From contig JAGYLU010000006.1 in the NCBI GenBank assembly GCA_018400755.1, positions 1-53,672 on the forward strand: a DNA stretch of 53,672 nt, in the 5' to 3' direction. Below are positions 1 to 53,672 of the stretch, piece by piece. The stretch comes from Acholeplasmataceae bacterium (GTDB taxonomy: Bacteria; Bacillota_I; Bacilli_A; Acholeplasmatales; Acholeplasmataceae). How positions within the stretch are numbered: the stretch's first letter is position 1; each line of letters starts with the position of its first letter. Under the pieces are notes generated by a model, which saw nothing but the letters and a program-made list of their open reading frames with translations, did not search any database and was not told the DNA's origin. Position numbers and translations under genes: made by a program.

Positions 1-1698
1 ATCTTTGCCGTCATGATCGAGATGCTTGACAGATCCAAACTGACGGATGTTTCCAGCCTGATCAATGACATGTTTCTCAGTTCTCTTCAAGACTTTGGCT
101 GGTGATTTGAAATATGGCACCATCATGTCAAACAGAAGGGATTCCTCTTTGTCAGGATAAACGCTCAAATACGCCTCAAAGAGGTCATAGAGATATGTGA
201 AATGATCTTCCCAATAGCCTTCACCATAACGGGCTTTGATGTTGACCCGTGATGACTCGAGAATGGCTTTCAGATTGTCTTCGACATGACATCCTGAGGT
301 CTCAAGTGCCATCGCGAGGGTGCCCGGTGTGAAGGAGGCAGCCAACAGATCCTGAACCAGTTTGGGATACTGATGGGCATCGCCTTCAAAATCAAAGGTC
401 ACACCTTCGATCGATAGCGGATTATAGCCATCCGCTTGGATCAATGACGCGAACTGACGGATGTTGAAATCGCCAATGGCGGGGTTGAAAAAGATATCGT
501 TCCGGCGATTTTGCAAGACGTCACGGAAATTGCCGTTGCCTTGGGAATAGTATCCCGGTTCAAGATGGAAAAAATTGTAATCCCGTTCGAGATCGCCGTG
601 TTTCCGGGAATAGAGATAGTAACCAATGGTCTTATCCTTGACTTTCACTGTCCATGGTATACCGCCCCTCAAGGCATTGTCAAGATAACACTGTTTGACA
701 TAGGCATCATATGATGGTAGACCGGTATGGGTCTGGGCGGGTCGGACCAGGGTGTTGTGAAGATCCTCATTTTCCTGTTCCTTGGCTTCAAAATACCCAT
801 TCGCGACCTGTTTGGCCAACGCTTGAACCCGACTACGGTCTTTGGCATATCCATAGAGACCAAAAAATGTCAGAGTCTGATCCAGATGAACCCTGGCGAC
901 GCTCATTGCTGAAGGGACTTGGTTCACGAGTGTCTGGGCAGTGTCCCTTAGGGTCTCAAATGGGGCTGCCATGAATCCGTAAGGTGTTTGCAGGGTTGTA
1001 TCCTCATCAAAAATGAGTTTGGTGTCAGTCACGTAGAACGCGTCTTTTAGACCGGTCCGAATATAGAAGTTGCCATCCTTGACAGCACTGACTTCGACCG
1101 AGTCACCCGTTGATGCCCTGAGCGTCAAGAAGACATGATCATCGTTGATCTCCGATTGCATCCAACTTTGAAGAAGATTGGAAACGGCCTTATAAGAACC
1201 GAAATCGACCCCTGAAGGAAGCATTTGAGCAAGCCCGTCAACAAGTTCAAAGGTTCTTTGACCAGATGTGTGATTGATCAGTTCGACCTTTCTAATCAAG
1301 CCTGCGACATTGGCATTCGGCAAGGTGAAGTAGGTCACTTTGACTGTTAGAGCGAGTTCTTCGGCATGCTCTTCAATCTGGATCTGATCGCCTCTGATCT
1401 TTAGGATCTGATGGTCATTTTGTTCCTTGAAGAACTCATGAAGGACGCCATCGACTTTCACAAATGTGCGAAATCCAATCGAAGGTACTTCCCGGTATGC
1501 CCCATTAGCCGGGGTAAACTCCATGATCTGTCCATTCTTGTCACGAACGCCAAATGAGGCAATCAGTTGACCCCGATTGACATAGAAAGACCACATGGGA
1601 ATTCCCATGGGGCCGGCAACGCCACTCAAGAAACTTGAAAAAGGTTTTTGTTTTTGGTAGTCCTTGATCACATAATGATTTGCTTGATCTGTTTTCAT
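1..1698 (-). CDS. GH94-clan beta-glucan phosphorylase (GH149/GH161-like), 3' end outside window
   Basis: The frame is open from the ATG at 1698 to the left edge (566 codons), so the C-terminal part is missing. SD AGGAGTGAG lies just before the ATG, and the gene follows the LacI stop by 10 bases. The N-terminus has GPMGIPMWSFYVNRGQ, then FGVRDK, EFTPANGAY and GFRTF, and further on NFRDVLQNRRNDIFF and QADGYNPL. This pattern is typical of the very long cellobiose-phosphorylase-like proteins (about 1100 residues) that include beta-1,3- and beta-1,2-oligoglucan phosphorylases. There is no signal peptide, so the enzyme is cytosolic. It would release glucose-1-phosphate from imported oligoglucans, complementing the shorter GH94 enzyme of the same operon. 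The choice between GH149, GH161 and a GH94 sophorooligosaccharide-type enzyme cannot be made by eye. Confidence 0.75.
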   Translation of the reverse strand, partial: MKTDQANHYVIKDYQKQKPFSSFLSGVAGPMGIPMWSFYVNRGQLIASFGVRDKNGQIMEFTPANGAYREVPSIGFRTFVKVDGVLHEFFKEQNDHQILKIRGDQIQIEEHAEELALTVKVTYFTLPNANVAGLIRKVELINHTSGQRTFELVDGLAQMLPSGVDFGSYKAVSNLLQSWMQSEINDDHVFLTLRASTGDSVEVSAVKDGNFYIRTGLKDAFYVTDTKLIFDEDTTLQTPYGFMAAPFETLRDTAQTLVNQVPSAMSVARVHLDQTLTFFGLYGYAKDRSRVQALAKQVANGYFEAKEQENEDLHNTLVRPAQTHTGLPSYDAYVKQCYLDNALRGGIPWTVKVKDKTIGYYLYSRKHGDLERDYNFFHLEPGYYSQGNGNFRDVLQNRRNDIFFNPAIGDFNIRQFASLIQADGYNPLSIEGVTFDFEGDAHQYPKLVQDLLAASFTPGTLAMALETSGCHVEDNLKAILESSRVNIKARYGEGYWEDHFTYLYDLFEAYLSVYPDKEESLLFDMMVPYFKSPAKVLKRTEKHVIDQAGNIRQFGSVKHLDHDGKD

Positions 1699-1708
1699 GG
1701 TCTCACTC

Positions 1709-2743
1709 CTATTTTGGCGGTTGGGTTGTTTCCCGTCGGATCAGTGTCACAGGAAGTTTGATCACTTCGGGGATCATCGCATCCGGGTCTTCCATCAACG
1801 TGATCAACTGCTTGGCAGCCATCGTTCCCAAGGCCATTCGATCCTGACGAACAGTGGTCAACGGGGGGGTGAAATGCTTGGCGAAGGTGATGTCATCAAA
1901 GCCGATGACCTGGATCTCTTTTGGAACATTGATGCCATGATCCTTCAGGGCTTTCAAAACACCAAGCGCGATATCATCACTCGCGACCAAGAGACATTCA
2001 GGCATGTCTTTGGACTTTGAAAGCATGTCAAGAATGGCGTTGTAGCCACTGGTGAAACCGAAGCTTTCGGCTTCGATCTCACAGGCCTTGACCCTCGTCA
2101 GACCATAGACATCCGAGAACTTGACATAGGCATCCCGACGCTCAAGAAACGCTTTCGACCATAGCGGACCAAAAATCATGCCGATCCGGTCCAATTTCAG
2201 TTCCTTCTTGACGTATTCAAGGGTCATCCTGATGCCTTCCTCGTTATCGGAAACCACGGTATGGAGCCCTTTCAATAGCATGTCGGTCGAGACACATGGA
2301 ATATCACTTTCGATCAGCTCATAAAGGCCTTTGTCGTTGTAATTGCCAACGACAATATAGACACCGTCGACCCGTTTGTTCATACACCATTCATAGTATG
2401 ACAACTCATGCTTGCCAAGTTTCTTGACGATGAAGCTCAGTTCATAGCCTTCCTTTTCAAGATAGCTTTTGAAGTGCTGAAGAATCGACGAGAAAAAGGA
2501 ATGTTCAAGACCGATATCGGTTTCTTCGGTGAAGACGATCCCGACTGAGTAGGTCTTTTTGCTTTTGAGCATCCTGGCTGAGGTGGTTGGCACATATCCG
2601 ACTTCCTTGATATGGGCAAGCACCCGTTCCCGGGTTGCCTCACTGACATTCCCGGTCTGGTTCAACACCTTCGAGATGGTCCCTGGGGCAAGCTTCAGTT
2701 CCTCAGCAATCGTATAGATGGTTCTCTTCTTACTCACCGTCAT
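1709..2743 (-). CDS. LacI-family transcriptional regulator of the beta-glucan operon
   Basis: 344 residues. The N-terminal helix-turn-helix reads YTIAEELKLAPGTISKVLNQ, followed by the hinge region (ARMLKSKKTYSVGIVF) and a periplasmic-binding-protein-like sensor domain ending in the usual VIGFDDITFA and LTTVRQDR elements. I chose the ATG at 2743 rather than the upstream one at 2827 because the longer form adds 28 residues before the HTH that LacI proteins lack. The start overlaps the GH16 stop by 14 bases. It lies inside the operon between GH16 and the second phosphorylase, so it probably controls its own operon through the palindrome at 6382-6395. The inducer is probably a beta-glucan oligosaccharide (inference). 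Confidence 0.9.
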   Translation of the reverse strand: MTVSKKRTIYTIAEELKLAPGTISKVLNQTGNVSEATRERVLAHIKEVGYVPTTSARMLKSKKTYSVGIVFTEETDIGLEHSFFSSILQHFKSYLEKEGYELSFIVKKLGKHELSYYEWCMNKRVDGVYIVVGNYNDKGLYELIESDIPCVSTDMLLKGLHTVVSDNEEGIRMTLEYVKKELKLDRIGMIFGPLWSKAFLERRDAYVKFSDVYGLTRVKACEIEAESFGFTSGYNAILDMLSKSKDMPECLLVASDDIALGVLKALKDHGINVPKEIQVIGFDDITFAKHFTPPLTTVRQDRMALGTMAAKQLITLMEDPDAMIPEVIKLPVTLIRRETTQPPK

Positions 2744-3464
2744 CACTCTTTTCAAATACTTTGACCGATTTGAACTCAAATCGTGCCGGTAAGTCCTGAT
2801 CAACAATCGGACCGCCCCATGAACCACCCAAGGCGATGTTCATGATCAGGTAGAACGGCTTGTCGAAAGGCCACTGCTCCACTGTCGCATTTTTGGGCTT
2901 ATGAAAGACACCATGCGTCTCATCATCGATTCGAAAACGGATGACATCACTTTCCCAATCCATGGCATAAAGATGAAATCCATCTTGGAGTCCGTCTCTT
3001 TTGACAATCTCAACGGGCTGGTTGTTCAAAAACAAGTAATTGGATTGTGAGTGCAGTGACGAATGAACGACGCCTGGATTGTGTCCGACATGTTCCATGA
3101 TATCGATTTCTCCACACAAAGGCCAAAGGACACCTGACTGCATATTGACACCTAAAAGCCAGATCGCTGGCCATGTGCCAATCCCCTTGGGCAGTTTGGC
3201 GACAACCTCAATCCTGCCACCAGTCATATGATGTTTGGTATAAGTTGTGAGTTTCGCTGAGGTGTAGTGGCGATTCTGATACGCCTCCTGTTTGGCGACA
3301 ATCGTCAATATCCCGTCTTTGACAAAGGCATTGTCCAGACGGTCAGTGTAGTATTGTTCCTCATTGTTTCCAAAACCGTGGCCACCTGTCTCAAGGTGCC
3401 AATGTGCGGGATTGGGCGCACCGTCTTGCTCAAACTGGTCTTCCCAAACGATTTTATAAGCCAT
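2730..3464 (-). CDS. GH16 endo-beta-1,3(4)-glucanase (laminarinase-type), cytosolic
   Basis: 244 residues covering a complete GH16 beta-jelly-roll domain and nothing else. The catalytic signature ExDxxE is present as GEIDIMEHVG (nucleophile Glu, assisting Asp, acid/base Glu). WPAIWLLG in the substrate cleft and the C-terminal FYLIMNIALGGSWGG block are also typical of laminarinases and lichenases. The start MAYKIVW at 3464 is set by GGAGG nine bases upstream; the longer reading from 3485 has no such site. No signal peptide is visible, which is unusual for GH16. The enzyme would cut imported oligoglucans in the cytosol and feed the phosphorylases on both sides. It overlaps its neighbours by 11 and 14 bases, so translation is coupled. 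Confidence 0.9.
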   Translation of the reverse strand: MAYKIVWEDQFEQDGAPNPAHWHLETGGHGFGNNEEQYYTDRLDNAFVKDGILTIVAKQEAYQNRHYTSAKLTTYTKHHMTGGRIEVVAKLPKGIGTWPAIWLLGVNMQSGVLWPLCGEIDIMEHVGHNPGVVHSSLHSQSNYLFLNNQPVEIVKRDGLQDGFHLYAMDWESDVIRFRIDDETHGVFHKPKNATVEQWPFDKPFYLIMNIALGGSWGGPIVDQDLPARFEFKSVKVFEKSDDGE

Positions 3465-3879
3465 TTTTGAGTGCCTCCAATGCATGGATCATGGATTGAT
3501 GTATCTCAGGATCCAAAGGGATCCTGACAGAATTCGTCTGATCGGTCGACTCTTCCTCAATGATCAGAACCTTGGCGTCCAAAGAGAGCACCTGAGTGTG
3601 GTAAACCCCCTTACGGACTTTCAGTACACGATGTTTTTCGAGAGGAAAAACCTTGAAATCAGTGATCAAATCATCTTTTACCGTGGCAATCACCACCGTG
3701 CAGTCACCTTCAAGTAGCACAAATGCCTCATCTGAGAGCAAATGGGCTTCGACATAGGTGATCTCGTTTTGCTCAAGTTCGTGGATATGATTGAGCATGG
3801 CCACCCGCCAACTGTTGAAATGGAAGAGTTTCTGGTATCCCGGATGCTCAAAGGCAAACTGTTCGACATCAGGCATCAA
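3454..3879 (-). CDS. Small cupin-like protein of the beta-glucan operon, function unknown
   Basis: 141 residues, or 140 from the second Met. I do not recognise a named family. The segment EAHLLSDEAFVLLEGDCTVVIATV followed by KHRVLKVRKGVYHTQVLS (shown here in overlapping pieces) has the look of a single-domain beta-barrel cupin: a turn, 'LEG', beta strands, then a 'KGVYHT' loop where a cupin histidine would sit. It overlaps the stop of the upstream GH94 gene by 11 bases and its own stop overlaps the GH16 start, so it is made together with these enzymes. Possible roles are sugar binding, anomer conversion or an accessory of the phosphorylase. These are guesses from context only. Confidence 0.7.
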   Translation of the reverse strand: MMPDVEQFAFEHPGYQKLFHFNSWRVAMLNHIHELEQNEITYVEAHLLSDEAFVLLEGDCTVVIATVKDDLITDFKVFPLEKHRVLKVRKGVYHTQVLSLDAKVLIIEEESTDQTNSVRIPLDPEIHQSMIHALEALKNGL

Positions 3880-6367
3880 GCATCACCTCAATGTCACCAT
3901 CGATGTGTTCAATCACAAATGGGACAGAACGACCACCCATTCTGACATCGACGACCCGATATGCTTTGTGATCGAGCCCTTTGGGATTATGATAACTCAC
4001 CGTTCTCAAGTGTCCAAACAACATGGTCTGAATCGAGGCTTTGCCGTTGATGAAATCCTCTTTGGAGAGCTTAGGCTCAAAATGGACACTGCCAAAAGAG
4101 AGACGGATACCAAAAACCTGTTCACGAAGGAGCTTGAGCATCCAGCTCGCTGACCCTGTCAGATAAGGATACATGCCAATCCCTTGGTCATTGAAGTACT
4201 CCGGAATCCCGAGCCACAATTTCGATGAAGGGTCCTGGGCTTTGTCAAGAATCGCCCGGTATGCTTCCCGGCCTTCCTCAATCAAATCATATTGGTAGAG
4301 ACCGTAAGCATACATGACCGCCATATGGGAGAAGACAGCACCATTTTCCTTGTGTCCGTAGGCAAAACCAAACGCCCGTCCGATATCGTTCATGCCATCT
4401 TTGTAAGGGGTGTTCAGACGATAGCCACCACCGTGTTTGTCAAACAAAGCTTTTCTGGTCGTCTCTTTGAGCACATTGGCCTGAGCCGCGGTTGGGGTTT
4501 TTGACAACAGCGCAATCGCCTGACCCGTCAGGTTGACATCATGAGGGCGGTCAAGCAAGGTACGGTCTTCGGTATAATAGCTTAGAAAACGGTTCTCGGC
4601 AAACGCCTGATTTCTGAGAAAGTCAATGCGACTCTGGGCAAGGTCTTTCAAACAGTTCTTGAGATAGATAGGCTCAATCTTGATGGTCTTGCCGTCAAAA
4701 TCCTTGACCTTGTCAAAAAACGCGTGAAGATCGGGATGATCAAGCAAGAGTGACTCAAGTGCTTCAAAAAGACAGAGATGGTCAGTTTCAAGGGTCGCCA
4801 CAATATCGGATAGAATGAGGAGATTTCCGGCATACATATGGGAAAACGCGATCGATTCTCCGTGTTTGGGGGCCATGTCAAGGCCATCATTCCAGTCGGC
4901 ATCCTCAAGTCTTAAAAAGCCGTGCGCTCCGACGTTGTGATACCCGACCAGATTCTCAAGCAAAAGATGTTCAAGCACCGTGCCTTGATAGATCCGGCCT
5001 TCAGCATCCTTCTCAACCCCTTCCTCGCGGCTAGGGTCATTCTTTTTGACGTAGTGGGTCATGTTATCTTTGAAGTAGGTTTGTTTTTGAAAGAGAATAT
5101 CGGTCTCTCCGGTCTCATCAAGATACATCTTGATGGTCAAAAGGGGCCACGCCCCGTGATCGGACCAGACCCTGGGAATCTTGTTTCGATCAGCCAAAAA
5201 TTGTCCGGGTTGATCCCCGATGATGGTCGCATTCGAGCCATCGATCCGGACCCCGGCGAGGTTGTTGATGATCAGATTCGAAACCGATTGGTCATTCATC
5301 ATGATCAAAGCCAACAGATCCTGCCATAAGTCACGCCATCCCCGACCACCACGACCGTAATCATGGTGAGGCATGTAGGAGTTACCGAAATCACGTCTCA
5401 ACAGGGGTTGCATGGCCACCCAGGAGAGTTGTTTTGAGGTCTCTTCGTCCTTAAGATGAAAAGAGAGTTTCTGAACGTGTGTCATATAATGGGCATGGAC
5501 GTCCTCAAGACCTTGATCAAAGGTCAGATGATTGAGATAACGCATGCCAAAAGCTGACGCTTTTGCCTGTGACTGATGGATGCCAATGGATAGAAAGAGG
5601 GTGATTGCCTGACCAGGTTCGATTGAGTACGCTTTGAATCCAAGCGCGCCAATCGCCTCATAGCCACAGATGACATCGCCTGGTCGCCTGCTTGAATCAA
5701 GGCCCCGGGGATATGACAAAGACCCGCCTGCCATGAAATCATCCGTGACGGGAATATAGCGGTCGATGGTCAACTCAGGGCTTTGTGCAAAGACGCTGTA
5801 AACAGTCTTGTTCACTTGGTGCCCGCGCTCATCAAAGGTCAGTGTCGGAGACAGCATGATCCCTGAATCAACGACCTCGATGACATTCAGCAACGATGTC
5901 ACGTGACGATGGTCACGAAGATTGTCGGCGGATCTTCCAAAGAGTGGGATGGCAGTGGTGATCCGCATCAAAAGTGGTGCTTTTGTGGTGTTGGTCACCA
6001 CAACCTTATGGACTTCGACCATGTCATCCAAAGGGACATAACTGGTCGTATCGATGATGGTCTCAGGGCCGGTTCTGATCACTCTCTGGTATAATAGACC
6101 GGTTTCATAAGTGAGGTCATCGGCGGATTGTGATTCGGTCTGTCCGTTTAAAGCCAACCTTTTCCCGTTGTATTCAAAAAAGACGTTTCTTGAAAACGTT
6201 GGATTGAAAACATCAACGACAGATGCCGGTGACAGGGCATAATGGTCGTGATCGGTTTTCAGATCACCTGCAAAAAAGGGGGTGATGGCGGATTTGAGGC
6301 CTCTTGGATTGAACATCGGAAAGACGTAACCATCATTTCCGATCAAAGGTTTTCTTTTGATCATCAT
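3869..6367 (-). CDS. GH94-type beta-glucoside phosphorylase (laminaribiose/cellobiose phosphorylase-like)
   Basis: 832 residues, the usual length of GH94 disaccharide phosphorylases (about 800). The N-terminal two thirds of the sandwich domain are followed by the (alpha/alpha)6 barrel with YGRGGRGWRDLWQD and the catalytic-acid loop DADWNDGLDMAP, where the Asp of DWND is the family's general acid. A phosphate-loop-like SFGSVHFEPKL and a typical C-terminus are present. The expected reaction is disaccharide plus phosphate giving alpha-glucose-1-phosphate plus glucose. With GH16 next door, laminaribiose is the favoured substrate; Acholeplasma laidlawii has a characterised laminaribiose phosphorylase of this family. 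It is the first gene of the operon, 15 bases below the operator at 6382-6395. The exact linkage specificity is inference. Confidence 0.85.
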   Translation of the reverse strand: MMIKRKPLIGNDGYVFPMFNPRGLKSAITPFFAGDLKTDHDHYALSPASVVDVFNPTFSRNVFFEYNGKRLALNGQTESQSADDLTYETGLLYQRVIRTGPETIIDTTSYVPLDDMVEVHKVVVTNTTKAPLLMRITTAIPLFGRSADNLRDHRHVTSLLNVIEVVDSGIMLSPTLTFDERGHQVNKTVYSVFAQSPELTIDRYIPVTDDFMAGGSLSYPRGLDSSRRPGDVICGYEAIGALGFKAYSIEPGQAITLFLSIGIHQSQAKASAFGMRYLNHLTFDQGLEDVHAHYMTHVQKLSFHLKDEETSKQLSWVAMQPLLRRDFGNSYMPHHDYGRGGRGWRDLWQDLLALIMMNDQSVSNLIINNLAGVRIDGSNATIIGDQPGQFLADRNKIPRVWSDHGAWPLLTIKMYLDETGETDILFQKQTYFKDNMTHYVKKNDPSREEGVEKDAEGRIYQGTVLEHLLLENLVGYHNVGAHGFLRLEDADWNDGLDMAPKHGESIAFSHMYAGNLLILSDIVATLETDHLCLFEALESLLLDHPDLHAFFDKVKDFDGKTIKIEPIYLKNCLKDLAQSRIDFLRNQAFAENRFLSYYTEDRTLLDRPHDVNLTGQAIALLSKTPTAAQANVLKETTRKALFDKHGGGYRLNTPYKDGMNDIGRAFGFAYGHKENGAVFSHMAVMYAYGLYQYDLIEEGREAYRAILDKAQDPSSKLWLGIPEYFNDQGIGMYPYLTGSASWMLKLLREQVFGIRLSFGSVHFEPKLSKEDFINGKASIQTMLFGHLRTVSYHNPKGLDHKAYRVVDVRMGGRSVPFVIEHIDGDIEVMLDA

Positions 6368-6381
6368 GTTTATGTCCTCTT

Positions 6382-6395
6382 GGAAATCGGTTTCC
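6382..6395 (-). promoter_or_regulatory. LacI-type operator at the beta-glucan operon
   Basis: GGAAATCGGTTTCC on the plus strand is a palindrome with a central CG (half-sites GGAAA/TTTCC), the form bound by LacI-family proteins. It covers the expected transcription start just below the -10 box at 6403-6408, so repressor binding would block initiation. The LacI gene at 1709-2743 in the same operon is the obvious candidate, giving autoregulation. Confidence 0.7.
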
Positions 6396-6402
6396 TATAT
6401 TC

Positions 6403-6430
6403 ATTATATCGGAAAAGCGGGAAATGTAAA
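6403..6430 (-). promoter_or_regulatory. Promoter of the beta-glucan operon
   Basis: Reading the minus strand, TTTACA (6430-6425) and TATAAT (6408-6403) are 16 bases apart. The leader to the ATG at 6367 is short and contains GAGG as SD. Confidence 0.75.
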
Positions 6431-6454
6431 GGTATAGACAAATGAAAAGTCATC

Positions 6455-6480
6455 AAAAAAACCCGTTTCGTCCGGGTTTT
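6455..6480 (-). terminator. Rho-independent terminator after the GH30 gene
   Basis: On the minus strand AAAACCCG, a 7-base loop and CGGGTTTTTTT lie just after the GH30 stop at 6488. It separates the GH30 operon from the beta-glucan operon promoter. Confidence 0.85.
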
Positions 6481-6487
6481 CGAGTGT

Positions 6488-7804
6488 TCAAAGCAAAAAC
6501 GTGGAAATACTATGGGCCAAAACCGGTGTTTCAAGAAGCGCTTTCATCCCTTTGACCCTGATGTTGATGTCCTCTTCTGATTCATTCATGACAATCAGGA
6601 CAATTTGGCCATCCGGATTTCGAAAGACAACATGACGACAGAGCGAGGAAGGGTCTGATCCAAGACGGACAGCACCAGCTTTGATGTATTTCGAGAAATG
6701 CCCCATGACATGATACGAGGGATTCAAGACAATGTGCTCATGGAAGATCTTGAGCATCACCGGTGATGAACACAGGTTGTTGACATGGTTGGGTCCTCCT
6801 GTGTCATCAAGGACAAGATTCCAGTCGATGTGTCCTTCATTTCCCCTTCTGAGATCTTCTATGATGTTTCGACCATAGCGCTCACCAACACCCCAATCAC
6901 CAAAGTGAGGGCCGTTTTCCTGACACCCTTCGGTGAACAACAGATGCTTCTCTGGAAACAACTCACGATGGATACCAACCTCGTCAAACTGTTCCTGATC
7001 ATACCAATGATAGGCGGTTCCATACACATACTTCGATGCCTCAGGATCTTGATAGATGACTTTGGCCCGTTGGACCATCTGATCACGGTTATGATCCCAA
7101 ATGTAGAGTTTGAGATCGGTCATACCTTGCTCGGCCAATGTCTTTCCGAGCACTTTGACGAATCTGAGTTCATCCTCGTCTTCGAAGATACACGAATCCC
7201 AGCGCTGCACCGCCATCGGCTCATTTTGTACTGTGAGGGCGAACAGGTCAATACCTTTGGCCCGGTAATGTGCGACGAACAAAGCGATGTAGGACGCCCA
7301 GAGAGAATCATATGAAGGAAGGAGCTTGCCCCCACGGATTGGACTTTGGTTGTCTTTCATCCAAAATGGTGGGGTCCATGGGGAGCCGAGGATCTTGATG
7401 CTTTGTCCGGCAACCTTTGAGGCGTCATTGATCAGATCGATGATCGGCTGATCCCTTTCAACCGAAAATGAAGTCAGTGTGTCATCATAATCATCGATAT
7501 AGAGATAACTGCCCAGGCTGAAGTCACAACCATGGATGGAGACCCTTCCAAGCGTGTATCCAATCCCTTCGTCAGGACTGAAATAAGCCTTGATGACCTG
7601 GTCTCTGACTTCTTTTGAAACCCGGGAAAGGTTATACGCACTGGCTTCTGTGAAGGCCCCGCCAAATCCTATGATGGCCTGATGGGTGCTGGTGGTATCC
7701 ATCCTGAGTTCTTCTGTCTTCAGGGTTGGATCCGCTTTGACGATATCGGTCTCAAATAGACGTTCATTTGTTTTCTGACATGATCGGATGTGTCTGATGG
7801 ACAT
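6488..7804 (-). CDS. GH30-family beta-glucanase/glucosylceramidase-like hydrolase
   Basis: 438 residues of a GH30 (beta/alpha)8 barrel with its side beta-domain and no signal peptide. IIGFGGAFTEAS near residue 45 is the usual family opening. The acid/base Glu is in TVQNEPMAVQ and the nucleophile Glu in LLFTEGCQENG, and both are intact. NLVLDDTGGPNH and SSPVMLKIF are typical of the clan A hydrolases called glucosylceramidase, beta-1,6-glucanase or beta-xylosidase. Given the neighbouring laminarin enzymes, removal of beta-1,6-linked glucose branches is a reasonable role (inference). I chose the ATG at 7804 (SD AGGAG 11 bases upstream); a TTG at 7810 is possible and adds two residues. It overlaps the upstream gene stop region, so translation is coupled. 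Confidence 0.85.
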   Translation of the reverse strand: MSIRHIRSCQKTNERLFETDIVKADPTLKTEELRMDTTSTHQAIIGFGGAFTEASAYNLSRVSKEVRDQVIKAYFSPDEGIGYTLGRVSIHGCDFSLGSYLYIDDYDDTLTSFSVERDQPIIDLINDASKVAGQSIKILGSPWTPPFWMKDNQSPIRGGKLLPSYDSLWASYIALFVAHYRAKGIDLFALTVQNEPMAVQRWDSCIFEDEDELRFVKVLGKTLAEQGMTDLKLYIWDHNRDQMVQRAKVIYQDPEASKYVYGTAYHWYDQEQFDEVGIHRELFPEKHLLFTEGCQENGPHFGDWGVGERYGRNIIEDLRRGNEGHIDWNLVLDDTGGPNHVNNLCSSPVMLKIFHEHIVLNPSYHVMGHFSKYIKAGAVRLGSDPSSLCRHVVFRNPDGQIVLIVMNESEEDINIRVKGMKALLETPVLAHSISTFLL

Positions 7805-7806
7805 GG

Positions 7807-8580
7807 TCAATCATTCTCCTTTTGATGACGTGATTTCAATATGCTATGAAGAAACGCGCCAATGGCGATGTCAAGTACCAAGAAGATCGTCACATTGCGC
7901 ATCATTGTCGGCCGAAGGGTCTCTTCAAGGTTCAAAAGTGTCTCAATCTCGGCTTCATCATAGCCGGCGATGAATCCGAACTCCAAAAAGGTCTCATTCT
8001 CTCTGATCTCTTGAATCTTAGTTCTTGTCATGGCCTCATAAGACAGATTGTTCGAATAGATGATCTGACCTTGATAATCGGTGAGTTCAACCGTCAGATC
8101 CAAGGGATCGTCAAGGGTGATCGCATAGAAATAAAAACCGATGACTGCGACCCCATAGCTGACGGCATAGCCATCATATTCAGGGTCATCCGATGTCTGA
8201 TAGATGACCTCACCATCTGCCGGTTTGGTCAATCTGATGCCGGTCTGGTCATAGCTGTCTTCTAGTTCGGTGGCGTGATTGATGGGTTTGTTCGGAAAGA
8301 CAAAGACCGAGAACTGATTGACATATGACTCATCGATTGATGCGAGGACATGCACCACATGGATGTCATATGAGGCATTGGAATCACGGTCGATCACTTG
8401 ATAGGCAATGGACTGATACTTCATGAATGGGTCAATGACATCACTTTCAAGGGCTTCTTTGGCAAGCTCATAATAGAGATCGACACTGCGCTTGTTGGTT
8501 TCTTGGATCAAGGTAAAGAAATAAAGGAAAACAAGCAAGATCAAGCTGAAGAAACTATAGACAATCAAAAATCTTTTCAT
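7807..8580 (-). CDS. Two-TM membrane protein with extracytoplasmic domain, unknown
   Basis: 257 residues. A hydrophobic helix at residues 4-24 and another near 230-247 (MRNVTIFLVLDIAIGAFLHS) flank a domain of about 200 residues that would lie outside the membrane. The topology resembles the sensor half of a membrane receptor kinase, but no kinase, HAMP or signalling domain follows; the protein ends after a short basic tail. Its start overlaps the S51 peptidase stop by four bases (ATGA) and its stop abuts GH30. An orphan response regulator lies upstream in the same direction. A sensing or enzyme-anchoring role is only a guess. Confidence 0.75.
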   Translation of the reverse strand: MKRFLIVYSFFSLILLVFLYFFTLIQETNKRSVDLYYELAKEALESDVIDPFMKYQSIAYQVIDRDSNASYDIHVVHVLASIDESYVNQFSVFVFPNKPINHATELEDSYDQTGIRLTKPADGEVIYQTSDDPEYDGYAVSYGVAVIGFYFYAITLDDPLDLTVELTDYQGQIIYSNNLSYEAMTRTKIQEIRENETFLEFGFIAGYDEAEIETLLNLEETLRPTMMRNVTIFLVLDIAIGAFLHSILKSRHQKEND

Positions 8581-9281
8581 CGTCCTGCCTCCCGGCGTGA
8601 TGCAATCACGCCTCTCTTACCATAATGTTTTCTTGCTGAACCGGCACACATGACCTGTGATCCGTCATAGACAAGAACCCCGTCATCAGGGATGACATAA
8701 AGATCCTTACGGTTCTTTTTCCAAACCCGTCTCATCGCCTTTTTTTGGACAACCCGTCTCCGGTAATGGACTTCGATATCAAACGTATCGATCATGTCAA
8801 GACCCTGATGCTCTATGAACACCGGATACTCGTTGTCAGGAGAAATATGAAAGGATCGGAACTGGACCATCGCACCCGCGGAAGAACCGATGACAAGCCC
8901 CCTGTGGGCTTCAATCGCTTCTTTGAGCCTTTTTTGGTTGATTCTATCCATCAATAGATCGGGTGCGCCACCGGGAAAATACAGGATGTCCGCCTCTTCA
9001 ATCTTTCTTTTGGCGGTGGTTTCATCATCTTGATAATAATCCACATACCTGATTGATGACGCTTTGATTCCATAGGGTTCAAAACTGTCAATCATCTTCT
9101 GGTGATAAAGAGAATCAGGACCATAAAAAGCCCGATAGGAAGCCTCATCTGGAAGATGAAAAGGAAAGAAAGACAAATTGACAATGACAACCTGATCGAA
9201 TGCTTTGATCAAAGGCTTGCATAGGTTTATGACATGCTCTGACTTAAGGATGCCTCTCGACATCAGGATATGGGTTCTCAT
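8577..9281 (-). CDS. Peptidase S51 family (dipeptidase E/cyanophycinase-like)
   Basis: 234 residues with the class I glutamine-amidotransferase-like fold of S51 serine peptidases. YFPGGAPDLLMDRI precedes the nucleophile elbow VIGSSAGAMVQF (Ser in GSSAGA), the same order as in PepE. A later DDGVLVYDG strand fits the core. There is no signal peptide, so it is a cytosolic peptidase, possibly for Asp- or isoaspartyl-dipeptides. SD AAAGGA lies upstream of the ATG at 9281. It is translationally coupled to the membrane protein below (ATGA overlap). Confidence 0.8.
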   Translation of the reverse strand: MRTHILMSRGILKSEHVINLCKPLIKAFDQVVIVNLSFFPFHLPDEASYRAFYGPDSLYHQKMIDSFEPYGIKASSIRYVDYYQDDETTAKRKIEEADILYFPGGAPDLLMDRINQKRLKEAIEAHRGLVIGSSAGAMVQFRSFHISPDNEYPVFIEHQGLDMIDTFDIEVHYRRRVVQKKAMRRVWKKNRKDLYVIPDDGVLVYDGSQVMCAGSARKHYGKRGVIASRREAGR

Positions 9282-9302
9282 GATGCTGTCCTTTCAATGA
9301 AG

Positions 9303-9322
9303 AAAAAAGCCTTTTGGGCTTT
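9303..9322 (-). terminator. Weak terminator between the unknown gene and the S51 peptidase gene
   Basis: On the minus strand AAAGCC, a short loop and GGCTTTTTTC lie 15 bases after the stop at 9337. The next SD and start (9281) follow at once and no separate promoter is seen between them, so the hairpin may terminate only partly. Confidence 0.6.
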
Positions 9323-9336
9323 GTCTGATCCAGGCT

Positions 9337-9783
9337 TCAAAGAATCCGCTCGCCCTGAAGCACGTCCTTGAATTGGGTTTCGAGGCGGCGTCGATCAATT
9401 GCCTTTGGCATATGACTGAACGCATCGGGATCAATTTGAAGTGAATGGATGCGACCTTGATGCCTCTGGTGCGGGCGTTGAATGCGTTCCTCTTCGACCA
9501 ACACACATGAAAAAGCGCCACCAAAGGTCTGGCACATGGCCAACGCTCTCATCACACGAGGCACTTTCACCCGAAACAGAGTATGGAAGACAATCCCTTT
9601 GTCATATGCTGCAAAATAATCGAATTTTCGAAAATCATACGTATGGAACCTGGTTTTGATGGCATCGCCATTCATGACTTCAACTGGCGGATAGCCAGAC
9701 AATTCCTGAATCGCTTTGGCATAATGCAAAATGACATCGGATGTCTTGCTGTTGTACTCAATAGTCATCATCCATGTTTTCAT
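9337..9783 (-). CDS. Hypothetical protein downstream of the response regulator
   Basis: 148 residues from the ATG at 9783, chosen because GAGGTGG lies three bases upstream. The alternative start at 9807 has no SD and would overlap the regulator stop. I do not recognise the family. The protein is soluble and mixed alpha/beta; its middle (MRALAMCQTFGGAFSCVLVE) is hydrophobic but broken by polar residues, so it is probably a buried core strand and helix rather than a TM segment. It is rich in His, Arg and Gln near residues 105-120. It sits 27 bases after the response regulator stop and is probably in the same transcript. Confidence 0.6.
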   Translation of the reverse strand: MKTWMMTIEYNSKTSDVILHYAKAIQELSGYPPVEVMNGDAIKTRFHTYDFRKFDYFAAYDKGIVFHTLFRVKVPRVMRALAMCQTFGGAFSCVLVEEERIQRPHQRHQGRIHSLQIDPDAFSHMPKAIDRRRLETQFKDVLQGERIL

Positions 9784-9810
9784 GATCCACCTCAACGCAC
9801 GCGCCAATCA

Positions 9811-10518
9811 TCACTCGCCAGGTGTCTCAGGCACGATCCCTAAACGATAACCAAATCCCCATTTGGTGACAACCACCTCAGGGTCAGAAGGATCGTCTTC
9901 AATCTTTTCCCGCAATCGTCTGATATGAACGTTGATGACGTTATCATTGAAATAATACTCTTCACCCCAAATTGAACGGTAAATCATTTGTTTAGAGAAT
10001 GTTTGTTCGGGGTTCGAGACCAGAAGCTTCAAAATGTCAAATTCCTTTGATGTCAGGTCCACTTGGACACCATCTTTGAACACCTCAAAGGTATTGAAAT
10101 TGATTTCAAGGTTCTTGACACTGAGTCGTGGTTTGATGGGAGCGCCAAGATTACGGTTGGATCTTCTGAGAACCGCTTTGACCCGCGCAATCAACTCCAA
10201 CATGGAAAAAGGCTTCGATAAATAATCGTCCGCACCGAGTCCAAGATTGATGGCTTTCTCGACATCGGTGTCTTTGGCGGAGATGATTATGACAGGCACA
10301 TCACTGACACTGCGGATGTATTTTAAAACATCCTCCCCATTTTTACCAGGGAGGATCAGATCAAGCAATACCGCATCGTACTCACCCTCGTCAAAAGCCT
10401 TGATTGCTTCGTTACCATCAGCTGCAATCCTGACATCAAATAATTCCTCGCGAAGCTTGGCGGTGATGGCCTTACTGGCAATGGTGTTGTCTTCGACAAC
10501 GAGAATTCTTTGCTTCAT
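9811..10518 (-). CDS. OmpR/PhoB-family response regulator, orphan
   Basis: 235 residues. The receiver domain (about 1-120) has the acidic pair EDN near residue 9, the phospho-acceptor Asp in VLLDLILPG, Ser in IIISAKD and Lys in YLSKPF. The winged-helix DNA-binding domain (about 135-230) has LTSKEFDILKLLVSNPEQ, YYFNDNVINVHIRRLREKIE and TKWGFGYRL. All phosphorelay residues are present, but no histidine kinase gene lies in the window. A promoter with an extended -10 (10567-10572) lies 49 bases upstream. The target genes are unknown; the genes downstream on the same strand (unknown protein, S51 peptidase, membrane protein, GH30) may be co-transcribed. Confidence 0.93.
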   Translation of the reverse strand: MKQRILVVEDNTIASKAITAKLREELFDVRIAADGNEAIKAFDEGEYDAVLLDLILPGKNGEDVLKYIRSVSDVPVIIISAKDTDVEKAINLGLGADDYLSKPFSMLELIARVKAVLRRSNRNLGAPIKPRLSVKNLEINFNTFEVFKDGVQVDLTSKEFDILKLLVSNPEQTFSKQMIYRSIWGEEYYFNDNVINVHIRRLREKIEDDPSDPEVVVTKWGFGYRLGIVPETPGE

Positions 10519-10566
10519 GGGTTATACATTCCTTTCCAAGCGCTACTGAAAGAATAACTTAACTAA

Positions 10567-10572
10567 ATTATA
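10567..10572 (-). promoter_or_regulatory. Extended -10 promoter of the response regulator gene
   Basis: On the minus strand TGG-TATAAT lies 49 bases before the ATG at 10518 and just downstream of the terminator at 10597-10638. The -35 region is poor, so the TG extension probably compensates. Confidence 0.55.
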
Positions 10573-10596
10573 CCATCAATGCCATATAAACGCACT

Positions 10597-10638
10597 AAAA
10601 AAAACGCCCCGATGACTTTGGGGGGGGATAAGTCATCG
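10597..10638 (-). terminator. Strong terminator with a poly-C loop
   Basis: On the minus strand CGATGACTT pairs with AAGTCATCG around a loop that contains a run of C, then GGGCGTTTTTTTT follows. It ends either the fructokinase operon or the candidate small RNA that starts near 10721. Confidence 0.85.
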
Positions 10639-10722
10639 AGACTACCTAACGCATTGACGCACCTCTTAAGTACACGGTCTTCGAAAAAGGAAGAGCGATC
10701 GAGTTACGCGTGCGTATCGGCA
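10597..10722 (-). ncRNA. Candidate structured small RNA between fructokinase and response regulator genes
   Basis: A promoter-like pair on the minus strand (TTGCTT at 10755-10750, 16 bases, TATAAT at 10733-10728, preceded by TG) lies about 50 bases after the fructokinase stop. About 125 bases later comes the strong terminator. There is no ORF between. The predicted transcript can fold: ACGCAC (10715-10710) with GTGCGT (10662-10657), and CTCTT-type 5-bp pairing of 10695-10691 with 10667-10663 stacked on it. I could not match it to SRP, 6S, tmRNA or a riboswitch class I know. It may be a free small RNA or a regulatory leader read through into the response regulator. Confidence 0.4.
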
Positions 10723-10727
10723 AAACC

Positions 10728-10755
10728 ATTATAACAAATCAGCGACGAAAAGCAA
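10728..10755 (-). promoter_or_regulatory. Putative promoter of the candidate small RNA
   Basis: TTGCTT (weak -35), a 16-base spacer and a perfect TATAAT with TG extension on the minus strand, in a non-coding stretch. Confidence 0.45.
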
Positions 10756-10787
10756 CTAAAATCACGTTTCATTTTCGTGATTTGACC

Positions 10788-11789
10788 CTAAAAATCCTTT
10801 CTGAGACCATATGCACGACCTCGTCGCCTTTTTTGGTCCATCATGAAGCGTTCGACCTCATCTTTTGTCGGAAGACCATCCATCGCACCATACCTTGTCG
10901 TGGTGATCGCAGCTGCGGCATTGGCAAAGGCCAGCATCTCAAACATCGCGGTTTCATCGAACGCACGGGGATCCCTTAGGGCAGCAACCCTCGAAAGAAA
11001 GGCCCCGATGAAGGCATCACCAGCACCGGTCGTGTCCTTGACATCAACCTCGAACCCCGGGTGTGAGACTGTCTTTGTCTTGGTATGAAAGGACGCACCG
11101 TGCTTTCCTTTGGTCAAAACCACATAACGGACGCGGCCTTTGAACAACGCCTTGATCTGTTCTTCAAAAACCGTTTTTCCAGTGATGAACTGAAGCTCAT
11201 CTTCGGCTACCTTCACCAGGTCAGCCTCATGGATAAACTGATTGATGGTTTCCCGGTAGCGCTCATGATCCTTGAAGAGCGCAAGCCTGACATTGGGATC
11301 GAAACTGATAAAACGGTCATGCGCCTGGAACTCAGCAATCAGTTTCACGTGGGCTTCTTTGATTGGGAAGTCACCAAGACTGACTGAGCAAAAATGGAGG
11401 ATATCACCCGCTTTGAACGCCTCAAATCTGAGATCCTCAGGGGATAACAACTGATCGGCACTGGGATCACGATAAAAGATGAAATCACGGTTTCCCTCAT
11501 GATCAAGCGTGACAAACGCCAAAGCGGTATGGGCCTGATCGGTCTGTGTGACGTAACTCGTATCAACCCCATAAGATGACACAACGTCCTTCAAAAAGAC
11601 GCCAAAAGCATCATCACCAACTTTGGTGACAAGCATACTCTTGGTTCCTAGACGACTGGCAGCGACAGCCACGTTGGCTGGTGCGCCGCCAGGTTTTTTC
11701 ATGAATCCAGACACTTTGTCGAGGGCGATTCCCTTCGTATCCGGAATGAAGTCAATCAGCAATTCACCGATACTGACAATTCTTGACAT
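10788..11789 (-). CDS. scrK: PfkB-family fructokinase
   Basis: 333 residues of a ribokinase-fold sugar kinase. GELLIDFIP at the N-terminus, KPGGAPANVAVAASRLG (PfkB signature 1), FYRDPSADQLL and the ATP/catalytic motif DTTGAGDAFIGAFLS (signature 2, catalytic Asp in GAGD) match bacterial fructokinases closely. The reaction is fructose plus ATP giving fructose-6-phosphate. AAAGGAG lies six bases before the ATG. It is the third gene after beta-phosphoglucomutase and the GH65 phosphorylase; this combination suggests that the GH65 substrate releases fructose. A hairpin at 11823-11853 lies in the gap to GH65 and may set relative mRNA levels. Confidence 0.9.
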   Translation of the reverse strand: MSRIVSIGELLIDFIPDTKGIALDKVSGFMKKPGGAPANVAVAASRLGTKSMLVTKVGDDAFGVFLKDVVSSYGVDTSYVTQTDQAHTALAFVTLDHEGNRDFIFYRDPSADQLLSPEDLRFEAFKAGDILHFCSVSLGDFPIKEAHVKLIAEFQAHDRFISFDPNVRLALFKDHERYRETINQFIHEADLVKVAEDELQFITGKTVFEEQIKALFKGRVRYVVLTKGKHGASFHTKTKTVSHPGFEVDVKDTTGAGDAFIGAFLSRVAALRDPRAFDETAMFEMLAFANAAAAITTTRYGAMDGLPTKDEVERFMMDQKRRRGRAYGLRKDF

Positions 11790-11822
11790 GTGCGACTCCT
11801 TTCAAACTAAGGATTCGAGGAT

Positions 11823-11853
11823 GGGGAAAGCACCTTTCAAAGGTGCTCCCCCC
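11823..11853 (-). other. Intercistronic hairpin between GH65 and fructokinase genes
   Basis: On the minus strand GGGG-AGCACCTTT pairs with AAAGGTGCT-TTCCCC. A run of nine G (C on the plus strand, 11848-11856) leads into it. No U-tract follows, so it looks like an RNA-stability or processing element rather than a terminator. Confidence 0.6.
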
Positions 11854-11890
11854 CCCAGGAGAAAAACAATGAAACCGGTGATGACGTCTG

Positions 11891-14155
11891 CTATAAGGCA
11901 TTCAAGTCTTCTTCATAAACGGTTTGGATCCGATGCCTTGTGCCGTTGATCATCACATCAATCTGATGATCGGTTTCCAAGCGGAAGTGATTGTTGGTCA
12001 CAGATATGAATAACCGACTTCCCTGATACATGATGGTGGCGGCAAATGTTTTAATCGATGTCTGAAAGACCGGTTTGAGGGTCAGGATTTCGGTCATCTT
12101 CAAGCCAAAGAGCCCATAGATCAAAGTCAGATAGGTCCCTCCAAGATTCGCGACATGCAACCCATGTTGGGTATGGTTGCGCAAGTTGTCGAGATCAAGC
12201 CTGAGACTTTCTGTCCAATAGTCATATGCCCGCTCATGATCACCAATGTGATATGAAGCAATGCCATACATGCATTTGGAGAGACTCGAGTCATGAGTGG
12301 TTCGTAAAAGATAGTGATGGGTCGAATTCCGATACAATGTCTGATCATTCTCACCAAGCAATGTCATTGCGAGGACAGCATCCGCTTGTTTGAGGATCTG
12401 ATGGCGATAAATCATCATGGGGTGATAGAAGAGCAGCATCGGATGATGATGTCTAGGAATCTGATTCAGATCAAGTTCTGGCAAGGTGTCAAAGGTACTG
12501 TCTTGAAGCGCGATCATTCGGCTAGGATCGATCAGAAGCGTCATCTCCTTGGCCGCTTTGGCCATGGTCTTGACTTCATCATCAGATAGTCCTAACCGGT
12601 TGATGACCTGATCAAGGTCTTGCCGGTGACGATCATAAAGCATGACGACCCACTCAAAGTGTGCTTTGGCCATCCGATTGGTATAGTAATTATCATTGAC
12701 AAGGACGGTGTATTCATCCGGTCCAGTCACCCCATTGATATGGAATGCCTCACCCATGAAATGGCCATATCCGAGGATGAATCGGGCTGTTTCCACCAGA
12801 AGCTCAAACCCTGCTTCTTCAAGGAACGCCCAATCCTGGGTGGCATTCAAATATTGCATGGTGGCGAAAGCAACATCGCTATTGATGTGGATTTGCGCAC
12901 TACCAGCTGGAAAATAAGGGGATGCCTCACTGCCGTCAATGGTTCGCCATGGGATTTTCACCCCTTGATTCACACCTAAGCGTTTCGCTTCTTCCTTGGC
13001 TTGTTCAAGGTGCCTGAAACGATAGGTCAAAAGGGTTTTGGCCTTGCAAGGATTGGTCAGGATGAAATAGGGAATCATGTAGATTTCGGTATCCCAGAAA
13101 TAGTGGCCTTCATAGCCTTCACCACTGATGCCTTTGGCAGCGATCTGGAGATGATCGCTCACCCCTCCGGACTGATCAAGCTGAATCATATGATAGAGCA
13201 AAGCGGTCATGATCTTGGGATCATCGACATAGGCTGGCAAATCCTTGAAAAACCGTGTCTGATAGGATTGCTGCTGCGCCAATAGTTCATCAAAGGAAAG
13301 GATCTGACGGTTCAGATCATCGATTGTTTCATTGAAGATTCCAGATGATGTCTCATACATCATCTTGGTCGTGATGATGATCGGATGAGCAGGTGAGAGA
13401 TGGTCTTCTCTTCTTTGAACCACTGAACGGGTGCGTTTCTCATGGGTGAAGGTCAGGTCATGCTTGATCGCAACTGTCACATCCATTGCCGTATGCGTGG
13501 TCCTTGCTGTCATCATCGCCATGCCACGGATGATGTCATGCGATACATATTCCAGATGATGACGGCCTTGGGCGAGTCTGGGGTCATTGGCGGTAATGGA
13601 CTTCACTTTGGGCAGTTGGAGTTCAGATTCAAATGTGATCGGACCTTCATAGTCTGTTGTCTCAATGGAGAGACGGCTCACCGCCAAACCTAAGTGAACC
13701 TTTGACACAAGTCGTTCTTCTGAGATGATCACGGTCACCCCGGAAGGCATCTGATAGACCGCTTTCCGTCTGGTCATCCCCTGTGCCATATCAAATGTCC
13801 GTTTCAAAGATATCAACGTGGCATCTGTCAGATTGACGTGCTCTCCGTTTAATGAGATCGTCATCGTGGTCGCATCCATCACATTGACAAGGACTTGTCC
13901 CAACTGGGGAAACTGCAATGAGTTTTCCTCATAGGCATACGGATACCGATTGAAGAATCCGTTGATGAACGTCATGTGATAACTGTGATCACCGCCATAC
14001 CCTTCCGCGAAGTGTCCACGAATCCCCAGGATACCATTGGCAAGTGAAAAAATGGTCTCATCGACGTAGAGTTCGGACAATGACATCCGGTTGTTTCTCT
14101 CCAATTGTTTGGGCAGTGACCGAATCAGGTCATCCGCTTTGACTCTCATGGTCAT
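11891..14155 (-). CDS. GH65-family disaccharide phosphorylase (alpha-glucoside)
   Basis: 754 residues, full length for GH65. The N-terminal beta-sandwich is followed by the (alpha/alpha)6 barrel with GYEGHYFWDTEIYM, the general-acid Glu in VTGPDEYTVLVNDNYYTN, and THDSSLSKCMYGI, which lies in the phosphate-binding area. A short C-terminal beta domain ends the protein. GH65 enzymes split alpha-linked disaccharides with phosphate, giving beta-glucose-1-phosphate. The start at 14155 overlaps the beta-phosphoglucomutase stop as ATGA; the longer reading from 14215 would run into that gene. The operon kinase is a fructokinase, so the substrate may be a glucosyl-fructose rather than maltose or trehalose (inference). 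Confidence 0.88.
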   Translation of the reverse strand: MTMRVKADDLIRSLPKQLERNNRMSLSELYVDETIFSLANGILGIRGHFAEGYGGDHSYHMTFINGFFNRYPYAYEENSLQFPQLGQVLVNVMDATTMTISLNGEHVNLTDATLISLKRTFDMAQGMTRRKAVYQMPSGVTVIISEERLVSKVHLGLAVSRLSIETTDYEGPITFESELQLPKVKSITANDPRLAQGRHHLEYVSHDIIRGMAMMTARTTHTAMDVTVAIKHDLTFTHEKRTRSVVQRREDHLSPAHPIIITTKMMYETSSGIFNETIDDLNRQILSFDELLAQQQSYQTRFFKDLPAYVDDPKIMTALLYHMIQLDQSGGVSDHLQIAAKGISGEGYEGHYFWDTEIYMIPYFILTNPCKAKTLLTYRFRHLEQAKEEAKRLGVNQGVKIPWRTIDGSEASPYFPAGSAQIHINSDVAFATMQYLNATQDWAFLEEAGFELLVETARFILGYGHFMGEAFHINGVTGPDEYTVLVNDNYYTNRMAKAHFEWVVMLYDRHRQDLDQVINRLGLSDDEVKTMAKAAKEMTLLIDPSRMIALQDSTFDTLPELDLNQIPRHHHPMLLFYHPMMIYRHQILKQADAVLAMTLLGENDQTLYRNSTHHYLLRTTHDSSLSKCMYGIASYHIGDHERAYDYWTESLRLDLDNLRNHTQHGLHVANLGGTYLTLIYGLFGLKMTEILTLKPVFQTSIKTFAATIMYQGSRLFISVTNNHFRLETDHQIDVMINGTRHRIQTVYEEDLNAL

Positions 14156-14811
14156 GGGCGTTGCCCCGCAATCAAATCTTCTAATATCTCTTTGGACAAA
14201 TCGGTCAGTGAGCAAACACGAATGTCCGCTTCACTCAAGTCTTCATCGCCAACCCCGACCGCCACCATCCCCGCCCGTTTGATGGCACTGACACCGGCCA
14301 CGGCATCCTCGAATCCGATGGCTGCCTTGGGATCAATACCAAAATGCTTGGCGGCATCCAAAAAGATGTCAGGATGGGGTTTTCCCTTCAGTGGTGATGG
14401 ATCAACCACATAATCAAAGAGATTTTCAATACCGAGTCGTTCCAAAAGAAAAGGCGCGTTTCTAGATGCACTTCCCAAGGCGATCCAAAGATGTCTTGAT
14501 GACAAAAAACGGATCACATCAAGAGCGCCGGGAAGAAGATCCTCAGCACTGAAATGATCAATCAATTGTCGGTAATGGGTATTTTTCTCATATGCCATCG
14601 CTTTTTTTGTCTCTAGATCCTCTAGAATCCCAAAAATAGAAAGCAGACGATCAAGTGAGTCCATCCGTGAAACCCCTTTGGTGATCGCTTCGAGTTCAGG
14701 GTCAAGGGTAATGCCATAACGACGGTCAAACAACGCCTTCCATGCCTTAAAATGGGCATCTGTTGTCGAGGTGATGACACCATCCAAATCAAAAATAGCC
14801 AATTCAAGCAT
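14152..14811 (-). CDS. pgmB: beta-phosphoglucomutase
   Basis: 219 residues of a HAD-superfamily mutase. The nucleophile and acid/base pair are in FDLDGVITSTTDAH (first and second Asp), followed by a helical cap (FKAWKALFDRRYGI), LGSASRNAPFLLERLGI (motif II Ser), KGKPHPDIFLDAA (motif III Lys) and GFEDAVAGVSAIKRAGM (motif IV). The reaction is beta-glucose-1-phosphate to glucose-6-phosphate, the standard partner of GH65 phosphorylases. GGAGG seven bases before 14811 fixes the start; the longer form from 14841 lacks an SD. It is the first gene of its operon, below a consensus promoter at 14931-14959. Confidence 0.92.
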   Translation of the reverse strand: MLELAIFDLDGVITSTTDAHFKAWKALFDRRYGITLDPELEAITKGVSRMDSLDRLLSIFGILEDLETKKAMAYEKNTHYRQLIDHFSAEDLLPGALDVIRFLSSRHLWIALGSASRNAPFLLERLGIENLFDYVVDPSPLKGKPHPDIFLDAAKHFGIDPKAAIGFEDAVAGVSAIKRAGMVAVGVGDEDLSEADIRVCSLTDLSKEILEDLIAGQRP

Positions 14812-14858
14812 CTCATATCCTCCTATCACAACAGAAACCACACGTCATCACACAGGCG

Positions 14859-14872
14859 TGAAAAGGTTTTCA
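14859..14872 (-). promoter_or_regulatory. cre-like operator in the pgmB leader
   Basis: TGAAAAGGTTTTCA is a near-perfect palindrome that differs from the CcpA/LacI-type consensus (TGAAAACGTTTTCA) only at the centre (GG for CG). It lies about 55 bases downstream of the predicted start of transcription and 48 bases before the gene, where a bound LacI-family protein would act as a roadblock. Confidence 0.55.
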
Positions 14873-14883
14873 TTTTTCGGGTT

Positions 14884-14915
14884 AAAAAGAAGTGTCGGAT
14901 GTCGATATCCGACAC
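14884..14915 (-). terminator. Leader terminator/attenuator-like hairpin upstream of pgmB
   Basis: On the minus strand a perfect 9-bp stem (GTGTCGGAT/ATCCGACAC) with a 6-base loop is followed by TTCTTTTT. It begins less than 10 bases after the predicted transcription start and lies before the first gene, so it can only end or protect this operon's own transcript. Confidence 0.6.
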
Positions 14916-14930
14916 GCTTCGAACATAAGA

Positions 14931-14959
14931 ATTATACCATTTGGACCATCAGGTGTCAA
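14931..14959 (-). promoter_or_regulatory. Consensus sigma-A promoter of the pgmB-GH65-fructokinase operon
   Basis: On the minus strand TTGACA (14959-14954), exactly 17 bases, then TATAAT (14936-14931), with TGG just before the -10. This is a full-consensus promoter, so regulation must come from downstream elements (hairpin, cre-like site). Confidence 0.88.
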
Positions 14960-15002
14960 CCGATGTCTTGGCTCATCAAGCGAAAAAAGCATTCTGTTTC
15001 GA

Positions 15003-15031
15003 TTGTAAAACAATTGAAATCATGGTAAAAT
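15003..15031 (+). promoter_or_regulatory. Promoter of the tRNA-Arg gene
   Basis: TTGTAA, 17 bases, TAAAAT with a TGG extension, 17 bases before the tRNA 5' end. Confidence 0.65.
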
Positions 15032-15048
15032 AATCGGGCATTCAAAAA

Positions 15049-15125
15049 GCACTCGTAGCTCAGTAGGATAGAGCGCATCCCTCCTAAGGATGAGGTCGCA
15101 CGTTCGATTCGTGTCGGGTGCGCCA
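15049..15125 (+). tRNA. tRNA-Arg (anticodon CCT)
   Basis: 77 bases with a complete cloverleaf. The acceptor arm GCACTCG pairs with CGGGTGC (one T-G pair), followed by discriminator G and an encoded CCA. The anticodon arm is CATCC-CTCCTAA-GGATG, placing CCT at positions 34-36, which reads AGG. The T-loop GTTCGATTC is canonical. Confidence 0.95.
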
Positions 15126-15136
15126 TCATGGGATAT

Positions 15137-15163
15137 AAGACGCCGTCTCGGGGTCTTTTTTTC
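15137..15163 (+). terminator. Terminator of the tRNA gene
   Basis: AAGACGCC pairs with GGGGTCTT (one G-G mismatch) around a 5-base loop and runs straight into a T-tract, 11 bases after the tRNA. Confidence 0.65.
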
Positions 15164-15235
15164 TTCTTGAGGGTTTATGGGGCGTTCAAGACGTGGTACA
15201 ATAACATCATCATCATGACCATGTGGGGTGAGTCC

Positions 15236-16518
15236 ATGTCATCACAAGATTTCAATCTGCCATACTTGCGCGTCCTAGACGAAGAACTCGTTATCGCCGT
15301 CGGATGTACCGAACCGGTGTCATTGTCGCTTGCCGCCGCGAAACTAAAAATCCGATTCAATCGCGAACCTTCAAAGATCATCGTCAAAACCAGCGGTCCC
15401 TTCTTCAAGAACATCCGCGCCGCGGTGGTTCCCGGTACGAAGACTCTCTCAGGGATCAAAGCAAGCATCGCCGCCGGGCACATCAGTGGCGATCCCACTA
15501 AAGACCTCGAGGTGCTCTCGGATGCCCTTCATCCTGAAGCCCTCAAAGCCATCAACCTGATGGCTGAAAAAGACATCTATGACATCCAAGTGATGAAGAC
15601 CAATGAGCCATTGCACTTCATTCTCCGTTATCAAGACGATGACGGCTATGCTGAGATCGAGGTCAAACGTTTTCATACGGGTACCGTCAGACTCGAAGTC
15701 GATGGCAAACAAATTCCATTGTCAAACCCGAACAACCACCGTGATGGCAAACCCCTGATTGACCGCTCATTCATGCGTTTCGATGGGATCATCGACTTTG
15801 TCGAATCCATTGATATCGATACCCTGAAGCACATGTTCGACCCCACCATCAACCATAACCTCGCGATCGCCAAAAAGAAGGCCTTAAAGGGGCCCAGAAT
15901 GTCAACATCGGTCGAGACCCTGATCATGAAAGAAATCCAACTGTCTATGGTCGGGTGAAAGCCCATGCCGCACCGCTTCGAAGCCCGTATGTGTGGATGC
16001 TAAGATGTTGTCACGAATTCCGGAAGCGGAAACCAAGGGATTACCCGCCTCGTGCCAGTGATTGTCTATGCCCGAGAAAAAGACGTCTCGAAGAGCGTCC
16101 GCTCAGGGCTTTGGCCTTGTCAGCGCTTCCGACAATCCACCGGAAAAACGGTATCGGAAGACTCTCCGCGTTTTGCGGCGCAATCAGTGCGGCCGCCGCC
16201 CGCAGGGGCGTCTATGACATGGCTGAAGGCGGTACAAGAGCGATGATCAAAACGACAGTCACCAACACGTTGGCCAGCGCCGCAGGCATTTTCTGTGACG
16301 GTGCGAAAGGGTCTTGTGGATTCAAAATCGCCACCGGACTCGATGCCGCAATCACCGCTCATCTGATGTCTATGAACGGACAGTTCTACAAACCTGGGGT
16401 CGGAATCGTCAAAAAAGATGCCGATGAGACCATTCGGGCGATCGGCACCATTGCGACAAAAGGGATGCAAAAAACCGATGAGGTCATCCTCGAGATGATG
16501 ACCGAAGACACATGGTGA
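15236..16518 (+). pseudogene. Frameshifted UPF0597/CyuA-type gene (L-cysteine desulfidase/serine dehydratase alpha-like)
   Basis: The first 240 codons read cleanly from the ATG at 15236 (SD GGGGTGAG) and contain the iron-sulfur motif VGCTEPVSLSLAAAKLK. The frame stops at 15958, yet the rest of the family continues in other frames. EARMCGC, an in-frame TAA, then DVVTNSGSGNQGIT and PVIVYAREKDVSK lie in one frame (about 15985-16095). RPLRALALSALPTIH, IGRLSAFCGAISAAAA and CDGAKGSCGFKIATGLDAA lie in another, open to 16518. At least two frameshifts and one nonsense codon break the gene, with a further local disturbance near 16200. Family members are cytosolic iron-sulfur enzymes that split L-cysteine or L-serine. 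Real decay seems more likely than one sequencing error because several independent lesions are present. Confidence 0.8.
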
Positions 16519-16594
16519 TTATCTTGAATATTCAAATCGTATGTTTAGCAATATTAAACTATTAAAGTTATATCTTTATTTGATATATGTCTAT

Positions 16595-17575
16595 TTAAGT
16601 GGTTTCACCGACGTTCAGATTGACAGGAACAATCCTGTTTCCGGGTGTCTCTTTGCGGATTTGTGCTTGGACCAGTTCGACAATGGCATCCGCCAATGCG
16701 CGCGGTGGCTGATTGATCGATGTGATTCTTTTCCCGAGATTCAGAAAACTTTCGCCGCCGTCATAACCGATGACTTTCACATCTTCGGGGACCCGACGGC
16801 CATTTTTTTCGATGTTTTTGACGACTTCTGCCGCGACTGCGTCACTGATACAGAAAATGCCATCAACCTCGCGGTGTAGATTGATTGTCCGGTGGACATC
16901 CTCGGGAATATAGATATAATTTCCAAGCGGATATTCGACATTGATGATGTCGGTGATTCCGTGCTTTCCAAGTTCTTCGAAGAATCCGATCCGGCGCTTG
17001 CTGACCTCGGTCTCAACGGCGGTTTGTTCGCCTTGGGCATCATCACCGATGAACATGAAGTGCTTGCAACCAACCGCCAATAGGTGGCGGGCAGCAATCA
17101 CACCTCCATTATAATTATCACTTGCTACAAAAGGGACACCTTCAAAACGACGGTCGAAACTGACCATCGGCAAGCGTTTGTCAAGGTATGGTTCGACATC
17201 ATTGTTGGTGAGCAAAATGATGGCATCGACCCGATTTTTCTTGAGCATGTCAATATAGACAATCTCTTTCTCAAGGCGTTCAGATGAACTGCACACCATC
17301 AGTTTGTACCCCTGCTCATACAAAACCGTCTCAACGTGATAGAGCAGTTCCCCAAAAAACCGGTGAATGCTGTTTGGCAAAAGAAACGCAATGATGTTGT
17401 TGCGCTGAAGCGTCATGCTGCGGGCAATCTCATTGGGGACGTATCCGATTTCAGCAATGACTTTCTCAACCCGCTCCCGGGTTTCTTTTTTGACATAACC
17501 AGAATTGTTGATCACCCTAGAAACCGTTGCGATCCCGACACCTGCGCGTTTGGCAACCTCGATGATGTTAGCCAT
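16595..17575 (-). CDS. LacI-family transcriptional regulator
   Basis: 326 residues. The HTH IIEVAKRAGVGIATVSRVIN starts at residue 3, followed by the hinge (NEIARSMTLQRNNIIAFLLP) and the sugar-sensor domain with VIGYDGGESF and ITSINQPP at the usual places. The start at 17575 is chosen because the HTH must be N-terminal and GAGAGGAG lies upstream; the longer reading from 17677 adds 34 unrelated residues and covers a terminator. It stands alone, between the decayed desulfidase gene (convergent) and the deoxynucleoside kinase. The target operon cannot be told; the cre-like sites at 14859 and 28197 are candidates. Confidence 0.9.
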   Translation of the reverse strand: MANIIEVAKRAGVGIATVSRVINNSGYVKKETRERVEKVIAEIGYVPNEIARSMTLQRNNIIAFLLPNSIHRFFGELLYHVETVLYEQGYKLMVCSSSERLEKEIVYIDMLKKNRVDAIILLTNNDVEPYLDKRLPMVSFDRRFEGVPFVASDNYNGGVIAARHLLAVGCKHFMFIGDDAQGEQTAVETEVSKRRIGFFEELGKHGITDIINVEYPLGNYIYIPEDVHRTINLHREVDGIFCISDAVAAEVVKNIEKNGRRVPEDVKVIGYDGGESFLNLGKRITSINQPPRALADAIVELVQAQIRKETPGNRIVPVNLNVGETT

Positions 17576-17646
17576 AGAACCACTCCTCTCGCGCCCACAG
17601 TATATCACACTATCAACCAATATGGAAAAGACATCTTTTTTTCCAC

Positions 17647-17668
17647 AAAAAAAGGAGCATGGCTCCTT
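17647..17668 (-). terminator. Terminator after the deoxynucleoside kinase gene
   Basis: On the minus strand AAGGAGC-CAT-GCTCCTT runs into seven T, six bases after the kinase stop. Confidence 0.88.
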
Positions 17669-17673
17669 GATTG

Positions 17674-18285
17674 TCATATGGTCGAGACGTTTTCGCCGAT
17701 GGCTTTGAGCGCTTCCTTGAAGACATCGTCCTCGCTTTTGTTGTTGGTATCGATCACCACATAAGGAATATCATAGACTGCACATTGCGCACTGATTTTG
17801 GATGTGTAATCCTTAAGCAGGTTCTGGAAATAGGTCTTGTTCTTGTCAAAATTGTCGATTTCCTGAGCACGCCCCCGATCCATGACCCGGGCTTCAAAAT
17901 TCTCCCAATCCAAATCCAGGATGATATAGAGGTCAGGCTTCTTGATCTGGTTCATATAAGCGTGGAAAACACCGTTATACATGTTCATAATCGTCGGCAT
18001 CGACTTGAGATTATGATGGGCAAAAAGCCAATGTTCGACCAAATCGCGGTCAACGATGAAATGATTGTCATATTTGATTTGGTTCAACCAGTGATTATGG
18101 ATGAAGTAGATCTGCAACAGCATCTCAACGTTGTCTTTTTGCTCATAGAGCCATTTCAAGAGCGTGTTGAACACCTCATCATCCTTTTCGAACTCTTCCA
18201 TCACAGGCAGGTTCAAGTGGTTTCCGAGCTTGGTGACCAAGGTCGACTTGCCGGATGCGATCATACCGCCTACAGATATCTTCAT
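17674..18285 (-). CDS. Deoxynucleoside kinase (dAdo/dCyd/dGuo kinase family)
   Basis: 203 residues, typical length. The P-loop GGMIASGKSTL is at the N-terminus, and EEF with a following acidic cluster marks the substrate site. IVDRDLVEHWLFA corresponds to the DRS-type motif (here DRD), and ARVMDRGRAQEID is the LID arginine region. The reaction is phosphorylation of deoxynucleosides in the salvage pathway. It is 17 bases after the GDPD stop and probably co-transcribed with it. Which base is preferred cannot be told. Confidence 0.88.
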   Translation of the reverse strand: MKISVGGMIASGKSTLVTKLGNHLNLPVMEEFEKDDEVFNTLLKWLYEQKDNVEMLLQIYFIHNHWLNQIKYDNHFIVDRDLVEHWLFAHHNLKSMPTIMNMYNGVFHAYMNQIKKPDLYIILDLDWENFEARVMDRGRAQEIDNFDKNKTYFQNLLKDYTSKISAQCAVYDIPYVVIDTNNKSEDDVFKEALKAIGENVSTI

Positions 18286-18302
18286 GTCATCCCTCTTCTA
18301 TT

Positions 18303-18986
18303 CTATAATGTGTTGGTTGTCAGATAATCGATCCCGAGATCGTTGAAATAATCTTTCTTGTCCGGATCATCAACCGTGAAAACACCGATTCGAAATCCTT
18401 CTTTTTGAAGACGTCTGACCAAGGGCTCATCAACGATTTTTTCATGCAATGACAGATCAAGACGATTGACCCTGGCATCATAGATGATGTCTTCATTGAG
18501 CTTGTATTTAAGCAATTGCAAAGGCATGTCCGTAAATGCCCTTAGAACCTTCAAAATGGTGATATCAAAAGAAATCACGATACTCTTGAGTGTTTGATAA
18601 CTCTCAATCAGATCCAAGATCTTCTTAAGATCATCTAGGTCATGGACACGTTTGATCTCAATCACAGCGGTTTTATCAGAAAGCGTGCAAATCTCAAGGA
18701 CATCCTCAAGCCTTGGCACAAACTCTTTATCGTAATGATTGATGCCTTTGCCACCGGTGATCAGGTGGGTTTTGATGACATCATAAGTTGCATCTGCGAC
18801 AATCACTTTGGACCCGGTCATCCGTTTGAGGTCATCGTCATGAATAACTGCAAAGACACCATCTTTGGTGGTGTGAACATCACACTCGATAGCAAAACAA
18901 CGGTCACTTTCAGCAGCCAGACGAATTGCGGCGAGTGTATTTTCAGGAGCGAGGGCAGAATGCCCACGATGCGCGATGATTTTCAT
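18303..18986 (-). CDS. Glycerophosphodiester phosphodiesterase (GDPD), cytosolic
   Basis: 227 residues, a single GDPD TIM barrel. IAHRGHSALAPENTLAA has the catalytic His, Arg and metal Glu, IECDVHTTKDG has the Glu/Asp metal ligands, and FAVIHDDDLKRMTG has the second catalytic His. KTAVIEIK is the later metal Glu strand, and VFTVDDPDKKDYFNDLGID is the usual C-terminal block. The reaction is glycerophosphodiester to glycerol-3-phosphate plus alcohol. There is no signal peptide, which fits the UgpQ-like form. GAGGT lies before the ATG. Confidence 0.92.
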   Translation of the reverse strand: MKIIAHRGHSALAPENTLAAIRLAAESDRCFAIECDVHTTKDGVFAVIHDDDLKRMTGSKVIVADATYDVIKTHLITGGKGINHYDKEFVPRLEDVLEICTLSDKTAVIEIKRVHDLDDLKKILDLIESYQTLKSIVISFDITILKVLRAFTDMPLQLLKYKLNEDIIYDARVNRLDLSLHEKIVDEPLVRRLQKEGFRIGVFTVDDPDKKDYFNDLGIDYLTTNTL

Positions 18987-19019
18987 GCAAACCTCACGTG
19001 ATGAACAAATCCAATTAAA

Positions 19020-19025
19020 ATTATA
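19020..19025 (-). promoter_or_regulatory. Possible -10 box for the GDPD gene
   Basis: A TATAAT on the minus strand lies 33 bases before the start at 18986, with no clear -35. The stretch 18987-19168 otherwise holds two copies of ATATGACCAAT (near 19030 and 19108) and no ORF worth calling. Confidence 0.4.
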
Positions 19026-19168
19026 TCATGATATGACCAATTATTTCTGATAAAATTCTCACTTTTTCATGACATCTCACTAGATGATCCGTCCATTGAT
19101 CACTCACACATATGACCAATCAACGATCTTCACCCTTGGCTGCCTTCAAATCATGCCCATATGTGTGG

Positions 19169-19207
19169 AAAAATAGCCCAAGTGGAACGTTTCTTCTCCA
19201 CTTGGGC
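19169..19207 (-). terminator. Terminator after the DUF1700/DUF4097 gene
   Basis: GCCCAAGTGGA and TCCACTTGGGC form an 11-bp stem; on the minus strand it is followed by TATTTTT, 43 bases after the stop at 19250. Confidence 0.85.
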
Positions 19208-19249
19208 GTGCTTATGTGTGATCATCTTTTAAGTGATTCAAATGACTTC

Positions 19250-20197
19250 TCAAGTCTCAATTGTCCCCGACAAAGTGTGGGTCTTGAGCCTGGTGATGAC
19301 ATGCTCGGCCTGATTGGTCAGTTTCAGATTTCCTGAGACCGAATTGAAACTTATGGCATCAGGATAGAATTCTAATCCTTCGACATCACCTGAGACAGAC
19401 TGAAAGTGTGTGACATCAGCTTTGACATTGTCTAGTTTGATGTCTCCTGATACTGTGTTCATCTTCAAGACCGTCTTGATGGTGACGTCTTTGAACACCG
19501 TGTCCCCACTCACCTGTGACATCTTGATTTCCTTGGCTGAAAGGTGATCAATAGTGACATCACCATTGACGCTGTTCATCGAGACAAAACCCAATGCCGA
19601 ATCGGTGATGCTGACATCCCCATTGGTGGTGTTCAGGTCAAGGCTCGCGGTGTTGATGTTCTTGATCGTGACATCTGAATTCACCCCGTGTTGGGTGATC
19701 CGTCTGACATCAACGTTTTTGGGCACGTGGATCAAGATGGCACCGCTGGTCCGTCTTGCCATGAAGACCAAACCACTGATTTTGGGGGCCTTGATCTTGA
19801 GCTCGCCATTTTTGAATGTCACACTGTACTTGTCGATATTCTTGATGCCGTTGTATGTGACTCTGATGTTCTGATCCTCGCTGATCTGATACGAGATGGC
19901 ATCACCAATCACATCAACATTGATCTCCAACTGCAGTGACTCCGGTTCAACGACAAACCATTCGATAAAATCACTGCCTTCGTGCTTCTCATCGCTTTGG
20001 TCGGTTGTGTCATCGGCGATATCAGCCGCGATAGCAGCCGGATCACCAAACGTCTTTTCGATATCCGCTTCTTGAAGACCGTCTTCCATGGCCGCTTGGA
20101 TCATATCGCGATGGTCGCCAATGATGTCATCAATCTCATCACGTCTCAGATTTTTCTTCTCGAGTTCTCTTCTCAAATCGTCTAAAAATGTCTTCAT
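19250..20197 (-). CDS. DUF1700-DUF4097 protein (PadR-associated beta-helix protein)
   Basis: 315 residues. The N-terminal part (1-70) is a helical DUF1700-like domain (FLDDLRRELEKKNLRRDEID, FGDPAAIAADIA), and the rest is a DUF4097 beta-helix. The helix shows repeats of about 20 residues built on NGDVSI, NGDVTI, SGDTVF, SGDIKL, SGDVEG and SGNLKL. GGAGG eight bases before the ATG at 20197 fixes the start. It overlaps the PadR gene by 59 bases in another frame, the normal arrangement for PadR-DUF1700 modules, which often respond to membrane or antibiotic stress. No TM helix is visible, unlike many relatives that carry one after DUF1700. Confidence 0.85.
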   Translation of the reverse strand: MKTFLDDLRRELEKKNLRRDEIDDIIGDHRDMIQAAMEDGLQEADIEKTFGDPAAIAADIADDTTDQSDEKHEGSDFIEWFVVEPESLQLEINVDVIGDAISYQISEDQNIRVTYNGIKNIDKYSVTFKNGELKIKAPKISGLVFMARRTSGAILIHVPKNVDVRRITQHGVNSDVTIKNINTASLDLNTTNGDVSITDSALGFVSMNSVNGDVTIDHLSAKEIKMSQVSGDTVFKDVTIKTVLKMNTVSGDIKLDNVKADVTHFQSVSGDVEGLEFYPDAISFNSVSGNLKLTNQAEHVITRLKTHTLSGTIET

Positions 20198-20516
20198 TCT
20201 TCTTTCCTCCTTCGTTAATGATGCGATACACACCGCCTATGAAGGCGTCCCATTCCTCACGGAGCCTAAGATAGACCATGAAGCCCTTCTCCGTCATCTT
20301 GTAATACTTGCGTGGTGCGCCTTCCGGAGATTCCTCAAGGTATGTCCTGAAGCATCCGTCCTTGGTGAGTCTTCTCAAAATCGGATAGATTGAGTTCTCA
20401 CCAACATCAATGTACTTTGATAGTTTGTTGATCACCATGTAGCCATACATCTCTTCCTGGGAAAGCACTGATAGGACGCATAATTCGATAATACCACGCT
20501 TGAATTGCGCATTCAT
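20139..20516 (-). CDS. PadR-family transcriptional regulator
   Basis: 125 residues of winged-helix PadR. KRGIIELCVLSVLSQEEMYGY is the family opening, GENSIYPILRRLTKDG the recognition helix and wing approach, and RKYYKMTEKG the wing. It represses its own small operon in most relatives. The promoter at 20537-20565 overlaps an imperfect inverted repeat (TTGTGTAA ... TTACAA) that could be its operator. GGAGGG lies before the ATG. Confidence 0.92.
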   Translation of the reverse strand: MNAQFKRGIIELCVLSVLSQEEMYGYMVINKLSKYIDVGENSIYPILRRLTKDGCFRTYLEESPEGAPRKYYKMTEKGFMVYLRLREEWDAFIGGVYRIINEGGKKNEDIFRRFEKRTREEKSET

Positions 20517-20536
20517 ATGGATCCCTCCTCAACTTT

Positions 20537-20565
20537 ATTGTAACACAGTATTATTCATTACACAA
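20537..20565 (-). promoter_or_regulatory. Promoter and likely operator of the PadR operon
   Basis: On the minus strand TTGTGT, 17 bases, TACAAT. The same stretch is an imperfect palindrome with arms near both hexamers, so a PadR dimer would cover the promoter. Confidence 0.65.
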
Positions 20566-20577
20566 TACCTTTTGACG

Positions 20578-20606
20578 CATAAAATAAAAGCCGTCATAGA
20601 CGGCTT
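20578..20606 (-). terminator. Terminator at the end of the threonine operon
   Basis: On the minus strand AAGCCGTC-TAT-GACGGCTT is followed by TTATTTTAT, ten bases after the zinc-ribbon gene stop. Confidence 0.85.
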
Positions 20607-20616
20607 AAAGGGGTAT

Positions 20617-21135
20617 TTAGTTCAATTTGGCCCCACACTCACTGCAAAACCGGGCATCGGAGTCATTGTCAGCCTGACACTGAGGACAAGTTTTCACGAG
20701 TGGCTTGCCGCAATTGTCACAAAATTTCGCGCCTGGATTGTTCACCTCACCACACGAGCAGGTCACCCGTGCAGGTCCCTTGTTGCCGTGGATTTCCGAG
20801 GCAATGCCACTGACAAGATCAGTGACTGACTCTTTGGTGCCTTCGATCATATAGTTGGTCACATCCTTGGCAACTGGTGCCGTTTCAGCGGCACCGTAGC
20901 GGGCAATATCACCCATGTATCCCCACGAGCTCATGGCAAGCCCGAAAAAGAGCAGCGGACCACCGATGAAAAACAGGTAGAACTGATCGGGTTGTTCAAA
21001 CGTTCCAAAAGCACTAAAAAAGTCAATCGCCGCCACAATCATGAATAACAGACCAATGACGGCCAAAATGGGACCCAGTATCCTAAACAATTGTTTCGCT
21101 TTGGGATATCCTTTGAGATGATCGTTTTGTTTCAT
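20617..21135 (-). CDS. Membrane protein with C-terminal double zinc ribbon
   Basis: 172 residues. Two hydrophobic helices (about 18-42 and 52-72) are followed by a soluble stretch and a C-terminal zinc-ribbon array with four CxxC-type knuckles: CSCGE, CDNCGK, CPQCQA, CSECGA. The start overlaps the aspartokinase stop as ATGA, with GGAGA upstream, so it is translated from the threonine operon mRNA. The function is unknown. Zinc-ribbon/TM proteins of this type are common in Bacillota and usually annotated only by the ribbon; the link to amino-acid synthesis is unexplained. Confidence 0.8.
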   Translation of the reverse strand: MKQNDHLKGYPKAKQLFRILGPILAVIGLLFMIVAAIDFFSAFGTFEQPDQFYLFFIGGPLLFFGLAMSSWGYMGDIARYGAAETAPVAKDVTNYMIEGTKESVTDLVSGIASEIHGNKGPARVTCSCGEVNNPGAKFCDNCGKPLVKTCPQCQADNDSDARFCSECGAKLN

Positions 21136-22451
21136 ATGCTTGTCTCCTTTGCAAACGCATCGTATATGGCTATGATGGTTTTTTCAAAGTCATCGTTCTT
21201 GACCCCGACAACGATGTTGATTTCCTGTGATGATTGGGCAATCAGATTGATGTTGATGCCCTCGGTTCCGATCTTTGAGAACAACCTACCGGCAATACCG
21301 GGCTTGGTTGACATGTTTCTGCCAACAACACTGATCAGTGCCATATCCTTGTCAATCAGGACATCACTGATCCCTTTAAGTTGATAGATATCAGACATCA
21401 GATCAAAGAAAACCTCTTCACTCTTCTTGGAATTCACGATCACTGAGAAACCATCAATTGACGAAGGGATATGTTCAACCTTCAATTTGTACTTTGAAAA
21501 GATCGTCAAGACATCACGGATCGTTTCAAGCTTGTCTGCCTGTGTGTCTTTGGTCACGGTGAAGACAGTGAACCCCTGACGGCCAGCGATTCCGGTGACA
21601 ATCGACCGCTCATCCTCACATTTCTTCTTGATGAGTGTCCCTGGATCATCAGGATCATTGGTGTTCCTGATGTTGATTGGGATATCAAGTTCCTGAAGCG
21701 GCAAGACCGAAGACTCATGAAGGACATCCGCTCCCATGTAAGACAGCTCTCGCAATTCAGCATACGTGATTTCCTTGATTTGTCTGGGTGATCTGATGAT
21801 GTTCGGATCGGCCATAAAAATACCCGAGACATCCGTCCAGTTCTCATAAAGCACTGCCCCAACCGCCTGCGCGGCAATGCTTCCCGATAGATCAGACCCA
21901 CCTCTGACCATCACATGGATGGACCCGTTTGGATATCGACCGTAAAATCCGGGAACCACGATCGTCTGATGTTTGTGAAGCGCATCTTGAAACGCCTGAT
22001 CGGTCTGTGCCTGATTGAGGGTGCTGTTGTATTGATAGATGATGAGATCCCTCGCATCTACAAAGGCATAGCCGATATAAGAGGCAAGCAGTTTGGCAGT
22101 CAAATACTCCCCTCTCGAGACCAAATCGTCAATGGGCATCCCTGGTCTCAACGCACTTTCGATGACGTTGAACTCATGATCAAGGTCGACGTCGGTCCTG
22201 AGCTCATTTTGGATCTCGAAGAAGCGATTTTTGATGAGTTCAAAGATGGCGTCATGTCTGACGCCGTAGGAGAGATGGGCATGAAGCAAATAAAGCAGAT
22301 CGGTGATCTTGTTCTCGATCTGATCCGTTTTTCCCGGAGCCGAGACGATGATCACTTTCCGTCTGTCATCAGCCAATATGATGTCCTTGACTCTTTGAAA
22401 TTGGGTGGCGTTGGCCAAGGATGACCCGCCAAACTTGGATACAATCATCAT
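21132..22451 (-). CDS. lysC: Aspartate kinase
   Basis: 439 residues. KFGGSSLANATQFQRV is the N-terminal nucleotide-binding motif, VSAPGK and the catalytic-domain RGGSDLSGSIAA (aspartate and ATP site) follow, and two ACT domains make up the last 150 residues (VEHIPSSIDGFSVIVNS, LISVVGRNMSTKPGIAGRLF). It makes aspartyl-phosphate, the first step to threonine, methionine and lysine; the ACT domains imply feedback control, most likely by threonine given its operon. It overlaps asd by four bases. Two ATG codons stand in tandem (22451 and 22448); AAGGA favours the first. Confidence 0.95.
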   Translation of the reverse strand: MMIVSKFGGSSLANATQFQRVKDIILADDRRKVIIVSAPGKTDQIENKITDLLYLLHAHLSYGVRHDAIFELIKNRFFEIQNELRTDVDLDHEFNVIESALRPGMPIDDLVSRGEYLTAKLLASYIGYAFVDARDLIIYQYNSTLNQAQTDQAFQDALHKHQTIVVPGFYGRYPNGSIHVMVRGGSDLSGSIAAQAVGAVLYENWTDVSGIFMADPNIIRSPRQIKEITYAELRELSYMGADVLHESSVLPLQELDIPINIRNTNDPDDPGTLIKKKCEDERSIVTGIAGRQGFTVFTVTKDTQADKLETIRDVLTIFSKYKLKVEHIPSSIDGFSVIVNSKKSEEVFFDLMSDIYQLKGISDVLIDKDMALISVVGRNMSTKPGIAGRLFSKIGTEGININLIAQSSQEINIVVGVKNDDFEKTIIAIYDAFAKETSI

Positions 22452-23446
22452 ATGGTAGTCCTTTCAATCGCCAGTTTGAGGATCTGGACGGCGTTGCCAG
22501 CTGCGCCTTTTCTGATGTTATCAGCGACGACAAACAGCATGAGTCGCATGGGATCAGCAAGATCCCTGCGGATCCGACCGACATGGACAAGATCTGTTCC
22601 AATCGTTTCTTCAGTGACTGGATAAAGACGATTTTCAGGATCATCTATCAAGACAATACCAGGCATCGCGGCTAGAACGTCTTTGACCCTTGAAAGCTCA
22701 AACGGGGTTTTCAGGGATACCGTCATCTGAACCGCATGGCCCCGTTCGATCGGCACCCGGACACAGGTCGCACTCACCGGCAGATCTTTGATGTTGAGCA
22801 ACCGTCTTGTCTCATCAATCATCTTATGCTCTTCCTTGGTGTAGCCATCTTCTAGAAACAGATCGATCTCCGGGATCACCGAGCGATTGATGTCATGTTT
22901 GTAGACGGAAATGCCTTCTTGATGATGCATGGCATCAATGCCTTTCTGTCCCGAACCTGAGACCGACTGATAGGTCACATATGAGACCATCCTGACCCCA
23001 AATACCTGATCAAGCGCTTTGATCGGTAACACTGATTGGATGGTCGAGCAATTGGGATTGGCGATGATTCCGGAAAGCGTGAGATCCTCGGGATTCACCT
23101 CCGGAACAATCAATGGGATTTTAAGATCTTTCCGATAAGCCGATGAGTTATCGATCACAAGCGCGCCCGCCTGCACGAAGGCGTTGGCGTATCGGAGCGA
23201 CACGCTCGATCCAGCTGCGAACAAAGCGACATCAATACCCTCAAAAGAAGCGTCATCAAGCGATTCCATGATGATTTCCCGGCCCATATGTAACACCGTT
23301 TTGCCAACTGATTTAGGCGAGGCGAACACGCGTAGGGTCTTGATTGGAATCTGATGGTCAAGCAAGGCGTCCATCATGTTTCGTCCGACCAATCCGGTCG
23401 CTCCGATGATGGCGATCACATACCCGTCTGATTTGTGTTCAAGCAT
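22448..23446 (-). CDS. asd: Aspartate-semialdehyde dehydrogenase
   Basis: 332 residues. IAIIGATGLVGRNMMDAL binds NADP, the catalytic Cys is in IANPNCSTIQS, and SVSGSGQKGIDA and RVPIERGHAVQ (catalytic His) follow in the right order. It reduces aspartyl-phosphate to the semialdehyde. The start at 23446 is chosen over 23485 because the longer form overlaps hom by 47 bases and has no SD. It is coupled to aspartokinase (ATGA) and to hom (8-base overlap). Confidence 0.95.
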   Translation of the reverse strand: MLEHKSDGYVIAIIGATGLVGRNMMDALLDHQIPIKTLRVFASPKSVGKTVLHMGREIIMESLDDASFEGIDVALFAAGSSVSLRYANAFVQAGALVIDNSSAYRKDLKIPLIVPEVNPEDLTLSGIIANPNCSTIQSVLPIKALDQVFGVRMVSYVTYQSVSGSGQKGIDAMHHQEGISVYKHDINRSVIPEIDLFLEDGYTKEEHKMIDETRRLLNIKDLPVSATCVRVPIERGHAVQMTVSLKTPFELSRVKDVLAAMPGIVLIDDPENRLYPVTEETIGTDLVHVGRIRRDLADPMRLMLFVVADNIRKGAAGNAVQILKLAIERTTI

Positions 23447-24596
23447 GGTCAAACCCCACTTTCGCGATAAACCTGATGCGATCAAGATATGGTGTCAGCT
23501 CATGAAAGGACATCGGATGGGTGAGAATCAAATGACCAATGCTCTGATTGACATAAGCCTTGGGAAAGAGCACCCAGGAGATGTCGATCAACCACCTGAT
23601 CAGCAAGTGATCTGAAGAGGTCGCTTTGAGATGGTCATATCTGATGTCTATCTGATAGGGGATGCCTTCTAGCCAACGTTTCAGATCCGAGATGACGCCC
23701 TTTGCGGTTGGGATCTTGCCCGCACCTTTGCCTTGAAGCGCATGGGTCACACCTTTGTCATCTTTCCATGAAACGATATTGTTCTCGTCATCAACACCAT
23801 AAAAAGGATGGTCAGCTTTGAGCACAACCGGGAGAACTTGCAGTCTGACATCTTCTTCGACCTTGGTTGCTTCAGCGACTTGTTTCAAGACCCAGTGTCG
23901 CTCATTGAACAATGCCCTTGTCTCTTCGCTGATCACGTTGACTTTGATTCTAAGAATGTCTTTAGGATCAATCTTGGTTGTCAAGGTCATCTTGGTCAGA
24001 ATTGAAAGCTTTCTCATCGCATCAAGGCCAAAAAGATCATCTGTCGGATCCGCTTCAAGGTAACCATTGTCAAAAGCGATGGCCAGCGCCTGCTCAAAGG
24101 CGATACCTTCGTTCATTGTTTTGGATAAAACAAAGTTTGTCGCCCCATTCATAATTCCGGAAATCTCGGTCAACCGCCCATGTTTCAATGCCTCATGGAG
24201 CGTTTTGATGATTGGGATTTCCGCCATCACCGCAGCTTCATAAAGGATGTGTGTCTGATGAAGAGATGCCAAACTCAAAAACGTCTCGAAGTGCGCATTC
24301 ATGACTTCTTTGTTGGCAGTGATGACCGGAATGCCTCTTCTCAAAGCTTGTTCAATGAGCGATGTCGCAGGATCGGTTCCACCGATGGCTTCGATCATGA
24401 GATCAATACCATCAAACAACCCGTCTGGATCTTTCGTGAAACAGCCAAAATGGGGAAGCCCCACCCTTGATTCGGGATGCTTGACGAAAATCCTTACAAC
24501 CTCAACTCGATCACTCAAAGTCTGGTCTGCTTGAATATGCTCATAGACTCCGGAACCAACGGTACCGTAGCCAAGCAAAAGGATATGTTTTTTCAT
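23439..24596 (-). CDS. hom: Homoserine dehydrogenase
   Basis: 385 residues. LLLGYGTVGSGVYEHI is the NAD(P)-binding site, VITANKEVMNAHF and EISGIMNGATNFVLSKT the catalytic core, and YLEADPTDDLFGLDAMRKL carries the substrate and catalytic Lys/Asp region. It lacks the ACT tail of longer Hom proteins, so feedback must act on aspartokinase or homoserine kinase. I use the ATG at 24596; a GTG at 24605 that overlaps the thrB stop is possible. It reduces aspartate semialdehyde to homoserine. Confidence 0.94.
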   Translation of the reverse strand: MKKHILLLGYGTVGSGVYEHIQADQTLSDRVEVVRIFVKHPESRVGLPHFGCFTKDPDGLFDGIDLMIEAIGGTDPATSLIEQALRRGIPVITANKEVMNAHFETFLSLASLHQTHILYEAAVMAEIPIIKTLHEALKHGRLTEISGIMNGATNFVLSKTMNEGIAFEQALAIAFDNGYLEADPTDDLFGLDAMRKLSILTKMTLTTKIDPKDILRIKVNVISEETRALFNERHWVLKQVAEATKVEEDVRLQVLPVVLKADHPFYGVDDENNIVSWKDDKGVTHALQGKGAGKIPTAKGVISDLKRWLEGIPYQIDIRYDHLKATSSDHLLIRWLIDISWVLFPKAYVNQSIGHLILTHPMSFHELTPYLDRIRFIAKVGFDHA

Positions 24597-24601
24597 GGTT
24601 G

Positions 24602-25486
24602 TCACTTCTTTTCCAACGTCTTGATCAAAACACCTGAAGAAAGGACTTCAGTCTGACACACCTGCCATGACCCATAAGCTTCGAAATCCGTAGACTTCAG
24701 ATCAATCAAAGAATCACTGACAACAAAGAGAGTCGGACCGGAGCCACTAATGGCGACCCTGCCGCCATGCGTCCTGATCAGATCTTTGACGTCTTTGCTT
24801 CTTGGGATCAAAGGATAGCGATAAGGTTCATGGATCAGATCATCAAAGACATGACCAATCAGCGTCAGATCGCCTGATCCAAAGGCATAAGGGAGCACGA
24901 GCGCCCTAGCGATGGCATGCGTGACATCCAAGATTGGATAGGTCTTTGGCAACCTTGATCTGGCTTCTTTGGTCTTGATTTCAAGATCTGGAATGAGTAA
25001 CATCATGTTCAGACCCGGATGGACCGGATGGTTCCTGACCAGCCATCCGTCAGCCGTTTTCATCACCGTGACCAAGCCACCGTAAATGACTGCCGCGACG
25101 TTGTCGGGATGTCCTTCGATGGCGGTGGCATATGTCATGATTTTCTCTTTGTCAAGGGCTTCTCCAGCCATCAATAAGGCTCCACAGACACCCGCCACAA
25201 TGCACGCAGAACTGCTTCCAAGACCTCTTGAGACGGGAATCTCCTGTCGCTGTTGACTGATCATCACAGGCACAGCCAAAAGGTCTTTTTTAAACATCTG
25301 AAAGGTCTTGAGATATGCGTTTAAGACAAGATTCTGATCGATTTGGAATCGCTTTTCAAAACCACTCAGGCGAAAGGTGTCAGCAACTTCAAAACGATAT
25401 GTGTTGGCCAATGACAATGCCATTCCGACAGCGTCAAATCCCGAACCGAGATTGGACGTGCTGGCATGAACGGTGACGTCAAACAT
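24602..25486 (-). CDS. thrB: Homoserine kinase
   Basis: 294 residues of a GHMP kinase. The N-terminus VHASTSNLGSGFDAVGMAL is the ThrB form of motif 1, the ATP loop is PVSRGLGSSSACIVAG, and motif 3 is VAISGSGPTLFVVS. It phosphorylates homoserine. The ATG at 25486 overlaps thrC by 8 bases, with AGGTGAG just upstream. Confidence 0.95.
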   Translation of the reverse strand: MFDVTVHASTSNLGSGFDAVGMALSLANTYRFEVADTFRLSGFEKRFQIDQNLVLNAYLKTFQMFKKDLLAVPVMISQQRQEIPVSRGLGSSSACIVAGVCGALLMAGEALDKEKIMTYATAIEGHPDNVAAVIYGGLVTVMKTADGWLVRNHPVHPGLNMMLLIPDLEIKTKEARSRLPKTYPILDVTHAIARALVLPYAFGSGDLTLIGHVFDDLIHEPYRYPLIPRSKDVKDLIRTHGGRVAISGSGPTLFVVSDSLIDLKSTDFEAYGSWQVCQTEVLSSGVLIKTLEKK

Positions 25487-26936
25487 CGCGCTCACCTACC
25501 AACTTTTTGATGTGTTGAAGGGTCTCATCGACCGAAAGGACAATCGGTTCCTGATAGGTCTTTAAGACGTCCTTGATCCTTGCATCAGCTAGAACATGAG
25601 TGAGATGTTCTAGTCTTGTGATGTTTTCAAGCGGATCATCACTGGCCTCTTCACCAAGCGATGTCAAGACGACATCGGAAAACTTGTAAGGGCTGGCGGT
25701 TGAGATGACCAGCGGATGGTGCTTGATCCATGAGGCTTCACGGGCCTTTGACAAAGCCTTGATGCCAACCGCGGTATGAGGATCGATCAATACCCTGTCT
25801 TCAACAAACACTTTTCGGATGGTTTCTTTTGTCTCTTCTTCGCTGACTGAGACCCCTTTGAACATGGAAAGACGGGCCATCATGTCTGGATCAGCTTCAA
25901 ACCATCCTTCAGTTGCCAATCCTGCCATCATCCTCTTGATCATATGATGGTCACCAAGAGATGCTTCATATAGCAACCGCTCAAGGTTTGATGAGATGAG
26001 GATATCCATCGATGGCGAGATGGTTTGATGGAAGGGTCTCCTGACATCATAGCGTCCGGTATTGAAAAACGTCGTCAAGACATCGTTCTCATTGGATGCC
26101 ACCAAAAAAGTACCAATCGGAACCCCAAGTCTGAAGGCATAATAGCCTGCCAGCATATTTCCAAAATTGCCACTTGGGACGACAATATCAATCGTCTCAT
26201 TGAATGTGATCCTTTGTTCGTCGACAAGTCTCAAGTAAGCATGGACATAGTAAACAATTTGGGGAATGATCCGGCCAATATTGATTGAGTTGGCCGATGT
26301 CAGACGAATCCTTTTCGGATGGATGGTCTCAAACGCCTTTTTAGCAACCCTTTGACAATCATCAAAGGACCCTTTCAGGGCGATGACATGATGTTTCTTG
26401 GACTGATAAGCACACATTTGCCGTTCCTGAAAAGGGCTGATCTTCTGATTGGGATAGAGGATGATTGTCTCTGTGTTCTCATCCCCATCGAATCCTTCAA
26501 GGGTCGCCCCTCCGGTGTCACCGGATGTGGCGGTCAAGACGATTGTTTTGGTATTGATGCCAAGTGCCTCACGTGCTTTATTCATCAAATCCGGAAGCAC
26601 CGACAAGGCCATATCTTTGAAGGCAAACGTCGGTCCATGCCACAAGGTCAACAGATCAAAGGACTGAATCGGGGTGATTTTGACCGGTGGGGTTCCGAAT
26701 CGGTCATCTGGATAACTCTTGTTGACAAGATCCTCAATCACCGTGGTTCCCATGTCAGCCAGAAAAACGGAAAAGACCTGACGCATCACGTCCCGGTAGT
26801 TGTGGTCTCTTCCTTGTGTCAAGAAAGGGATGGGTTTGATGTTGTCTGGGACATAGAGTCCGCCATCCTTGGCAATGCCACGGATCAACGCTTCCTGAGC
26901 CGTGACACCTGTTTCGCCTCTGGTGCTCTGATACAT
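25479..26936 (-). CDS. thrC: Threonine synthase
   Basis: 485 residues of the PLP fold-type II family. It starts with YQSTRGETGV, the usual ThrC opening, which sets the start at 26936 (AGGTGA upstream) instead of 27020. The PLP Lys is in TFAFKDMALSVLP, the phosphate loop in LTATSGDTGGATLEGF, and SGNFGNMLAGYYA is present. It converts O-phosphohomoserine to threonine. It is the first gene of a tightly overlapping operon thrC-thrB-hom-asd-aspartokinase-zinc ribbon protein that encodes the whole path from aspartate. Confidence 0.95.
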   Translation of the reverse strand: MYQSTRGETGVTAQEALIRGIAKDGGLYVPDNIKPIPFLTQGRDHNYRDVMRQVFSVFLADMGTTVIEDLVNKSYPDDRFGTPPVKITPIQSFDLLTLWHGPTFAFKDMALSVLPDLMNKAREALGINTKTIVLTATSGDTGGATLEGFDGDENTETIILYPNQKISPFQERQMCAYQSKKHHVIALKGSFDDCQRVAKKAFETIHPKRIRLTSANSINIGRIIPQIVYYVHAYLRLVDEQRITFNETIDIVVPSGNFGNMLAGYYAFRLGVPIGTFLVASNENDVLTTFFNTGRYDVRRPFHQTISPSMDILISSNLERLLYEASLGDHHMIKRMMAGLATEGWFEADPDMMARLSMFKGVSVSEEETKETIRKVFVEDRVLIDPHTAVGIKALSKAREASWIKHHPLVISTASPYKFSDVVLTSLGEEASDDPLENITRLEHLTHVLADARIKDVLKTYQEPIVLSVDETLQHIKKLVGERDV

Positions 26937-26976
26937 CGATATCACCTGTGCATTCTGATTTTCACCTAATGCCAAC

Positions 26977-26982
26977 ATTATA
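26977..26982 (-). promoter_or_regulatory. Extended -10 promoter of the threonine operon
   Basis: On the minus strand TGG-TATAAT lies 40 bases before thrC. No good -35 is seen. The leader is too short for a T-box or leader-peptide attenuator. Confidence 0.6.
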
Positions 26983-27064
26983 CCACAACCATCAAACGCA
27001 TCATTCATCATCTTCGCCATTTCAAAACAAACCTGATCCTCACATGGTCAATCTTCATCAGTGT

Positions 27065-27070
27065 GTTATA
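27065..27070 (+). promoter_or_regulatory. Extended -10 promoter of the AraC-type regulator gene
   Basis: TGT-TATAAT 53 bases before the ATG at 27124, with no clear -35. It is divergent to the thrC promoter. Confidence 0.55.
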
Positions 27071-27123
27071 ATCAAGTCATCAAATCCTTAAACATTTCAA
27101 AAGACTCTCAGCAGGAGGCTATC

Positions 27124-28014
27124 ATGGCCAAGACCCCTCTCTCACCTTATGTCCGTCATGCGATGCATCATACCTATATCAAAGGCTATCTGATCGAACG
27201 ACATATCTGGGACCATGAGATCATCTACATCAACAAAGGTAAAATGAAAATCACGATCGCCGACAAAGTCCACATCGTCTCTGAAAACGACTGTGTGCTC
27301 CTGAGACCCGGTGTCTATCACAAAATTGAGTGGGCAGGAGAGGATTGTGAACAACCTCATGTCCATTTTGACTTCTTCTATCAGAAAGACAGTTTTGACG
27401 TGACGGTCTCAATGAAACTCAAAGAACACATGACTCCAAAAGAGCTGACCTATTTCCGAAAAGACTACTATGAGGAGAACCATCTTGTGATCCCTGATGT
27501 CGTGAGACTCAAAAATCCCCACGTCGTCAGAGATCTCCTCTATCAGATCATCGATGAGTTCACTTATAAAGTCAATTATTCAGGGTACTATCTCCAAGGC
27601 CTCCTCACCCAACTCTTTGGAACCATCCTAAGGGATTATCATTTGGGCATCGCCGATGACAATTCCCCTTACTCCCACCAATTAGACGATCTGATTGTCT
27701 TCATGTCAAACCACGTCAACCACAATCTCTCCTTGGATGATCTTGCGCTTGAGGCTGGCATGGGCAAATGGAACCTGAACCATCTCTTCAAGTCCCGCTA
27801 TAACATCACCCCGATCAAATACTTCAACAGACTCAAATACAATCAAGCCAAACGTTACCTTCAGTTCACATCGAAGAGCATCAAGGAAATCGCATATATG
27901 ATGGGCTTTGAGTCTCCGCAATCCTTTTCAAGATGGTTCAAGACCATGGATGACAGAACCCCTGGTTACTACCACAAGAAAAGCATGCATATGAAACCCA
28001 AAGACATGATCTGA
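27124..28014 (+). CDS. AraC-family regulator of the D-arabinan-type locus
   Basis: 296 residues. The N-terminal half (about 1-110) is a cupin sugar-sensor domain (WDHEIIYINKGKMKI, VLLRPGVYHKIEW). The C-terminal 100 residues hold the two HTH motifs: NLSLDDLALEAGMGKWNLNH and SIKEIAYMMGFESPQSFSRW. GGAGG six bases before the ATG at 27124 fixes the start over 27061. It lies directly upstream of, and in the same direction as, the sugar transporter operon, and a 13-base direct repeat at 28072 and 28119 is a likely binding site. It is probably an activator responding to the imported sugar. Confidence 0.92.
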   Translation: MAKTPLSPYVRHAMHHTYIKGYLIERHIWDHEIIYINKGKMKITIADKVHIVSENDCVLLRPGVYHKIEWAGEDCEQPHVHFDFFYQKDSFDVTVSMKLKEHMTPKELTYFRKDYYEENHLVIPDVVRLKNPHVVRDLLYQIIDEFTYKVNYSGYYLQGLLTQLFGTILRDYHLGIADDNSPYSHQLDDLIVFMSNHVNHNLSLDDLALEAGMGKWNLNHLFKSRYNITPIKYFNRLKYNQAKRYLQFTSKSIKEIAYMMGFESPQSFSRWFKTMDDRTPGYYHKKSMHMKPKDMI

Positions 28015-28024
28015 TGATTCCAAA

Positions 28025-28049
28025 AAGATGCCAACAGGCGTCTTTTTTT
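28025..28049 (+). terminator. Terminator after the AraC-type gene
   Basis: AAGATGCC-AACA-GGCGTCTT followed by a T-run, ten bases after the stop. Confidence 0.88.
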
Positions 28050-28071
28050 ATGGAAATCGCCAAATATTATG

Positions 28072-28131
28072 ATATTGATGTTTTCCTAAAACGACGAAAA
28101 TTGGTCAATAAATGCAATATATTGATGTTTT
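28072..28131 (+). promoter_or_regulatory. Direct repeat, candidate AraC-regulator binding sites
   Basis: ATATTGATGTTTT occurs twice, at 28072-28084 and 28119-28131, in the AT-rich gap between the AraC-type gene and the transporter operon. Direct repeats upstream of the promoter are the usual layout for AraC-family activators. Confidence 0.55.
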
Positions 28132-28184
28132 TTGCTTATTTATCAAATATCGTTTCACAATATATGTTAACTGATACCCAACAA

Positions 28185-28214
28185 CCGACATTTCATTGAA
28201 AACGCTTTTATGAT
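28185..28214 (+). promoter_or_regulatory. Promoter of the transporter/glycosidase operon with overlapping cre site
   Basis: CCGACA, 18 bases, TATGAT is the best promoter candidate. TGAAAACGCTTTTA at 28197-28210 fits the catabolite-response (CcpA/LacI-type) consensus and would block polymerase binding, which fits carbon catabolite repression plus AraC-type activation. Confidence 0.6.
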
Positions 28215-28243
28215 AATTTGAAATTAGAAACGGAGGTTTATCC

Positions 28244-29614
28244 ATGAAAAGAAATCTTCTACCAATCCTATTGATGTGCCTGTTTCTCGCCGGCCTTTAC
28301 GCCTGCAAACCCCCTGATGATATCATCATCGATGAACGCGAGGAACAATTTGAAGACGGCGCCACCAAAGTCAACATGTGGATTCACGACTTCGAAGACT
28401 GGAACAACTTGCTGAACTTCAAGCAACGGATGGACTTCAATGACATCCTAGATGACGGCATCCAGCTTGAACAGACCCTGATTGACACCGGGACATTCGA
28501 AGACCTGATCCGCTCCGCCCGGGAAACCGGCAACGAACCTGATATCTACATGGTCTCCTACGGCAATCTCTACAAAGAGATCCAAAACGGATACGCCGCG
28601 GATATCACTGACTTGCTGCCACAGTCCAGTTTCGATGACTTATACGATACTGCGACATCGGGTGTCCGATACGACAACCGCTATTACGGATATCCGATTC
28701 TGATGGAGCCCTCAACCTTGCTCTTCTACAACAAGACCTTGCTAGAGACGTATGGTGAGACATCGGTCGTACCCTCGAACTGGGATGATTTTACCCAGTT
28801 GCTTTCAACCATCAAGACCAATATCAGCGCTGCCAATGTCAAAGGGCTTTATCCTTTTGATGTACCCAAAGGCATCGGACTGGGTTGGGCTTCCTGGGGG
28901 TTGCAGCTGTCATCAACCGGCGGACTGGCACTTTCAAATGACTGGCGCACATCCCGCCTTCTTGATCCTGGTTATGAAGACCTCGCCGGACTTTGGAAGA
29001 CCCTCTATGAGAATCGCTATGTGCCTTTGAGTTCTGGTGATTACACCGAGGTCATCAACGATCTCTGCCTTGACAAGCTCGTGATGACCACCGCTGGTAG
29101 CTGGTCAATCGCCACCGTCATCAATGACTATCCCGATCTGATCGACAATATCGGAGTCGCGGTCATGCCAACCTTCTCAGGAGATACCAATATCCCGACC
29201 GCGACCAACGGCGGATGGGTCTATGTCATCTCTGAGGCTTCTGAGAACAAAGAAGCTGCTGCCAAGGTCTTGGAATACTTAGTCGCCGGTGCGACCGACA
29301 AGCCCCTTGAATACTTCAGAGGTGCCCGATATGCCAAGGCATCCCCTAGAATCAGCGTCCAAAATGCCATCACCGCCGAACTGTCATCCCAGACCGATGT
29401 GCCACAAGCTTGGATCAATGTCCTGACCTCGGTGGCTGCCCTCGCACCGATGGAACCCATTTATCCATGGGATGTCTCCATCGCCGTCTCGGCGATGCTT
29501 GAGAATGTCGCCCTTGGAAACAGCATCCAATCGGAAATCGATAATGCCCACCAGACCATCATCAATCTGATTACGACCAACAATCTGGCCGGAAACAATC
29601 CCCGAGGATCCTAG
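28244..29614 (+). CDS. ABC transporter sugar-binding lipoprotein (CUT1-type)
   Basis: 456 residues. A signal peptide ends in the lipobox LYAC (Cys at residue 21), so the protein is tethered outside the membrane. The mature part is a family-1 extracellular solute-binding protein: IYMVSYGNLYKEIQNG, a YGYPILMEPSTLLFYNK hinge strand and NWDDFTQLLSTIK, with NGGWVYVISEASENKEAAAK near the end. It lies 2 bases before the first permease gene. With the enzymes downstream, the ligand is inferred to be an oligosaccharide released from a furanose-containing glycan. SD GGAGG. Confidence 0.9.
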   Translation: MKRNLLPILLMCLFLAGLYACKPPDDIIIDEREEQFEDGATKVNMWIHDFEDWNNLLNFKQRMDFNDILDDGIQLEQTLIDTGTFEDLIRSARETGNEPDIYMVSYGNLYKEIQNGYAADITDLLPQSSFDDLYDTATSGVRYDNRYYGYPILMEPSTLLFYNKTLLETYGETSVVPSNWDDFTQLLSTIKTNISAANVKGLYPFDVPKGIGLGWASWGLQLSSTGGLALSNDWRTSRLLDPGYEDLAGLWKTLYENRYVPLSSGDYTEVINDLCLDKLVMTTAGSWSIATVINDYPDLIDNIGVAVMPTFSGDTNIPTATNGGWVYVISEASENKEAAAKVLEYLVAGATDKPLEYFRGARYAKASPRISVQNAITAELSSQTDVPQAWINVLTSVAALAPMEPIYPWDVSIAVSAMLENVALGNSIQSEIDNAHQTIINLITTNNLAGNNPRGS

Positions 29615-29616
29615 AC

Positions 29617-30510
29617 ATGAATCCCCACGCCCACCGGGAGGAGAAAGTCAGTGGACTTCTGATGGTCCTGCCGGCATTCGTGATGTTGCTGATCTTCGTC
29701 ATCACGCCTTTGGGCCTTGCCTTCTACAGAAGCTTCTTCGATTATCGGGCAGGTCAGGAAAGCATCCTTGTCGGCTTTGACAATTACATGAAGATTTTAA
29801 ACAACGAGGTCTTTTTCAAAAGCTTTTTCAACGTCTTGAAAATGACCCTTGCCATCACGCTATTCCAGATCATCTTCTCATTTTTGTTCGCGAACGCTTT
29901 GGTTAGGATCAAAGGCAAATTTGGCGTTTTCTCACGAACCATCATCTATTTGCCACACCTGATCTCAGGCATCGTCGTGGCGGTCATCTTCACCCTTCTG
30001 ACCACTTACAATGGCGGCATCATCAATGCCTTCCTAGGCATCTTCAATATCGAACCAATTCCTTTCAACAACAGTGAGTTCTGGTCACCGATCTCAATCA
30101 TCATTCCCACCGTCTGGATTGGCTTTGGCTACTTCTCATTGGTCATGTATGCTGGTCTGATCAATATCCCCAAAGAGTTCTTCGAAGCAGCTGAGATTGA
30201 CGGCGCTTCCTTCGCCCAACTCACCAGACATATTTCCATTCCCATGATGAAGAACTACTTTCTGCTTTTGATTGTGACCTTGATTGTCGCCAACATGCAA
30301 ATGTTTGAGATTCCGATGATCATGACCAATGGACAGCCAGCGAACCAGACCATGACACCCGTGCTCTATCTGATTCACAGCCGCTCCAACGGCAACATCT
30401 CGGATTCCGAGATTACCGCCGCAGCCATTTTGATCATGATCATGATTCTGATCGTCAACAGTTTCGTCTTCAAGATCTTCTCAAGACGGGAAGGACGGTG
30501 GGACCTATGA
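29617..30510 (+). CDS. ABC sugar permease, MalF-type
   Basis: 297 residues with six hydrophobic segments. The EAA loop that contacts the ATPase is FFEAAEIDGASFAQLTRHIS. The N-terminus (PAFVMLLIFVITPLGLAFYR) is typical of UgpA/MalF-type proteins. It overlaps the second permease by four bases. Confidence 0.93.
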   Translation: MNPHAHREEKVSGLLMVLPAFVMLLIFVITPLGLAFYRSFFDYRAGQESILVGFDNYMKILNNEVFFKSFFNVLKMTLAITLFQIIFSFLFANALVRIKGKFGVFSRTIIYLPHLISGIVVAVIFTLLTTYNGGIINAFLGIFNIEPIPFNNSEFWSPISIIIPTVWIGFGYFSLVMYAGLINIPKEFFEAAEIDGASFAQLTRHISIPMMKNYFLLLIVTLIVANMQMFEIPMIMTNGQPANQTMTPVLYLIHSRSNGNISDSEITAAAILIMIMILIVNSFVFKIFSRREGRWDL

Positions 30511-31352
30511 CCAAACGAACAAAAGGCATCCTGCTTTTCATCCTCGTCGCAGCCGTGGTCTTATTGATCTTCATACCGATCATATTGATGATGCCAGCGA
30601 CCTTGAAAGACAAGTATGAAATTTTCAGTTATCCCTACACCTTTTTCCCAAAGAACCCGACCTTGGATAACTTCAGACGCATCGCCTATCTTGAATACAC
30701 ATCGATCGCGGTCAGTTTCTTCCGCTCGATGGCCATCACATCCTTGGTCGCCTCCCTGGCGGTGATCGGCGCCCTGATCTTGAACATGTCAGCCGCCTTC
30801 GCCTTCGCAAGGCTTTCCTTCCCCATGAAAAAGATCCTTTGGGTCGTCATGCTCTCAACCCTGTTCATTCCCGGAATCACGATTCTGATCACGTCGGTCC
30901 GGGTTGTCTCAGCCCTCGGTATGATTGATACCCTGGCCGTCCTGATTCTCCCCGGACTCGTCTCGGCCTATAACATTTTCTTCTTCCGCCAGTTCTTTCT
31001 GGGATTCCCAAAAGAACTTGACGAGGCCGCCCGGATCGATGGGGCCAAGACGTTTGATATCTTTAGGATGATCTACGTGCCGATGGCGAAAACACCGATG
31101 GTCATCATCGGTGCCAGTGTCTTCATGGGGTACTACAACAGTTACCTCTGGCCAACCCTGACCATCACCCAGGACCGCAAAGACCTGTTCCAGATCATGT
31201 ATGTCATCAGGATGCTCTTCACCGATGCGTCCGTTCTTGGATACGGTTCTGTGCTTGCAGCCACCTTTGTCTCGTTGATCCTACCTTTGGCCATCTTCAT
31301 GATTGTTCAAAAATACATCCGTGAAGGCATCCAGCTTTCCGGACTCAAATAA
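30507..31352 (+). CDS. ABC sugar permease, MalG-type
   Basis: 281 residues with six hydrophobic segments and the EAA loop LDEAARIDGAKTFDIFRMIY. The start at 30507 overlaps the first permease stop (ATGA); an in-frame GTG at 30498 is less likely. No ATPase gene lies in the operon or elsewhere in the window, so the transporter must use a shared MsmX/MsmK-type ATPase encoded elsewhere. Confidence 0.93.
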   Translation: MTKRTKGILLFILVAAVVLLIFIPIILMMPATLKDKYEIFSYPYTFFPKNPTLDNFRRIAYLEYTSIAVSFFRSMAITSLVASLAVIGALILNMSAAFAFARLSFPMKKILWVVMLSTLFIPGITILITSVRVVSALGMIDTLAVLILPGLVSAYNIFFFRQFFLGFPKELDEAARIDGAKTFDIFRMIYVPMAKTPMVIIGASVFMGYYNSYLWPTLTITQDRKDLFQIMYVIRMLFTDASVLGYGSVLAATFVSLILPLAIFMIVQKYIREGIQLSGLK

Positions 31353-31365
31353 GGAGGAACCACCC

Positions 31366-32433
31366 ATGAACCCCTATCAAATCGGACGCCTTGACAACCT
31401 GATGATCCCCAGACAGTCAAGACGGAAACGCATCTCAAGCTACGACAGACGTGGTGGCAACGACGACCGGATCTACATCAAACCCGGTGAGACCAGAGTC
31501 ATCGCCGACATCAAAACCAAAGGTGTCATCACCCATATCTGGATGACCTCCTCCAATCAAGGATTCAAACCGGAAACACATCATTTGCGCAAAACCCTTC
31601 TCATGGCTTATTGGGACGATGAGACCGAGCCCTCAGTCCTCGTCCCTCTTGGCGATTTCTTCGGCATGGGACATGCCATGACGAAGAATTTCGTCAGTGC
31701 GCCTTTGCAGATGAGTCCTGAAGACGGCAAAGGCTTCAACAGCTGGTGGGTCATGCCTTTTCAAAAGAACGCAAAACTTGCCGTCAAGAATGAATGTGAC
31801 ACCGACCTGATTCTCTATTTCTATATCGATTATGAGGAAGTTGATGCCTTTGATACCGACATCCTGACCTTCCATGCCTCATGGCACCGCGAGTGCCTCA
31901 CCCAAGGCAAAGACCCCAAAACCTTTGAGACCCATCACGCGTGGTGTTTCGAAGGCGACAACACCACCGGTGATGAGAACTTCGTCATCCTTGATGCCAA
32001 GGGCAAAGGCCACTATGTCGGATGTCACATCGACATCCACAACGTCTCAAAATCCCCAGAATGGGATTGGCCCGGTGAGGGAGATGATATGATCTTCATC
32101 GACGGGGAGCCATGGCCGCCGAATCTTCACGGCACCGGTACCGAGGACTACGTCAATATGGCGTGGTGTCCAAGACAGACCTATTCGGCCCCATATCACG
32201 GCCTGATCCAGGGCGGTGATGAAAACTGGAAAGGCAAGATCACCTATTACCGTTACCACATCCAAGACCCAATCACCTTCGAACAATCGATCAAGGTCAC
32301 GATTGAACACGGTCATAACAACAACCGCTCTGATGACTGGAGCGCGACCGCTTACTGGTACCAGAGCGAACCGCATCAACCGCTCTCGATCAAAGACGTG
32401 AAAGACCGTCTGCCGCTTGATGATGAATCCTGA
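31366..32433 (+). CDS. DUF2961 / GH172-family glycosidase, cytosolic
   Basis: 355 residues and no signal peptide. Family marks are ITHIWMTSS near residue 60, PLGDFFGMGH, FNSWWVMPF, the catalytic-centre block LHGTGTEDYVNMAWC and YRYHIQDPITFEQSIKVTIE. DUF2961 is now GH172; characterised members act on furanosides (exo-alpha-D-arabinofuranosidase, D-galactofuranosidase, and a difructose dianhydride I enzyme). The SD AGGAGG and 13-base gap tie it to the transporter. A D-arabinofuranosidase acting on imported oligosaccharides is the best fit with the FucI-type isomerase and ribulokinase in the same operon (inference). Confidence 0.88.
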   Translation: MNPYQIGRLDNLMIPRQSRRKRISSYDRRGGNDDRIYIKPGETRVIADIKTKGVITHIWMTSSNQGFKPETHHLRKTLLMAYWDDETEPSVLVPLGDFFGMGHAMTKNFVSAPLQMSPEDGKGFNSWWVMPFQKNAKLAVKNECDTDLILYFYIDYEEVDAFDTDILTFHASWHRECLTQGKDPKTFETHHAWCFEGDNTTGDENFVILDAKGKGHYVGCHIDIHNVSKSPEWDWPGEGDDMIFIDGEPWPPNLHGTGTEDYVNMAWCPRQTYSAPYHGLIQGGDENWKGKITYYRYHIQDPITFEQSIKVTIEHGHNNNRSDDWSATAYWYQSEPHQPLSIKDVKDRLPLDDES

Positions 32434-32481
32434 TTCACCCGTCTATCATAGACGACACAATAAAAAACAAGGAGAAAAATG

Positions 32482-34383
32482 ATGAAAAAGATTCTTGTAG
32501 TCTTGCTTCTTGCCATCACGGGTCTGTTCATCCTACCGGTCTCTGCTGAAGAGGTCATTGGTGATGAATTGATTCAAAATGGTGATTTCGAGTTCAACAC
32601 TGGCACCGAAATCGCTTTTCCCGACCCGGTCTTTGGACCCTCATTCGGGGTGGCACACCTTTGGGGCTCCGGCGCATGGGACTCATACGCCAAAGCCATG
32701 GTTGACCCCGGTGATCCCGACAACACCGTCATGAAACTCTCATACACGGTGCCTGGCAAAGGATGGTCTAGTTTCTTCCGTTTCACAACCATTACCGCCG
32801 ACACGGTCTATGACATCTCGATCGACTTCAAGGTTGTTGGCACAACCGACAATCTCGGCATGCGTTTTGCCGGATCTCCAGGCCTTGAAATTGTCTTCTT
32901 GGACCATGAGTCCAAAACCCCGATCGATGGGACTGATGGTTGGTTCAATGTCCAGTTTCAGTTCACTACCGCTCCCGGTTCGAGCTATGATTCCATCGCC
33001 ATGTGGTTCAACACTGGTGCGAGCGCAGACAACTATGCCTTGGTCGACAACATCGAAGTCGTTCCCGCTGGTGGCACCAACGTTGTCGTTGGTGGTGACT
33101 TCGAAGGCTTCCTTGACTATGCCCCCCAAGCTGATCTTGGTGAAACCCCGGATGCTTACGGCTTCTTTGGCCAAAACGGCGTCATCGGGGGTGGCGATGC
33201 CCGCCTTGAGACAGATGGCCTTCTTGGCTATATGGTCCAAACCAACCAAGGCAAGTACCGCGTCGCTTTCGACTTCACCATCGATGACCTCTCCGGTGCG
33301 ACTCTCTCTGTCATGTTTGAAGACGACAGTGAGGTTGCCCTAGGTACAACCGCGCTTGTCACAGACGGCATCATCAATGACACATATGTCACATTGACTG
33401 AAGGGATCTACAGTGTTGTCATAGAGATTGAAAAGGCGGCCGCGACATCGCTTCAAGTCAGCTTCACCGGCGCTGCGACCCTCCATCTTGACCATTTGTC
33501 ACTGAAACCGGTCCTGACCGTTCCTGACAATCCTTTTGATCCTGAAAAGACGTATTATGCCGGTCCGAATCTCTTCCTCAATGGTGATTTCGAAGCTTTT
33601 GACGTTGACACTGTCTTCTCAGAAGCCCAACTTGAAGGCGCATGGGGCTCTGTCTCTTTGGATGGCCCAGCTGTCATCAAGTCCGTTGATGACACCAAGG
33701 TCATGGCCATCGGCAAGACCGACGGCAAGACCTATTCCAGCGCGTTTGTCATCACCCCACCGGAACTTGACGTTGACGATCTGATCAGAGTCAGCTATGA
33801 TTTCAAACTGATCACCAATGAACCAGTCGATGCCTATACCGCGATCAACGTCTCCTTTGTCGGTGCCTCCAACACCTCCTATTACACCATTGACCACAAG
33901 TCACTAACTGATGGTAGTCTCACTTCTGGTGCCGAACTCCTTCATATGCCGGTTGTCTTGACTGATCTTGGAAATGGGTGGATGAACGTCACCTTGGATC
34001 TGAAAGTCGACGCTCAGCTTCTGATCAAGTGCAACTCCATCCGCTGGCTCTTCACACCGATCCAGTCAGAGGATGTCTTCTATGTCGACAATGTCGAAAT
34101 GTCTTATCTTTCCGACACCGAACCAAACGTTGACATCACTGTTCTAGAAGAGATTGTCACCATCACCAAGGGTGCCGCTTTCGATCCTGCTGATTACGTC
34201 ACCGTGCCTGATGACGCGACGGTCGTTTTCTCCGATTACCACGATGTCAACCAAAGTGGCACTTACATCATCACTGTCTTGGTGACTGATGGACTTGGAA
34301 ACAGGGCGATGGCCCATTATGTGCTCAAGGTCACAGGTAGTCCCTATACCATTGACGTGACCTATGACTTACCAAACGGTTAA
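32482..34383 (+). CDS. Secreted triple carbohydrate-binding-module protein with Ig-like tail
   Basis: 633 residues with a classical signal peptide (hydrophobic core ILVVLLLAITGLFIL, probable cleavage after VSA). Three successive jelly-roll modules of about 160-180 residues each open with a related motif (LIQNGDFEF, VVGGDFEGF, LFLNGDFEAF), as in CBM4/9-type modules. The last 80 residues form a DUF5011/HYR-like Ig domain (GTYIITVLVTDGLGN). No catalytic domain, sortase motif or TM anchor is seen, so retention at the surface is unexplained. GGAG seven bases before 32482 favours the second of two tandem ATGs. It probably captures the polysaccharide outside the cell. Confidence 0.82.
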   Translation: MKKILVVLLLAITGLFILPVSAEEVIGDELIQNGDFEFNTGTEIAFPDPVFGPSFGVAHLWGSGAWDSYAKAMVDPGDPDNTVMKLSYTVPGKGWSSFFRFTTITADTVYDISIDFKVVGTTDNLGMRFAGSPGLEIVFLDHESKTPIDGTDGWFNVQFQFTTAPGSSYDSIAMWFNTGASADNYALVDNIEVVPAGGTNVVVGGDFEGFLDYAPQADLGETPDAYGFFGQNGVIGGGDARLETDGLLGYMVQTNQGKYRVAFDFTIDDLSGATLSVMFEDDSEVALGTTALVTDGIINDTYVTLTEGIYSVVIEIEKAAATSLQVSFTGAATLHLDHLSLKPVLTVPDNPFDPEKTYYAGPNLFLNGDFEAFDVDTVFSEAQLEGAWGSVSLDGPAVIKSVDDTKVMAIGKTDGKTYSSAFVITPPELDVDDLIRVSYDFKLITNEPVDAYTAINVSFVGASNTSYYTIDHKSLTDGSLTSGAELLHMPVVLTDLGNGWMNVTLDLKVDAQLLIKCNSIRWLFTPIQSEDVFYVDNVEMSYLSDTEPNVDITVLEEIVTITKGAAFDPADYVTVPDDATVVFSDYHDVNQSGTYIITVLVTDGLGNRAMAHYVLKVTGSPYTIDVTYDLPNG

Positions 34384-34396
34384 GGAGGGAATACCC

Positions 34397-34783
34397 ATGA
34401 AAAAAACATTGTTTGTCTTGGTTCTCCTCTTCTCACTTGTCGCCCTCGGATCATGCAAGGACGATGAGGTGACCGATTATGGTGTGAGAATCGTCTTTGA
34501 AGACGTGACTTCAACAGACATCACCGTTCATGCCGTGATCGACGAAGACGTCAGCGCTCTTTCGCTCTTGAGTGAAGTGAGTCTTGAAATCGCCGCGATG
34601 ACGTATCAGAAGCATATTGAAACGATTGGCTATGAGGCCATCACGATGACGGTTCACTTATACGGATCGGATGCGGATTACGATGATGAAAATGCCACCT
34701 ATGGCCATCAGGTCTTTGAGATCAATTTGAATGCAGCCTCACCTGGCATCAGCCTTGGAACCAACGCCTTAAAGATTGACTAA
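34397..34783 (+). CDS. Small lipoprotein of the glycan locus, unknown
   Basis: 128 residues. A signal peptide ends in lipobox ALGSC (Cys about residue 20), and the mature part is a single small beta-rich domain (YGVRIVFEDVTSTDITVHAV). I do not recognise a named family; it resembles a lone Ig/fibronectin-like module. AGGAGG upstream sets the start at 34397, 13 bases after the preceding stop. It is probably a helper of the binding protein or of the lipoprotein glycosidase that follows. Confidence 0.75.
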   Translation: MKKTLFVLVLLFSLVALGSCKDDEVTDYGVRIVFEDVTSTDITVHAVIDEDVSALSLLSEVSLEIAAMTYQKHIETIGYEAITMTVHLYGSDADYDDENATYGHQVFEINLNAASPGISLGTNALKID

Positions 34784-34800
34784 TGACTTAAGAGACATTT

Positions 34801-34824
34801 GGGAACCGGGTGACCCCGGTTCCC
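34801..34824 (+). other. Intercistronic GC hairpin
   Basis: GGGAACCGGG pairs perfectly with CCCGGTTCCC around a 4-base loop. No T-run follows and the operon continues, so it is likely a processing or mRNA-stability element. Confidence 0.6.
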
Positions 34825-34860
34825 TGATGTCTTCATGCTTCAAGAAAAGGAAGTGACCAC

Positions 34861-36186
34861 ATGAAACGCCTGATCCTACTTACAATCATGATTCTCTTAT
34901 CTCTTTTCACCTTCTCATGTCAGAACGACCGCGAGATGGTTGTCGCCGTGGACGTCCAAGGCATGACAATGAATGAGGCCCGTATCACGATCAACAGTGC
35001 CTACCTGATCAACGCCGTGGAATCTGCGACAAACGTCTATTTGCCGGGCACCATCATCGGTTACGATGACAACATCAAGGCTGGTGACGAGGTCGAGAAG
35101 GACAGTCTTGTCGATGTCTTGGTCGCCGCAGCTCCCCTAGAGAGTTTCTCTTTGTCACCGACGATTGATTACGTCTATGATATCGGGTTTTTGACCGGAC
35201 CCGAGTCCATCAATTTTGACGTGCTTCAAGACGCCGGGATTGGTGGGACTGACCTAGGTATTCCAGTTGAGACCAATGACGGGATGATGCTTCTTTACGG
35301 GGATTCATTTTCCGGGATTGGTTCACATTCCGGATTCTGGTTTTCCAATTTCATCGCAACCTCAACCGATCAAGTCCTTCATGACGGACTCACATTCGAT
35401 GGCGTCGTCACAACCGACAATGGGACCGCAAAACCCTTCATGCAAGGACTCCACCAACGAAACGAATCCGATGAGGAATCGCTCAATCCCGACCGTGAAG
35501 TCACCAAGATTCCAACCGGAGGCATCACCATCGGCGAGACCACCTACATCTTCTACATGTCTGTCAGGTATTGGGGTGTTGGCGGATCCTGGTTGGTCTC
35601 ATACAATCAGGTCATCAAATCAACTGACAATCTCAAGACCTGGACCAATGTCGAAGGGCTCAGATGGGACGATGATGAAGCCTACAATTTTGGCCAGATC
35701 TACGCGGTTCGAGGCGTTCTTGATCCCGAGATGATCTATCTCTTCGCCATTCCGGGCGGCAGGCAAGGCGGAACTGTCCTGGCCCGCGTCCATGAAGATG
35801 AGTTTGAAAACCGTGGTGCCTATGAGTACCTGACCGGTGAAGACACCTGGATCACCGGCAATCCAGGACTAGAGACCCTCAATCAGAATCCTTACTACGT
35901 CATTCAACCATCGTGTTCTGAGCTCAGCATCATGTATAACGCCTATCTTGGAAAGTGGATGGCCGTCTACCTCAAAGGTGCCCAGATCATCTACCAGACA
36001 TCCGATCAGATCACCGGTCCTTACAGCAACACCCAGACCATTTTGACGTCTTCTCAATACGGCGGACTCTATGGTGGGTTCATCCATCCGAATTACACCG
36101 ATTTCAATGGACAGAAATTCTATCTTCAACTCTCTCTATGGGTGCCTGTCTATCAAACCAAACTGATCGAAGTCGTCCTGAAGTAA
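34861..36186 (+). CDS. Lipoprotein with PASTA-like module and DUF4185 (GH183-like) domain
   Basis: 441 residues. The lipobox is FTFSC (Cys about 20). Residues about 25-95 look like one PASTA repeat (VDVQGMTMNEARITINSAYL, then PGTIIGYDDNIKAGDEVEKD). The rest is a five-bladed-propeller-like DUF4185 domain, opening with LLYGDSFSGIG and WFSNFIATSTD, with ITIGETTYIFYMSVRYWG and SIMYNAYLGKWMAVYL later. DUF4185 is now GH183, whose characterised members are endo-D-arabinofuranases. An outside-facing endo-enzyme would make the oligosaccharides that the transporter imports. The specific activity is inference; the Asp of the GDSF turn is a candidate active-site residue. Confidence 0.82.
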   Translation: MKRLILLTIMILLSLFTFSCQNDREMVVAVDVQGMTMNEARITINSAYLINAVESATNVYLPGTIIGYDDNIKAGDEVEKDSLVDVLVAAAPLESFSLSPTIDYVYDIGFLTGPESINFDVLQDAGIGGTDLGIPVETNDGMMLLYGDSFSGIGSHSGFWFSNFIATSTDQVLHDGLTFDGVVTTDNGTAKPFMQGLHQRNESDEESLNPDREVTKIPTGGITIGETTYIFYMSVRYWGVGGSWLVSYNQVIKSTDNLKTWTNVEGLRWDDDEAYNFGQIYAVRGVLDPEMIYLFAIPGGRQGGTVLARVHEDEFENRGAYEYLTGEDTWITGNPGLETLNQNPYYVIQPSCSELSIMYNAYLGKWMAVYLKGAQIIYQTSDQITGPYSNTQTILTSSQYGGLYGGFIHPNYTDFNGQKFYLQLSLWVPVYQTKLIEVVLK

Positions 36187-36192
36187 CAAGGA

Positions 36193-36240
36193 CGGCTCAT
36201 GAACATATCCGCCCCCCCCCTCGGATATGTTCATGAGCCG
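36193..36240 (+). other. Perfect 19-bp inverted repeat with poly-C loop
   Basis: The arms at 36193-36211 and 36222-36240 are perfect complements; the 10-base loop is nine C and one T. It lies between the DUF4185 gene and the next enzyme gene of the same operon. No T-run follows, so it may stabilise or process the mRNA, or act as a partial terminator that lowers expression of the downstream genes. Confidence 0.75.
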
Positions 36241-36266
36241 CCTTTGACCATGGCAAGGAGAACCTT

Positions 36267-38456
36267 ATGAGCAATCACATGATCAAGAATGACCATTGGA
36301 TCCTGATGACCTGTCCAACCACTGGTATCATCGAAAGGCTCTATGATGTGACCCACCAAAGGGAATTGATCACCAACCCTGGCGGGAAGGCATTCATCCT
36401 TGAGACCAAGACAGACGTCATCACATCCTTTACCGGTTTGAAGACACAGACCTCTGATACGACCCTGAGTCAGTCCTTTGAACTTTCGGATGGGTCTCTA
36501 GTCGAGACGACGATTTGCCTGAATGAACAGTCAATCGAATGCACGTGTCATGTCCGACCTCATCAAGACATGGAAGTCCATGCCTTAGAGTTTCCCATTA
36601 TATCGGGACTGACATCCTTTGACGGGACCGATGTTCTCGCCCACAGTTACGCAACCGGACTACTCATCAAAAGACCCTCAATCCACTTCAATCAAACGCA
36701 TCCGGGGCTCCGTTATGCCCCATATCCGGAGAGTTTCTCCGGCGCATCGATGCAGTTTTTTGCATACTACGGAAGCGAAAGCGGAATCCTGATGATGGCA
36801 AAAGATGACAAGATGCATCAGAAATGGCTCAATTTTTACCATCATGAGGACCGTCTCGTCGCCTCTCACATCTTTGGTTATGAACACTTGAAAAAAGGTA
36901 AGGACTTGCTGCTCCCATACATGGTTTCGATCACCTCCTTTGCCGGCGACTGGATGACGGCCTCAGACATCTATAAGTCTTGGGCCGTCAAACAGTCCTT
37001 CGTCCCCAAACCGACAATGGCCCGCAAACACGCGACCTGGCTTTATCAGACCGTCGGTCTTTCGACCTTTGGGATCAATGCCGGTCATGACAGACGCTTA
37101 TGGCTGAGACGCTACCACAAAGACTTAGGTGTCCCAATCTTTCATATTTTGGGCCCTGATTGGACCAACCATCCCCAAGCCTTCAGAGGTGTCAATCCCG
37201 GTGGCCTAGATGAATGGATCCCGACCAAATTCAACCATGACAATCTCAAACTCATCAAAGAACAAGGTGATTATGTTGCTCCCTTCGAGTTTGATTTCCT
37301 GGTCAATCCGAACCGCTCTGACAAAGAGAACATCCAAGCCCATCTTCAAGTCTTTCCAAAGCCCCCGAAGAGTCATGACAACTATCACTTCAACATGCTC
37401 TGTCCCGCCAATCCATACACCATGGATTTTCACGTCAAAAGGGATACGATTGTCCTAAAGGAAAGCAACGTGGATGCCTTCTATTATGATATCTCTTCGA
37501 ACAACCTGATCAAGACCTGCATGAGTGAGAGCCACGCCCATGACAAAGGAGGCGGGCACGAGATCACGAATGCCTATAACGACATCTATCATCAGACCAA
37601 ACAAGCCCTTGAAAAGATCGCTTCAAAGCCTGTGCCCTTAGGGGCGGAAATGGCTTGTGAGGTTCATCTTAAGACCCTTGATTATGCCCAGGCAAGGGCT
37701 TGGGCCCAACCGGCATCTACCCTTGAGACCTATCCGTTCAGGCATCTGATCCTAAGGCAGGAAGCGTCGGTCATACCGATGTTTTCCTATGTCTACCACG
37801 AATATGGGCTGTTACGGCTTGACGGTTGGGGAAAACTCGTCAAAGAGATTGGAACCCTCTTCTATCACACAGTTGCCAAAACCTATCTTGATGGCGGCCT
37901 CTATGAGATCAATCATGAATATGCGCCCATGGAAATGATTGAAGGCATCGAAAACAAAAGCGAGGAACACTACATCGGATTCAAAGCCCGAGACTATCCC
38001 TATGACAGCACCATGATGGCCTATGTCCGGATGTTTGCGACCCTTCGGACAAGAGATGGCAATCCTTATCTCGCCTACGGCAAGATGATCAGACCACTTG
38101 AATTCAAATCTCCGATGACAAACTTTGATTACTTCCACTACAATCACACCCCGGAAGTCGAATCCTATGAAGCAAGAGGCACCGTCACGCTCCCGGCAGT
38201 CGTGACGAGTGCGTATGAACGGATCGATCACCCTGATGACATCGCTTACTTCTTCGCAAATACCAGTGACCAGAAAGTGACAATTGACGTCACACTTCCC
38301 TCAAGAGATATCCAAAGAGTGACACTTTATGATGATTTCCAAGCGAACGGGAATGCACGAGAAAGCGTCATCAAGACAACAATCCAAAATGGTCAAACCA
38401 TCATCACCCTTGACCTCGATCAAAGATCCGTGGTCATGCTGAAAGTAACCGATTAA
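36267..38456 (+). CDS. Large cytosolic glycosidase-like protein (DUF6259-like), uncharacterised
   Basis: 729 residues and no signal peptide. An N-terminal beta-sandwich (about 1-230) is followed by a TIM-barrel-like centre (VPIFHILGPDWTNHPQAFRG, YVAPFEFDFLVNPNRSD, VDAFYYDISSNNLIKTC, PLGAEMACEVHL) and a C-terminal beta domain (VTIDVTLPSRDIQRVTLYDD). This three-part order is that of clan D-type and GH101-like hydrolases, with YYDIS and GAEMAC as candidate active-site strands. The closest label I can offer is DUF6259; this is not certain. It lies between the DUF4185 lipoprotein and the kinase, so it probably trims an imported oligosaccharide. GGAG before the ATG. Confidence 0.7.
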   Translation: MSNHMIKNDHWILMTCPTTGIIERLYDVTHQRELITNPGGKAFILETKTDVITSFTGLKTQTSDTTLSQSFELSDGSLVETTICLNEQSIECTCHVRPHQDMEVHALEFPIISGLTSFDGTDVLAHSYATGLLIKRPSIHFNQTHPGLRYAPYPESFSGASMQFFAYYGSESGILMMAKDDKMHQKWLNFYHHEDRLVASHIFGYEHLKKGKDLLLPYMVSITSFAGDWMTASDIYKSWAVKQSFVPKPTMARKHATWLYQTVGLSTFGINAGHDRRLWLRRYHKDLGVPIFHILGPDWTNHPQAFRGVNPGGLDEWIPTKFNHDNLKLIKEQGDYVAPFEFDFLVNPNRSDKENIQAHLQVFPKPPKSHDNYHFNMLCPANPYTMDFHVKRDTIVLKESNVDAFYYDISSNNLIKTCMSESHAHDKGGGHEITNAYNDIYHQTKQALEKIASKPVPLGAEMACEVHLKTLDYAQARAWAQPASTLETYPFRHLILRQEASVIPMFSYVYHEYGLLRLDGWGKLVKEIGTLFYHTVAKTYLDGGLYEINHEYAPMEMIEGIENKSEEHYIGFKARDYPYDSTMMAYVRMFATLRTRDGNPYLAYGKMIRPLEFKSPMTNFDYFHYNHTPEVESYEARGTVTLPAVVTSAYERIDHPDDIAYFFANTSDQKVTIDVTLPSRDIQRVTLYDDFQANGNARESVIKTTIQNGQTIITLDLDQRSVVMLKVTD

Positions 38457-38470
38457 AGGAGGCGAAAACA

Positions 38471-40147
38471 ATGCCCTATGTTATCGGTGCCGATTTTGGC
38501 ACTTTGTCCGCCCGCTTCTTGTTGGTCAATCCCAAAAATGGCGATGAGATCAACACCGTGGTCATGACTTATCCAAATGGTGTCATGGAAGAGACGCTTC
38601 ACGGCAAGCCTCTTCCAGAGGATTATGCCCTAGAAGACGCAAGCGATTACCTATTGGTCTTGAGACAAGGCATCCAAACCTTGGTCCGTGATGCCAAGAT
38701 CGATCCCAGTGAGGTCATCGCGATTGGCGTCGACTTCACAGCATCGACGATCCTTCCAGTCGACCAGAAGCTCATGCCGCTCAGTCAACAGAAAAAATAC
38801 ATGGACAATCCTCATGCCTACGTCAAGCTATGGAAGCATCACGCCGCCCAGGCGCACGCGACCCGTGCCGCAAGTATCGCAAAAGACCGTCATGAAGCCT
38901 TTATCAAACGTTATGGCGATCAGATCACCTCGGAATGGATGATCCCAAAAATCATGGAGATCCTGACTGAGGATCCCGATCTCTACAATGATGCTTACCG
39001 TTTCATCGAAGGAGGCGACTTCATCGTCTCCCACCTGATCGGTGAGGAGTCCCGTTCCGCCTGTCAGGCCGGATACAAAGCCCTTTGGCATCAGAAAGAA
39101 GGGTACCCCTCCAAGGCTTACTTCAAAGCCTTGGATCCAAGACTCGAACATGTGATTGAAGAAAAAATGGGCTCGATGGTCAAACCGGTTGGAACCATGG
39201 CTGGTCGTCTGACGGATCAAATGGCCAAAGCCCTTCACCTGGTCCCTGGAATCCCCGTTTCGACGGCCTATATCGATGCCCATAGCGCAGTTCCTGCGCT
39301 TGGGATCACGACTCCTGGAAACCTGGTGATGATCCTTGGGACATCAACTTGCCATATGGTCCTAGACCATGAGGAGCACCTTGTCAAAGGCATCTCCGGT
39401 GTCGTCAAGGATGGCATCATCCCTGGCCTCTACGGCTATGAAGCCGGACAAGCGTGTGTTGGAAACGCCCTTGAATGGTTCGTCGAGACCATGCTTTCCA
39501 AAACGGATCATGATGAGGCTCTCTCTCTAGGCATCACCCCCTATGAGCTTTTGGAACGAAAAGCGATCATAAAAGCCCCTGGGGCTTCTGGTCTGGTCGC
39601 CCTGGATTGGCTCAACGGTAACCGTTCGATCCTTTCAGACAGTGACTTATCGGGAATGATTCTTGGACTCTCTCTTCGGACCAATCCGGAAGACATCTAC
39701 CGCGCATTGATCGAATCAACGGCCTATGGGGCCCGTGTCATCATCGAGGAATTCGAATCCCAAGGTCTCAAAATCGATCGTCTCTACGCAACGGGTGGCA
39801 TATCCAAAAAAAGTCCGATGTTCATGCAGATCTACGCCGACGTGACCGGAAGACCGATCCACATCGGACAGTCCGAACAGGCTGTCGCCCTCGGCTCAGC
39901 GATCGCCGCAGCGGCGATCGCGGGATCGAAAAATGGTGGCTATGACACGATCAGTGACGCAAGCATTGCCATGGGAAAACTAGAGGACAAGGTCTATGTC
40001 CCGGTCCCATCCCATATCAAGACATATGACAAGCTTTACCGGATCTACCGGAACCTCCACGATCATTTCGGGGTCAGTCACCCGGAATGGATGCACACCT
40101 TGAAAAACATCAAAACCAATGACATGAAAGGACAAAGCGATGAATAG
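38471..40147 (+). CDS. araB: AraB-type FGGY ribulokinase
   Basis: 558 residues, the length of AraB-type kinases rather than of L-fuculokinases (about 480). [14 protein letters not shown] is the N-terminal ATP motif. [52 protein letters not shown] and [13 protein letters not shown] follow the ribulokinase pattern, and the C-terminal ATP-binding [21 protein letters not shown] is present. AraB enzymes phosphorylate L- and D-ribulose at O5. Behind an isomerase that can give D-ribulose, the product would be D-ribulose-5-phosphate, which enters the pentose phosphate pathway. AGGAGG upstream; it overlaps fucI by 8 bases. Confidence 0.9.
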
Positions 40148-41921
40148 ACTCAACAAAAGACTGCCCAAAGTCGGCATCCGTCCGACCATCGATGGCAGAC
40201 AAGAAGGGATCAGGGAATCCCTTGAAGAAAAGTGTCAGGCTTTGGCGCTCGCTGCCAAAAAGCTGATCGAAGAGAACCTCAGACACGCCAGCGGGGAGAT
40301 GGTCGAGGTTGTGATCAACCCTGAAACCATCGGAGGCGTCAGTGAAGCGGCCAGGTGTGAGGACTTCTTCTTAAAAGAAGGCGTCGATATCTCTTTGACG
40401 ATCACGCCGGCGTGGTGTTACGGCACTGAAACCATTGACATGAATCCAAACCGGCCAAAAGCCATCTGGGGGTTCAATGGCTCAGAACGCCCCGGGGCAG
40501 TTTATCTCGCTGCCGCGATGTCCGCCTATGCCCAGATCGGTCTTCCGGCCTTTGCCATCTATGGCAAAGATGTCCAAGACCTTGATGACAATGAGATTCC
40601 TGATGATGTCAAAGACAAGATGCTCAGATTCATCCGGGCCGGTATCGCCAAAGAGACGATGAGAGGCACATCTTATCTTTCGATTGGCTCGGTCTCGATG
40701 GGGATTGCCGGATCGATCATCGATCCGAGCCTATTCCATGAATATCTCGGGATGAGAAACGAATATGTCGACATGAGTGAGGTCAAAAGACGACTAGACC
40801 TTGGAATCTTTGATGAAAACGAATATCAAAAAGCGCTCTCCTGGGTCAAAGATAATTGCCAGATAGGTATTGACCGGAACCGGGCTGACCTCCGTTTTGA
40901 CAAAGAAAAAACCGATCATGATGTAGAGGTGATGACCAAGATGACATTGATCATCCGTGATCTCATGGTCGGAAACAAAGCGTTGAAGGACATGGGCTAT
41001 GGCGAAGAAGCCGAAGGGCATAACGCGATTGCCTCGGGATTCCAGGGCCAACGGGCCTGGACCGACTTCATGGTGAATGGCGACTTCGCCGAAACCATTT
41101 TAAATTCGTCCTTTGACTGGAACGGGATCAGGGAAGCGTTTGTGGTTGCGACAGAAAATGACGCCTTGAATGGCATCCCGATGCTTTTTGAGCATCTTCT
41201 GACGGGTCAGGCATCAATCTTCTCTGATGTCCGGACTTACTGGAGTCCTGAGGCTGTCAAAAGAGTCACCGGACATACCTTAGAGGGACTCGCCAAGGAT
41301 GGCATCATCCATCTGATCAATTCCGGTTCAACGACGCTGGATGGCGCGGGCGAGATGAAGGACAGTTCTGGCAATCCCGTCATGAAGCCCTTTTGGGAAA
41401 TTGACGAGGATGACGTGAAGCGTTCACTAATGGCCACCAAGTTTTGTCCGGCAAACCGGGAGTACTTCAGAGGCGGCGGGTTTTCAACTGATTTTCTCAC
41501 CAAAGGCGGCATGCCCGTCACGATGGCAAGAATCAATCTCGTGAGAGGTTTGGGTCCGGTGTTGCAGATCGCAGAAGGCTATACGGTTGACCTTCCAAAA
41601 GACGTTCATGATACCCTTGACCTTCGTACCGATCCGACCTGGCCATCAACCTGGTTCGTACCTATTTTGACTGGAAAAGGCGCGTTCCGCTCGGTCTATG
41701 ACTTGATGAACAACTGGGGATCAAACCATGGTGCGATCACTTATGGCCATATTGGTGATGATCTGATCACATTGTCCTCCATGCTCAGAATTCCGGTCGC
41801 TTTGCATAACGTCGATCCCGTACGCATCTTCAGACCTAAAGTCTGGTCTCTCTTTGGTGAAGAAGGGGAGACAAACGCTGACTTCAGGGCATGCAAAACA
41901 TATGGCCCACCAAACAAATAA
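40140..41921 (+). CDS. fucI: L-fucose/D-arabinose isomerase
   Basis: 593 residues, as in E. coli Fuc[20 protein letters not shown] is the family start; the metal-site Glu and Asp are in [10 protein letters not shown] and IFSDVRTYW, and the His is in [30 protein letters not shown] and [18 protein letters not shown] complete the fold. FucI interconverts L-fucose and L-fuculose and equally D-arabinose and D-ribulose, because the two aldoses share the stereochemistry of C2 to C4. No fuculose-phosphate aldolase or lactaldehyde reductase is present, so D-arabinose is the preferred substrate here (inference). It is the last gene of the operon. Confidence 0.95.
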
Positions 41922-41949
41922 CCACTTCCTACATTCATATATAACTACA

Positions 41950-41986
41950 AAGCGACTTGTCACAAACCATGACGAGTCGCTTTTTT
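41950..41986 (+). terminator. Terminator after fucI
   Basis: AAGCGACTTGTCA pairs with TGACGAGTCGCTT (one mismatch) around a 7-base loop, followed by TTTTTT. It may also serve the convergent gene ending at 42024. Confidence 0.88.
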
Positions 41987-42023
41987 CTTTGAATAGCTTG
42001 TTACAAGGATTTCTGACGTTCTT

Positions 42024-43418
42024 CTATGGATTCCTAACTGCATAAACTGACAAACTCCCAGTCTCCGGGATAGAATCACCTTCAATATACTGGTTACCCC
42101 ACTCCGAAGACCATCCCACGAAGTCTCCTGCAATGAATTCGGGATTCAAAGGTGCACGAAACATACCATCTATAGCGATAAAGATATGGTAAGGGTAAGG
42201 GTCTGACTGCTTCAAGTAATACTCTATCACAACGCCGTTGGTCGCAAATCCAATATGAAATCCGCTGGAAAACAAATCGACAAGAAGAAGATTCCCTTCA
42301 TAGAAAGTTTCATATCCATTGATTCCGTTATCGACAAAGTCTTCCACATGATCTGTGATTTTGTATGTGGTGATGCCCTCACTACCCATTTGAAAATCCA
42401 TAAATCCTGAGAAATCAATCAGATTATGTCGCTTAAAGAACGCAATATCACGTTCGACCACGCCTATGGCGCTAAAGGCATCTTCATTGACATAGAGATC
42501 TTCGGTCGCGCGAATGACCAATTTGCCAATATCCATATCAGTTGATGGAAATGCATGATGACTCACACTTTTGACAGTCCTAGGAAGCACGATGTGGGTC
42601 AACCTGATTGGATTCTCATATGTGAACAGTTGATTTGTGAGAGGATACGAAGGTATATGAGAGAGATTGATATCGAACAAGACCTTGTCGATATCAGTTC
42701 CCCTTGTTGCTTCTGTGGTCCAAGAATCGTCACCAATCCAAATCGTTTGATTGGGATGAAAGGTGTTCATCACTGTGATGGCCGCCTGCTTCTCCGGATA
42801 ACATCCTCTGATGCCATAAAGCTCGGACAAGAATCCTTCCTGACACCTAGTGATTCGCGCCAGCATCTCATCATAACGCTCGACCCCAATTTGTTCCAAG
42901 TTGAATGATCTGACAGTACTAATCGCTTCATTCAAAATGCCGTCTCCAAGTGAGATCAAAACCCTTGTATTCCCAAAGACAGTCTCAGGCACATCGAATG
43001 TTCCGAGCCTTGGATCAATGATCTCATCGAAAACTGCTCTCACAGCAAGTGTGTCAAAGCGTAACGCTTTGACTTCCACAGTATTGTTATCAAAGAAAAA
43101 TCCTGTCTCATGTGAAGAAGGGGTGAATATGGACCTGTTGAATCCAGCTCTCTCAAGTTCGGTTCTGACATCATGCGCATCCAAAGTAGTCCTAAACAAA
43201 TCGTCTCTATAGGGTTGCAAGGCTTCTGTCATCCGCTGTGCCGCCATCACGTCCTGATTGAAACGGATATTGTCAATCACCTTGATCACAGACGGAATCA
43301 CAGCAACAGCGATAAACATCATAAGAGCAATGATGTAAAACAACGAATAAATGATCGGTCTTTTTCTATTGATTTCCTCGCCATGTGTGTTGATCGGTTT
43401 TTTCGAAAGTGGCATCAT
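42024..43418 (-). CDS. Membrane-anchored pilin-like/BspA-type surface protein without prepilin motif
   Basis: 464 residues. A single TM helix (about 25-45, IIYSLFYIIALMMFIAVAVI) is followed by a pilin-like stretch (VIDNIRFNQDVMAAQRMTEAL) and a long outside part. In the middle lies a BspA-type LRR_5-like segment (RLTHIVLPRTVKSVSHHAFP, YVNEDAFSAIGVVE). The order and several motifs match the prepilin-type protein at 44797, so the two are diverged paralogues, but this one lacks the GFTLVE cleavage site. The start at 43418 overlaps the XRE gene stop (ATGA). The function is probably surface exposure or adhesion (inference). Confidence 0.72.
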   Translation of the reverse strand: MMPLSKKPINTHGEEINRKRPIIYSLFYIIALMMFIAVAVIPSVIKVIDNIRFNQDVMAAQRMTEALQPYRDDLFRTTLDAHDVRTELERAGFNRSIFTPSSHETGFFFDNNTVEVKALRFDTLAVRAVFDEIIDPRLGTFDVPETVFGNTRVLISLGDGILNEAISTVRSFNLEQIGVERYDEMLARITRCQEGFLSELYGIRGCYPEKQAAITVMNTFHPNQTIWIGDDSWTTEATRGTDIDKVLFDINLSHIPSYPLTNQLFTYENPIRLTHIVLPRTVKSVSHHAFPSTDMDIGKLVIRATEDLYVNEDAFSAIGVVERDIAFFKRHNLIDFSGFMDFQMGSEGITTYKITDHVEDFVDNGINGYETFYEGNLLLVDLFSSGFHIGFATNGVVIEYYLKQSDPYPYHIFIAIDGMFRAPLNPEFIAGDFVGWSSEWGNQYIEGDSIPETGSLSVYAVRNP

Positions 43419-44353
43419 GTCAGTTTGCTCTCCTTTCCAGCATCTGAAACAATATAGAGTGCATAACCTTTGATATGATCTTGCCAAACCAGCATCATTG
43501 CATAAGAAGATATGGCGCATAACGCGCCTAAAATCAGTCCAATGACATAGACAGCATTGAACATCGTATCATCAATCACTAGAATCCTCACCAGTATGAC
43601 AGATACCACGCCGATGAAATCCGCCATCGCAGCGATAAACAAAACCGGATGCTTAAGTCCCTTGGGTGCGCCTTGGTAATCAATGCGTCTATCCATCACC
43701 GGACTCTTTTGGATGACTCTGAACCGATGATGGACAATGATACCCGCAATCAGTCCAGCAAGTGACATCATTAGTGCCCAGGTTGGTTCCCCGTCAAGCA
43801 AAGTTGAAAGGACAAGCATCCCATAAGCAGCAATCGTCAAAAGCCCCGATCCAAAGATCCATAAGAGAAAGCGTCTTTTCCAAGCATTGAACCTATCCTT
43901 TTCAAAGCGATGTCGAAAAACAAACGTCTGAAAAAGTGGTGCGTTGATTTTTTGAACTGTCGAATTCCATCTGCTGAACCCGTTCAGCAAGTACAAGATA
44001 ACTGCCGCGAGCGAAAGTGCAATTCCAACAACCACGTGGACGATGTTCCAAACATCACGCGTGAAAAGCGCTATGAGCGAGACAAGAATACCACTTGCAT
44101 GCAGTCCTAGAAATGAATAGTTGAATTCGAAACCGATGGGACGCAAATCAAGCGTTTTTGTTGGAACCTGAGCAGATGATATCGAATCTGTTGGCTCAAT
44201 CCCTGCTCCCGTAGTCCGGAAATCCGAGAGACTGACGTTGAAAAAATCAGCGATTCTTTGAAGTTCCGAAATCGATGGGAGTCGCCGACCTTTTTCCCAA
44301 TGTGAGATTGTGCTGTTTGAGACCGAAAGGATGTCTGCCAAGTCACGTTGCAT
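43415..44353 (-). CDS. XRE-family regulator with C-terminal membrane domain
   Basis: 312 residues from the first ATG. The HTH (DLADILSVSNSTISHWEKGR) is followed by a linker and about eight hydrophobic segments (about 80-300), with no recognised enzyme domain. From this ATG the HTH lacks its first helix and there is no SD. The same frame continues upstream for 19 codons (reading IDYNHIGDKIKELRVKRKL) to an ATC at 44410 that sits exactly eight bases after AAGGGG, so the true start may be that ATC. It is coupled to the pilin-like protein below (ATGA) and probably controls this surface-protein cluster. Confidence 0.8.
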   Translation of the reverse strand: MQRDLADILSVSNSTISHWEKGRRLPSISELQRIADFFNVSLSDFRTTGAGIEPTDSISSAQVPTKTLDLRPIGFEFNYSFLGLHASGILVSLIALFTRDVWNIVHVVVGIALSLAAVILYLLNGFSRWNSTVQKINAPLFQTFVFRHRFEKDRFNAWKRRFLLWIFGSGLLTIAAYGMLVLSTLLDGEPTWALMMSLAGLIAGIIVHHRFRVIQKSPVMDRRIDYQGAPKGLKHPVLFIAAMADFIGVVSVILVRILVIDDTMFNAVYVIGLILGALCAISSYAMMLVWQDHIKGYALYIVSDAGKESKLT

Positions 44354-44410
44354 CAGCTTTCGCTTGACTCTGAGTTCCTTGATTTTGTCTCCGATATGAT
44401 TATAGTCGAT

Positions 44411-44424
44411 AACAGTCGCCCCTT
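44411..44424 (-). promoter_or_regulatory. SD that points to a non-standard ATC start for the XRE gene
   Basis: On the minus strand AAGGGG (44424-44419) is followed by eight bases and then ATC (44410-44408), in frame with the XRE gene and with an in-frame TAA just above. No ATG, GTG or TTG exists between the stop and 44353. Confidence 0.45.
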
Positions 44425-44796
44425 ACCTTCATTTCATTCATTTTATCTAAGATTTCAATAAATATTCCAACTTGCCACCATTATACATAATGTCGAAAGA
44501 GTTTACCAGCCTTTGTTGATATTCCTGACATTCTTCGCAAACATGACTGAGAAGCTAAGCGTTGTCATGAATGGTTTGGCTGATATGTTCATTGTACAAC
44601 CGAACAGGACTATTTGAATGTTGTTACCGTTGACCGGCAATACAAACCGTATTTTGATATCACACACGATACATGCGTCACTATAATAACGATATGACGT
44701 GCCGCAGCAAAATTGATTTAGTGAAAGGAGGAAGAACAAACCCATCGGTTTGTAATCATCAATCGATTATCCGGATTCTTAAGAGGCACTGCAGGC
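44425..44796. other. Intergenic region between the two divergent surface-protein operons
   Basis: No convincing ORF. The minus strand has TATAAT at 44485-44480 (for the XRE gene); the plus strand has TATAAT at 44682-44687 without a good -35. GGAGG at 44728-44732 is followed by the perfect hairpin ACAAACC-CATC-GGTTTGT (44736-44753) and no ORF, which may be a leader element of the 44797 gene. Base composition is more AT-rich than in the metabolic regions. Confidence 0.5.
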
Positions 44797-46824
44797 ATGC
44801 AATCATCGAAAGGGGAATTGCTTAAACTTATGACAGATGTGCATTCACGAAATAAAAAAGGATTCACACTTGTAGAACTCATCGTTGTCATCGCGATTGT
44901 CGCGATCCTCGCAGCAGTATCAATTGTCGGATATCAAAGCTACATCAACAAAGCCCGAACATCAAATGACATCACGGATGCCAGAAACATGACTGGCGTC
45001 TTGCAAGCCTATATGACTTTGAATGGTCTCGAAGAGGTCGATCCGGCGGAAATCAGAGCGATTGTCAACCTCGAAAACGACTACAGTTTCATTCCTCGTG
45101 TCACGGGATATTCGTTTTGGTACAGTGAAGCAACAAAAACCATCGAAGTGAAATCATCTTTCGATGTCATGTTTGATGAGGGGAACTTCACGGAGCTGAC
45201 AGGTTGGACGGGTATTCAGACGTGTCTCTTGAGCGACAATGACAGAGACCTCGATGCACCACCAGCGGTTGGTCAAGCTCTTGAAGAAGTTGTAAACGGT
45301 CATTATCTATTGGATAGGGGCGGCTCCGATTTGGCAGATGCCATCATGATAATCCGCAACCTCCGCACAATCGATCAGTTCAACTCAGTGACAGCAGAAG
45401 GCACGGGCACACTCGCTAGTGCGCCTGAGGGGAGATATTCAGCCATCAGAAGCCATCTGGTAGCGGATTTCAATCCTGATGATACATTGTTCATCAATGA
45501 TTTCTTTGGTTTGTCAACATCAGATGATGAAGTGGCAAAAGTCGTTTTTGCGGATGGCATCGAAGCCATCCCTGGTTCAGCACTCTCAGGGGTCACTCAA
45601 CTACCGTCATCGGTGCGTATTCCAGTTTCTGTCACTGTCATTGAAACAGGTGCATTCACATCGCTCGTGAGTCAGACAAGAATGTCATTTGACTCAGCAG
45701 AGAGAATCCGGGTTGAATCCGATGCTTTCCATCCGGCAGACACTTTGAACTCAGTTCTTAGAGCCAAAGAAGGATCAACCAATCTCTATGAGATCAAAAT
45801 GAACACAGCAACAGTCGCCACAACAACATCGGTCTATAATCAAGACGGCGAGAACGACAGTTTCTTGGGTTATTACCAAACAACAACAACATATGGTCAA
45901 ATCGAAGAGGCATCTCATATTCACTTCCTGAATGGCCATGCCAATGGAACATCTGGTTCTTATGCTCTTTCAGAATGGAACACATATGTAGCTAATGGCG
46001 ATAGTTGGTATGATCCTTCAGGAACCGCACCTGGTAATGGAGACGATTTCAGTTATCGGGTTCATGGTTATTTTCTAAAAGATGACAACTACTATTACAT
46101 TTATAAGAGTTCATCAACAGTATTTGGAAACTTGACTGAAGGTGGAACAACATATGGTCAAGATACTTTTATTCCAGCGGATTATGACATCAAGATTGAG
46201 AGAGAAAATATCGAAGAAGAATTAATTGATGGCCTCAAAGCGCTGACATTGACAGTCCAATCCACAGAAATCAGACACGATTTCTATGGATTAGAATACG
46301 ATGATGGTGATGATGGCTATTTAGGTTATTCAATTCTAGAATTCGATCAATACTATTCTAATCTTGAAAACTTCATATACTTTGCTTACTCTGGTTACTC
46401 CGCATCAGACCATATGGAATTCCGAAACAAGCATTACCCCAATCAGACTGCCGATGCTTTGATTCCTGATGATCATTTTGAAGAAGGTTCGCTCCTTATC
46501 GCACCAACCCTTCGGTACTTCGACACAACTGGAACCCAAATTGATAGCGGTACCTTGTATACAACGCTATCCAATCTTGTTTCGGATAATCATTTTCGAC
46601 TGACAGCAACAGACACAACGTTGGTTATTGATGCCAATGTTTACATCAAAGACACGGATACTTCAGTCGATGTGAATCTCCATGCACTTCATGTGACATA
46701 CAGGGAAGATAACGGCAGATATATCGCCGAGGTCAAAGCTTATGATTCCCGAGGCAATCTGGTTGCCAAAGGCATCATCATTACGGTGAAGAAAATTACT
46801 GTTGTCCATCATCCATCATCTTAA
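44797..46824 (+). CDS. Prepilin-type surface protein with BspA-like segment
   Basis: 675 residues. The leader ends in KK-GFTLVELIVVIAIVAILAA, a perfect type IV prepilin cleavage/methylation site (cut after Gly, Phe+1, Glu+5), followed by the pilin alpha-helix YQSYINKARTSNDITDARNM. Residues about 225-330 hold LRR_5/BspA-like strands (KVVFADGIEAIPGSALSGV, SVTVIETGAFTS). The remaining C-terminal half is beta-rich and unrecognised. An alternative start at 44830 gives a shorter leader. It needs a prepilin peptidase, which is not in the window. Its paralogue is the protein at 42024. It is co-directional with the GLUG lipoprotein 16 bases on. Confidence 0.8.
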   Translation: MQSSKGELLKLMTDVHSRNKKGFTLVELIVVIAIVAILAAVSIVGYQSYINKARTSNDITDARNMTGVLQAYMTLNGLEEVDPAEIRAIVNLENDYSFIPRVTGYSFWYSEATKTIEVKSSFDVMFDEGNFTELTGWTGIQTCLLSDNDRDLDAPPAVGQALEEVVNGHYLLDRGGSDLADAIMIIRNLRTIDQFNSVTAEGTGTLASAPEGRYSAIRSHLVADFNPDDTLFINDFFGLSTSDDEVAKVVFADGIEAIPGSALSGVTQLPSSVRIPVSVTVIETGAFTSLVSQTRMSFDSAERIRVESDAFHPADTLNSVLRAKEGSTNLYEIKMNTATVATTTSVYNQDGENDSFLGYYQTTTTYGQIEEASHIHFLNGHANGTSGSYALSEWNTYVANGDSWYDPSGTAPGNGDDFSYRVHGYFLKDDNYYYIYKSSSTVFGNLTEGGTTYGQDTFIPADYDIKIERENIEEELIDGLKALTLTVQSTEIRHDFYGLEYDDGDDGYLGYSILEFDQYYSNLENFIYFAYSGYSASDHMEFRNKHYPNQTADALIPDDHFEEGSLLIAPTLRYFDTTGTQIDSGTLYTTLSNLVSDNHFRLTATDTTLVIDANVYIKDTDTSVDVNLHALHVTYREDNGRYIAEVKAYDSRGNLVAKGIIITVKKITVVHHPSS

Positions 46825-46840
46825 AACATAGGAGGAAATA

Positions 46841-48115
46841 ATGAAAAAAATTATATTGGCAGCGACACTCTTGCTCACCATATTGCTGGTTGGATGCATA
46901 GAGATCGAAGATATCATTTCGGTTGAGTTTTCAGCCTTTCCAAAGACAACATATGTCATCGAAGAAGAATTACAGTACTTTACAGTCAAGGTGACCACAG
47001 CGGATGGAACAGAAGAACTAAACTCCTATAGCGAACGCTTGACTATCACCGGTTTTGATACAACAACAATCGGTACAAGAACCATGACGATTGTTGTTGA
47101 CGGTGTCGAGGATGCATCCATCAACTTCGTTTATACAGTCGTCTCATCACTGACTGACTTGTTATTTGCTGGGGGACAAGGAACAGAAGCATCTCCATAT
47201 GAGATTGAGACACCCCAACATCTATCGAACATCAGATTCGATTTGGATGCACACTATAAGTTGGTCGCTGATATTGATTTGTCCGGAATCACCTGGGACC
47301 CGATTGGAACTGTACAAACTGTTTCTTGCGGACAGTACTGTTCATATATTGTGGATGAAGGAAGTGTCTATTTCACTGGTGAACTGGACGGCGCGAAATC
47401 AGAATCCGAAAACTACAAGATCAGCCATCTGTCAACCGAGTATACAGAAAATTTCGCACTTTTCTATGGTGTGATGGACGCTACAATCGAGAACATTGAT
47501 TTCTATGAAGTCGCCATCCATGGTTTCCGAGTTGGTTCATTGGCGGTGTATCTATTTGGAAACACGTTAGTTGAGAATATCAACATATCTGGTGAAATCT
47601 CATCGAACTTCTCAGCAGGAGGATTGATTTTTGCAATTCCTGGATTAGATGAGGAAAATGTTGTGACCGAAATCAAGAATGTTGTCAATACAGCAACCAT
47701 CACCGGATTGAGAACCAGTAGTGATTATGTCATGCTTGGAGGACTGGTCGCTCAAAGTTACCATATGGGTGTTGAATTGACCATTAAGAATCATCTGAAG
47801 ATCACCGATTCATTTAACTATGGCAATATCACGCATGTGTATACAACAACAGTGGATTCATATATTGGTCAACTGATTGGTCAAGCCACAGAAGGAAGTG
47901 ATCCTAGTGGTATCACAACAATCCACAATAGCGGAGGAACTGGTACAATTATTGGCAATGACACAAGTAAATCCAAGTTCTACGGTTATCACTACACTTC
48001 TGAAGGTGTTTTGAGTGAAATGGTTTCTCGACATAACAGTGGTGGAAAACTTGTTGGGAATAATCTCATGGCGCCATTAACAAATCTCACTTTTACTGGA
48101 ACAAGTGAAAACTAA
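46841..48115 (+). CDS. Lipoprotein with Ig-like and GLUG beta-helix repeats (adhesin-like)
   Basis: 424 residues. The lipobox is LLVGC (Cys 19). Residues 25-105 form a Big_3/DUF5011-like domain (FSAFPKTTYVIEEELQYFTV, TGFDTTTIGTRTMTIVVDG). Then comes the typical opening of GLUG proteins, GGQGTEASPYEIETPQHLSN, YKLVADIDLSG and FTGELDGA, followed by right-handed beta-helix repeats (ENIDFYEVAIHG, VVNTATITGL, SFNYGNITHVY). Such proteins are surface adhesins or bind IgA-like targets. AGGAGG lies before the ATG. Confidence 0.85.
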   Translation: MKKIILAATLLLTILLVGCIEIEDIISVEFSAFPKTTYVIEEELQYFTVKVTTADGTEELNSYSERLTITGFDTTTIGTRTMTIVVDGVEDASINFVYTVVSSLTDLLFAGGQGTEASPYEIETPQHLSNIRFDLDAHYKLVADIDLSGITWDPIGTVQTVSCGQYCSYIVDEGSVYFTGELDGAKSESENYKISHLSTEYTENFALFYGVMDATIENIDFYEVAIHGFRVGSLAVYLFGNTLVENINISGEISSNFSAGGLIFAIPGLDEENVVTEIKNVVNTATITGLRTSSDYVMLGGLVAQSYHMGVELTIKNHLKITDSFNYGNITHVYTTTVDSYIGQLIGQATEGSDPSGITTIHNSGGTGTIIGNDTSKSKFYGYHYTSEGVLSEMVSRHNSGGKLVGNNLMAPLTNLTFTGTSEN

Positions 48116-48173
48116 CCCAATAAACAAACAGTAATTGAGTTTCTTGATTTGAGTAATCCATATCCAGAATAAA

Positions 48174-48214
48174 AACGAGATTTGGCTCTGAAAAGCCAAT
48201 ATCTCGTTTTTTTT
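48174..48214 (+). terminator. Bidirectional terminator between convergent operons
   Basis: A 14-bp stem with one bulge (AACGAGATTTGGCT with AGCCAATATCTCGTT) has T-runs on both strands, so it can end both the GLUG gene and the SWIM gene transcripts. Confidence 0.85.
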
Positions 48215-48258
48215 CGTTTTCTGATCACAATCTTGTCATAAGCAAACTCCACGCGTTT

Positions 48259-49881
48259 TCAAAACATCAATTCAAATCGGTCCTTAAGCCTTTTTTTCAG
48301 TCGCGGATTCCTGATGTTCTCAATCACCTTGAGTGCATGGTCTTCAAAGACTTCCTGATAGGCTTCGACCATCTCAAACAAATCATCCTCATCCTCTTCG
48401 GTCTTGATCATTTGGGCTTTGTCAAGAATGGCCTCATGGAAACAAGCATCAATCCTACTTGAATAAGCTTCTGGAAAGTATCCATGCAAATATGTGATTT
48501 CTTGAGGATGTTTCTCGATGAACGTCATCACATCCTCATATCTCTCTTCAATGAAACAGATGCTGACAAATGCCGGGAGTGTTTCATTTGATGACTTCAA
48601 TCTGTCCAAAATGTCTTCACGCTCCACATCCTGTTCATAACCCTCAAACAAAGATATGTAGGGGTCATACGCCCAGTCTTCACCCAGAAGAAGTCTTTTT
48701 CTCAGGATTCTTTTGATCTCAGCATGGTTCTCAAGCTGTATCTCTGCCGCCAAGAGACTCAATTCAAAGTTTTCCGGATCCCAACTTGAACGTGAGGGTT
48801 CTTGCATCCCTTCCTTGGCCAGATTGGCCGCTGTCTCATAATCTTCATCCATCATGGCTTTCTGGATGGCGAAGAAACGAATCATCGGATTGTCCATATG
48901 TCCTTCAATAAACGTCTCAACCGCCTCATATGACTCAAATCGCTGCAAGAAAGTCAATCTTGCCATCTCCAAGTCATCACTTTCGGATTCAGTTTTCGCA
49001 TACGTCTCATATTGCCTGAGCTTATCAAGAAAGACGTCCTTGGTCTCATCAACAGCAAGTCCGGCGAGCATTGTCAAAACCCTAGGTCCAGTCTTCTCCA
49101 AAAGCAGACTGTCAAACTGTTCAATCAGACTGATCAGTTCATCAAAAGCATTCCTCTTCAGAGTCGGATCCAATGCCACGACCTCTGGCATCATCTCTTC
49201 AAGCACCACAAAGATCTCCTGATAGAGATCACCAGATAGTGTCATCCCCGGACCCATCACCTCGAAATCAAGCAGTTCCTCAAAAAGCATCACCAGAAGT
49301 GAGAATGCGAAGTCGACTTCTTTCATCCGTTGCACTTCTTCAAGTGTTTCATAGACACCATACAATATTAGATGGCTGAAATCGTCTGGTCCATCCTCAC
49401 TTAACTTATCCAAATAAAGTTCAAGACTCGCATTGACCTCATCCTTGAATGCTTCAAGCCGTTCTTCTTTGCTTCCGGCCTTCTGTCTGAGGGTTTGCGC
49501 GAACCCAGGATCACTTCTTGTCAATGATGTGATGATTTCAATGAGCCGTTCTTTGCTGTGCTTCATAAGCATCGTTTTTAGTTCGGCTTGTTCGATATCA
49601 TCCTCATCATAGGAAAATGAGCGCATTCTGATCACATAAAGCAATGCGCCGACATGCTGACAAACGGATTCTTTGTGATGATGACACTCACATGTATGTG
49701 AGAGAATCTTATCCTTTTTGCCAAGCGTGACCTCGGGATGATAGTCAAAGAACCCGGAAACAGTCATCCGGTAGGTGTTATCTTCTTTATGGAAATCGCG
49801 ATACTCTCTGTCGGTAGCAATACTGTGAGCCCGTTCTTTGATGAAGGGGTTCATGTTTTGGTCAAATGAATGCAGGGTCAT
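48259..49881 (-). CDS. SWIM zinc-finger protein
   Basis: 540 residues. The SWIM motif CxCx(n)CxH is present as CECHHHKESVCQHVGALLY near residue 65. The rest is a long alpha-helical, acidic region with TPR/HEAT-like character (LLAAEIQLENHAEIKRILRK). GGAG before 49881 sets the start. SWIM proteins often accompany SNF2-type helicases, but none is encoded here. The function is unknown; DNA or protein binding is likely. Confidence 0.82.
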   Translation of the reverse strand: MTLHSFDQNMNPFIKERAHSIATDREYRDFHKEDNTYRMTVSGFFDYHPEVTLGKKDKILSHTCECHHHKESVCQHVGALLYVIRMRSFSYDEDDIEQAELKTMLMKHSKERLIEIITSLTRSDPGFAQTLRQKAGSKEERLEAFKDEVNASLELYLDKLSEDGPDDFSHLILYGVYETLEEVQRMKEVDFAFSLLVMLFEELLDFEVMGPGMTLSGDLYQEIFVVLEEMMPEVVALDPTLKRNAFDELISLIEQFDSLLLEKTGPRVLTMLAGLAVDETKDVFLDKLRQYETYAKTESESDDLEMARLTFLQRFESYEAVETFIEGHMDNPMIRFFAIQKAMMDEDYETAANLAKEGMQEPSRSSWDPENFELSLLAAEIQLENHAEIKRILRKRLLLGEDWAYDPYISLFEGYEQDVEREDILDRLKSSNETLPAFVSICFIEERYEDVMTFIEKHPQEITYLHGYFPEAYSSRIDACFHEAILDKAQMIKTEEDEDDLFEMVEAYQEVFEDHALKVIENIRNPRLKKRLKDRFELMF

Positions 49882-49892
49882 GATGGCTCCTT

Positions 49893-50507
49893 TCAATGAC
49901 AATCATCTAGTAACAGATCTTTGATGACAGGCTCAAGCTGATCAGCAATCACCTTGTGTCCAAGTTCGGTCGGATGGACCCCGTCAAAGGTGAGTGCTTC
50001 CATTGGGGTTGTTCTCATGGCCTCAAAGAAAACAGAATCTAGTGGTACAAATGGGATCTGGTAACGTGTGGATAGATCACTCAGAATCCTGATTTCCTCA
50101 TCAAGGTCTGGCCGCATGCCCGGAAGATAAGCTCCCATCGGTAGGATGAAGGGACTGACAAGGATCACATGGGCCTTTTGAAGTGATGCTTTCAAGGCAT
50201 CAAGGATGGTGGTCATATGGCACTTGAATTCATTCGTGTTGGTCTCGATCTGCCACTCATGCTTATGCCAGACATCGTTGATCCCAATCAGGATCGAGAT
50301 GATGTCCGGGCTTTCATGGACAACCTCATGAAGCCTTGAAACAAGGTCGTGGGTTCGGTTGCCACTGATGCCGAGGTTGATGACTTTGTGTCCTTCCAAG
50401 CGGTGAGAGAGCATGTTCACGTAACCACTGCCAAGTGACAACAAATCATTTCTGTCACGATTGGCGTCAGTAATGGAATCTCCAAAAAACAGGATGGTCT
50501 TTGTCAT
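49893..50507 (-). CDS. SGNH/GDSL-family hydrolase (esterase/acetylhydrolase-like)
   Basis: 204 residues and cytosolic. All four blocks are present: FFGDSITD (Ser nucleophile), LGISGNRTHD (Gly), LIGINDVWHK (Asn) and FDGVHPTELGH (Asp and His). It probably removes acyl or acetyl groups from sugars or lipids. The start at 50507 follows the ThpR stop by 4 bases with AGGT upstream. Confidence 0.9.
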   Translation of the reverse strand: MTKTILFFGDSITDANRDRNDLLSLGSGYVNMLSHRLEGHKVINLGISGNRTHDLVSRLHEVVHESPDIISILIGINDVWHKHEWQIETNTNEFKCHMTTILDALKASLQKAHVILVSPFILPMGAYLPGMRPDLDEEIRILSDLSTRYQIPFVPLDSVFFEAMRTTPMEALTFDGVHPTELGHKVIADQLEPVIKDLLLDDCH

Positions 50508-50511
50508 TAGT

Positions 50512-51057
50512 CTACCTGCAATCCTTAAGGTTAATGGAGGCGATGGTCTCGTATATGGGCTTATTGCCATTAAGCGATGACTTGATCAGTTCGAAGCTTT
50601 GAACATAGAATCTGAGTGATGGGGCATCTTCTCGCAAGCGGGAAAGGGTATCTTTGGTCTTGAAAACAATCTTTCGTCCGATTGTGACGTGAGGATGGTA
50701 GGTTCTTTGATCGGTTTTGAAGCCAATGCTAGATAAGGCTTCCTGAAGTTTTGCCTCTAGTGCCATGAGATCTGGAACCGCCTCAACACCGAGATATATG
50801 GTTGAGCCTTGCCGCATGCTAAGAAAGAATCCGACATCCCTAATCCAAAGGTCGAACGCACATGCCTCAACTTGGATGGCATCTTTCAGGGATTCGATCT
50901 TTGAATCGTCGATGTCTCCCAAAAAGATCAGGGTCAGATGGACATTCTCAGGAGCGATTGCTCTTCCTGATATCGATTCAGAGGTCAATTGCGTCAAAAA
51001 GGGGGCGATCTTATCTCTTATCTCATCTTTGAATGTGATTCCTAAAAATAGTCTCAT
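50512..51057 (-). CDS. thpR: RNA 2',3'-cyclic phosphodiesterase (2H family)
   Basis: 181 residues with the two HxTx motifs: VHLTLIFLGDID and YHPHVTIGRK. MRLFLGITF is the typical start, and SD AGGAGAG six bases upstream sets 51057. Members hydrolyse RNA 2',3'-cyclic ends and in vitro ligate 2'-5' bonds. Confidence 0.92.
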   Translation of the reverse strand: MRLFLGITFKDEIRDKIAPFLTQLTSESISGRAIAPENVHLTLIFLGDIDDSKIESLKDAIQVEACAFDLWIRDVGFFLSMRQGSTIYLGVEAVPDLMALEAKLQEALSSIGFKTDQRTYHPHVTIGRKIVFKTKDTLSRLREDAPSLRFYVQSFELIKSSLNGNKPIYETIASINLKDCR

Positions 51058-51082
51058 AGCCATCTCTCCTATCCATAGTTTC

Positions 51083-51088
51083 ATTATA
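51083..51088 (-). promoter_or_regulatory. Extended -10 promoter of the thpR operon
   Basis: On the minus strand TGT-TATAAT lies 25 bases before thpR, with a poor -35. The rest of 51089-51267 holds no gene that I can support. Confidence 0.5.
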
Positions 51089-51267
51089 ACAAATCCATCA
51101 TCATCTGAATAGAGGTTAAAAGAGGACAAAGTCAATATTGAAGTTACCACATCAACGGTCATCAAAATGTGACAGAACAGAGATGGAAGAACTCGAGAAT
51201 AGGGGTTGAAATGATGACATTTCGGATCATGATTCCAATCATCCTTCATTGATTTTGATTCAATAAC

Positions 51268-51296
51268 AAAAAATAGCCCCATGATCAGGGACTATT
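51268..51296 (-). terminator. Terminator after the DEAD-box helicase gene
   Basis: On the minus strand AATAGTCCC pairs with GGGGCTATT (one mismatch), followed by TTTT, 32 bases after the stop. Confidence 0.75.
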
Positions 51297-51328
51297 CCAT
51301 TCAGCCACATCCAACTATTGATTGATAA

Positions 51329-52936
51329 TCATTTAGAGTCCTTATTATCAGACTTCACCAAGGCATCGCGATTATAATGATAATCATTGCGATTATAGCG
51401 ATAGACCACTTTGCCGTCGATGATGTTGTCCGGTGGTGGAAGTGGTTCTTTTTGCTCCACCCGTTTCGCCTTTTGCTCTTGTCCTTGATGCCTGTCATTT
51501 CTTTGTGGTCTTTGACGGTGATCAGAGCTGGCCTTGAATGACTTTTTGTCAGAAGGTCTTGAAGCACTCTTCTGGCGATTGTCTACTGACTGTTTATTGC
51601 TTTTATCAGGCTTTTTATCGCGATTGTAAATGGATTCTTCAGCCTTCTTCTCGAAGGCCTTTTCAGGACGTGGTGCTTGGGCTTTGTTCATGATGTCTAC
51701 TCTCTTGGCCGGTATTTTGGCCTTTTTCTCTTTGAACTTCTTGATCTTTGGTCTGGGCTCGCTTTGAGGAGGTGTCTCAGGGACGGATTTCTTTCTCTTC
51801 TCAACGACTTCTGTAGCTGCTTTGATATCAAAAGACTGAAGCGGAATTCTCATCTTGATGTGTCTTTCGATGTCTCTTAGGTACTTCTCTTCTTCTGGTG
51901 TCTGAAAACTGATCGAGGTCCCTGAGAATCCAGCCCTTCCGGTTCGACCGATCCGGTGGATATAGGTCTCTGGCACTTCTGGAAGATCAAAATTCACCAC
52001 GTGTGACAATCCTTCGATATCAAGACCTCTGGCGGCGATATCGGTAGCAACCAACACATCGGTCCTGCTCTTCTTGAAGTTTGAAAGCGCAAGAGTCCTC
52101 GCACTTTGTGACTTATTGCCGTGGATGGCATCGACAGAGAACCCCAGATGGGTCAAGGATTTCATCAGTTTGTTCGCGAAGTGCTTCGTCCTGGTGAAGA
52201 CCAAAGCCGAGGTGACATCTGGTTGTGAAAGCAGATAGGCCAAAAGCATTGTCTTATCCGCTTTTTTGACCTTATAGAGCTTCTGGGTGATGATGTCAAG
52301 GGTCGCTTCAACCGGAACCACACTGATCCTGACCGGATCTTTCAACAAGAGTCTTGACAACTCAAGGATCTCATGTGGTAGTGTCGCTGAAAAAAGCATC
52401 GTCTGTCGTTTGTCTGGAATGTGGGTGATGATCTTCTTCACATCATGGATGAATCCCATATCAAGCATCCGATCCGCCTCATCAAGGACCAGATAGGAGA
52501 TCGATGAAAGATCAACGATGCCTTGACCGATCAGGTCAAGGAGTCTTCCTGGGGTAGCGACAAGGATATCGACACCTCGCCTGACGGCTTGGGTCTGGGG
52601 CCCTTGGGCGACACCACCGAAAATCACTGCGCTCGTCAGACGCACATGTTTGCCATAGGCCTTGAAACTGTCATTGATCTGGGCGGCAAGTTCTCTTGTC
52701 GGAGCGAGAATCAACGCCTTGATGGTCTTTGATCTTGCCATATGCGACAAGCCTTGCAGGATTGGAATGGCGAACGCGGCGGTCTTGCCGGTGCCAGTCT
52801 GGGCACTCCCTAGAACATCCTTGCCCTCTAATAAGACGGGGATGGATTGTTCCTGAATCGGGGTAGGTGTTTCATACCCTGCATCCTTCAGTGCCCTGAG
52901 GATGTCTTTTTGAATCGGTAAATGCTCAAATGTCAT
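51329..52936 (-). CDS. DEAD-box RNA helicase (CshA/DeaD-like)
   Basis: 535 residues. The motifs are in order: TPTPIQEQSIP (Q), AQTGTGKT (I), PTRELAAQ (Ia), TPGRLLD (Ib), VLDEADRML (II), SAT (III), ALVFTRTK (IV), ATDIAARGLD (V) and HRIGRTGRAG (VI). The last 150 residues form a basic, low-complexity tail rich in Lys, Arg, Gln and Ser, as in RNA-binding helicases. It probably acts in ribosome assembly, mRNA decay and cold adaptation. GGAG before 52936 sets the start. The 5' leader has two hairpins below a good promoter (see 53025-53053). Confidence 0.93.
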   Translation of the reverse strand: MTFEHLPIQKDILRALKDAGYETPTPIQEQSIPVLLEGKDVLGSAQTGTGKTAAFAIPILQGLSHMARSKTIKALILAPTRELAAQINDSFKAYGKHVRLTSAVIFGGVAQGPQTQAVRRGVDILVATPGRLLDLIGQGIVDLSSISYLVLDEADRMLDMGFIHDVKKIITHIPDKRQTMLFSATLPHEILELSRLLLKDPVRISVVPVEATLDIITQKLYKVKKADKTMLLAYLLSQPDVTSALVFTRTKHFANKLMKSLTHLGFSVDAIHGNKSQSARTLALSNFKKSRTDVLVATDIAARGLDIEGLSHVVNFDLPEVPETYIHRIGRTGRAGFSGTSISFQTPEEEKYLRDIERHIKMRIPLQSFDIKAATEVVEKRKKSVPETPPQSEPRPKIKKFKEKKAKIPAKRVDIMNKAQAPRPEKAFEKKAEESIYNRDKKPDKSNKQSVDNRQKSASRPSDKKSFKASSDHRQRPQRNDRHQGQEQKAKRVEQKEPLPPPDNIIDGKVVYRYNRNDYHYNRDALVKSDNKDSK

Positions 52937-52963
52937 GCTGTCTCCATTCATTGTTCTGATTTC

Positions 52964-52990
52964 AAAAAGAGACCGGCGACATGGCCGGTG
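52964..52990 (-). terminator. Terminator hairpin in the helicase leader (also downstream of lemA)
   Basis: On the minus strand ACCGGC-CATGTC-GCCGGT is followed by CTCTTTTT. It can end lemA transcripts, but it also lies between the helicase promoter and gene, so it may attenuate the helicase mRNA. Confidence 0.7.
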
Positions 52991-52998
52991 TCATTTTT

Positions 52999-53020
52999 GT
53001 GCCGGATAAAAAATCCGACA
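52999..53020 (-). other. 5'-end hairpin of the helicase leader
   Basis: On the minus strand TGTCGGAT pairs with ATCCGGCA around a T5 loop (one G-T pair). It starts at the predicted transcription start. The same 8-base stem occurs in the pgmB leader at 14892-14915. Confidence 0.6.
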
Positions 53021-53024
53021 TGTC

Positions 53025-53053
53025 ATTATACACTTATTCTATCGATTTGGCAA
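53025..53053 (-). promoter_or_regulatory. Promoter of the DEAD-box helicase gene
   Basis: On the minus strand TTGCCA (53053-53048), exactly 17 bases, TATAAT (53030-53025). This gives a leader of about 80 bases. Confidence 0.8.
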
Positions 53054-53099
53054 ATCAGCGGATTCTTGCCCATTTGGCTTGCCAATCGCATCAACAAAC

Positions 53100-53672
53100 C
53101 TAAAAAACAACCTTGACATTCTCCCGTTCAGCTGCGGATGTGATCTCAAAATACTTAGCAATCTCAAATCCAAACAAGGATGCCACGATATTAGATGGAA
53201 ACTGTTCGATGACATTGTTCATCTTCATCGCGGTATCATTGTAGAACTGACGACTGTAAGAAATCTTATCCTCGGTATCGGCAAGCGTCTTCATGAGCGA
53301 CTTGAAGTTCTCATTGGCCATCAGTGCCGGGTAGGCTTCCTTGACAGCCAACAACCGGCCCAAGGCCTGTGAGAAACCTTGTTCGGCTTCAATGACACCG
53401 GCGACGTCGTTATTGGCTGAGGCATGGTTGTACATGTCTCTGGCTTTGGCGAATGCGCCGTAAATCGCTTCCTCATGTTTGGCGTAACCCTTGACGGTCT
53501 CGACCAGATTTGGAATCAGGTCATAGCGTCTCTTCAATTGGACATCGATTTGACTCCAACTGTTTCTGACCCTATTTCTAAGTTCGACCAAACGGTTGTA
53601 TCCTGATGCCAAAAAGCCGATCAAACCAACGACAACCAATCCTACAATGACTAACGTGATGATGCCTCCTGT
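53100..53672 (-). CDS. lemA: LemA-family protein, start at or beyond the right edge
   Basis: The frame is open to the window end (190 codons visible). An N-terminal TM helix (VIVGLVVVGLIGFLASGYNR) is followed by the family block RNRVRNSWSQIDVQLKRRYD, then LIPNLVETVKGYAKHE, and a long helical bundle with ARDMYNHASANNDVAGVIEA. There is no ATG in the visible upstream part; a TTG at 53639 is in frame but would cut into the TM helix, so the real start is probably just outside. LemA proteins are membrane proteins of unknown function, often paired with an HtpX-type protease or a TPM-domain protein; those partners are not visible here. Confidence 0.88.
   Translation of the reverse strand, partial: TGGIITLVIVGLVVVGLIGFLASGYNRLVELRNRVRNSWSQIDVQLKRRYDLIPNLVETVKGYAKHEEAIYGAFAKARDMYNHASANNDVAGVIEAEQGFSQALGRLLAVKEAYPALMANENFKSLMKTLADTEDKISYSRQFYNDTAMKMNNVIEQFPSNIVASLFGFEIAKYFEITSAAERENVKVVF

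Follow-up and report, generated by a model that had tools for sequence, protein, structure and literature searches.

Among described GH65 enzymes, alpha,alpha-trehalose phosphorylase and kojibiose phosphorylase are those to which the protein studied here comes closest, the former in its acceptor loop and the latter among solved structures. In GH65 phosphorylases, the KQxD and HxSSLS motifs take part in phosphate binding. Trehalose phosphorylases, which form GH65 subgroup 1, carry the published motif TRIGPP at positions 64/392/394/402/416/585. The reported GH65 specificities include no natural glucosyl-fructose substrate, as the initial annotation of this locus had rightly stated, and a literature search by name returned no report of a glucosyl-fructose phosphorylase in GH65.

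The window, that is, the whole 53.7-kb stretch of DNA analysed here, contains three real genes, pgmB, GH65 and FRK, all on its minus strand (Table 1). Their identities, proposed by the initial annotation, were borne out by domain, family-model and PDB matches. pgmB scored 194.5 bits against a TIGR01990 cut-off of 189.4, which places it among the beta-phosphoglucomutases. In GH65, the N-terminal sandwich (PF03636, E 1e-39) and the (alpha/alpha)6 catalytic domain (PF03632, E 1e-92) were detected, with PF03633 slightly below cut-off, and the window's own genome holds a single GH65 copy. FRK matched PF00294 (E 6e-67); its top NCBIfam model is the fructokinase PRK09434 at 251 bits, under the curated cut-off of 450, and its nearest solved structures are the fructokinases 5ey7 and 3ljs (Vibrio, Xylella), in keeping with membership of the PfkB fructokinase family. 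The GH65 ATG, at 14155, forms an ATGA overlap with the pgmB stop, and the earlier pairing of pgmB with GH65 as its follow-up enzyme was judged right. The spacing of the cluster is uneven: pgmB and GH65 overlap, whereas GH65 and FRK lie 101 nt apart with a strong hairpin between them. This gap folds at -35.6 kcal/mol (z -2.2), with no T run after the hairpin.

Table 1. Features of the pgmB-GH65-FRK locus in window coordinates.
Feature	Position	Strand	Basis or remark
pgmB, beta-phosphoglucomutase (HAD)	14152..14811	-	TIGR01990; FDLDGVIT catalytic motif; ATG at 14811
GH65, predicted inverting alpha-glucoside phosphorylase	11891..14155	-	PF03636/PF03632; GPDEY acid motif; loop PWRTIDGSEASPYFPAGSAQIHIN
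FRK, PfkB-family fructokinase	10788..11789	-	PF00294; PRK09434; PDB relatives
LacI-family repressor	16595..17575	-	PF00356/PF13377
Sigma-70-type promoter	14931..14959	-	TTGACA-17-TATAAT; TG ahead of second hexamer; 12/12 matches
Putative LacI-type operator (ATGAAAACCTTTTCAC)	14858..14873	.	between promoter and pgmB
Palindrome, 9-bp arms	14892..14915	.	directly downstream of promoter
Strong hairpin	11822..11861	-	inside 101-nt gap GH65-FRK

The sequence places a promoter and a LacI-type operator ahead of the three genes, which share one strand. The operator scored 20.9 bits and was the top site in the window under a matrix from which the window's own genome had been left out, while 20 shuffles gave a mean of 13.4 and a maximum of 19.3. 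The neighbouring palindrome is a putative second operator or attenuator hairpin. The LacI protein encoded in the window is 63-73% identical to LacI proteins from the GH65 operons of relatives. Across the window's genome, operator-like palindromes of this type lie ahead of pgmB-GH65-FRK, of an unlinked ABC transporter and of an unlinked GH13_4 gene (window 14858, C90:10990 and C90:28599). The motif is the top site on the stretches with the ABC sugar transporter and the GH13_4 gene, the score at GH13_4 barely exceeding the shuffles. GH65 and GH13_4 thus appear to be under a common regulator, and fructose therefore has a second source within the putative regulon. A common regulator would also be compatible with GH65 and GH13_4 using one and the same sugar.

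The best PDB relatives of the window GH65 are GH65 phosphorylases; of the solved structures, those of kojibiose and glucosylglycerol phosphorylases lie nearest in both sequence and fold. The predicted fold gives a TM of about 0.8 against 3wir, 6w0p and 4ktr, and the AlphaFold model is weakest in the acceptor loops (pLDDT under 50 at residues 62-115 and 425-437) and was therefore taken for fold only. The catalytic acid motif GPDEY is invariant across 13 orthologues, and the aligned window protein has both phosphate-site motifs, as in CsKP and LbMP. At the six positions of the trehalose phosphorylase motif it reads Q-R-I-P-P-(P or H) rather than TRIGPP, the alignment deciding where positions 64 and 585 fall, and this combination matches no characterised subgroup exactly. 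R392, I394, P416, S401 and Y403 are common to the window enzyme and trehalose phosphorylase, from which it departs at 64, where Q (residue Q104) replaces T, and at 402, where P (residue P433) replaces G/A. The maltose phosphorylase motif (KV[MF]NES / HNE) is absent, with R, I and P found at 392/394/402, as are the EEAPxx motif and the W391/E392/T417 residues of kojibiose phosphorylase, in whose places W-R and A occur. The comparison of acceptor-site loops that the initial annotation had called for thus gave a loop, PWRTI...SPYFPAG, nearest to that of trehalose phosphorylase at the quoted positions, and in part of the trehalose phosphorylase type by sequence; the GH65 tree was made up without any characterised trehalose phosphorylase sequence.

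The fructokinase was followed across 37 genomes (the window's and 36 related ones) that contain this GH65 or a near relative, counting as sucrose enzymes amylosucrase-like GH13_4, sucrose-phosphate synthase (SPS) and sucrose-6F-phosphate phosphorylase. A fructokinase-type gene recurs inside or beside the GH65 operon in many relatives, and the association is therefore not due to chance. All 28 genomes with FRK also have a separate sucrose enzyme, three have a sucrose enzyme without FRK, six have neither, and none has FRK alone (Fisher p = 3.6e-5, relatedness of the genomes being ignored). In independent pairs of relatives, FRK and the sucrose enzyme changed together in 4-5 of 6 and never in opposite directions, a sign test being non-significant at this number. 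FRK is partnered with GH13_4 in L134, L137, L044 and L050, and L134 and L137 have a complete ABC-FRK-GH13_4 operon separate from GH65; the transporters of the FRK-GH13_4 modules fall outside the main clade of GH65-linked transporters. Four genomes (G000, G001, G038, G057) have FRK beside GH65 and GH13_4 elsewhere. SPS, which in relatives scores 504 bits against the Halothermothrix enzyme 2r60, adjoins FRK in every genome in which both were found, and in L093 it is sucrose-6F-phosphate phosphorylase that adjoins FRK. In L049 and L052, GH65 sits in an ABC-pgmB operon without FRK. PfkB genes near GH65 in Alkalibacterium were considered as fructokinases and left uncounted, being distant from the window kinase and having an aldolase-like gene of 213 aa as their neighbour.

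Within the window's own genome, GH13_4 (contig C90, 28677-30512) scored 481 bits against the Deinococcus amylosucrase and has intact catalytic motifs; neither SPS nor sucrose-6F-phosphate phosphorylase was found there, and no match to TIGR03852 (GH13_18 sucrose phosphorylase) was over cut-off. No GH37 trehalase was present in 16 genomes searched, and a search for trehalose-6-phosphate hydrolase gave many GH13 matches, none over cut-off; the GH13 alpha-glucosidases of these genomes could handle other disaccharides. The nearest solved relative of the solute-binding protein is 9xor, named a maltose-binding protein, with no ligand indicated. Plasmid tblastn with GH65 returned matches of 37% identity or less, and the two contexts inspected were uninformative.

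These distributions suggest that FRK serves a separate sucrose-splitting enzyme. Given that such an enzyme would supply its fructose, FRK can be explained without fructose as a GH65 product, and the most likely identity of GH65 is then that of a trehalose phosphorylase relative, not that of a new glucosyl-fructose enzyme. We therefore regard the window GH65 as probably a trehalose-phosphorylase-like enzyme belonging to a disaccharide regulon in which FRK would serve the sucrose arm. In this view, LacI would control a set of genes for the use of alpha-glucosyl disaccharides taken up by the cell, the cluster among them, and the ABC transporter would import sucrose together with another alpha-glucoside, trehalose being the likeliest. 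GH13_4 would split sucrose, with FRK trapping the released fructose, while GH65 would act with phosphate on trehalose or a close analogue to yield beta-glucose-1-phosphate and glucose, the former being converted by pgmB to glucose-6-phosphate. In other lineages, SPS or sucrose-6F-phosphate phosphorylase would replace GH13_4 next to the kinase.

The initial annotation had reasoned from the fructokinase that GH65 itself frees fructose, acting as an inverting phosphorylase of sucrose or another glucosyl-fructose whose products pass to pgmB and FRK. The association on which it built is real, and at least two distant FRK kinase types have been recruited into the GH65 operon; in SPS-type operons, none of the other operon genes clearly provides free fructose; and the acceptor loop is of the trehalose phosphorylase type, suited to a non-reducing disaccharide, and deviates from it at 64 and 402. 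In addition, the cultured relative Peloplasma aerotolerans (G017) has this GH65 and grows on sucrose and fructose, although searches of its genome for GH32, GH13_4, GH13_18 (over cut-off), SPS, PfkB-type FRK and ROK kinases found none. However, the step from kinase to GH65 product is weakened, as FRK follows the separate sucrose enzymes rather than GH65, occurs with GH13_4 in operons away from GH65 that have their own, divergent transporters, and is missing from some genomes that keep GH65 with unaltered loop residues. Indeed, the G017 GH65 is sister to that of G004, which has both FRK and a sucrose enzyme, and their invariant acceptor-loop residues are identical. A second sucrose-cleaving enzyme in an operon that already has one would also be redundant, and a hairpin separates GH65 from FRK in the window. 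Conserved linkage to FRK, and the SPS neighbours, could point to a GH65 sucrose phosphorylase, a reading made less likely by GH13_4 and by the FRK-free GH65 genomes. We thus consider a glucosyl-fructose phosphorylase unlikely here, and it is equally doubtful that the GH65 clade of Acholeplasmatales, Izemoplasmatales and Erysipelotrichaceae (Q64/R392/I394/P402/P416) consists of inverting sucrose phosphorylases. Alternatively, GH65 may act on kojibiose, nigerose, a glucosylated polyol or an oligosaccharide, with sucrose and fructose handled apart. The inexact six-position motif and the closest solved structures speak for such a substrate, but the missing kojibiose and maltose signatures and the loop nearest trehalose phosphorylase make it rather improbable.

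If the trehalose-phosphorylase-like reading is true, it is a warning for substrate calls made from genome context: the neighbouring kinase would belong to a second sugar of the same regulon, visible only by cross-genome comparison. The GH65 enzymes of these free-living mollicutes would form a coherent clade, whose acceptor motif is that of no characterised subgroup and which a LacI operator links to sucrose genes. An inverting sucrose phosphorylase, if true, would be a specificity without report for GH65 in the literature consulted.

Compared with known systems, the window GH65 has in common with GH65 alpha,alpha-trehalose phosphorylase (EC 2.4.1.64; Thermobispora, Thermoanaerobacter type) its fold, its catalytic acid and the usual partner pgmB, but it is linked to a fructokinase and has Q at 64 and P at 402. 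With kojibiose phosphorylase (3wiq, 6w0p), its top solved relative, it shares domains and the phosphate-site motifs KQ and HxSSLS, but not the W-E-T recognition residues, and loop 3 differs in length and sequence. Elsewhere, FRK, as a PfkB fructokinase, is partnered in sucrose modules by a GH13_4 amylosucrase/sucrose hydrolase, although GH13_4 in the window's genome is unlinked and tied to the cluster solely through the shared operator. Related GH65 operons in other taxonomic orders contain sucrose-6F-phosphate phosphorylase or SPS, neither of which was found in the window's genome, with a Halothermothrix-type fructokinase adjoining.

The gene description and coordinates of the pgmB (beta-phosphoglucomutase)–GH65–kinase cluster in the initial annotation proved correct when domains, cut-offs and positions were re-read. 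While pgmB and GH65 overlap by ATGA, the gap between GH65 and the PfkB kinase is 101 nt and contains a strong hairpin. The kinase scores under the curated fructokinase cut-off. The window is one complete contig, and its GH65 is the sole one in the 2.23-Mb genome. Single polypeptides combining pgmB and GH65 are seen in an Erysipelothrix MAG (L057, pgmB first) and in Niveispirillum (L032, GH65 first).

Coordinates of features in the window and at related loci
Feature	Location	Strand	Remark
pgmB	14811 to 14152	minus	above beta-phosphoglucomutase cut-off
GH65	14155 to 11891	minus	N-terminal and catalytic domains present
PfkB sugar kinase	11789 to 10788	minus	fructokinases nearest by model and solved structure
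Perfect sigma-70 promoter	14959-14931		upstream of pgmB
Best operator site	14858-14873		
24-nt palindrome	14892-14915		GTGTCGGAT-N6-ATCCGACAC
Probable beta-glucan island	1709-7810	minus	
ORF pair	15128-15958 and 15955-16518	plus	
Candidate glycan or deoxysugar island	28244-41921	plus	
Stretch in the fructokinase–GH13_4 module of G035	L134 12425-12505		LacI paralogue, variant palindromes
pgmB–GH65 fusion	L057 3832-6714		
GH65–pgmB fusion	L032 7881-10889		
877-aa ORF	L132 7779-10412		contig C2 of the window's genome

Elsewhere in the window, a LacI regulator, a GH16 glucanase, a GH94-like phosphorylase (only a weak Pfam match) and a GH30 probably form a beta-glucan utilisation island with its own phosphorylase. 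A candidate second glycan or deoxysugar island comprises an ABC sugar transporter and, after it, DUF2961, DUF4185 and DUF6259 proteins, a ribulokinase-type kinase and a strongly matching L-fucose isomerase. Two consecutive ORFs in different frames, the first with no Pfam match, resemble halves of one gene, presumably serine/cysteine-desulfidase-like, apparently divided by a frame change that is either genuine or an assembly error.

Orthologues of the GH65 (37-53% identity) occur in Acholeplasmatales, Izemoplasmatales and Erysipelotrichaceae, usually in the order LacI–ABC permease–ABC permease–pgmB–GH65–solute-binding protein, to which a fructokinase is often added. At least two distant kinase types have been recruited to these operons: the window type, with 44-60% identity among most members and a more divergent set at 35-42%, and a Halothermothrix type, with 25-30% identity to the window type and 3hj6 as its best solved relative. 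On their own, the conserved operon and the repeated kinase recruitment make the initial proposal, that the GH65 may convert a glucosyl-fructose to beta-glucose-1-phosphate and fructose, look stronger.

Sucrose enzymes, a putative alternative source of fructose, occur in the same operons as GH65. Beside the Halothermothrix-type kinase, a sucrose-phosphate synthase orthologue (504 bits to the Halothermothrix enzyme 2r60) is found at nine Izemoplasmatales loci (L056, L059, L060, L064, L066, L067, L074, L076 and L079) and at the clostridial locus L099, and its place by the kinase is taken at L093 by a sucrose-6F-phosphate phosphorylase (667 bits to 6s9v). Acholeplasmatales and Erysipelotrichaceae operons often carry an amylosucrase/sucrose-hydrolase-like GH13_4 of roughly 605 aa (481 bits to Deinococcus amylosucrase), adjoining the kinase; in the window's genome its catalytic motifs RLDAI, EAIV and CHDDIGW are all intact. 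Judging from these matches, sucrose would be the substrate of GH13_4 and fructose that of the kinase. Among 37 genomes with this GH65 or a near relative (the latter at L093 and L099), 28 have both kinase and sucrose enzyme, none the kinase without a sucrose enzyme, three only a sucrose enzyme and six neither (Fisher p = 3.6e-5, relatedness between genomes ignored); some of these genomes are incomplete, and the ten best ones comprise seven with both and three with neither. Where pairs on the GH65 tree differ in the kinase, the sucrose enzyme differs likewise in four to five of six independent comparisons and in the opposite direction in none, a number too small for significance.

The two sets of genes also occur apart. 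G035 has a stand-alone operon (L134) of fructokinase, LacI, binding protein, permeases and GH13_4, with GH65 elsewhere in the genome. In G132, one operon (L137) comprises binding protein, permeases, fructokinase and GH13_4, and L049, the GH65 operon of that genome, includes pgmB and a separate transporter but lacks a kinase. At L052 a GH65 operon is present in a genome where searches returned no kinase and no sucrose enzyme. The L134 and L137 transporters branch outside the main GH65-linked clade. The GH65 enzymes of Peloplasma aerotolerans (G017) and G004 are sisters with identical acceptor-loop residues; G004 has a kinase and a sucrose enzyme, and a search of G017 found neither. We read these arrangements as modular: ABC transporter, pgmB and GH65 would serve one sugar, and fructokinase and sucrose enzyme would serve sucrose, the two modules being fused in many species, the window's among them. 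In G035 the fructokinase–GH13_4 module comes with a LacI paralogue of its own and carries the variant palindrome ATGTAAAGGTTTACAT twice, which suggests a dedicated regulator. The genes and the GH65–fructokinase pairing are real, but comparison across genomes weakens the argument that the kinase reveals what GH65 acts on.

A palindrome, RTGRAAANNTTTYCAY, heads GH65 operons in relatives. In leave-one-out scoring, the best site lay immediately upstream of an operon gene in 17 of 22 loci; four of the other five also have their site at the head of an operon, the predicted ORF start there being too early, and one locus lacks a site. With a matrix trained without the window's genome, the best site in the window (20.9 bits; 20 shuffles, mean 13.4, maximum 19.3) lies between the sigma-70 promoter and pgmB. 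The best sites on the genome's contig C90 are two: one lies just upstream of an ABC transporter of the type linked to GH65 (17.6 bits against a shuffle maximum of 13.7), the other just upstream of the GH13_4 gene (15.4 bits against a shuffle maximum of 14.7). By score alone the second is weakly above chance, but it is in the right position. These shared sites point to a putative regulon of transporter, GH13_4 and pgmB–GH65–fructokinase, within which GH13_4 would supply the fructose. Directly past the pgmB promoter, a 24-nt palindrome followed by a short T-rich stretch, occurring once in the window and absent from two other examined stretches of the genome, may be an attenuator or second operator. 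A further member of this solute-binding protein family, the second in the window's genome, forms part of the 877-aa ORF on contig C2.

Trehalose, sucrose and fructose all support growth of Peloplasma aerotolerans, a cultured relative (PMC11122141). Its growth on trehalose fits the reading favoured here, of a trehalose-phosphorylase-like GH65 with the fructokinase serving sucrose. Sucrose enzymes and PfkB and ROK kinases were searched for in its genome and none was found, and its growth on sucrose would fit a GH65 that itself cleaves sucrose or one of its GH13 alpha-glucosidases combined with fructose uptake by another route. It is mainly this growth that keeps a sucrose-cleaving GH65 under consideration, and we regard such an activity as unlikely.

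Gene content, linkage, the operator motif and the catalytic motifs are direct sequence observations; the sugars are inferred. Trehalose as the GH65 substrate is the least certain step, proposed because of the acceptor-loop residues and because a search of 16 genomes found no GH37 trehalase. A literature search found no description of a GH65 acting on glucosyl-fructose. The nearest solved structures, at low identity, are kojibiose, maltose and glucosylglycerol phosphorylases, and a fold search with the AlphaFold model returns the same families. GH65 specificity has been ascribed to six positions, reading KV[MF]NES in maltose, EEAPxx in kojibiose and TRIGPP in one trehalose phosphorylase, with several subgroups carrying no assigned substrate (De Beul et al., PMC8537180). 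By alignment, the window GH65 has R at 392, I at 394, P at 402 and P at 416, with Q at 64 (aligned to maltose phosphorylase) and, at 585, either P or H according to the alignment used. Two motif positions therefore differ, and the enzyme is not to be filed as a trehalose phosphorylase. Where the Thermoanaerobacter trehalose phosphorylase has SAY, kojibiose phosphorylase TPK and maltose phosphorylase HNE (PMC8537180), the window GH65 has S-P-Y, and among the quoted motifs it is closest to trehalose phosphorylase.

Follow-up and report, generated by a model that had tools for sequence, protein, structure and literature searches.

The 729-residue protein encoded by a DUF6259 gene in the window, the whole 53,672-nucleotide stretch of Acholeplasmataceae contig JAGYLU010000006.1 (assembly GCA_018400755.1) analyzed here, is very probably a glycosidase of a D-arabinan degradation pathway. 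With a chance that we place just short of even, it is more specifically a cytosolic hydrolase of the GH101/GH129 superfamily that belongs to a D-arabinan locus and acts on β-D-arabinofuranose (β-D-Araf). More tentatively, we propose that the DUF6259 clade constitutes an unrecognized glycoside hydrolase family, in which a GH129-type barrel would have switched from hexopyranosides to 1,2-cis furanosides, providing the core exo-β-D-arabinofuranosidase of Bacilli and unrelated to the GH116 enzymes of Actinomycetota and, as annotated, Bacteroidota. Among other, less probable roles, the strongest rivals are a second α-D-arabinofuranosidase and an enzyme for the removal of α-linked galactosamine.

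The reading frame is genuine, running for 729 codons from its ATG without interruption, opposite a strand rich in stops. An initial annotation had placed it between a lipoprotein glycosidase and a kinase and had noted its resemblance to DUF6259 proteins. Both observations hold: the flanking genes encode a GH183 lipoprotein and an FGGY kinase (Table 1), and residues 216–515 match the Pfam DUF6259 model (PF19773) with 80 bits (E-value 2.2e-22; cut-off 28.7 bits). No NCBIfam model was matched by the protein, a PHROGs search returned no match, the GH129 model Glyco_hydro_129 (PF11308) was absent from its Pfam matches at E ≤ 0.01, and neither the GH101 nor the GH116 model was matched in the Pfam search. 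Queried alone against PDB sequences, the protein had no match at E ≤ 1, and a 25-row profile returned only a weak match of the N-terminal domain to α-mannosidases (E-value 0.05); no characterized family is thus matched by sequence. A cytosolic location is likely, because the N terminus, judged by eye, has neither a hydrophobic stretch nor a lipobox, as the initial annotation had also read it, and because the aligned close homologues share the same start site.

Table 1. Features of the candidate D-arabinan locus, numbered along the window.
Feature	Position	Strand	Assignment and evidence
AraC-type regulator with cupin domain	27061..28014	+	Pfam HTH_18, Cupin_2
ABC sugar-binding protein	28244..29614	+	Pfam SBP_bac_1
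ABC permease 1	29617..30510	+	Pfam BPD_transp_1
ABC permease 2	30498..31352	+	Pfam BPD_transp_1
GH172 (DUF2961)	31303..32433	+	Candidate exo-α-D-arabinofuranosidase; Pfam 276 bits
Secreted protein, 634 aa	32479..34383	+	Signal-like N terminus by eye
Probable lipoprotein, 139 aa	34364..34783	+	Role unassigned; lipobox-like VALGSC by eye
GH183 (DUF4185) probable lipoprotein	34861..36186	+	Candidate endo-D-arabinanase; Pfam 230 bits; lipobox-like FTFSC by eye
DUF6259 protein, 729 aa	36267..38456	+	Predicted cytosolic retaining glycosidase, GH129-like fold; candidate nucleophile D408, candidate acid/base E461
FGGY pentulose kinase	38471..40147	+	Ribulokinase model, D-ribulokinase candidate; NCBIfam NF003154, 665 bits (cut-off 428)
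L-fucose/D-arabinose isomerase (FucI)	40140..41921	+	NCBIfam NF008220, 1018 bits (cut-off 775)
Terminator-like hairpin, 14 pairs	41949..41983	+	Longest stem among 19 such sites (12.9 expected)

All genes from the regulator through fucI lie on one strand. The DUF6259 stop codon is 14 bases from the start of the kinase ORF, the fucI ORF overlaps the end of the kinase, and the hairpin just 3' of fucI is the probable end of the operon. GH172, by eye without a signal peptide and probably starting at an ATG about 21 codons into its ORF, matches PDB entries 4kq7, 8ah3 (labelled DG02479, the DgGH172c of D. gadei) and the α-D-fructofuranosidase 7v1v (1.5e-74), while GH183 matches the endo-D-arabinanase EndoMA1 (8hhv; E-value 5.2e-31). 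The 634-aa secreted protein, for which no Pfam match above cut-off was obtained and no catalytic domain was recognized, is possibly polysaccharide-binding. A role of the locus in L-fucose use was rejected: although FucI and the kinase are present, there is no fucosidase or fuculose-phosphate aldolase among the window ORFs scanned. In the pathway that we propose, the GH183 lipoprotein would cut D-arabinan outside the cell and the ABC importer would bring in arabino-oligosaccharides, from which cytosolic GH172 would take off α-D-Araf. The DUF6259 protein would then take off the residues beyond the reach of GH172, most likely terminal β-(1→2)-D-Araf caps, and FucI and the kinase would convert D-arabinose to D-ribulose 5-phosphate.

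A structure model of the DUF6259 protein built from 25 sequences (mean pLDDT 88.3, pTM 0.91) comprises an N-terminal β-sandwich, a β/α barrel (about residues 250–540) and a C-terminal β domain (617–728). This is the domain order that the initial annotation had proposed and the three-part fold of the GH129 type; the predicted barrel is not the (α/α)6 barrel of GH116. A fold search against glycoside hydrolase families, which the same annotation had called for, returned GH129 as the best full-length match. In a second look with VIA-align, GH129 was on top, with NagBb (5wzq_A) at Z 24.0 (rmsd 3.4, 541 aligned residues) and the GH129-like 3,6-anhydro-D-galactosidase 8rzk_A at Z 22.4 (555 aligned), followed by FpGalactosaminidase (Z 19–20) and single-barrel GH13 enzymes (Z 17–19 over about 340–380 residues). 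Foldseek ordered the matches by E-value as GH129-like 5opq_D (8.6e-23), GH101 (2zxq, 1.4e-20; 5a55, 1.9e-19; both targets much longer than the DUF6259 protein), FpGalactosaminidase, GH36 and NagBb. The protein shares about 12% sequence identity with the GH129 structures. Relatives of this fold type with solved structures cleave α-galacto-type, that is 1,2-cis, bonds.

Three acidic strand motifs had been singled out as conserved-looking, FEFDF (residues 340–344), FYYDIS (405–410) and GAEMAC (459–464). Within the 17 close proteins E341, D343, D408 and E461 are all invariant; across all 25 relatives D408 and E461 are kept, and the invariance of E341 and D343 is confined to the 17 close proteins. 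The claim thus stands for FYYDIS and GAEM, which probably hold the predicted catalytic pair, and for FEFD it is limited to the close clade. In the model D408 directly follows the strand 405–407 and E461 ends the strand 458–461, an acidic pair at strand ends and in the expected positions. A bridge to GH129 is provided by L006, a clear NagBb homologue (2.8e-146 to 5wzn) that also scores above the DUF6259 cut-off, and by its near relative L005, which lies above the cut-offs for DUF6259, DUF5696 and GH101 and below that for GH129. Alignment through these two proteins equates FYYD408 with YLD435 of NagBb, GAE461 with TSSE478 and VYHE512 with VYHD, and in this alignment E461 falls on the first E of the TSEE/TSSEE motif. 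A profile comparison agrees on D408, but with a probability of only 43% and an E-value of 2.5e-4; a profile comparison with two GH129 proteins was unsuccessful.

We take E478 to be the acid/base glutamate of NagBb. Two catalytic residues of NagBb have been identified, Asp435 among them, and Asp435 is equivalent to Asp486 of the Zobellia enzyme, mutation of which abolished activity (available text of PMC5698469). The same text notes that the other NagBb residue has no conserved counterpart in the Zobellia enzyme, so the acid/base does vary within this superfamily. In the chemistry that we propose, the DUF6259 protein would operate by a retaining double displacement, with D408 as putative nucleophile and E461 as putative acid/base. 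The alternative that it is no hydrolase at all, and instead an inactive or regulatory homologue, a transglycosidase or a phosphorylase, would accord with a literature search that gave no reported activity for any DUF6259 protein; we regard it as highly improbable because the Asp/Glu pair and many further barrel-end residues are strictly conserved over the 25 sequences, and because operon membership is constant.

The strand-end His and Asp residues that were changed in a quadruple mutant of NagBb do not form a conserved set in DUF6259 proteins, and the substrate is therefore not transferable from NagBb. The same observation bears on the proposal that the DUF6259 protein removes decorations, either as an α-D-galactosaminidase acting on the galactosamine that branched Araf carries in some mycobacterial arabinogalactans, or as an α-hexosidase for caps. 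Its nearest folds do include α-N-acetylgalactosaminidase (5wzn-r) and α-galactosaminidase (9awt, 8x1b), and the available text of PMC7502851 places galactosamine at position 2 of Araf, the α-linkage being stated in the title of a reference cited there. The NagBb residues are nonetheless not kept as a set, no galactosamine catabolic gene was recognized in the window locus with Pfam and NCBIfam, and it is in slow-growing mycobacteria that galactosamine is reported (title of Draper 1997, cited in PMC7502851), a narrow target for such a widespread partner. Decoration removal is accordingly a quite unlikely role in our assessment.

The D-arabinan reading draws on gene company. Neighbors were counted by tblastn in 35 DUF6259 loci, 15 of about 22 kb and 20 of 16–20 kb; a further copy, L036, in which two permeases adjoin DUF6259, lies on a 5.2 kb contig too short to be counted. 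The importer (sugar-binding protein and both permeases) and GH172 were present in all 35 loci, with GH172 at 50% identity or more in 31, and GH183 was present in 33. This answers the co-occurrence check with GH172 and GH183 that the initial annotation had proposed. The kinase was found in at least 20 loci and fucI in at least 18, both lower bounds, as the stretches of L096–L115 end about 9 kb either side. In most loci DUF6259 follows directly on permease 2; in the window it follows GH183. One of 36 copies lies outside such a locus (L140, a second copy in genome G674, with none of the partners beside it). Six distant DUF6259 proteins (L038–L043) have no GH172, GH183, importer, kinase or fucI alongside. 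In 24 control windows of 14–20 kb around GH116 genes from the same bacterial family, neither GH172 nor GH183 was found (0/24 each), and GH116 stood beside fucI, without GH172, in five. The conserved cytosolic pair of the Bacilli loci is GH172 plus DUF6259. The earlier suggestion of an exo-acting hydrolase on imported oligosaccharides fits this company together with the GH129-type fold and the Asp/Glu pair, both the activity and its exo-action being predictions.

Two Virgibacillus loci (L025 and L035) have no GH183 within 10 kb; L025 carries a sulfatase and a GH42 gene, and L035 carries homologues of both. Searches of two Virgibacillus genomes gave no FucI match, and in the fucI-less loci there GH172 is immediately preceded by a gene for a KpsF/KdsD-type arabinose-5-phosphate isomerase with a single domain (217 bits, cut-off 203.7), a further pointer to D-arabinose. 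In a third genome, likewise lacking FucI, a ribokinase lies near the DUF6259 locus, and the KpsF/KdsD-type isomerase and the ribokinase could constitute a second route to ribulose 5-phosphate. The Virgibacillus gene content, like the match of the window GH172 to an α-D-fructofuranosidase, might indicate that the locus serves a different glycan, such as α-D-fructofuranosides or a sulfated arabinose polymer. Since GH183 matches EndoMA1 and the ExoMA2-like GH116 found in five loci suits D-arabinan, we deem this very unlikely.

The bond cleaved by the DUF6259 protein is assigned with less confidence than its pathway. Within D-arabinan, β-D-Araf is the 1,2-cis linkage and α-D-Araf the 1,2-trans linkage. 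In Microbacterium, complete D-arabinan degradation is described as requiring three activities, endo (GH183), exo-α (GH172) and exo-β (GH116) (available text of PMC10509167). A GH116 (PF04685) search of the Acholeplasmataceae genome itself, a draft at 95% completeness, gave no match, and 30 of the 35 loci have no GH116 in the stretch examined. Because a third activity is needed, the window locus offers no other candidate enzyme for the β-linkage, GH116 went unmatched in this genome and in most loci, and 1,2-cis bonds are what enzymes of this fold class cleave, we infer that the DUF6259 protein may be an exo-β-D-arabinofuranosidase. A strict replacement of GH116 by DUF6259 was dropped, as the two occur together in five of the 35 loci and in 12 of 394 genomes. 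ExoMA2-related GH116 genes are present in at least five loci (L027, L028, L031, L102 and L115); those of two of the five reach about 700 bits against ExoMA2 but stay below 100 against β-glucosidases, and the L031 protein is 80% identical to that of L028. Many of the more distant GH116 genes sit in other contexts. Across the 394 genomes, 12 had both families, 20 DUF6259 only, 10 GH116 only and 352 neither, a positive association (Fisher p = 3.6e-9) in which the GH116 counts are lower bounds, with at most two candidates scored per genome and only at E ≤ 1e-200.

Co-occurrence so far above chance means that the two proteins possibly have different tasks. The DUF6259 protein could be a second exo-α-D-arabinofuranosidase complementing GH172, for instance on α-1,3 branches or the reducing-side residue. 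The presence of GH172 in every one of the 35 loci is compatible with this, and the five loci that also hold GH116 would allow α-linkages to be a separate task. Against it, relatives of the GH129/GH101 type act on 1,2-cis bonds and α-D-Araf is 1,2-trans. GH172, GH183 and GH116 of Microbacterium moreover degraded D-arabinan completely, so no extra α-enzyme is required there, as far as the available text of PMC10509167 describes. We consider a second α-enzyme unlikely and retain β-D-Araf as the preferred substrate. A precedent for one locus in which two unrelated families share a function comes from Zobellia, whose GH127 and GH129-like 3,6-anhydro-D-galactosidases are described as non-homologous (available text of PMC5698469).

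Among the genome itself and 100 relatives, a match to the DUF6259 protein of the window was obtained in the genome itself only. The window GH183 scores 230 bits, versus at most 62 bits for the weak DUF4185 matches of the relatives, and G+C across 28–42 kb is 0.48–0.52, versus 0.40–0.45 downstream and 0.44–0.50 upstream. This restricted match, the dissimilar GH183 and the slightly higher G+C suggest that the locus was gained by transfer. When 84,980 species genomes were scanned with the alignment as query (a single-sequence scan, on non-conserved patterns, matched nothing), 22 loci were identified, of which 16 are close (35–45% identity), from Paenibacillus, Cohnella, Virgibacillus and one MAG. 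Close homologues with 41–48% identity occur in Paenibacillaceae and Virgibacillus, and a 27-protein tree places the window protein with the 16 close homologues (support 84/89). Of 394 genomes of the bacterial family around one close homologue, 37 gave a match, and in 32 the match was strong (E < 1e-170). No relative of the DUF6259 protein was found in the plasmids and phages searched or in the viral contigs scanned.

A cytosolic exo-glycosidase in a glycan locus is of a known kind; the DUF6259 family, its place in Bacilli D-arabinan loci and the proposed GH129-type chemistry appear to be undescribed as far as the search reached. A literature search for DUF6259 and PF19773, covering only a minority of subscription papers and no bioRxiv preprints, found no paper, and the words Firmicutes and Bacillota are absent from the main texts of PMC10509167 and PMC10115798. 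Few enzymes are available that cut defined linkages of D-arabinan, a polymer characteristic of the cell walls of mycobacteria and related organisms. In Bacilli the DUF6259 family occurs almost constantly in the company of GH172 and GH183; given its predicted active site and clear candidate substrates, it offers a direct target for assay, and may yield a new tool for the structure of arabinogalactan and lipoarabinomannan as well as a function for a DUF family. Bacilli such as Paenibacillus, Cohnella and the organism studied here would also be probable consumers of D-arabinan.

We know of no function for DUF6259. The Pfam family is broad, with distant members only 16–19% identical to the window protein, some beside unrelated genes such as a GH29-like fucosidase. 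With the GH129 enzyme NagBb (5WZN–5WZR) and the GH129-like DagB (5OPQ, 8RZK) the window protein shares the full-length three-part fold (Z 22–24), the nucleophile Asp and the VYHD/E motif; it differs from them in its low identity (about 12%), in having no GH129 Pfam match, in its strand-3 residues and in gene context, and the known substrates of NagBb and DagB are hexopyranosides. The window combines the features of a D-arabinan locus, a GH183 with a lipobox-like N terminus and a GH172 without visible signal peptide, with GH116 missing. GH183, GH172, an isomerase, an importer and a kinase are shared with the Microbacterium arabinogalactanolyticum locus (PMC10509167), and GH183, GH172 and a fucose isomerase with PUL42 of Dysgonomonas gadei (PMC10115798), the available texts for both naming GH116 and not DUF6259. 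A functional counterpart would be ExoMA2, the Microbacterium GH116, which acts at the position that we propose for the DUF6259 protein, in the cytosol, next to GH172 and following import (available text of PMC10509167). The two differ in fold, ExoMA2 consisting of an N-terminal β-sandwich and an (α/α)6 barrel according to that text, and some Bacilli carry both enzymes.

The GH116 proteins of the Paenibacillaceae control stretches L117, L120, L121, L123 and L131 share ~70% identity with the GH116 of the Cohnella locus L028, itself similar to the Microbacterium exo-beta-D-arabinofuranosidase ExoMA2, and in all of them a FucI gene adjoins the GH116 gene. No GH172, GH183 or DUF6259 gene was found in these stretches. 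GH116 and FucI are predicted to constitute a small D-arabinose-type locus of their own in Paenibacillaceae.

FucI was not found in the genomes carrying the Virgibacillus loci L025 and L035, and the KpsF/KdsD-type isomerase encoded in each locus is a possible alternative route for D-arabinose. L025 also encodes a sulfatase and a GH42 protein, with homologues of both in L035.

Within the window, the secreted protein of the probable D-arabinan locus has no recognised catalytic domain and no homologue in any of the 35 related loci; it is possibly a D-arabinan-binding protein. The protein with a pilin-type motif is far longer than a pilin, and the gene following it gave weak matches to Ig-like and M26 N-terminal domains.

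Importer, GH172 and GH183 had no match near the second DUF6259 copy of genome G674. Given the GH29-like neighbours in L018 and L042, the wider DUF6259 family may act on other sugars.

Features of the window and of other stretches
Feature	Location	Remarks
KpsF/KdsD-type arabinose-5-phosphate isomerase, single SIS domain	L025:14770-15354	immediately upstream of GH172
KpsF/KdsD-type arabinose-5-phosphate isomerase, single SIS domain	L035:14936-15520	immediately upstream of GH172
Secreted protein, 634 aa	window 32479-34383	within probable D-arabinan locus
675-aa protein	window 44797-46824	type IV pilin methylation motif at start
GH127-like protein	L028:19561-21495	near DUF6259 locus
Second close DUF6259 copy	L140:6973-9213	genome G674
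Weak DUF6259/GH66-like barrel protein	L002:1096-2727	own genome; adjoins ABC permease gene
Distant DUF6259 proteins	L018:847-2952 and 2964-3908; L042:8651-11787	adjoining GH29-like alpha-L-fucosidase (called by eye)

In Cohnella, a GH127-like protein is encoded close to four of the DUF6259 loci (L028, L030, L031 and L033). GH127 is known for beta-L-arabinofuranosidases, and the Cohnella protein may therefore be an additional furanosidase.
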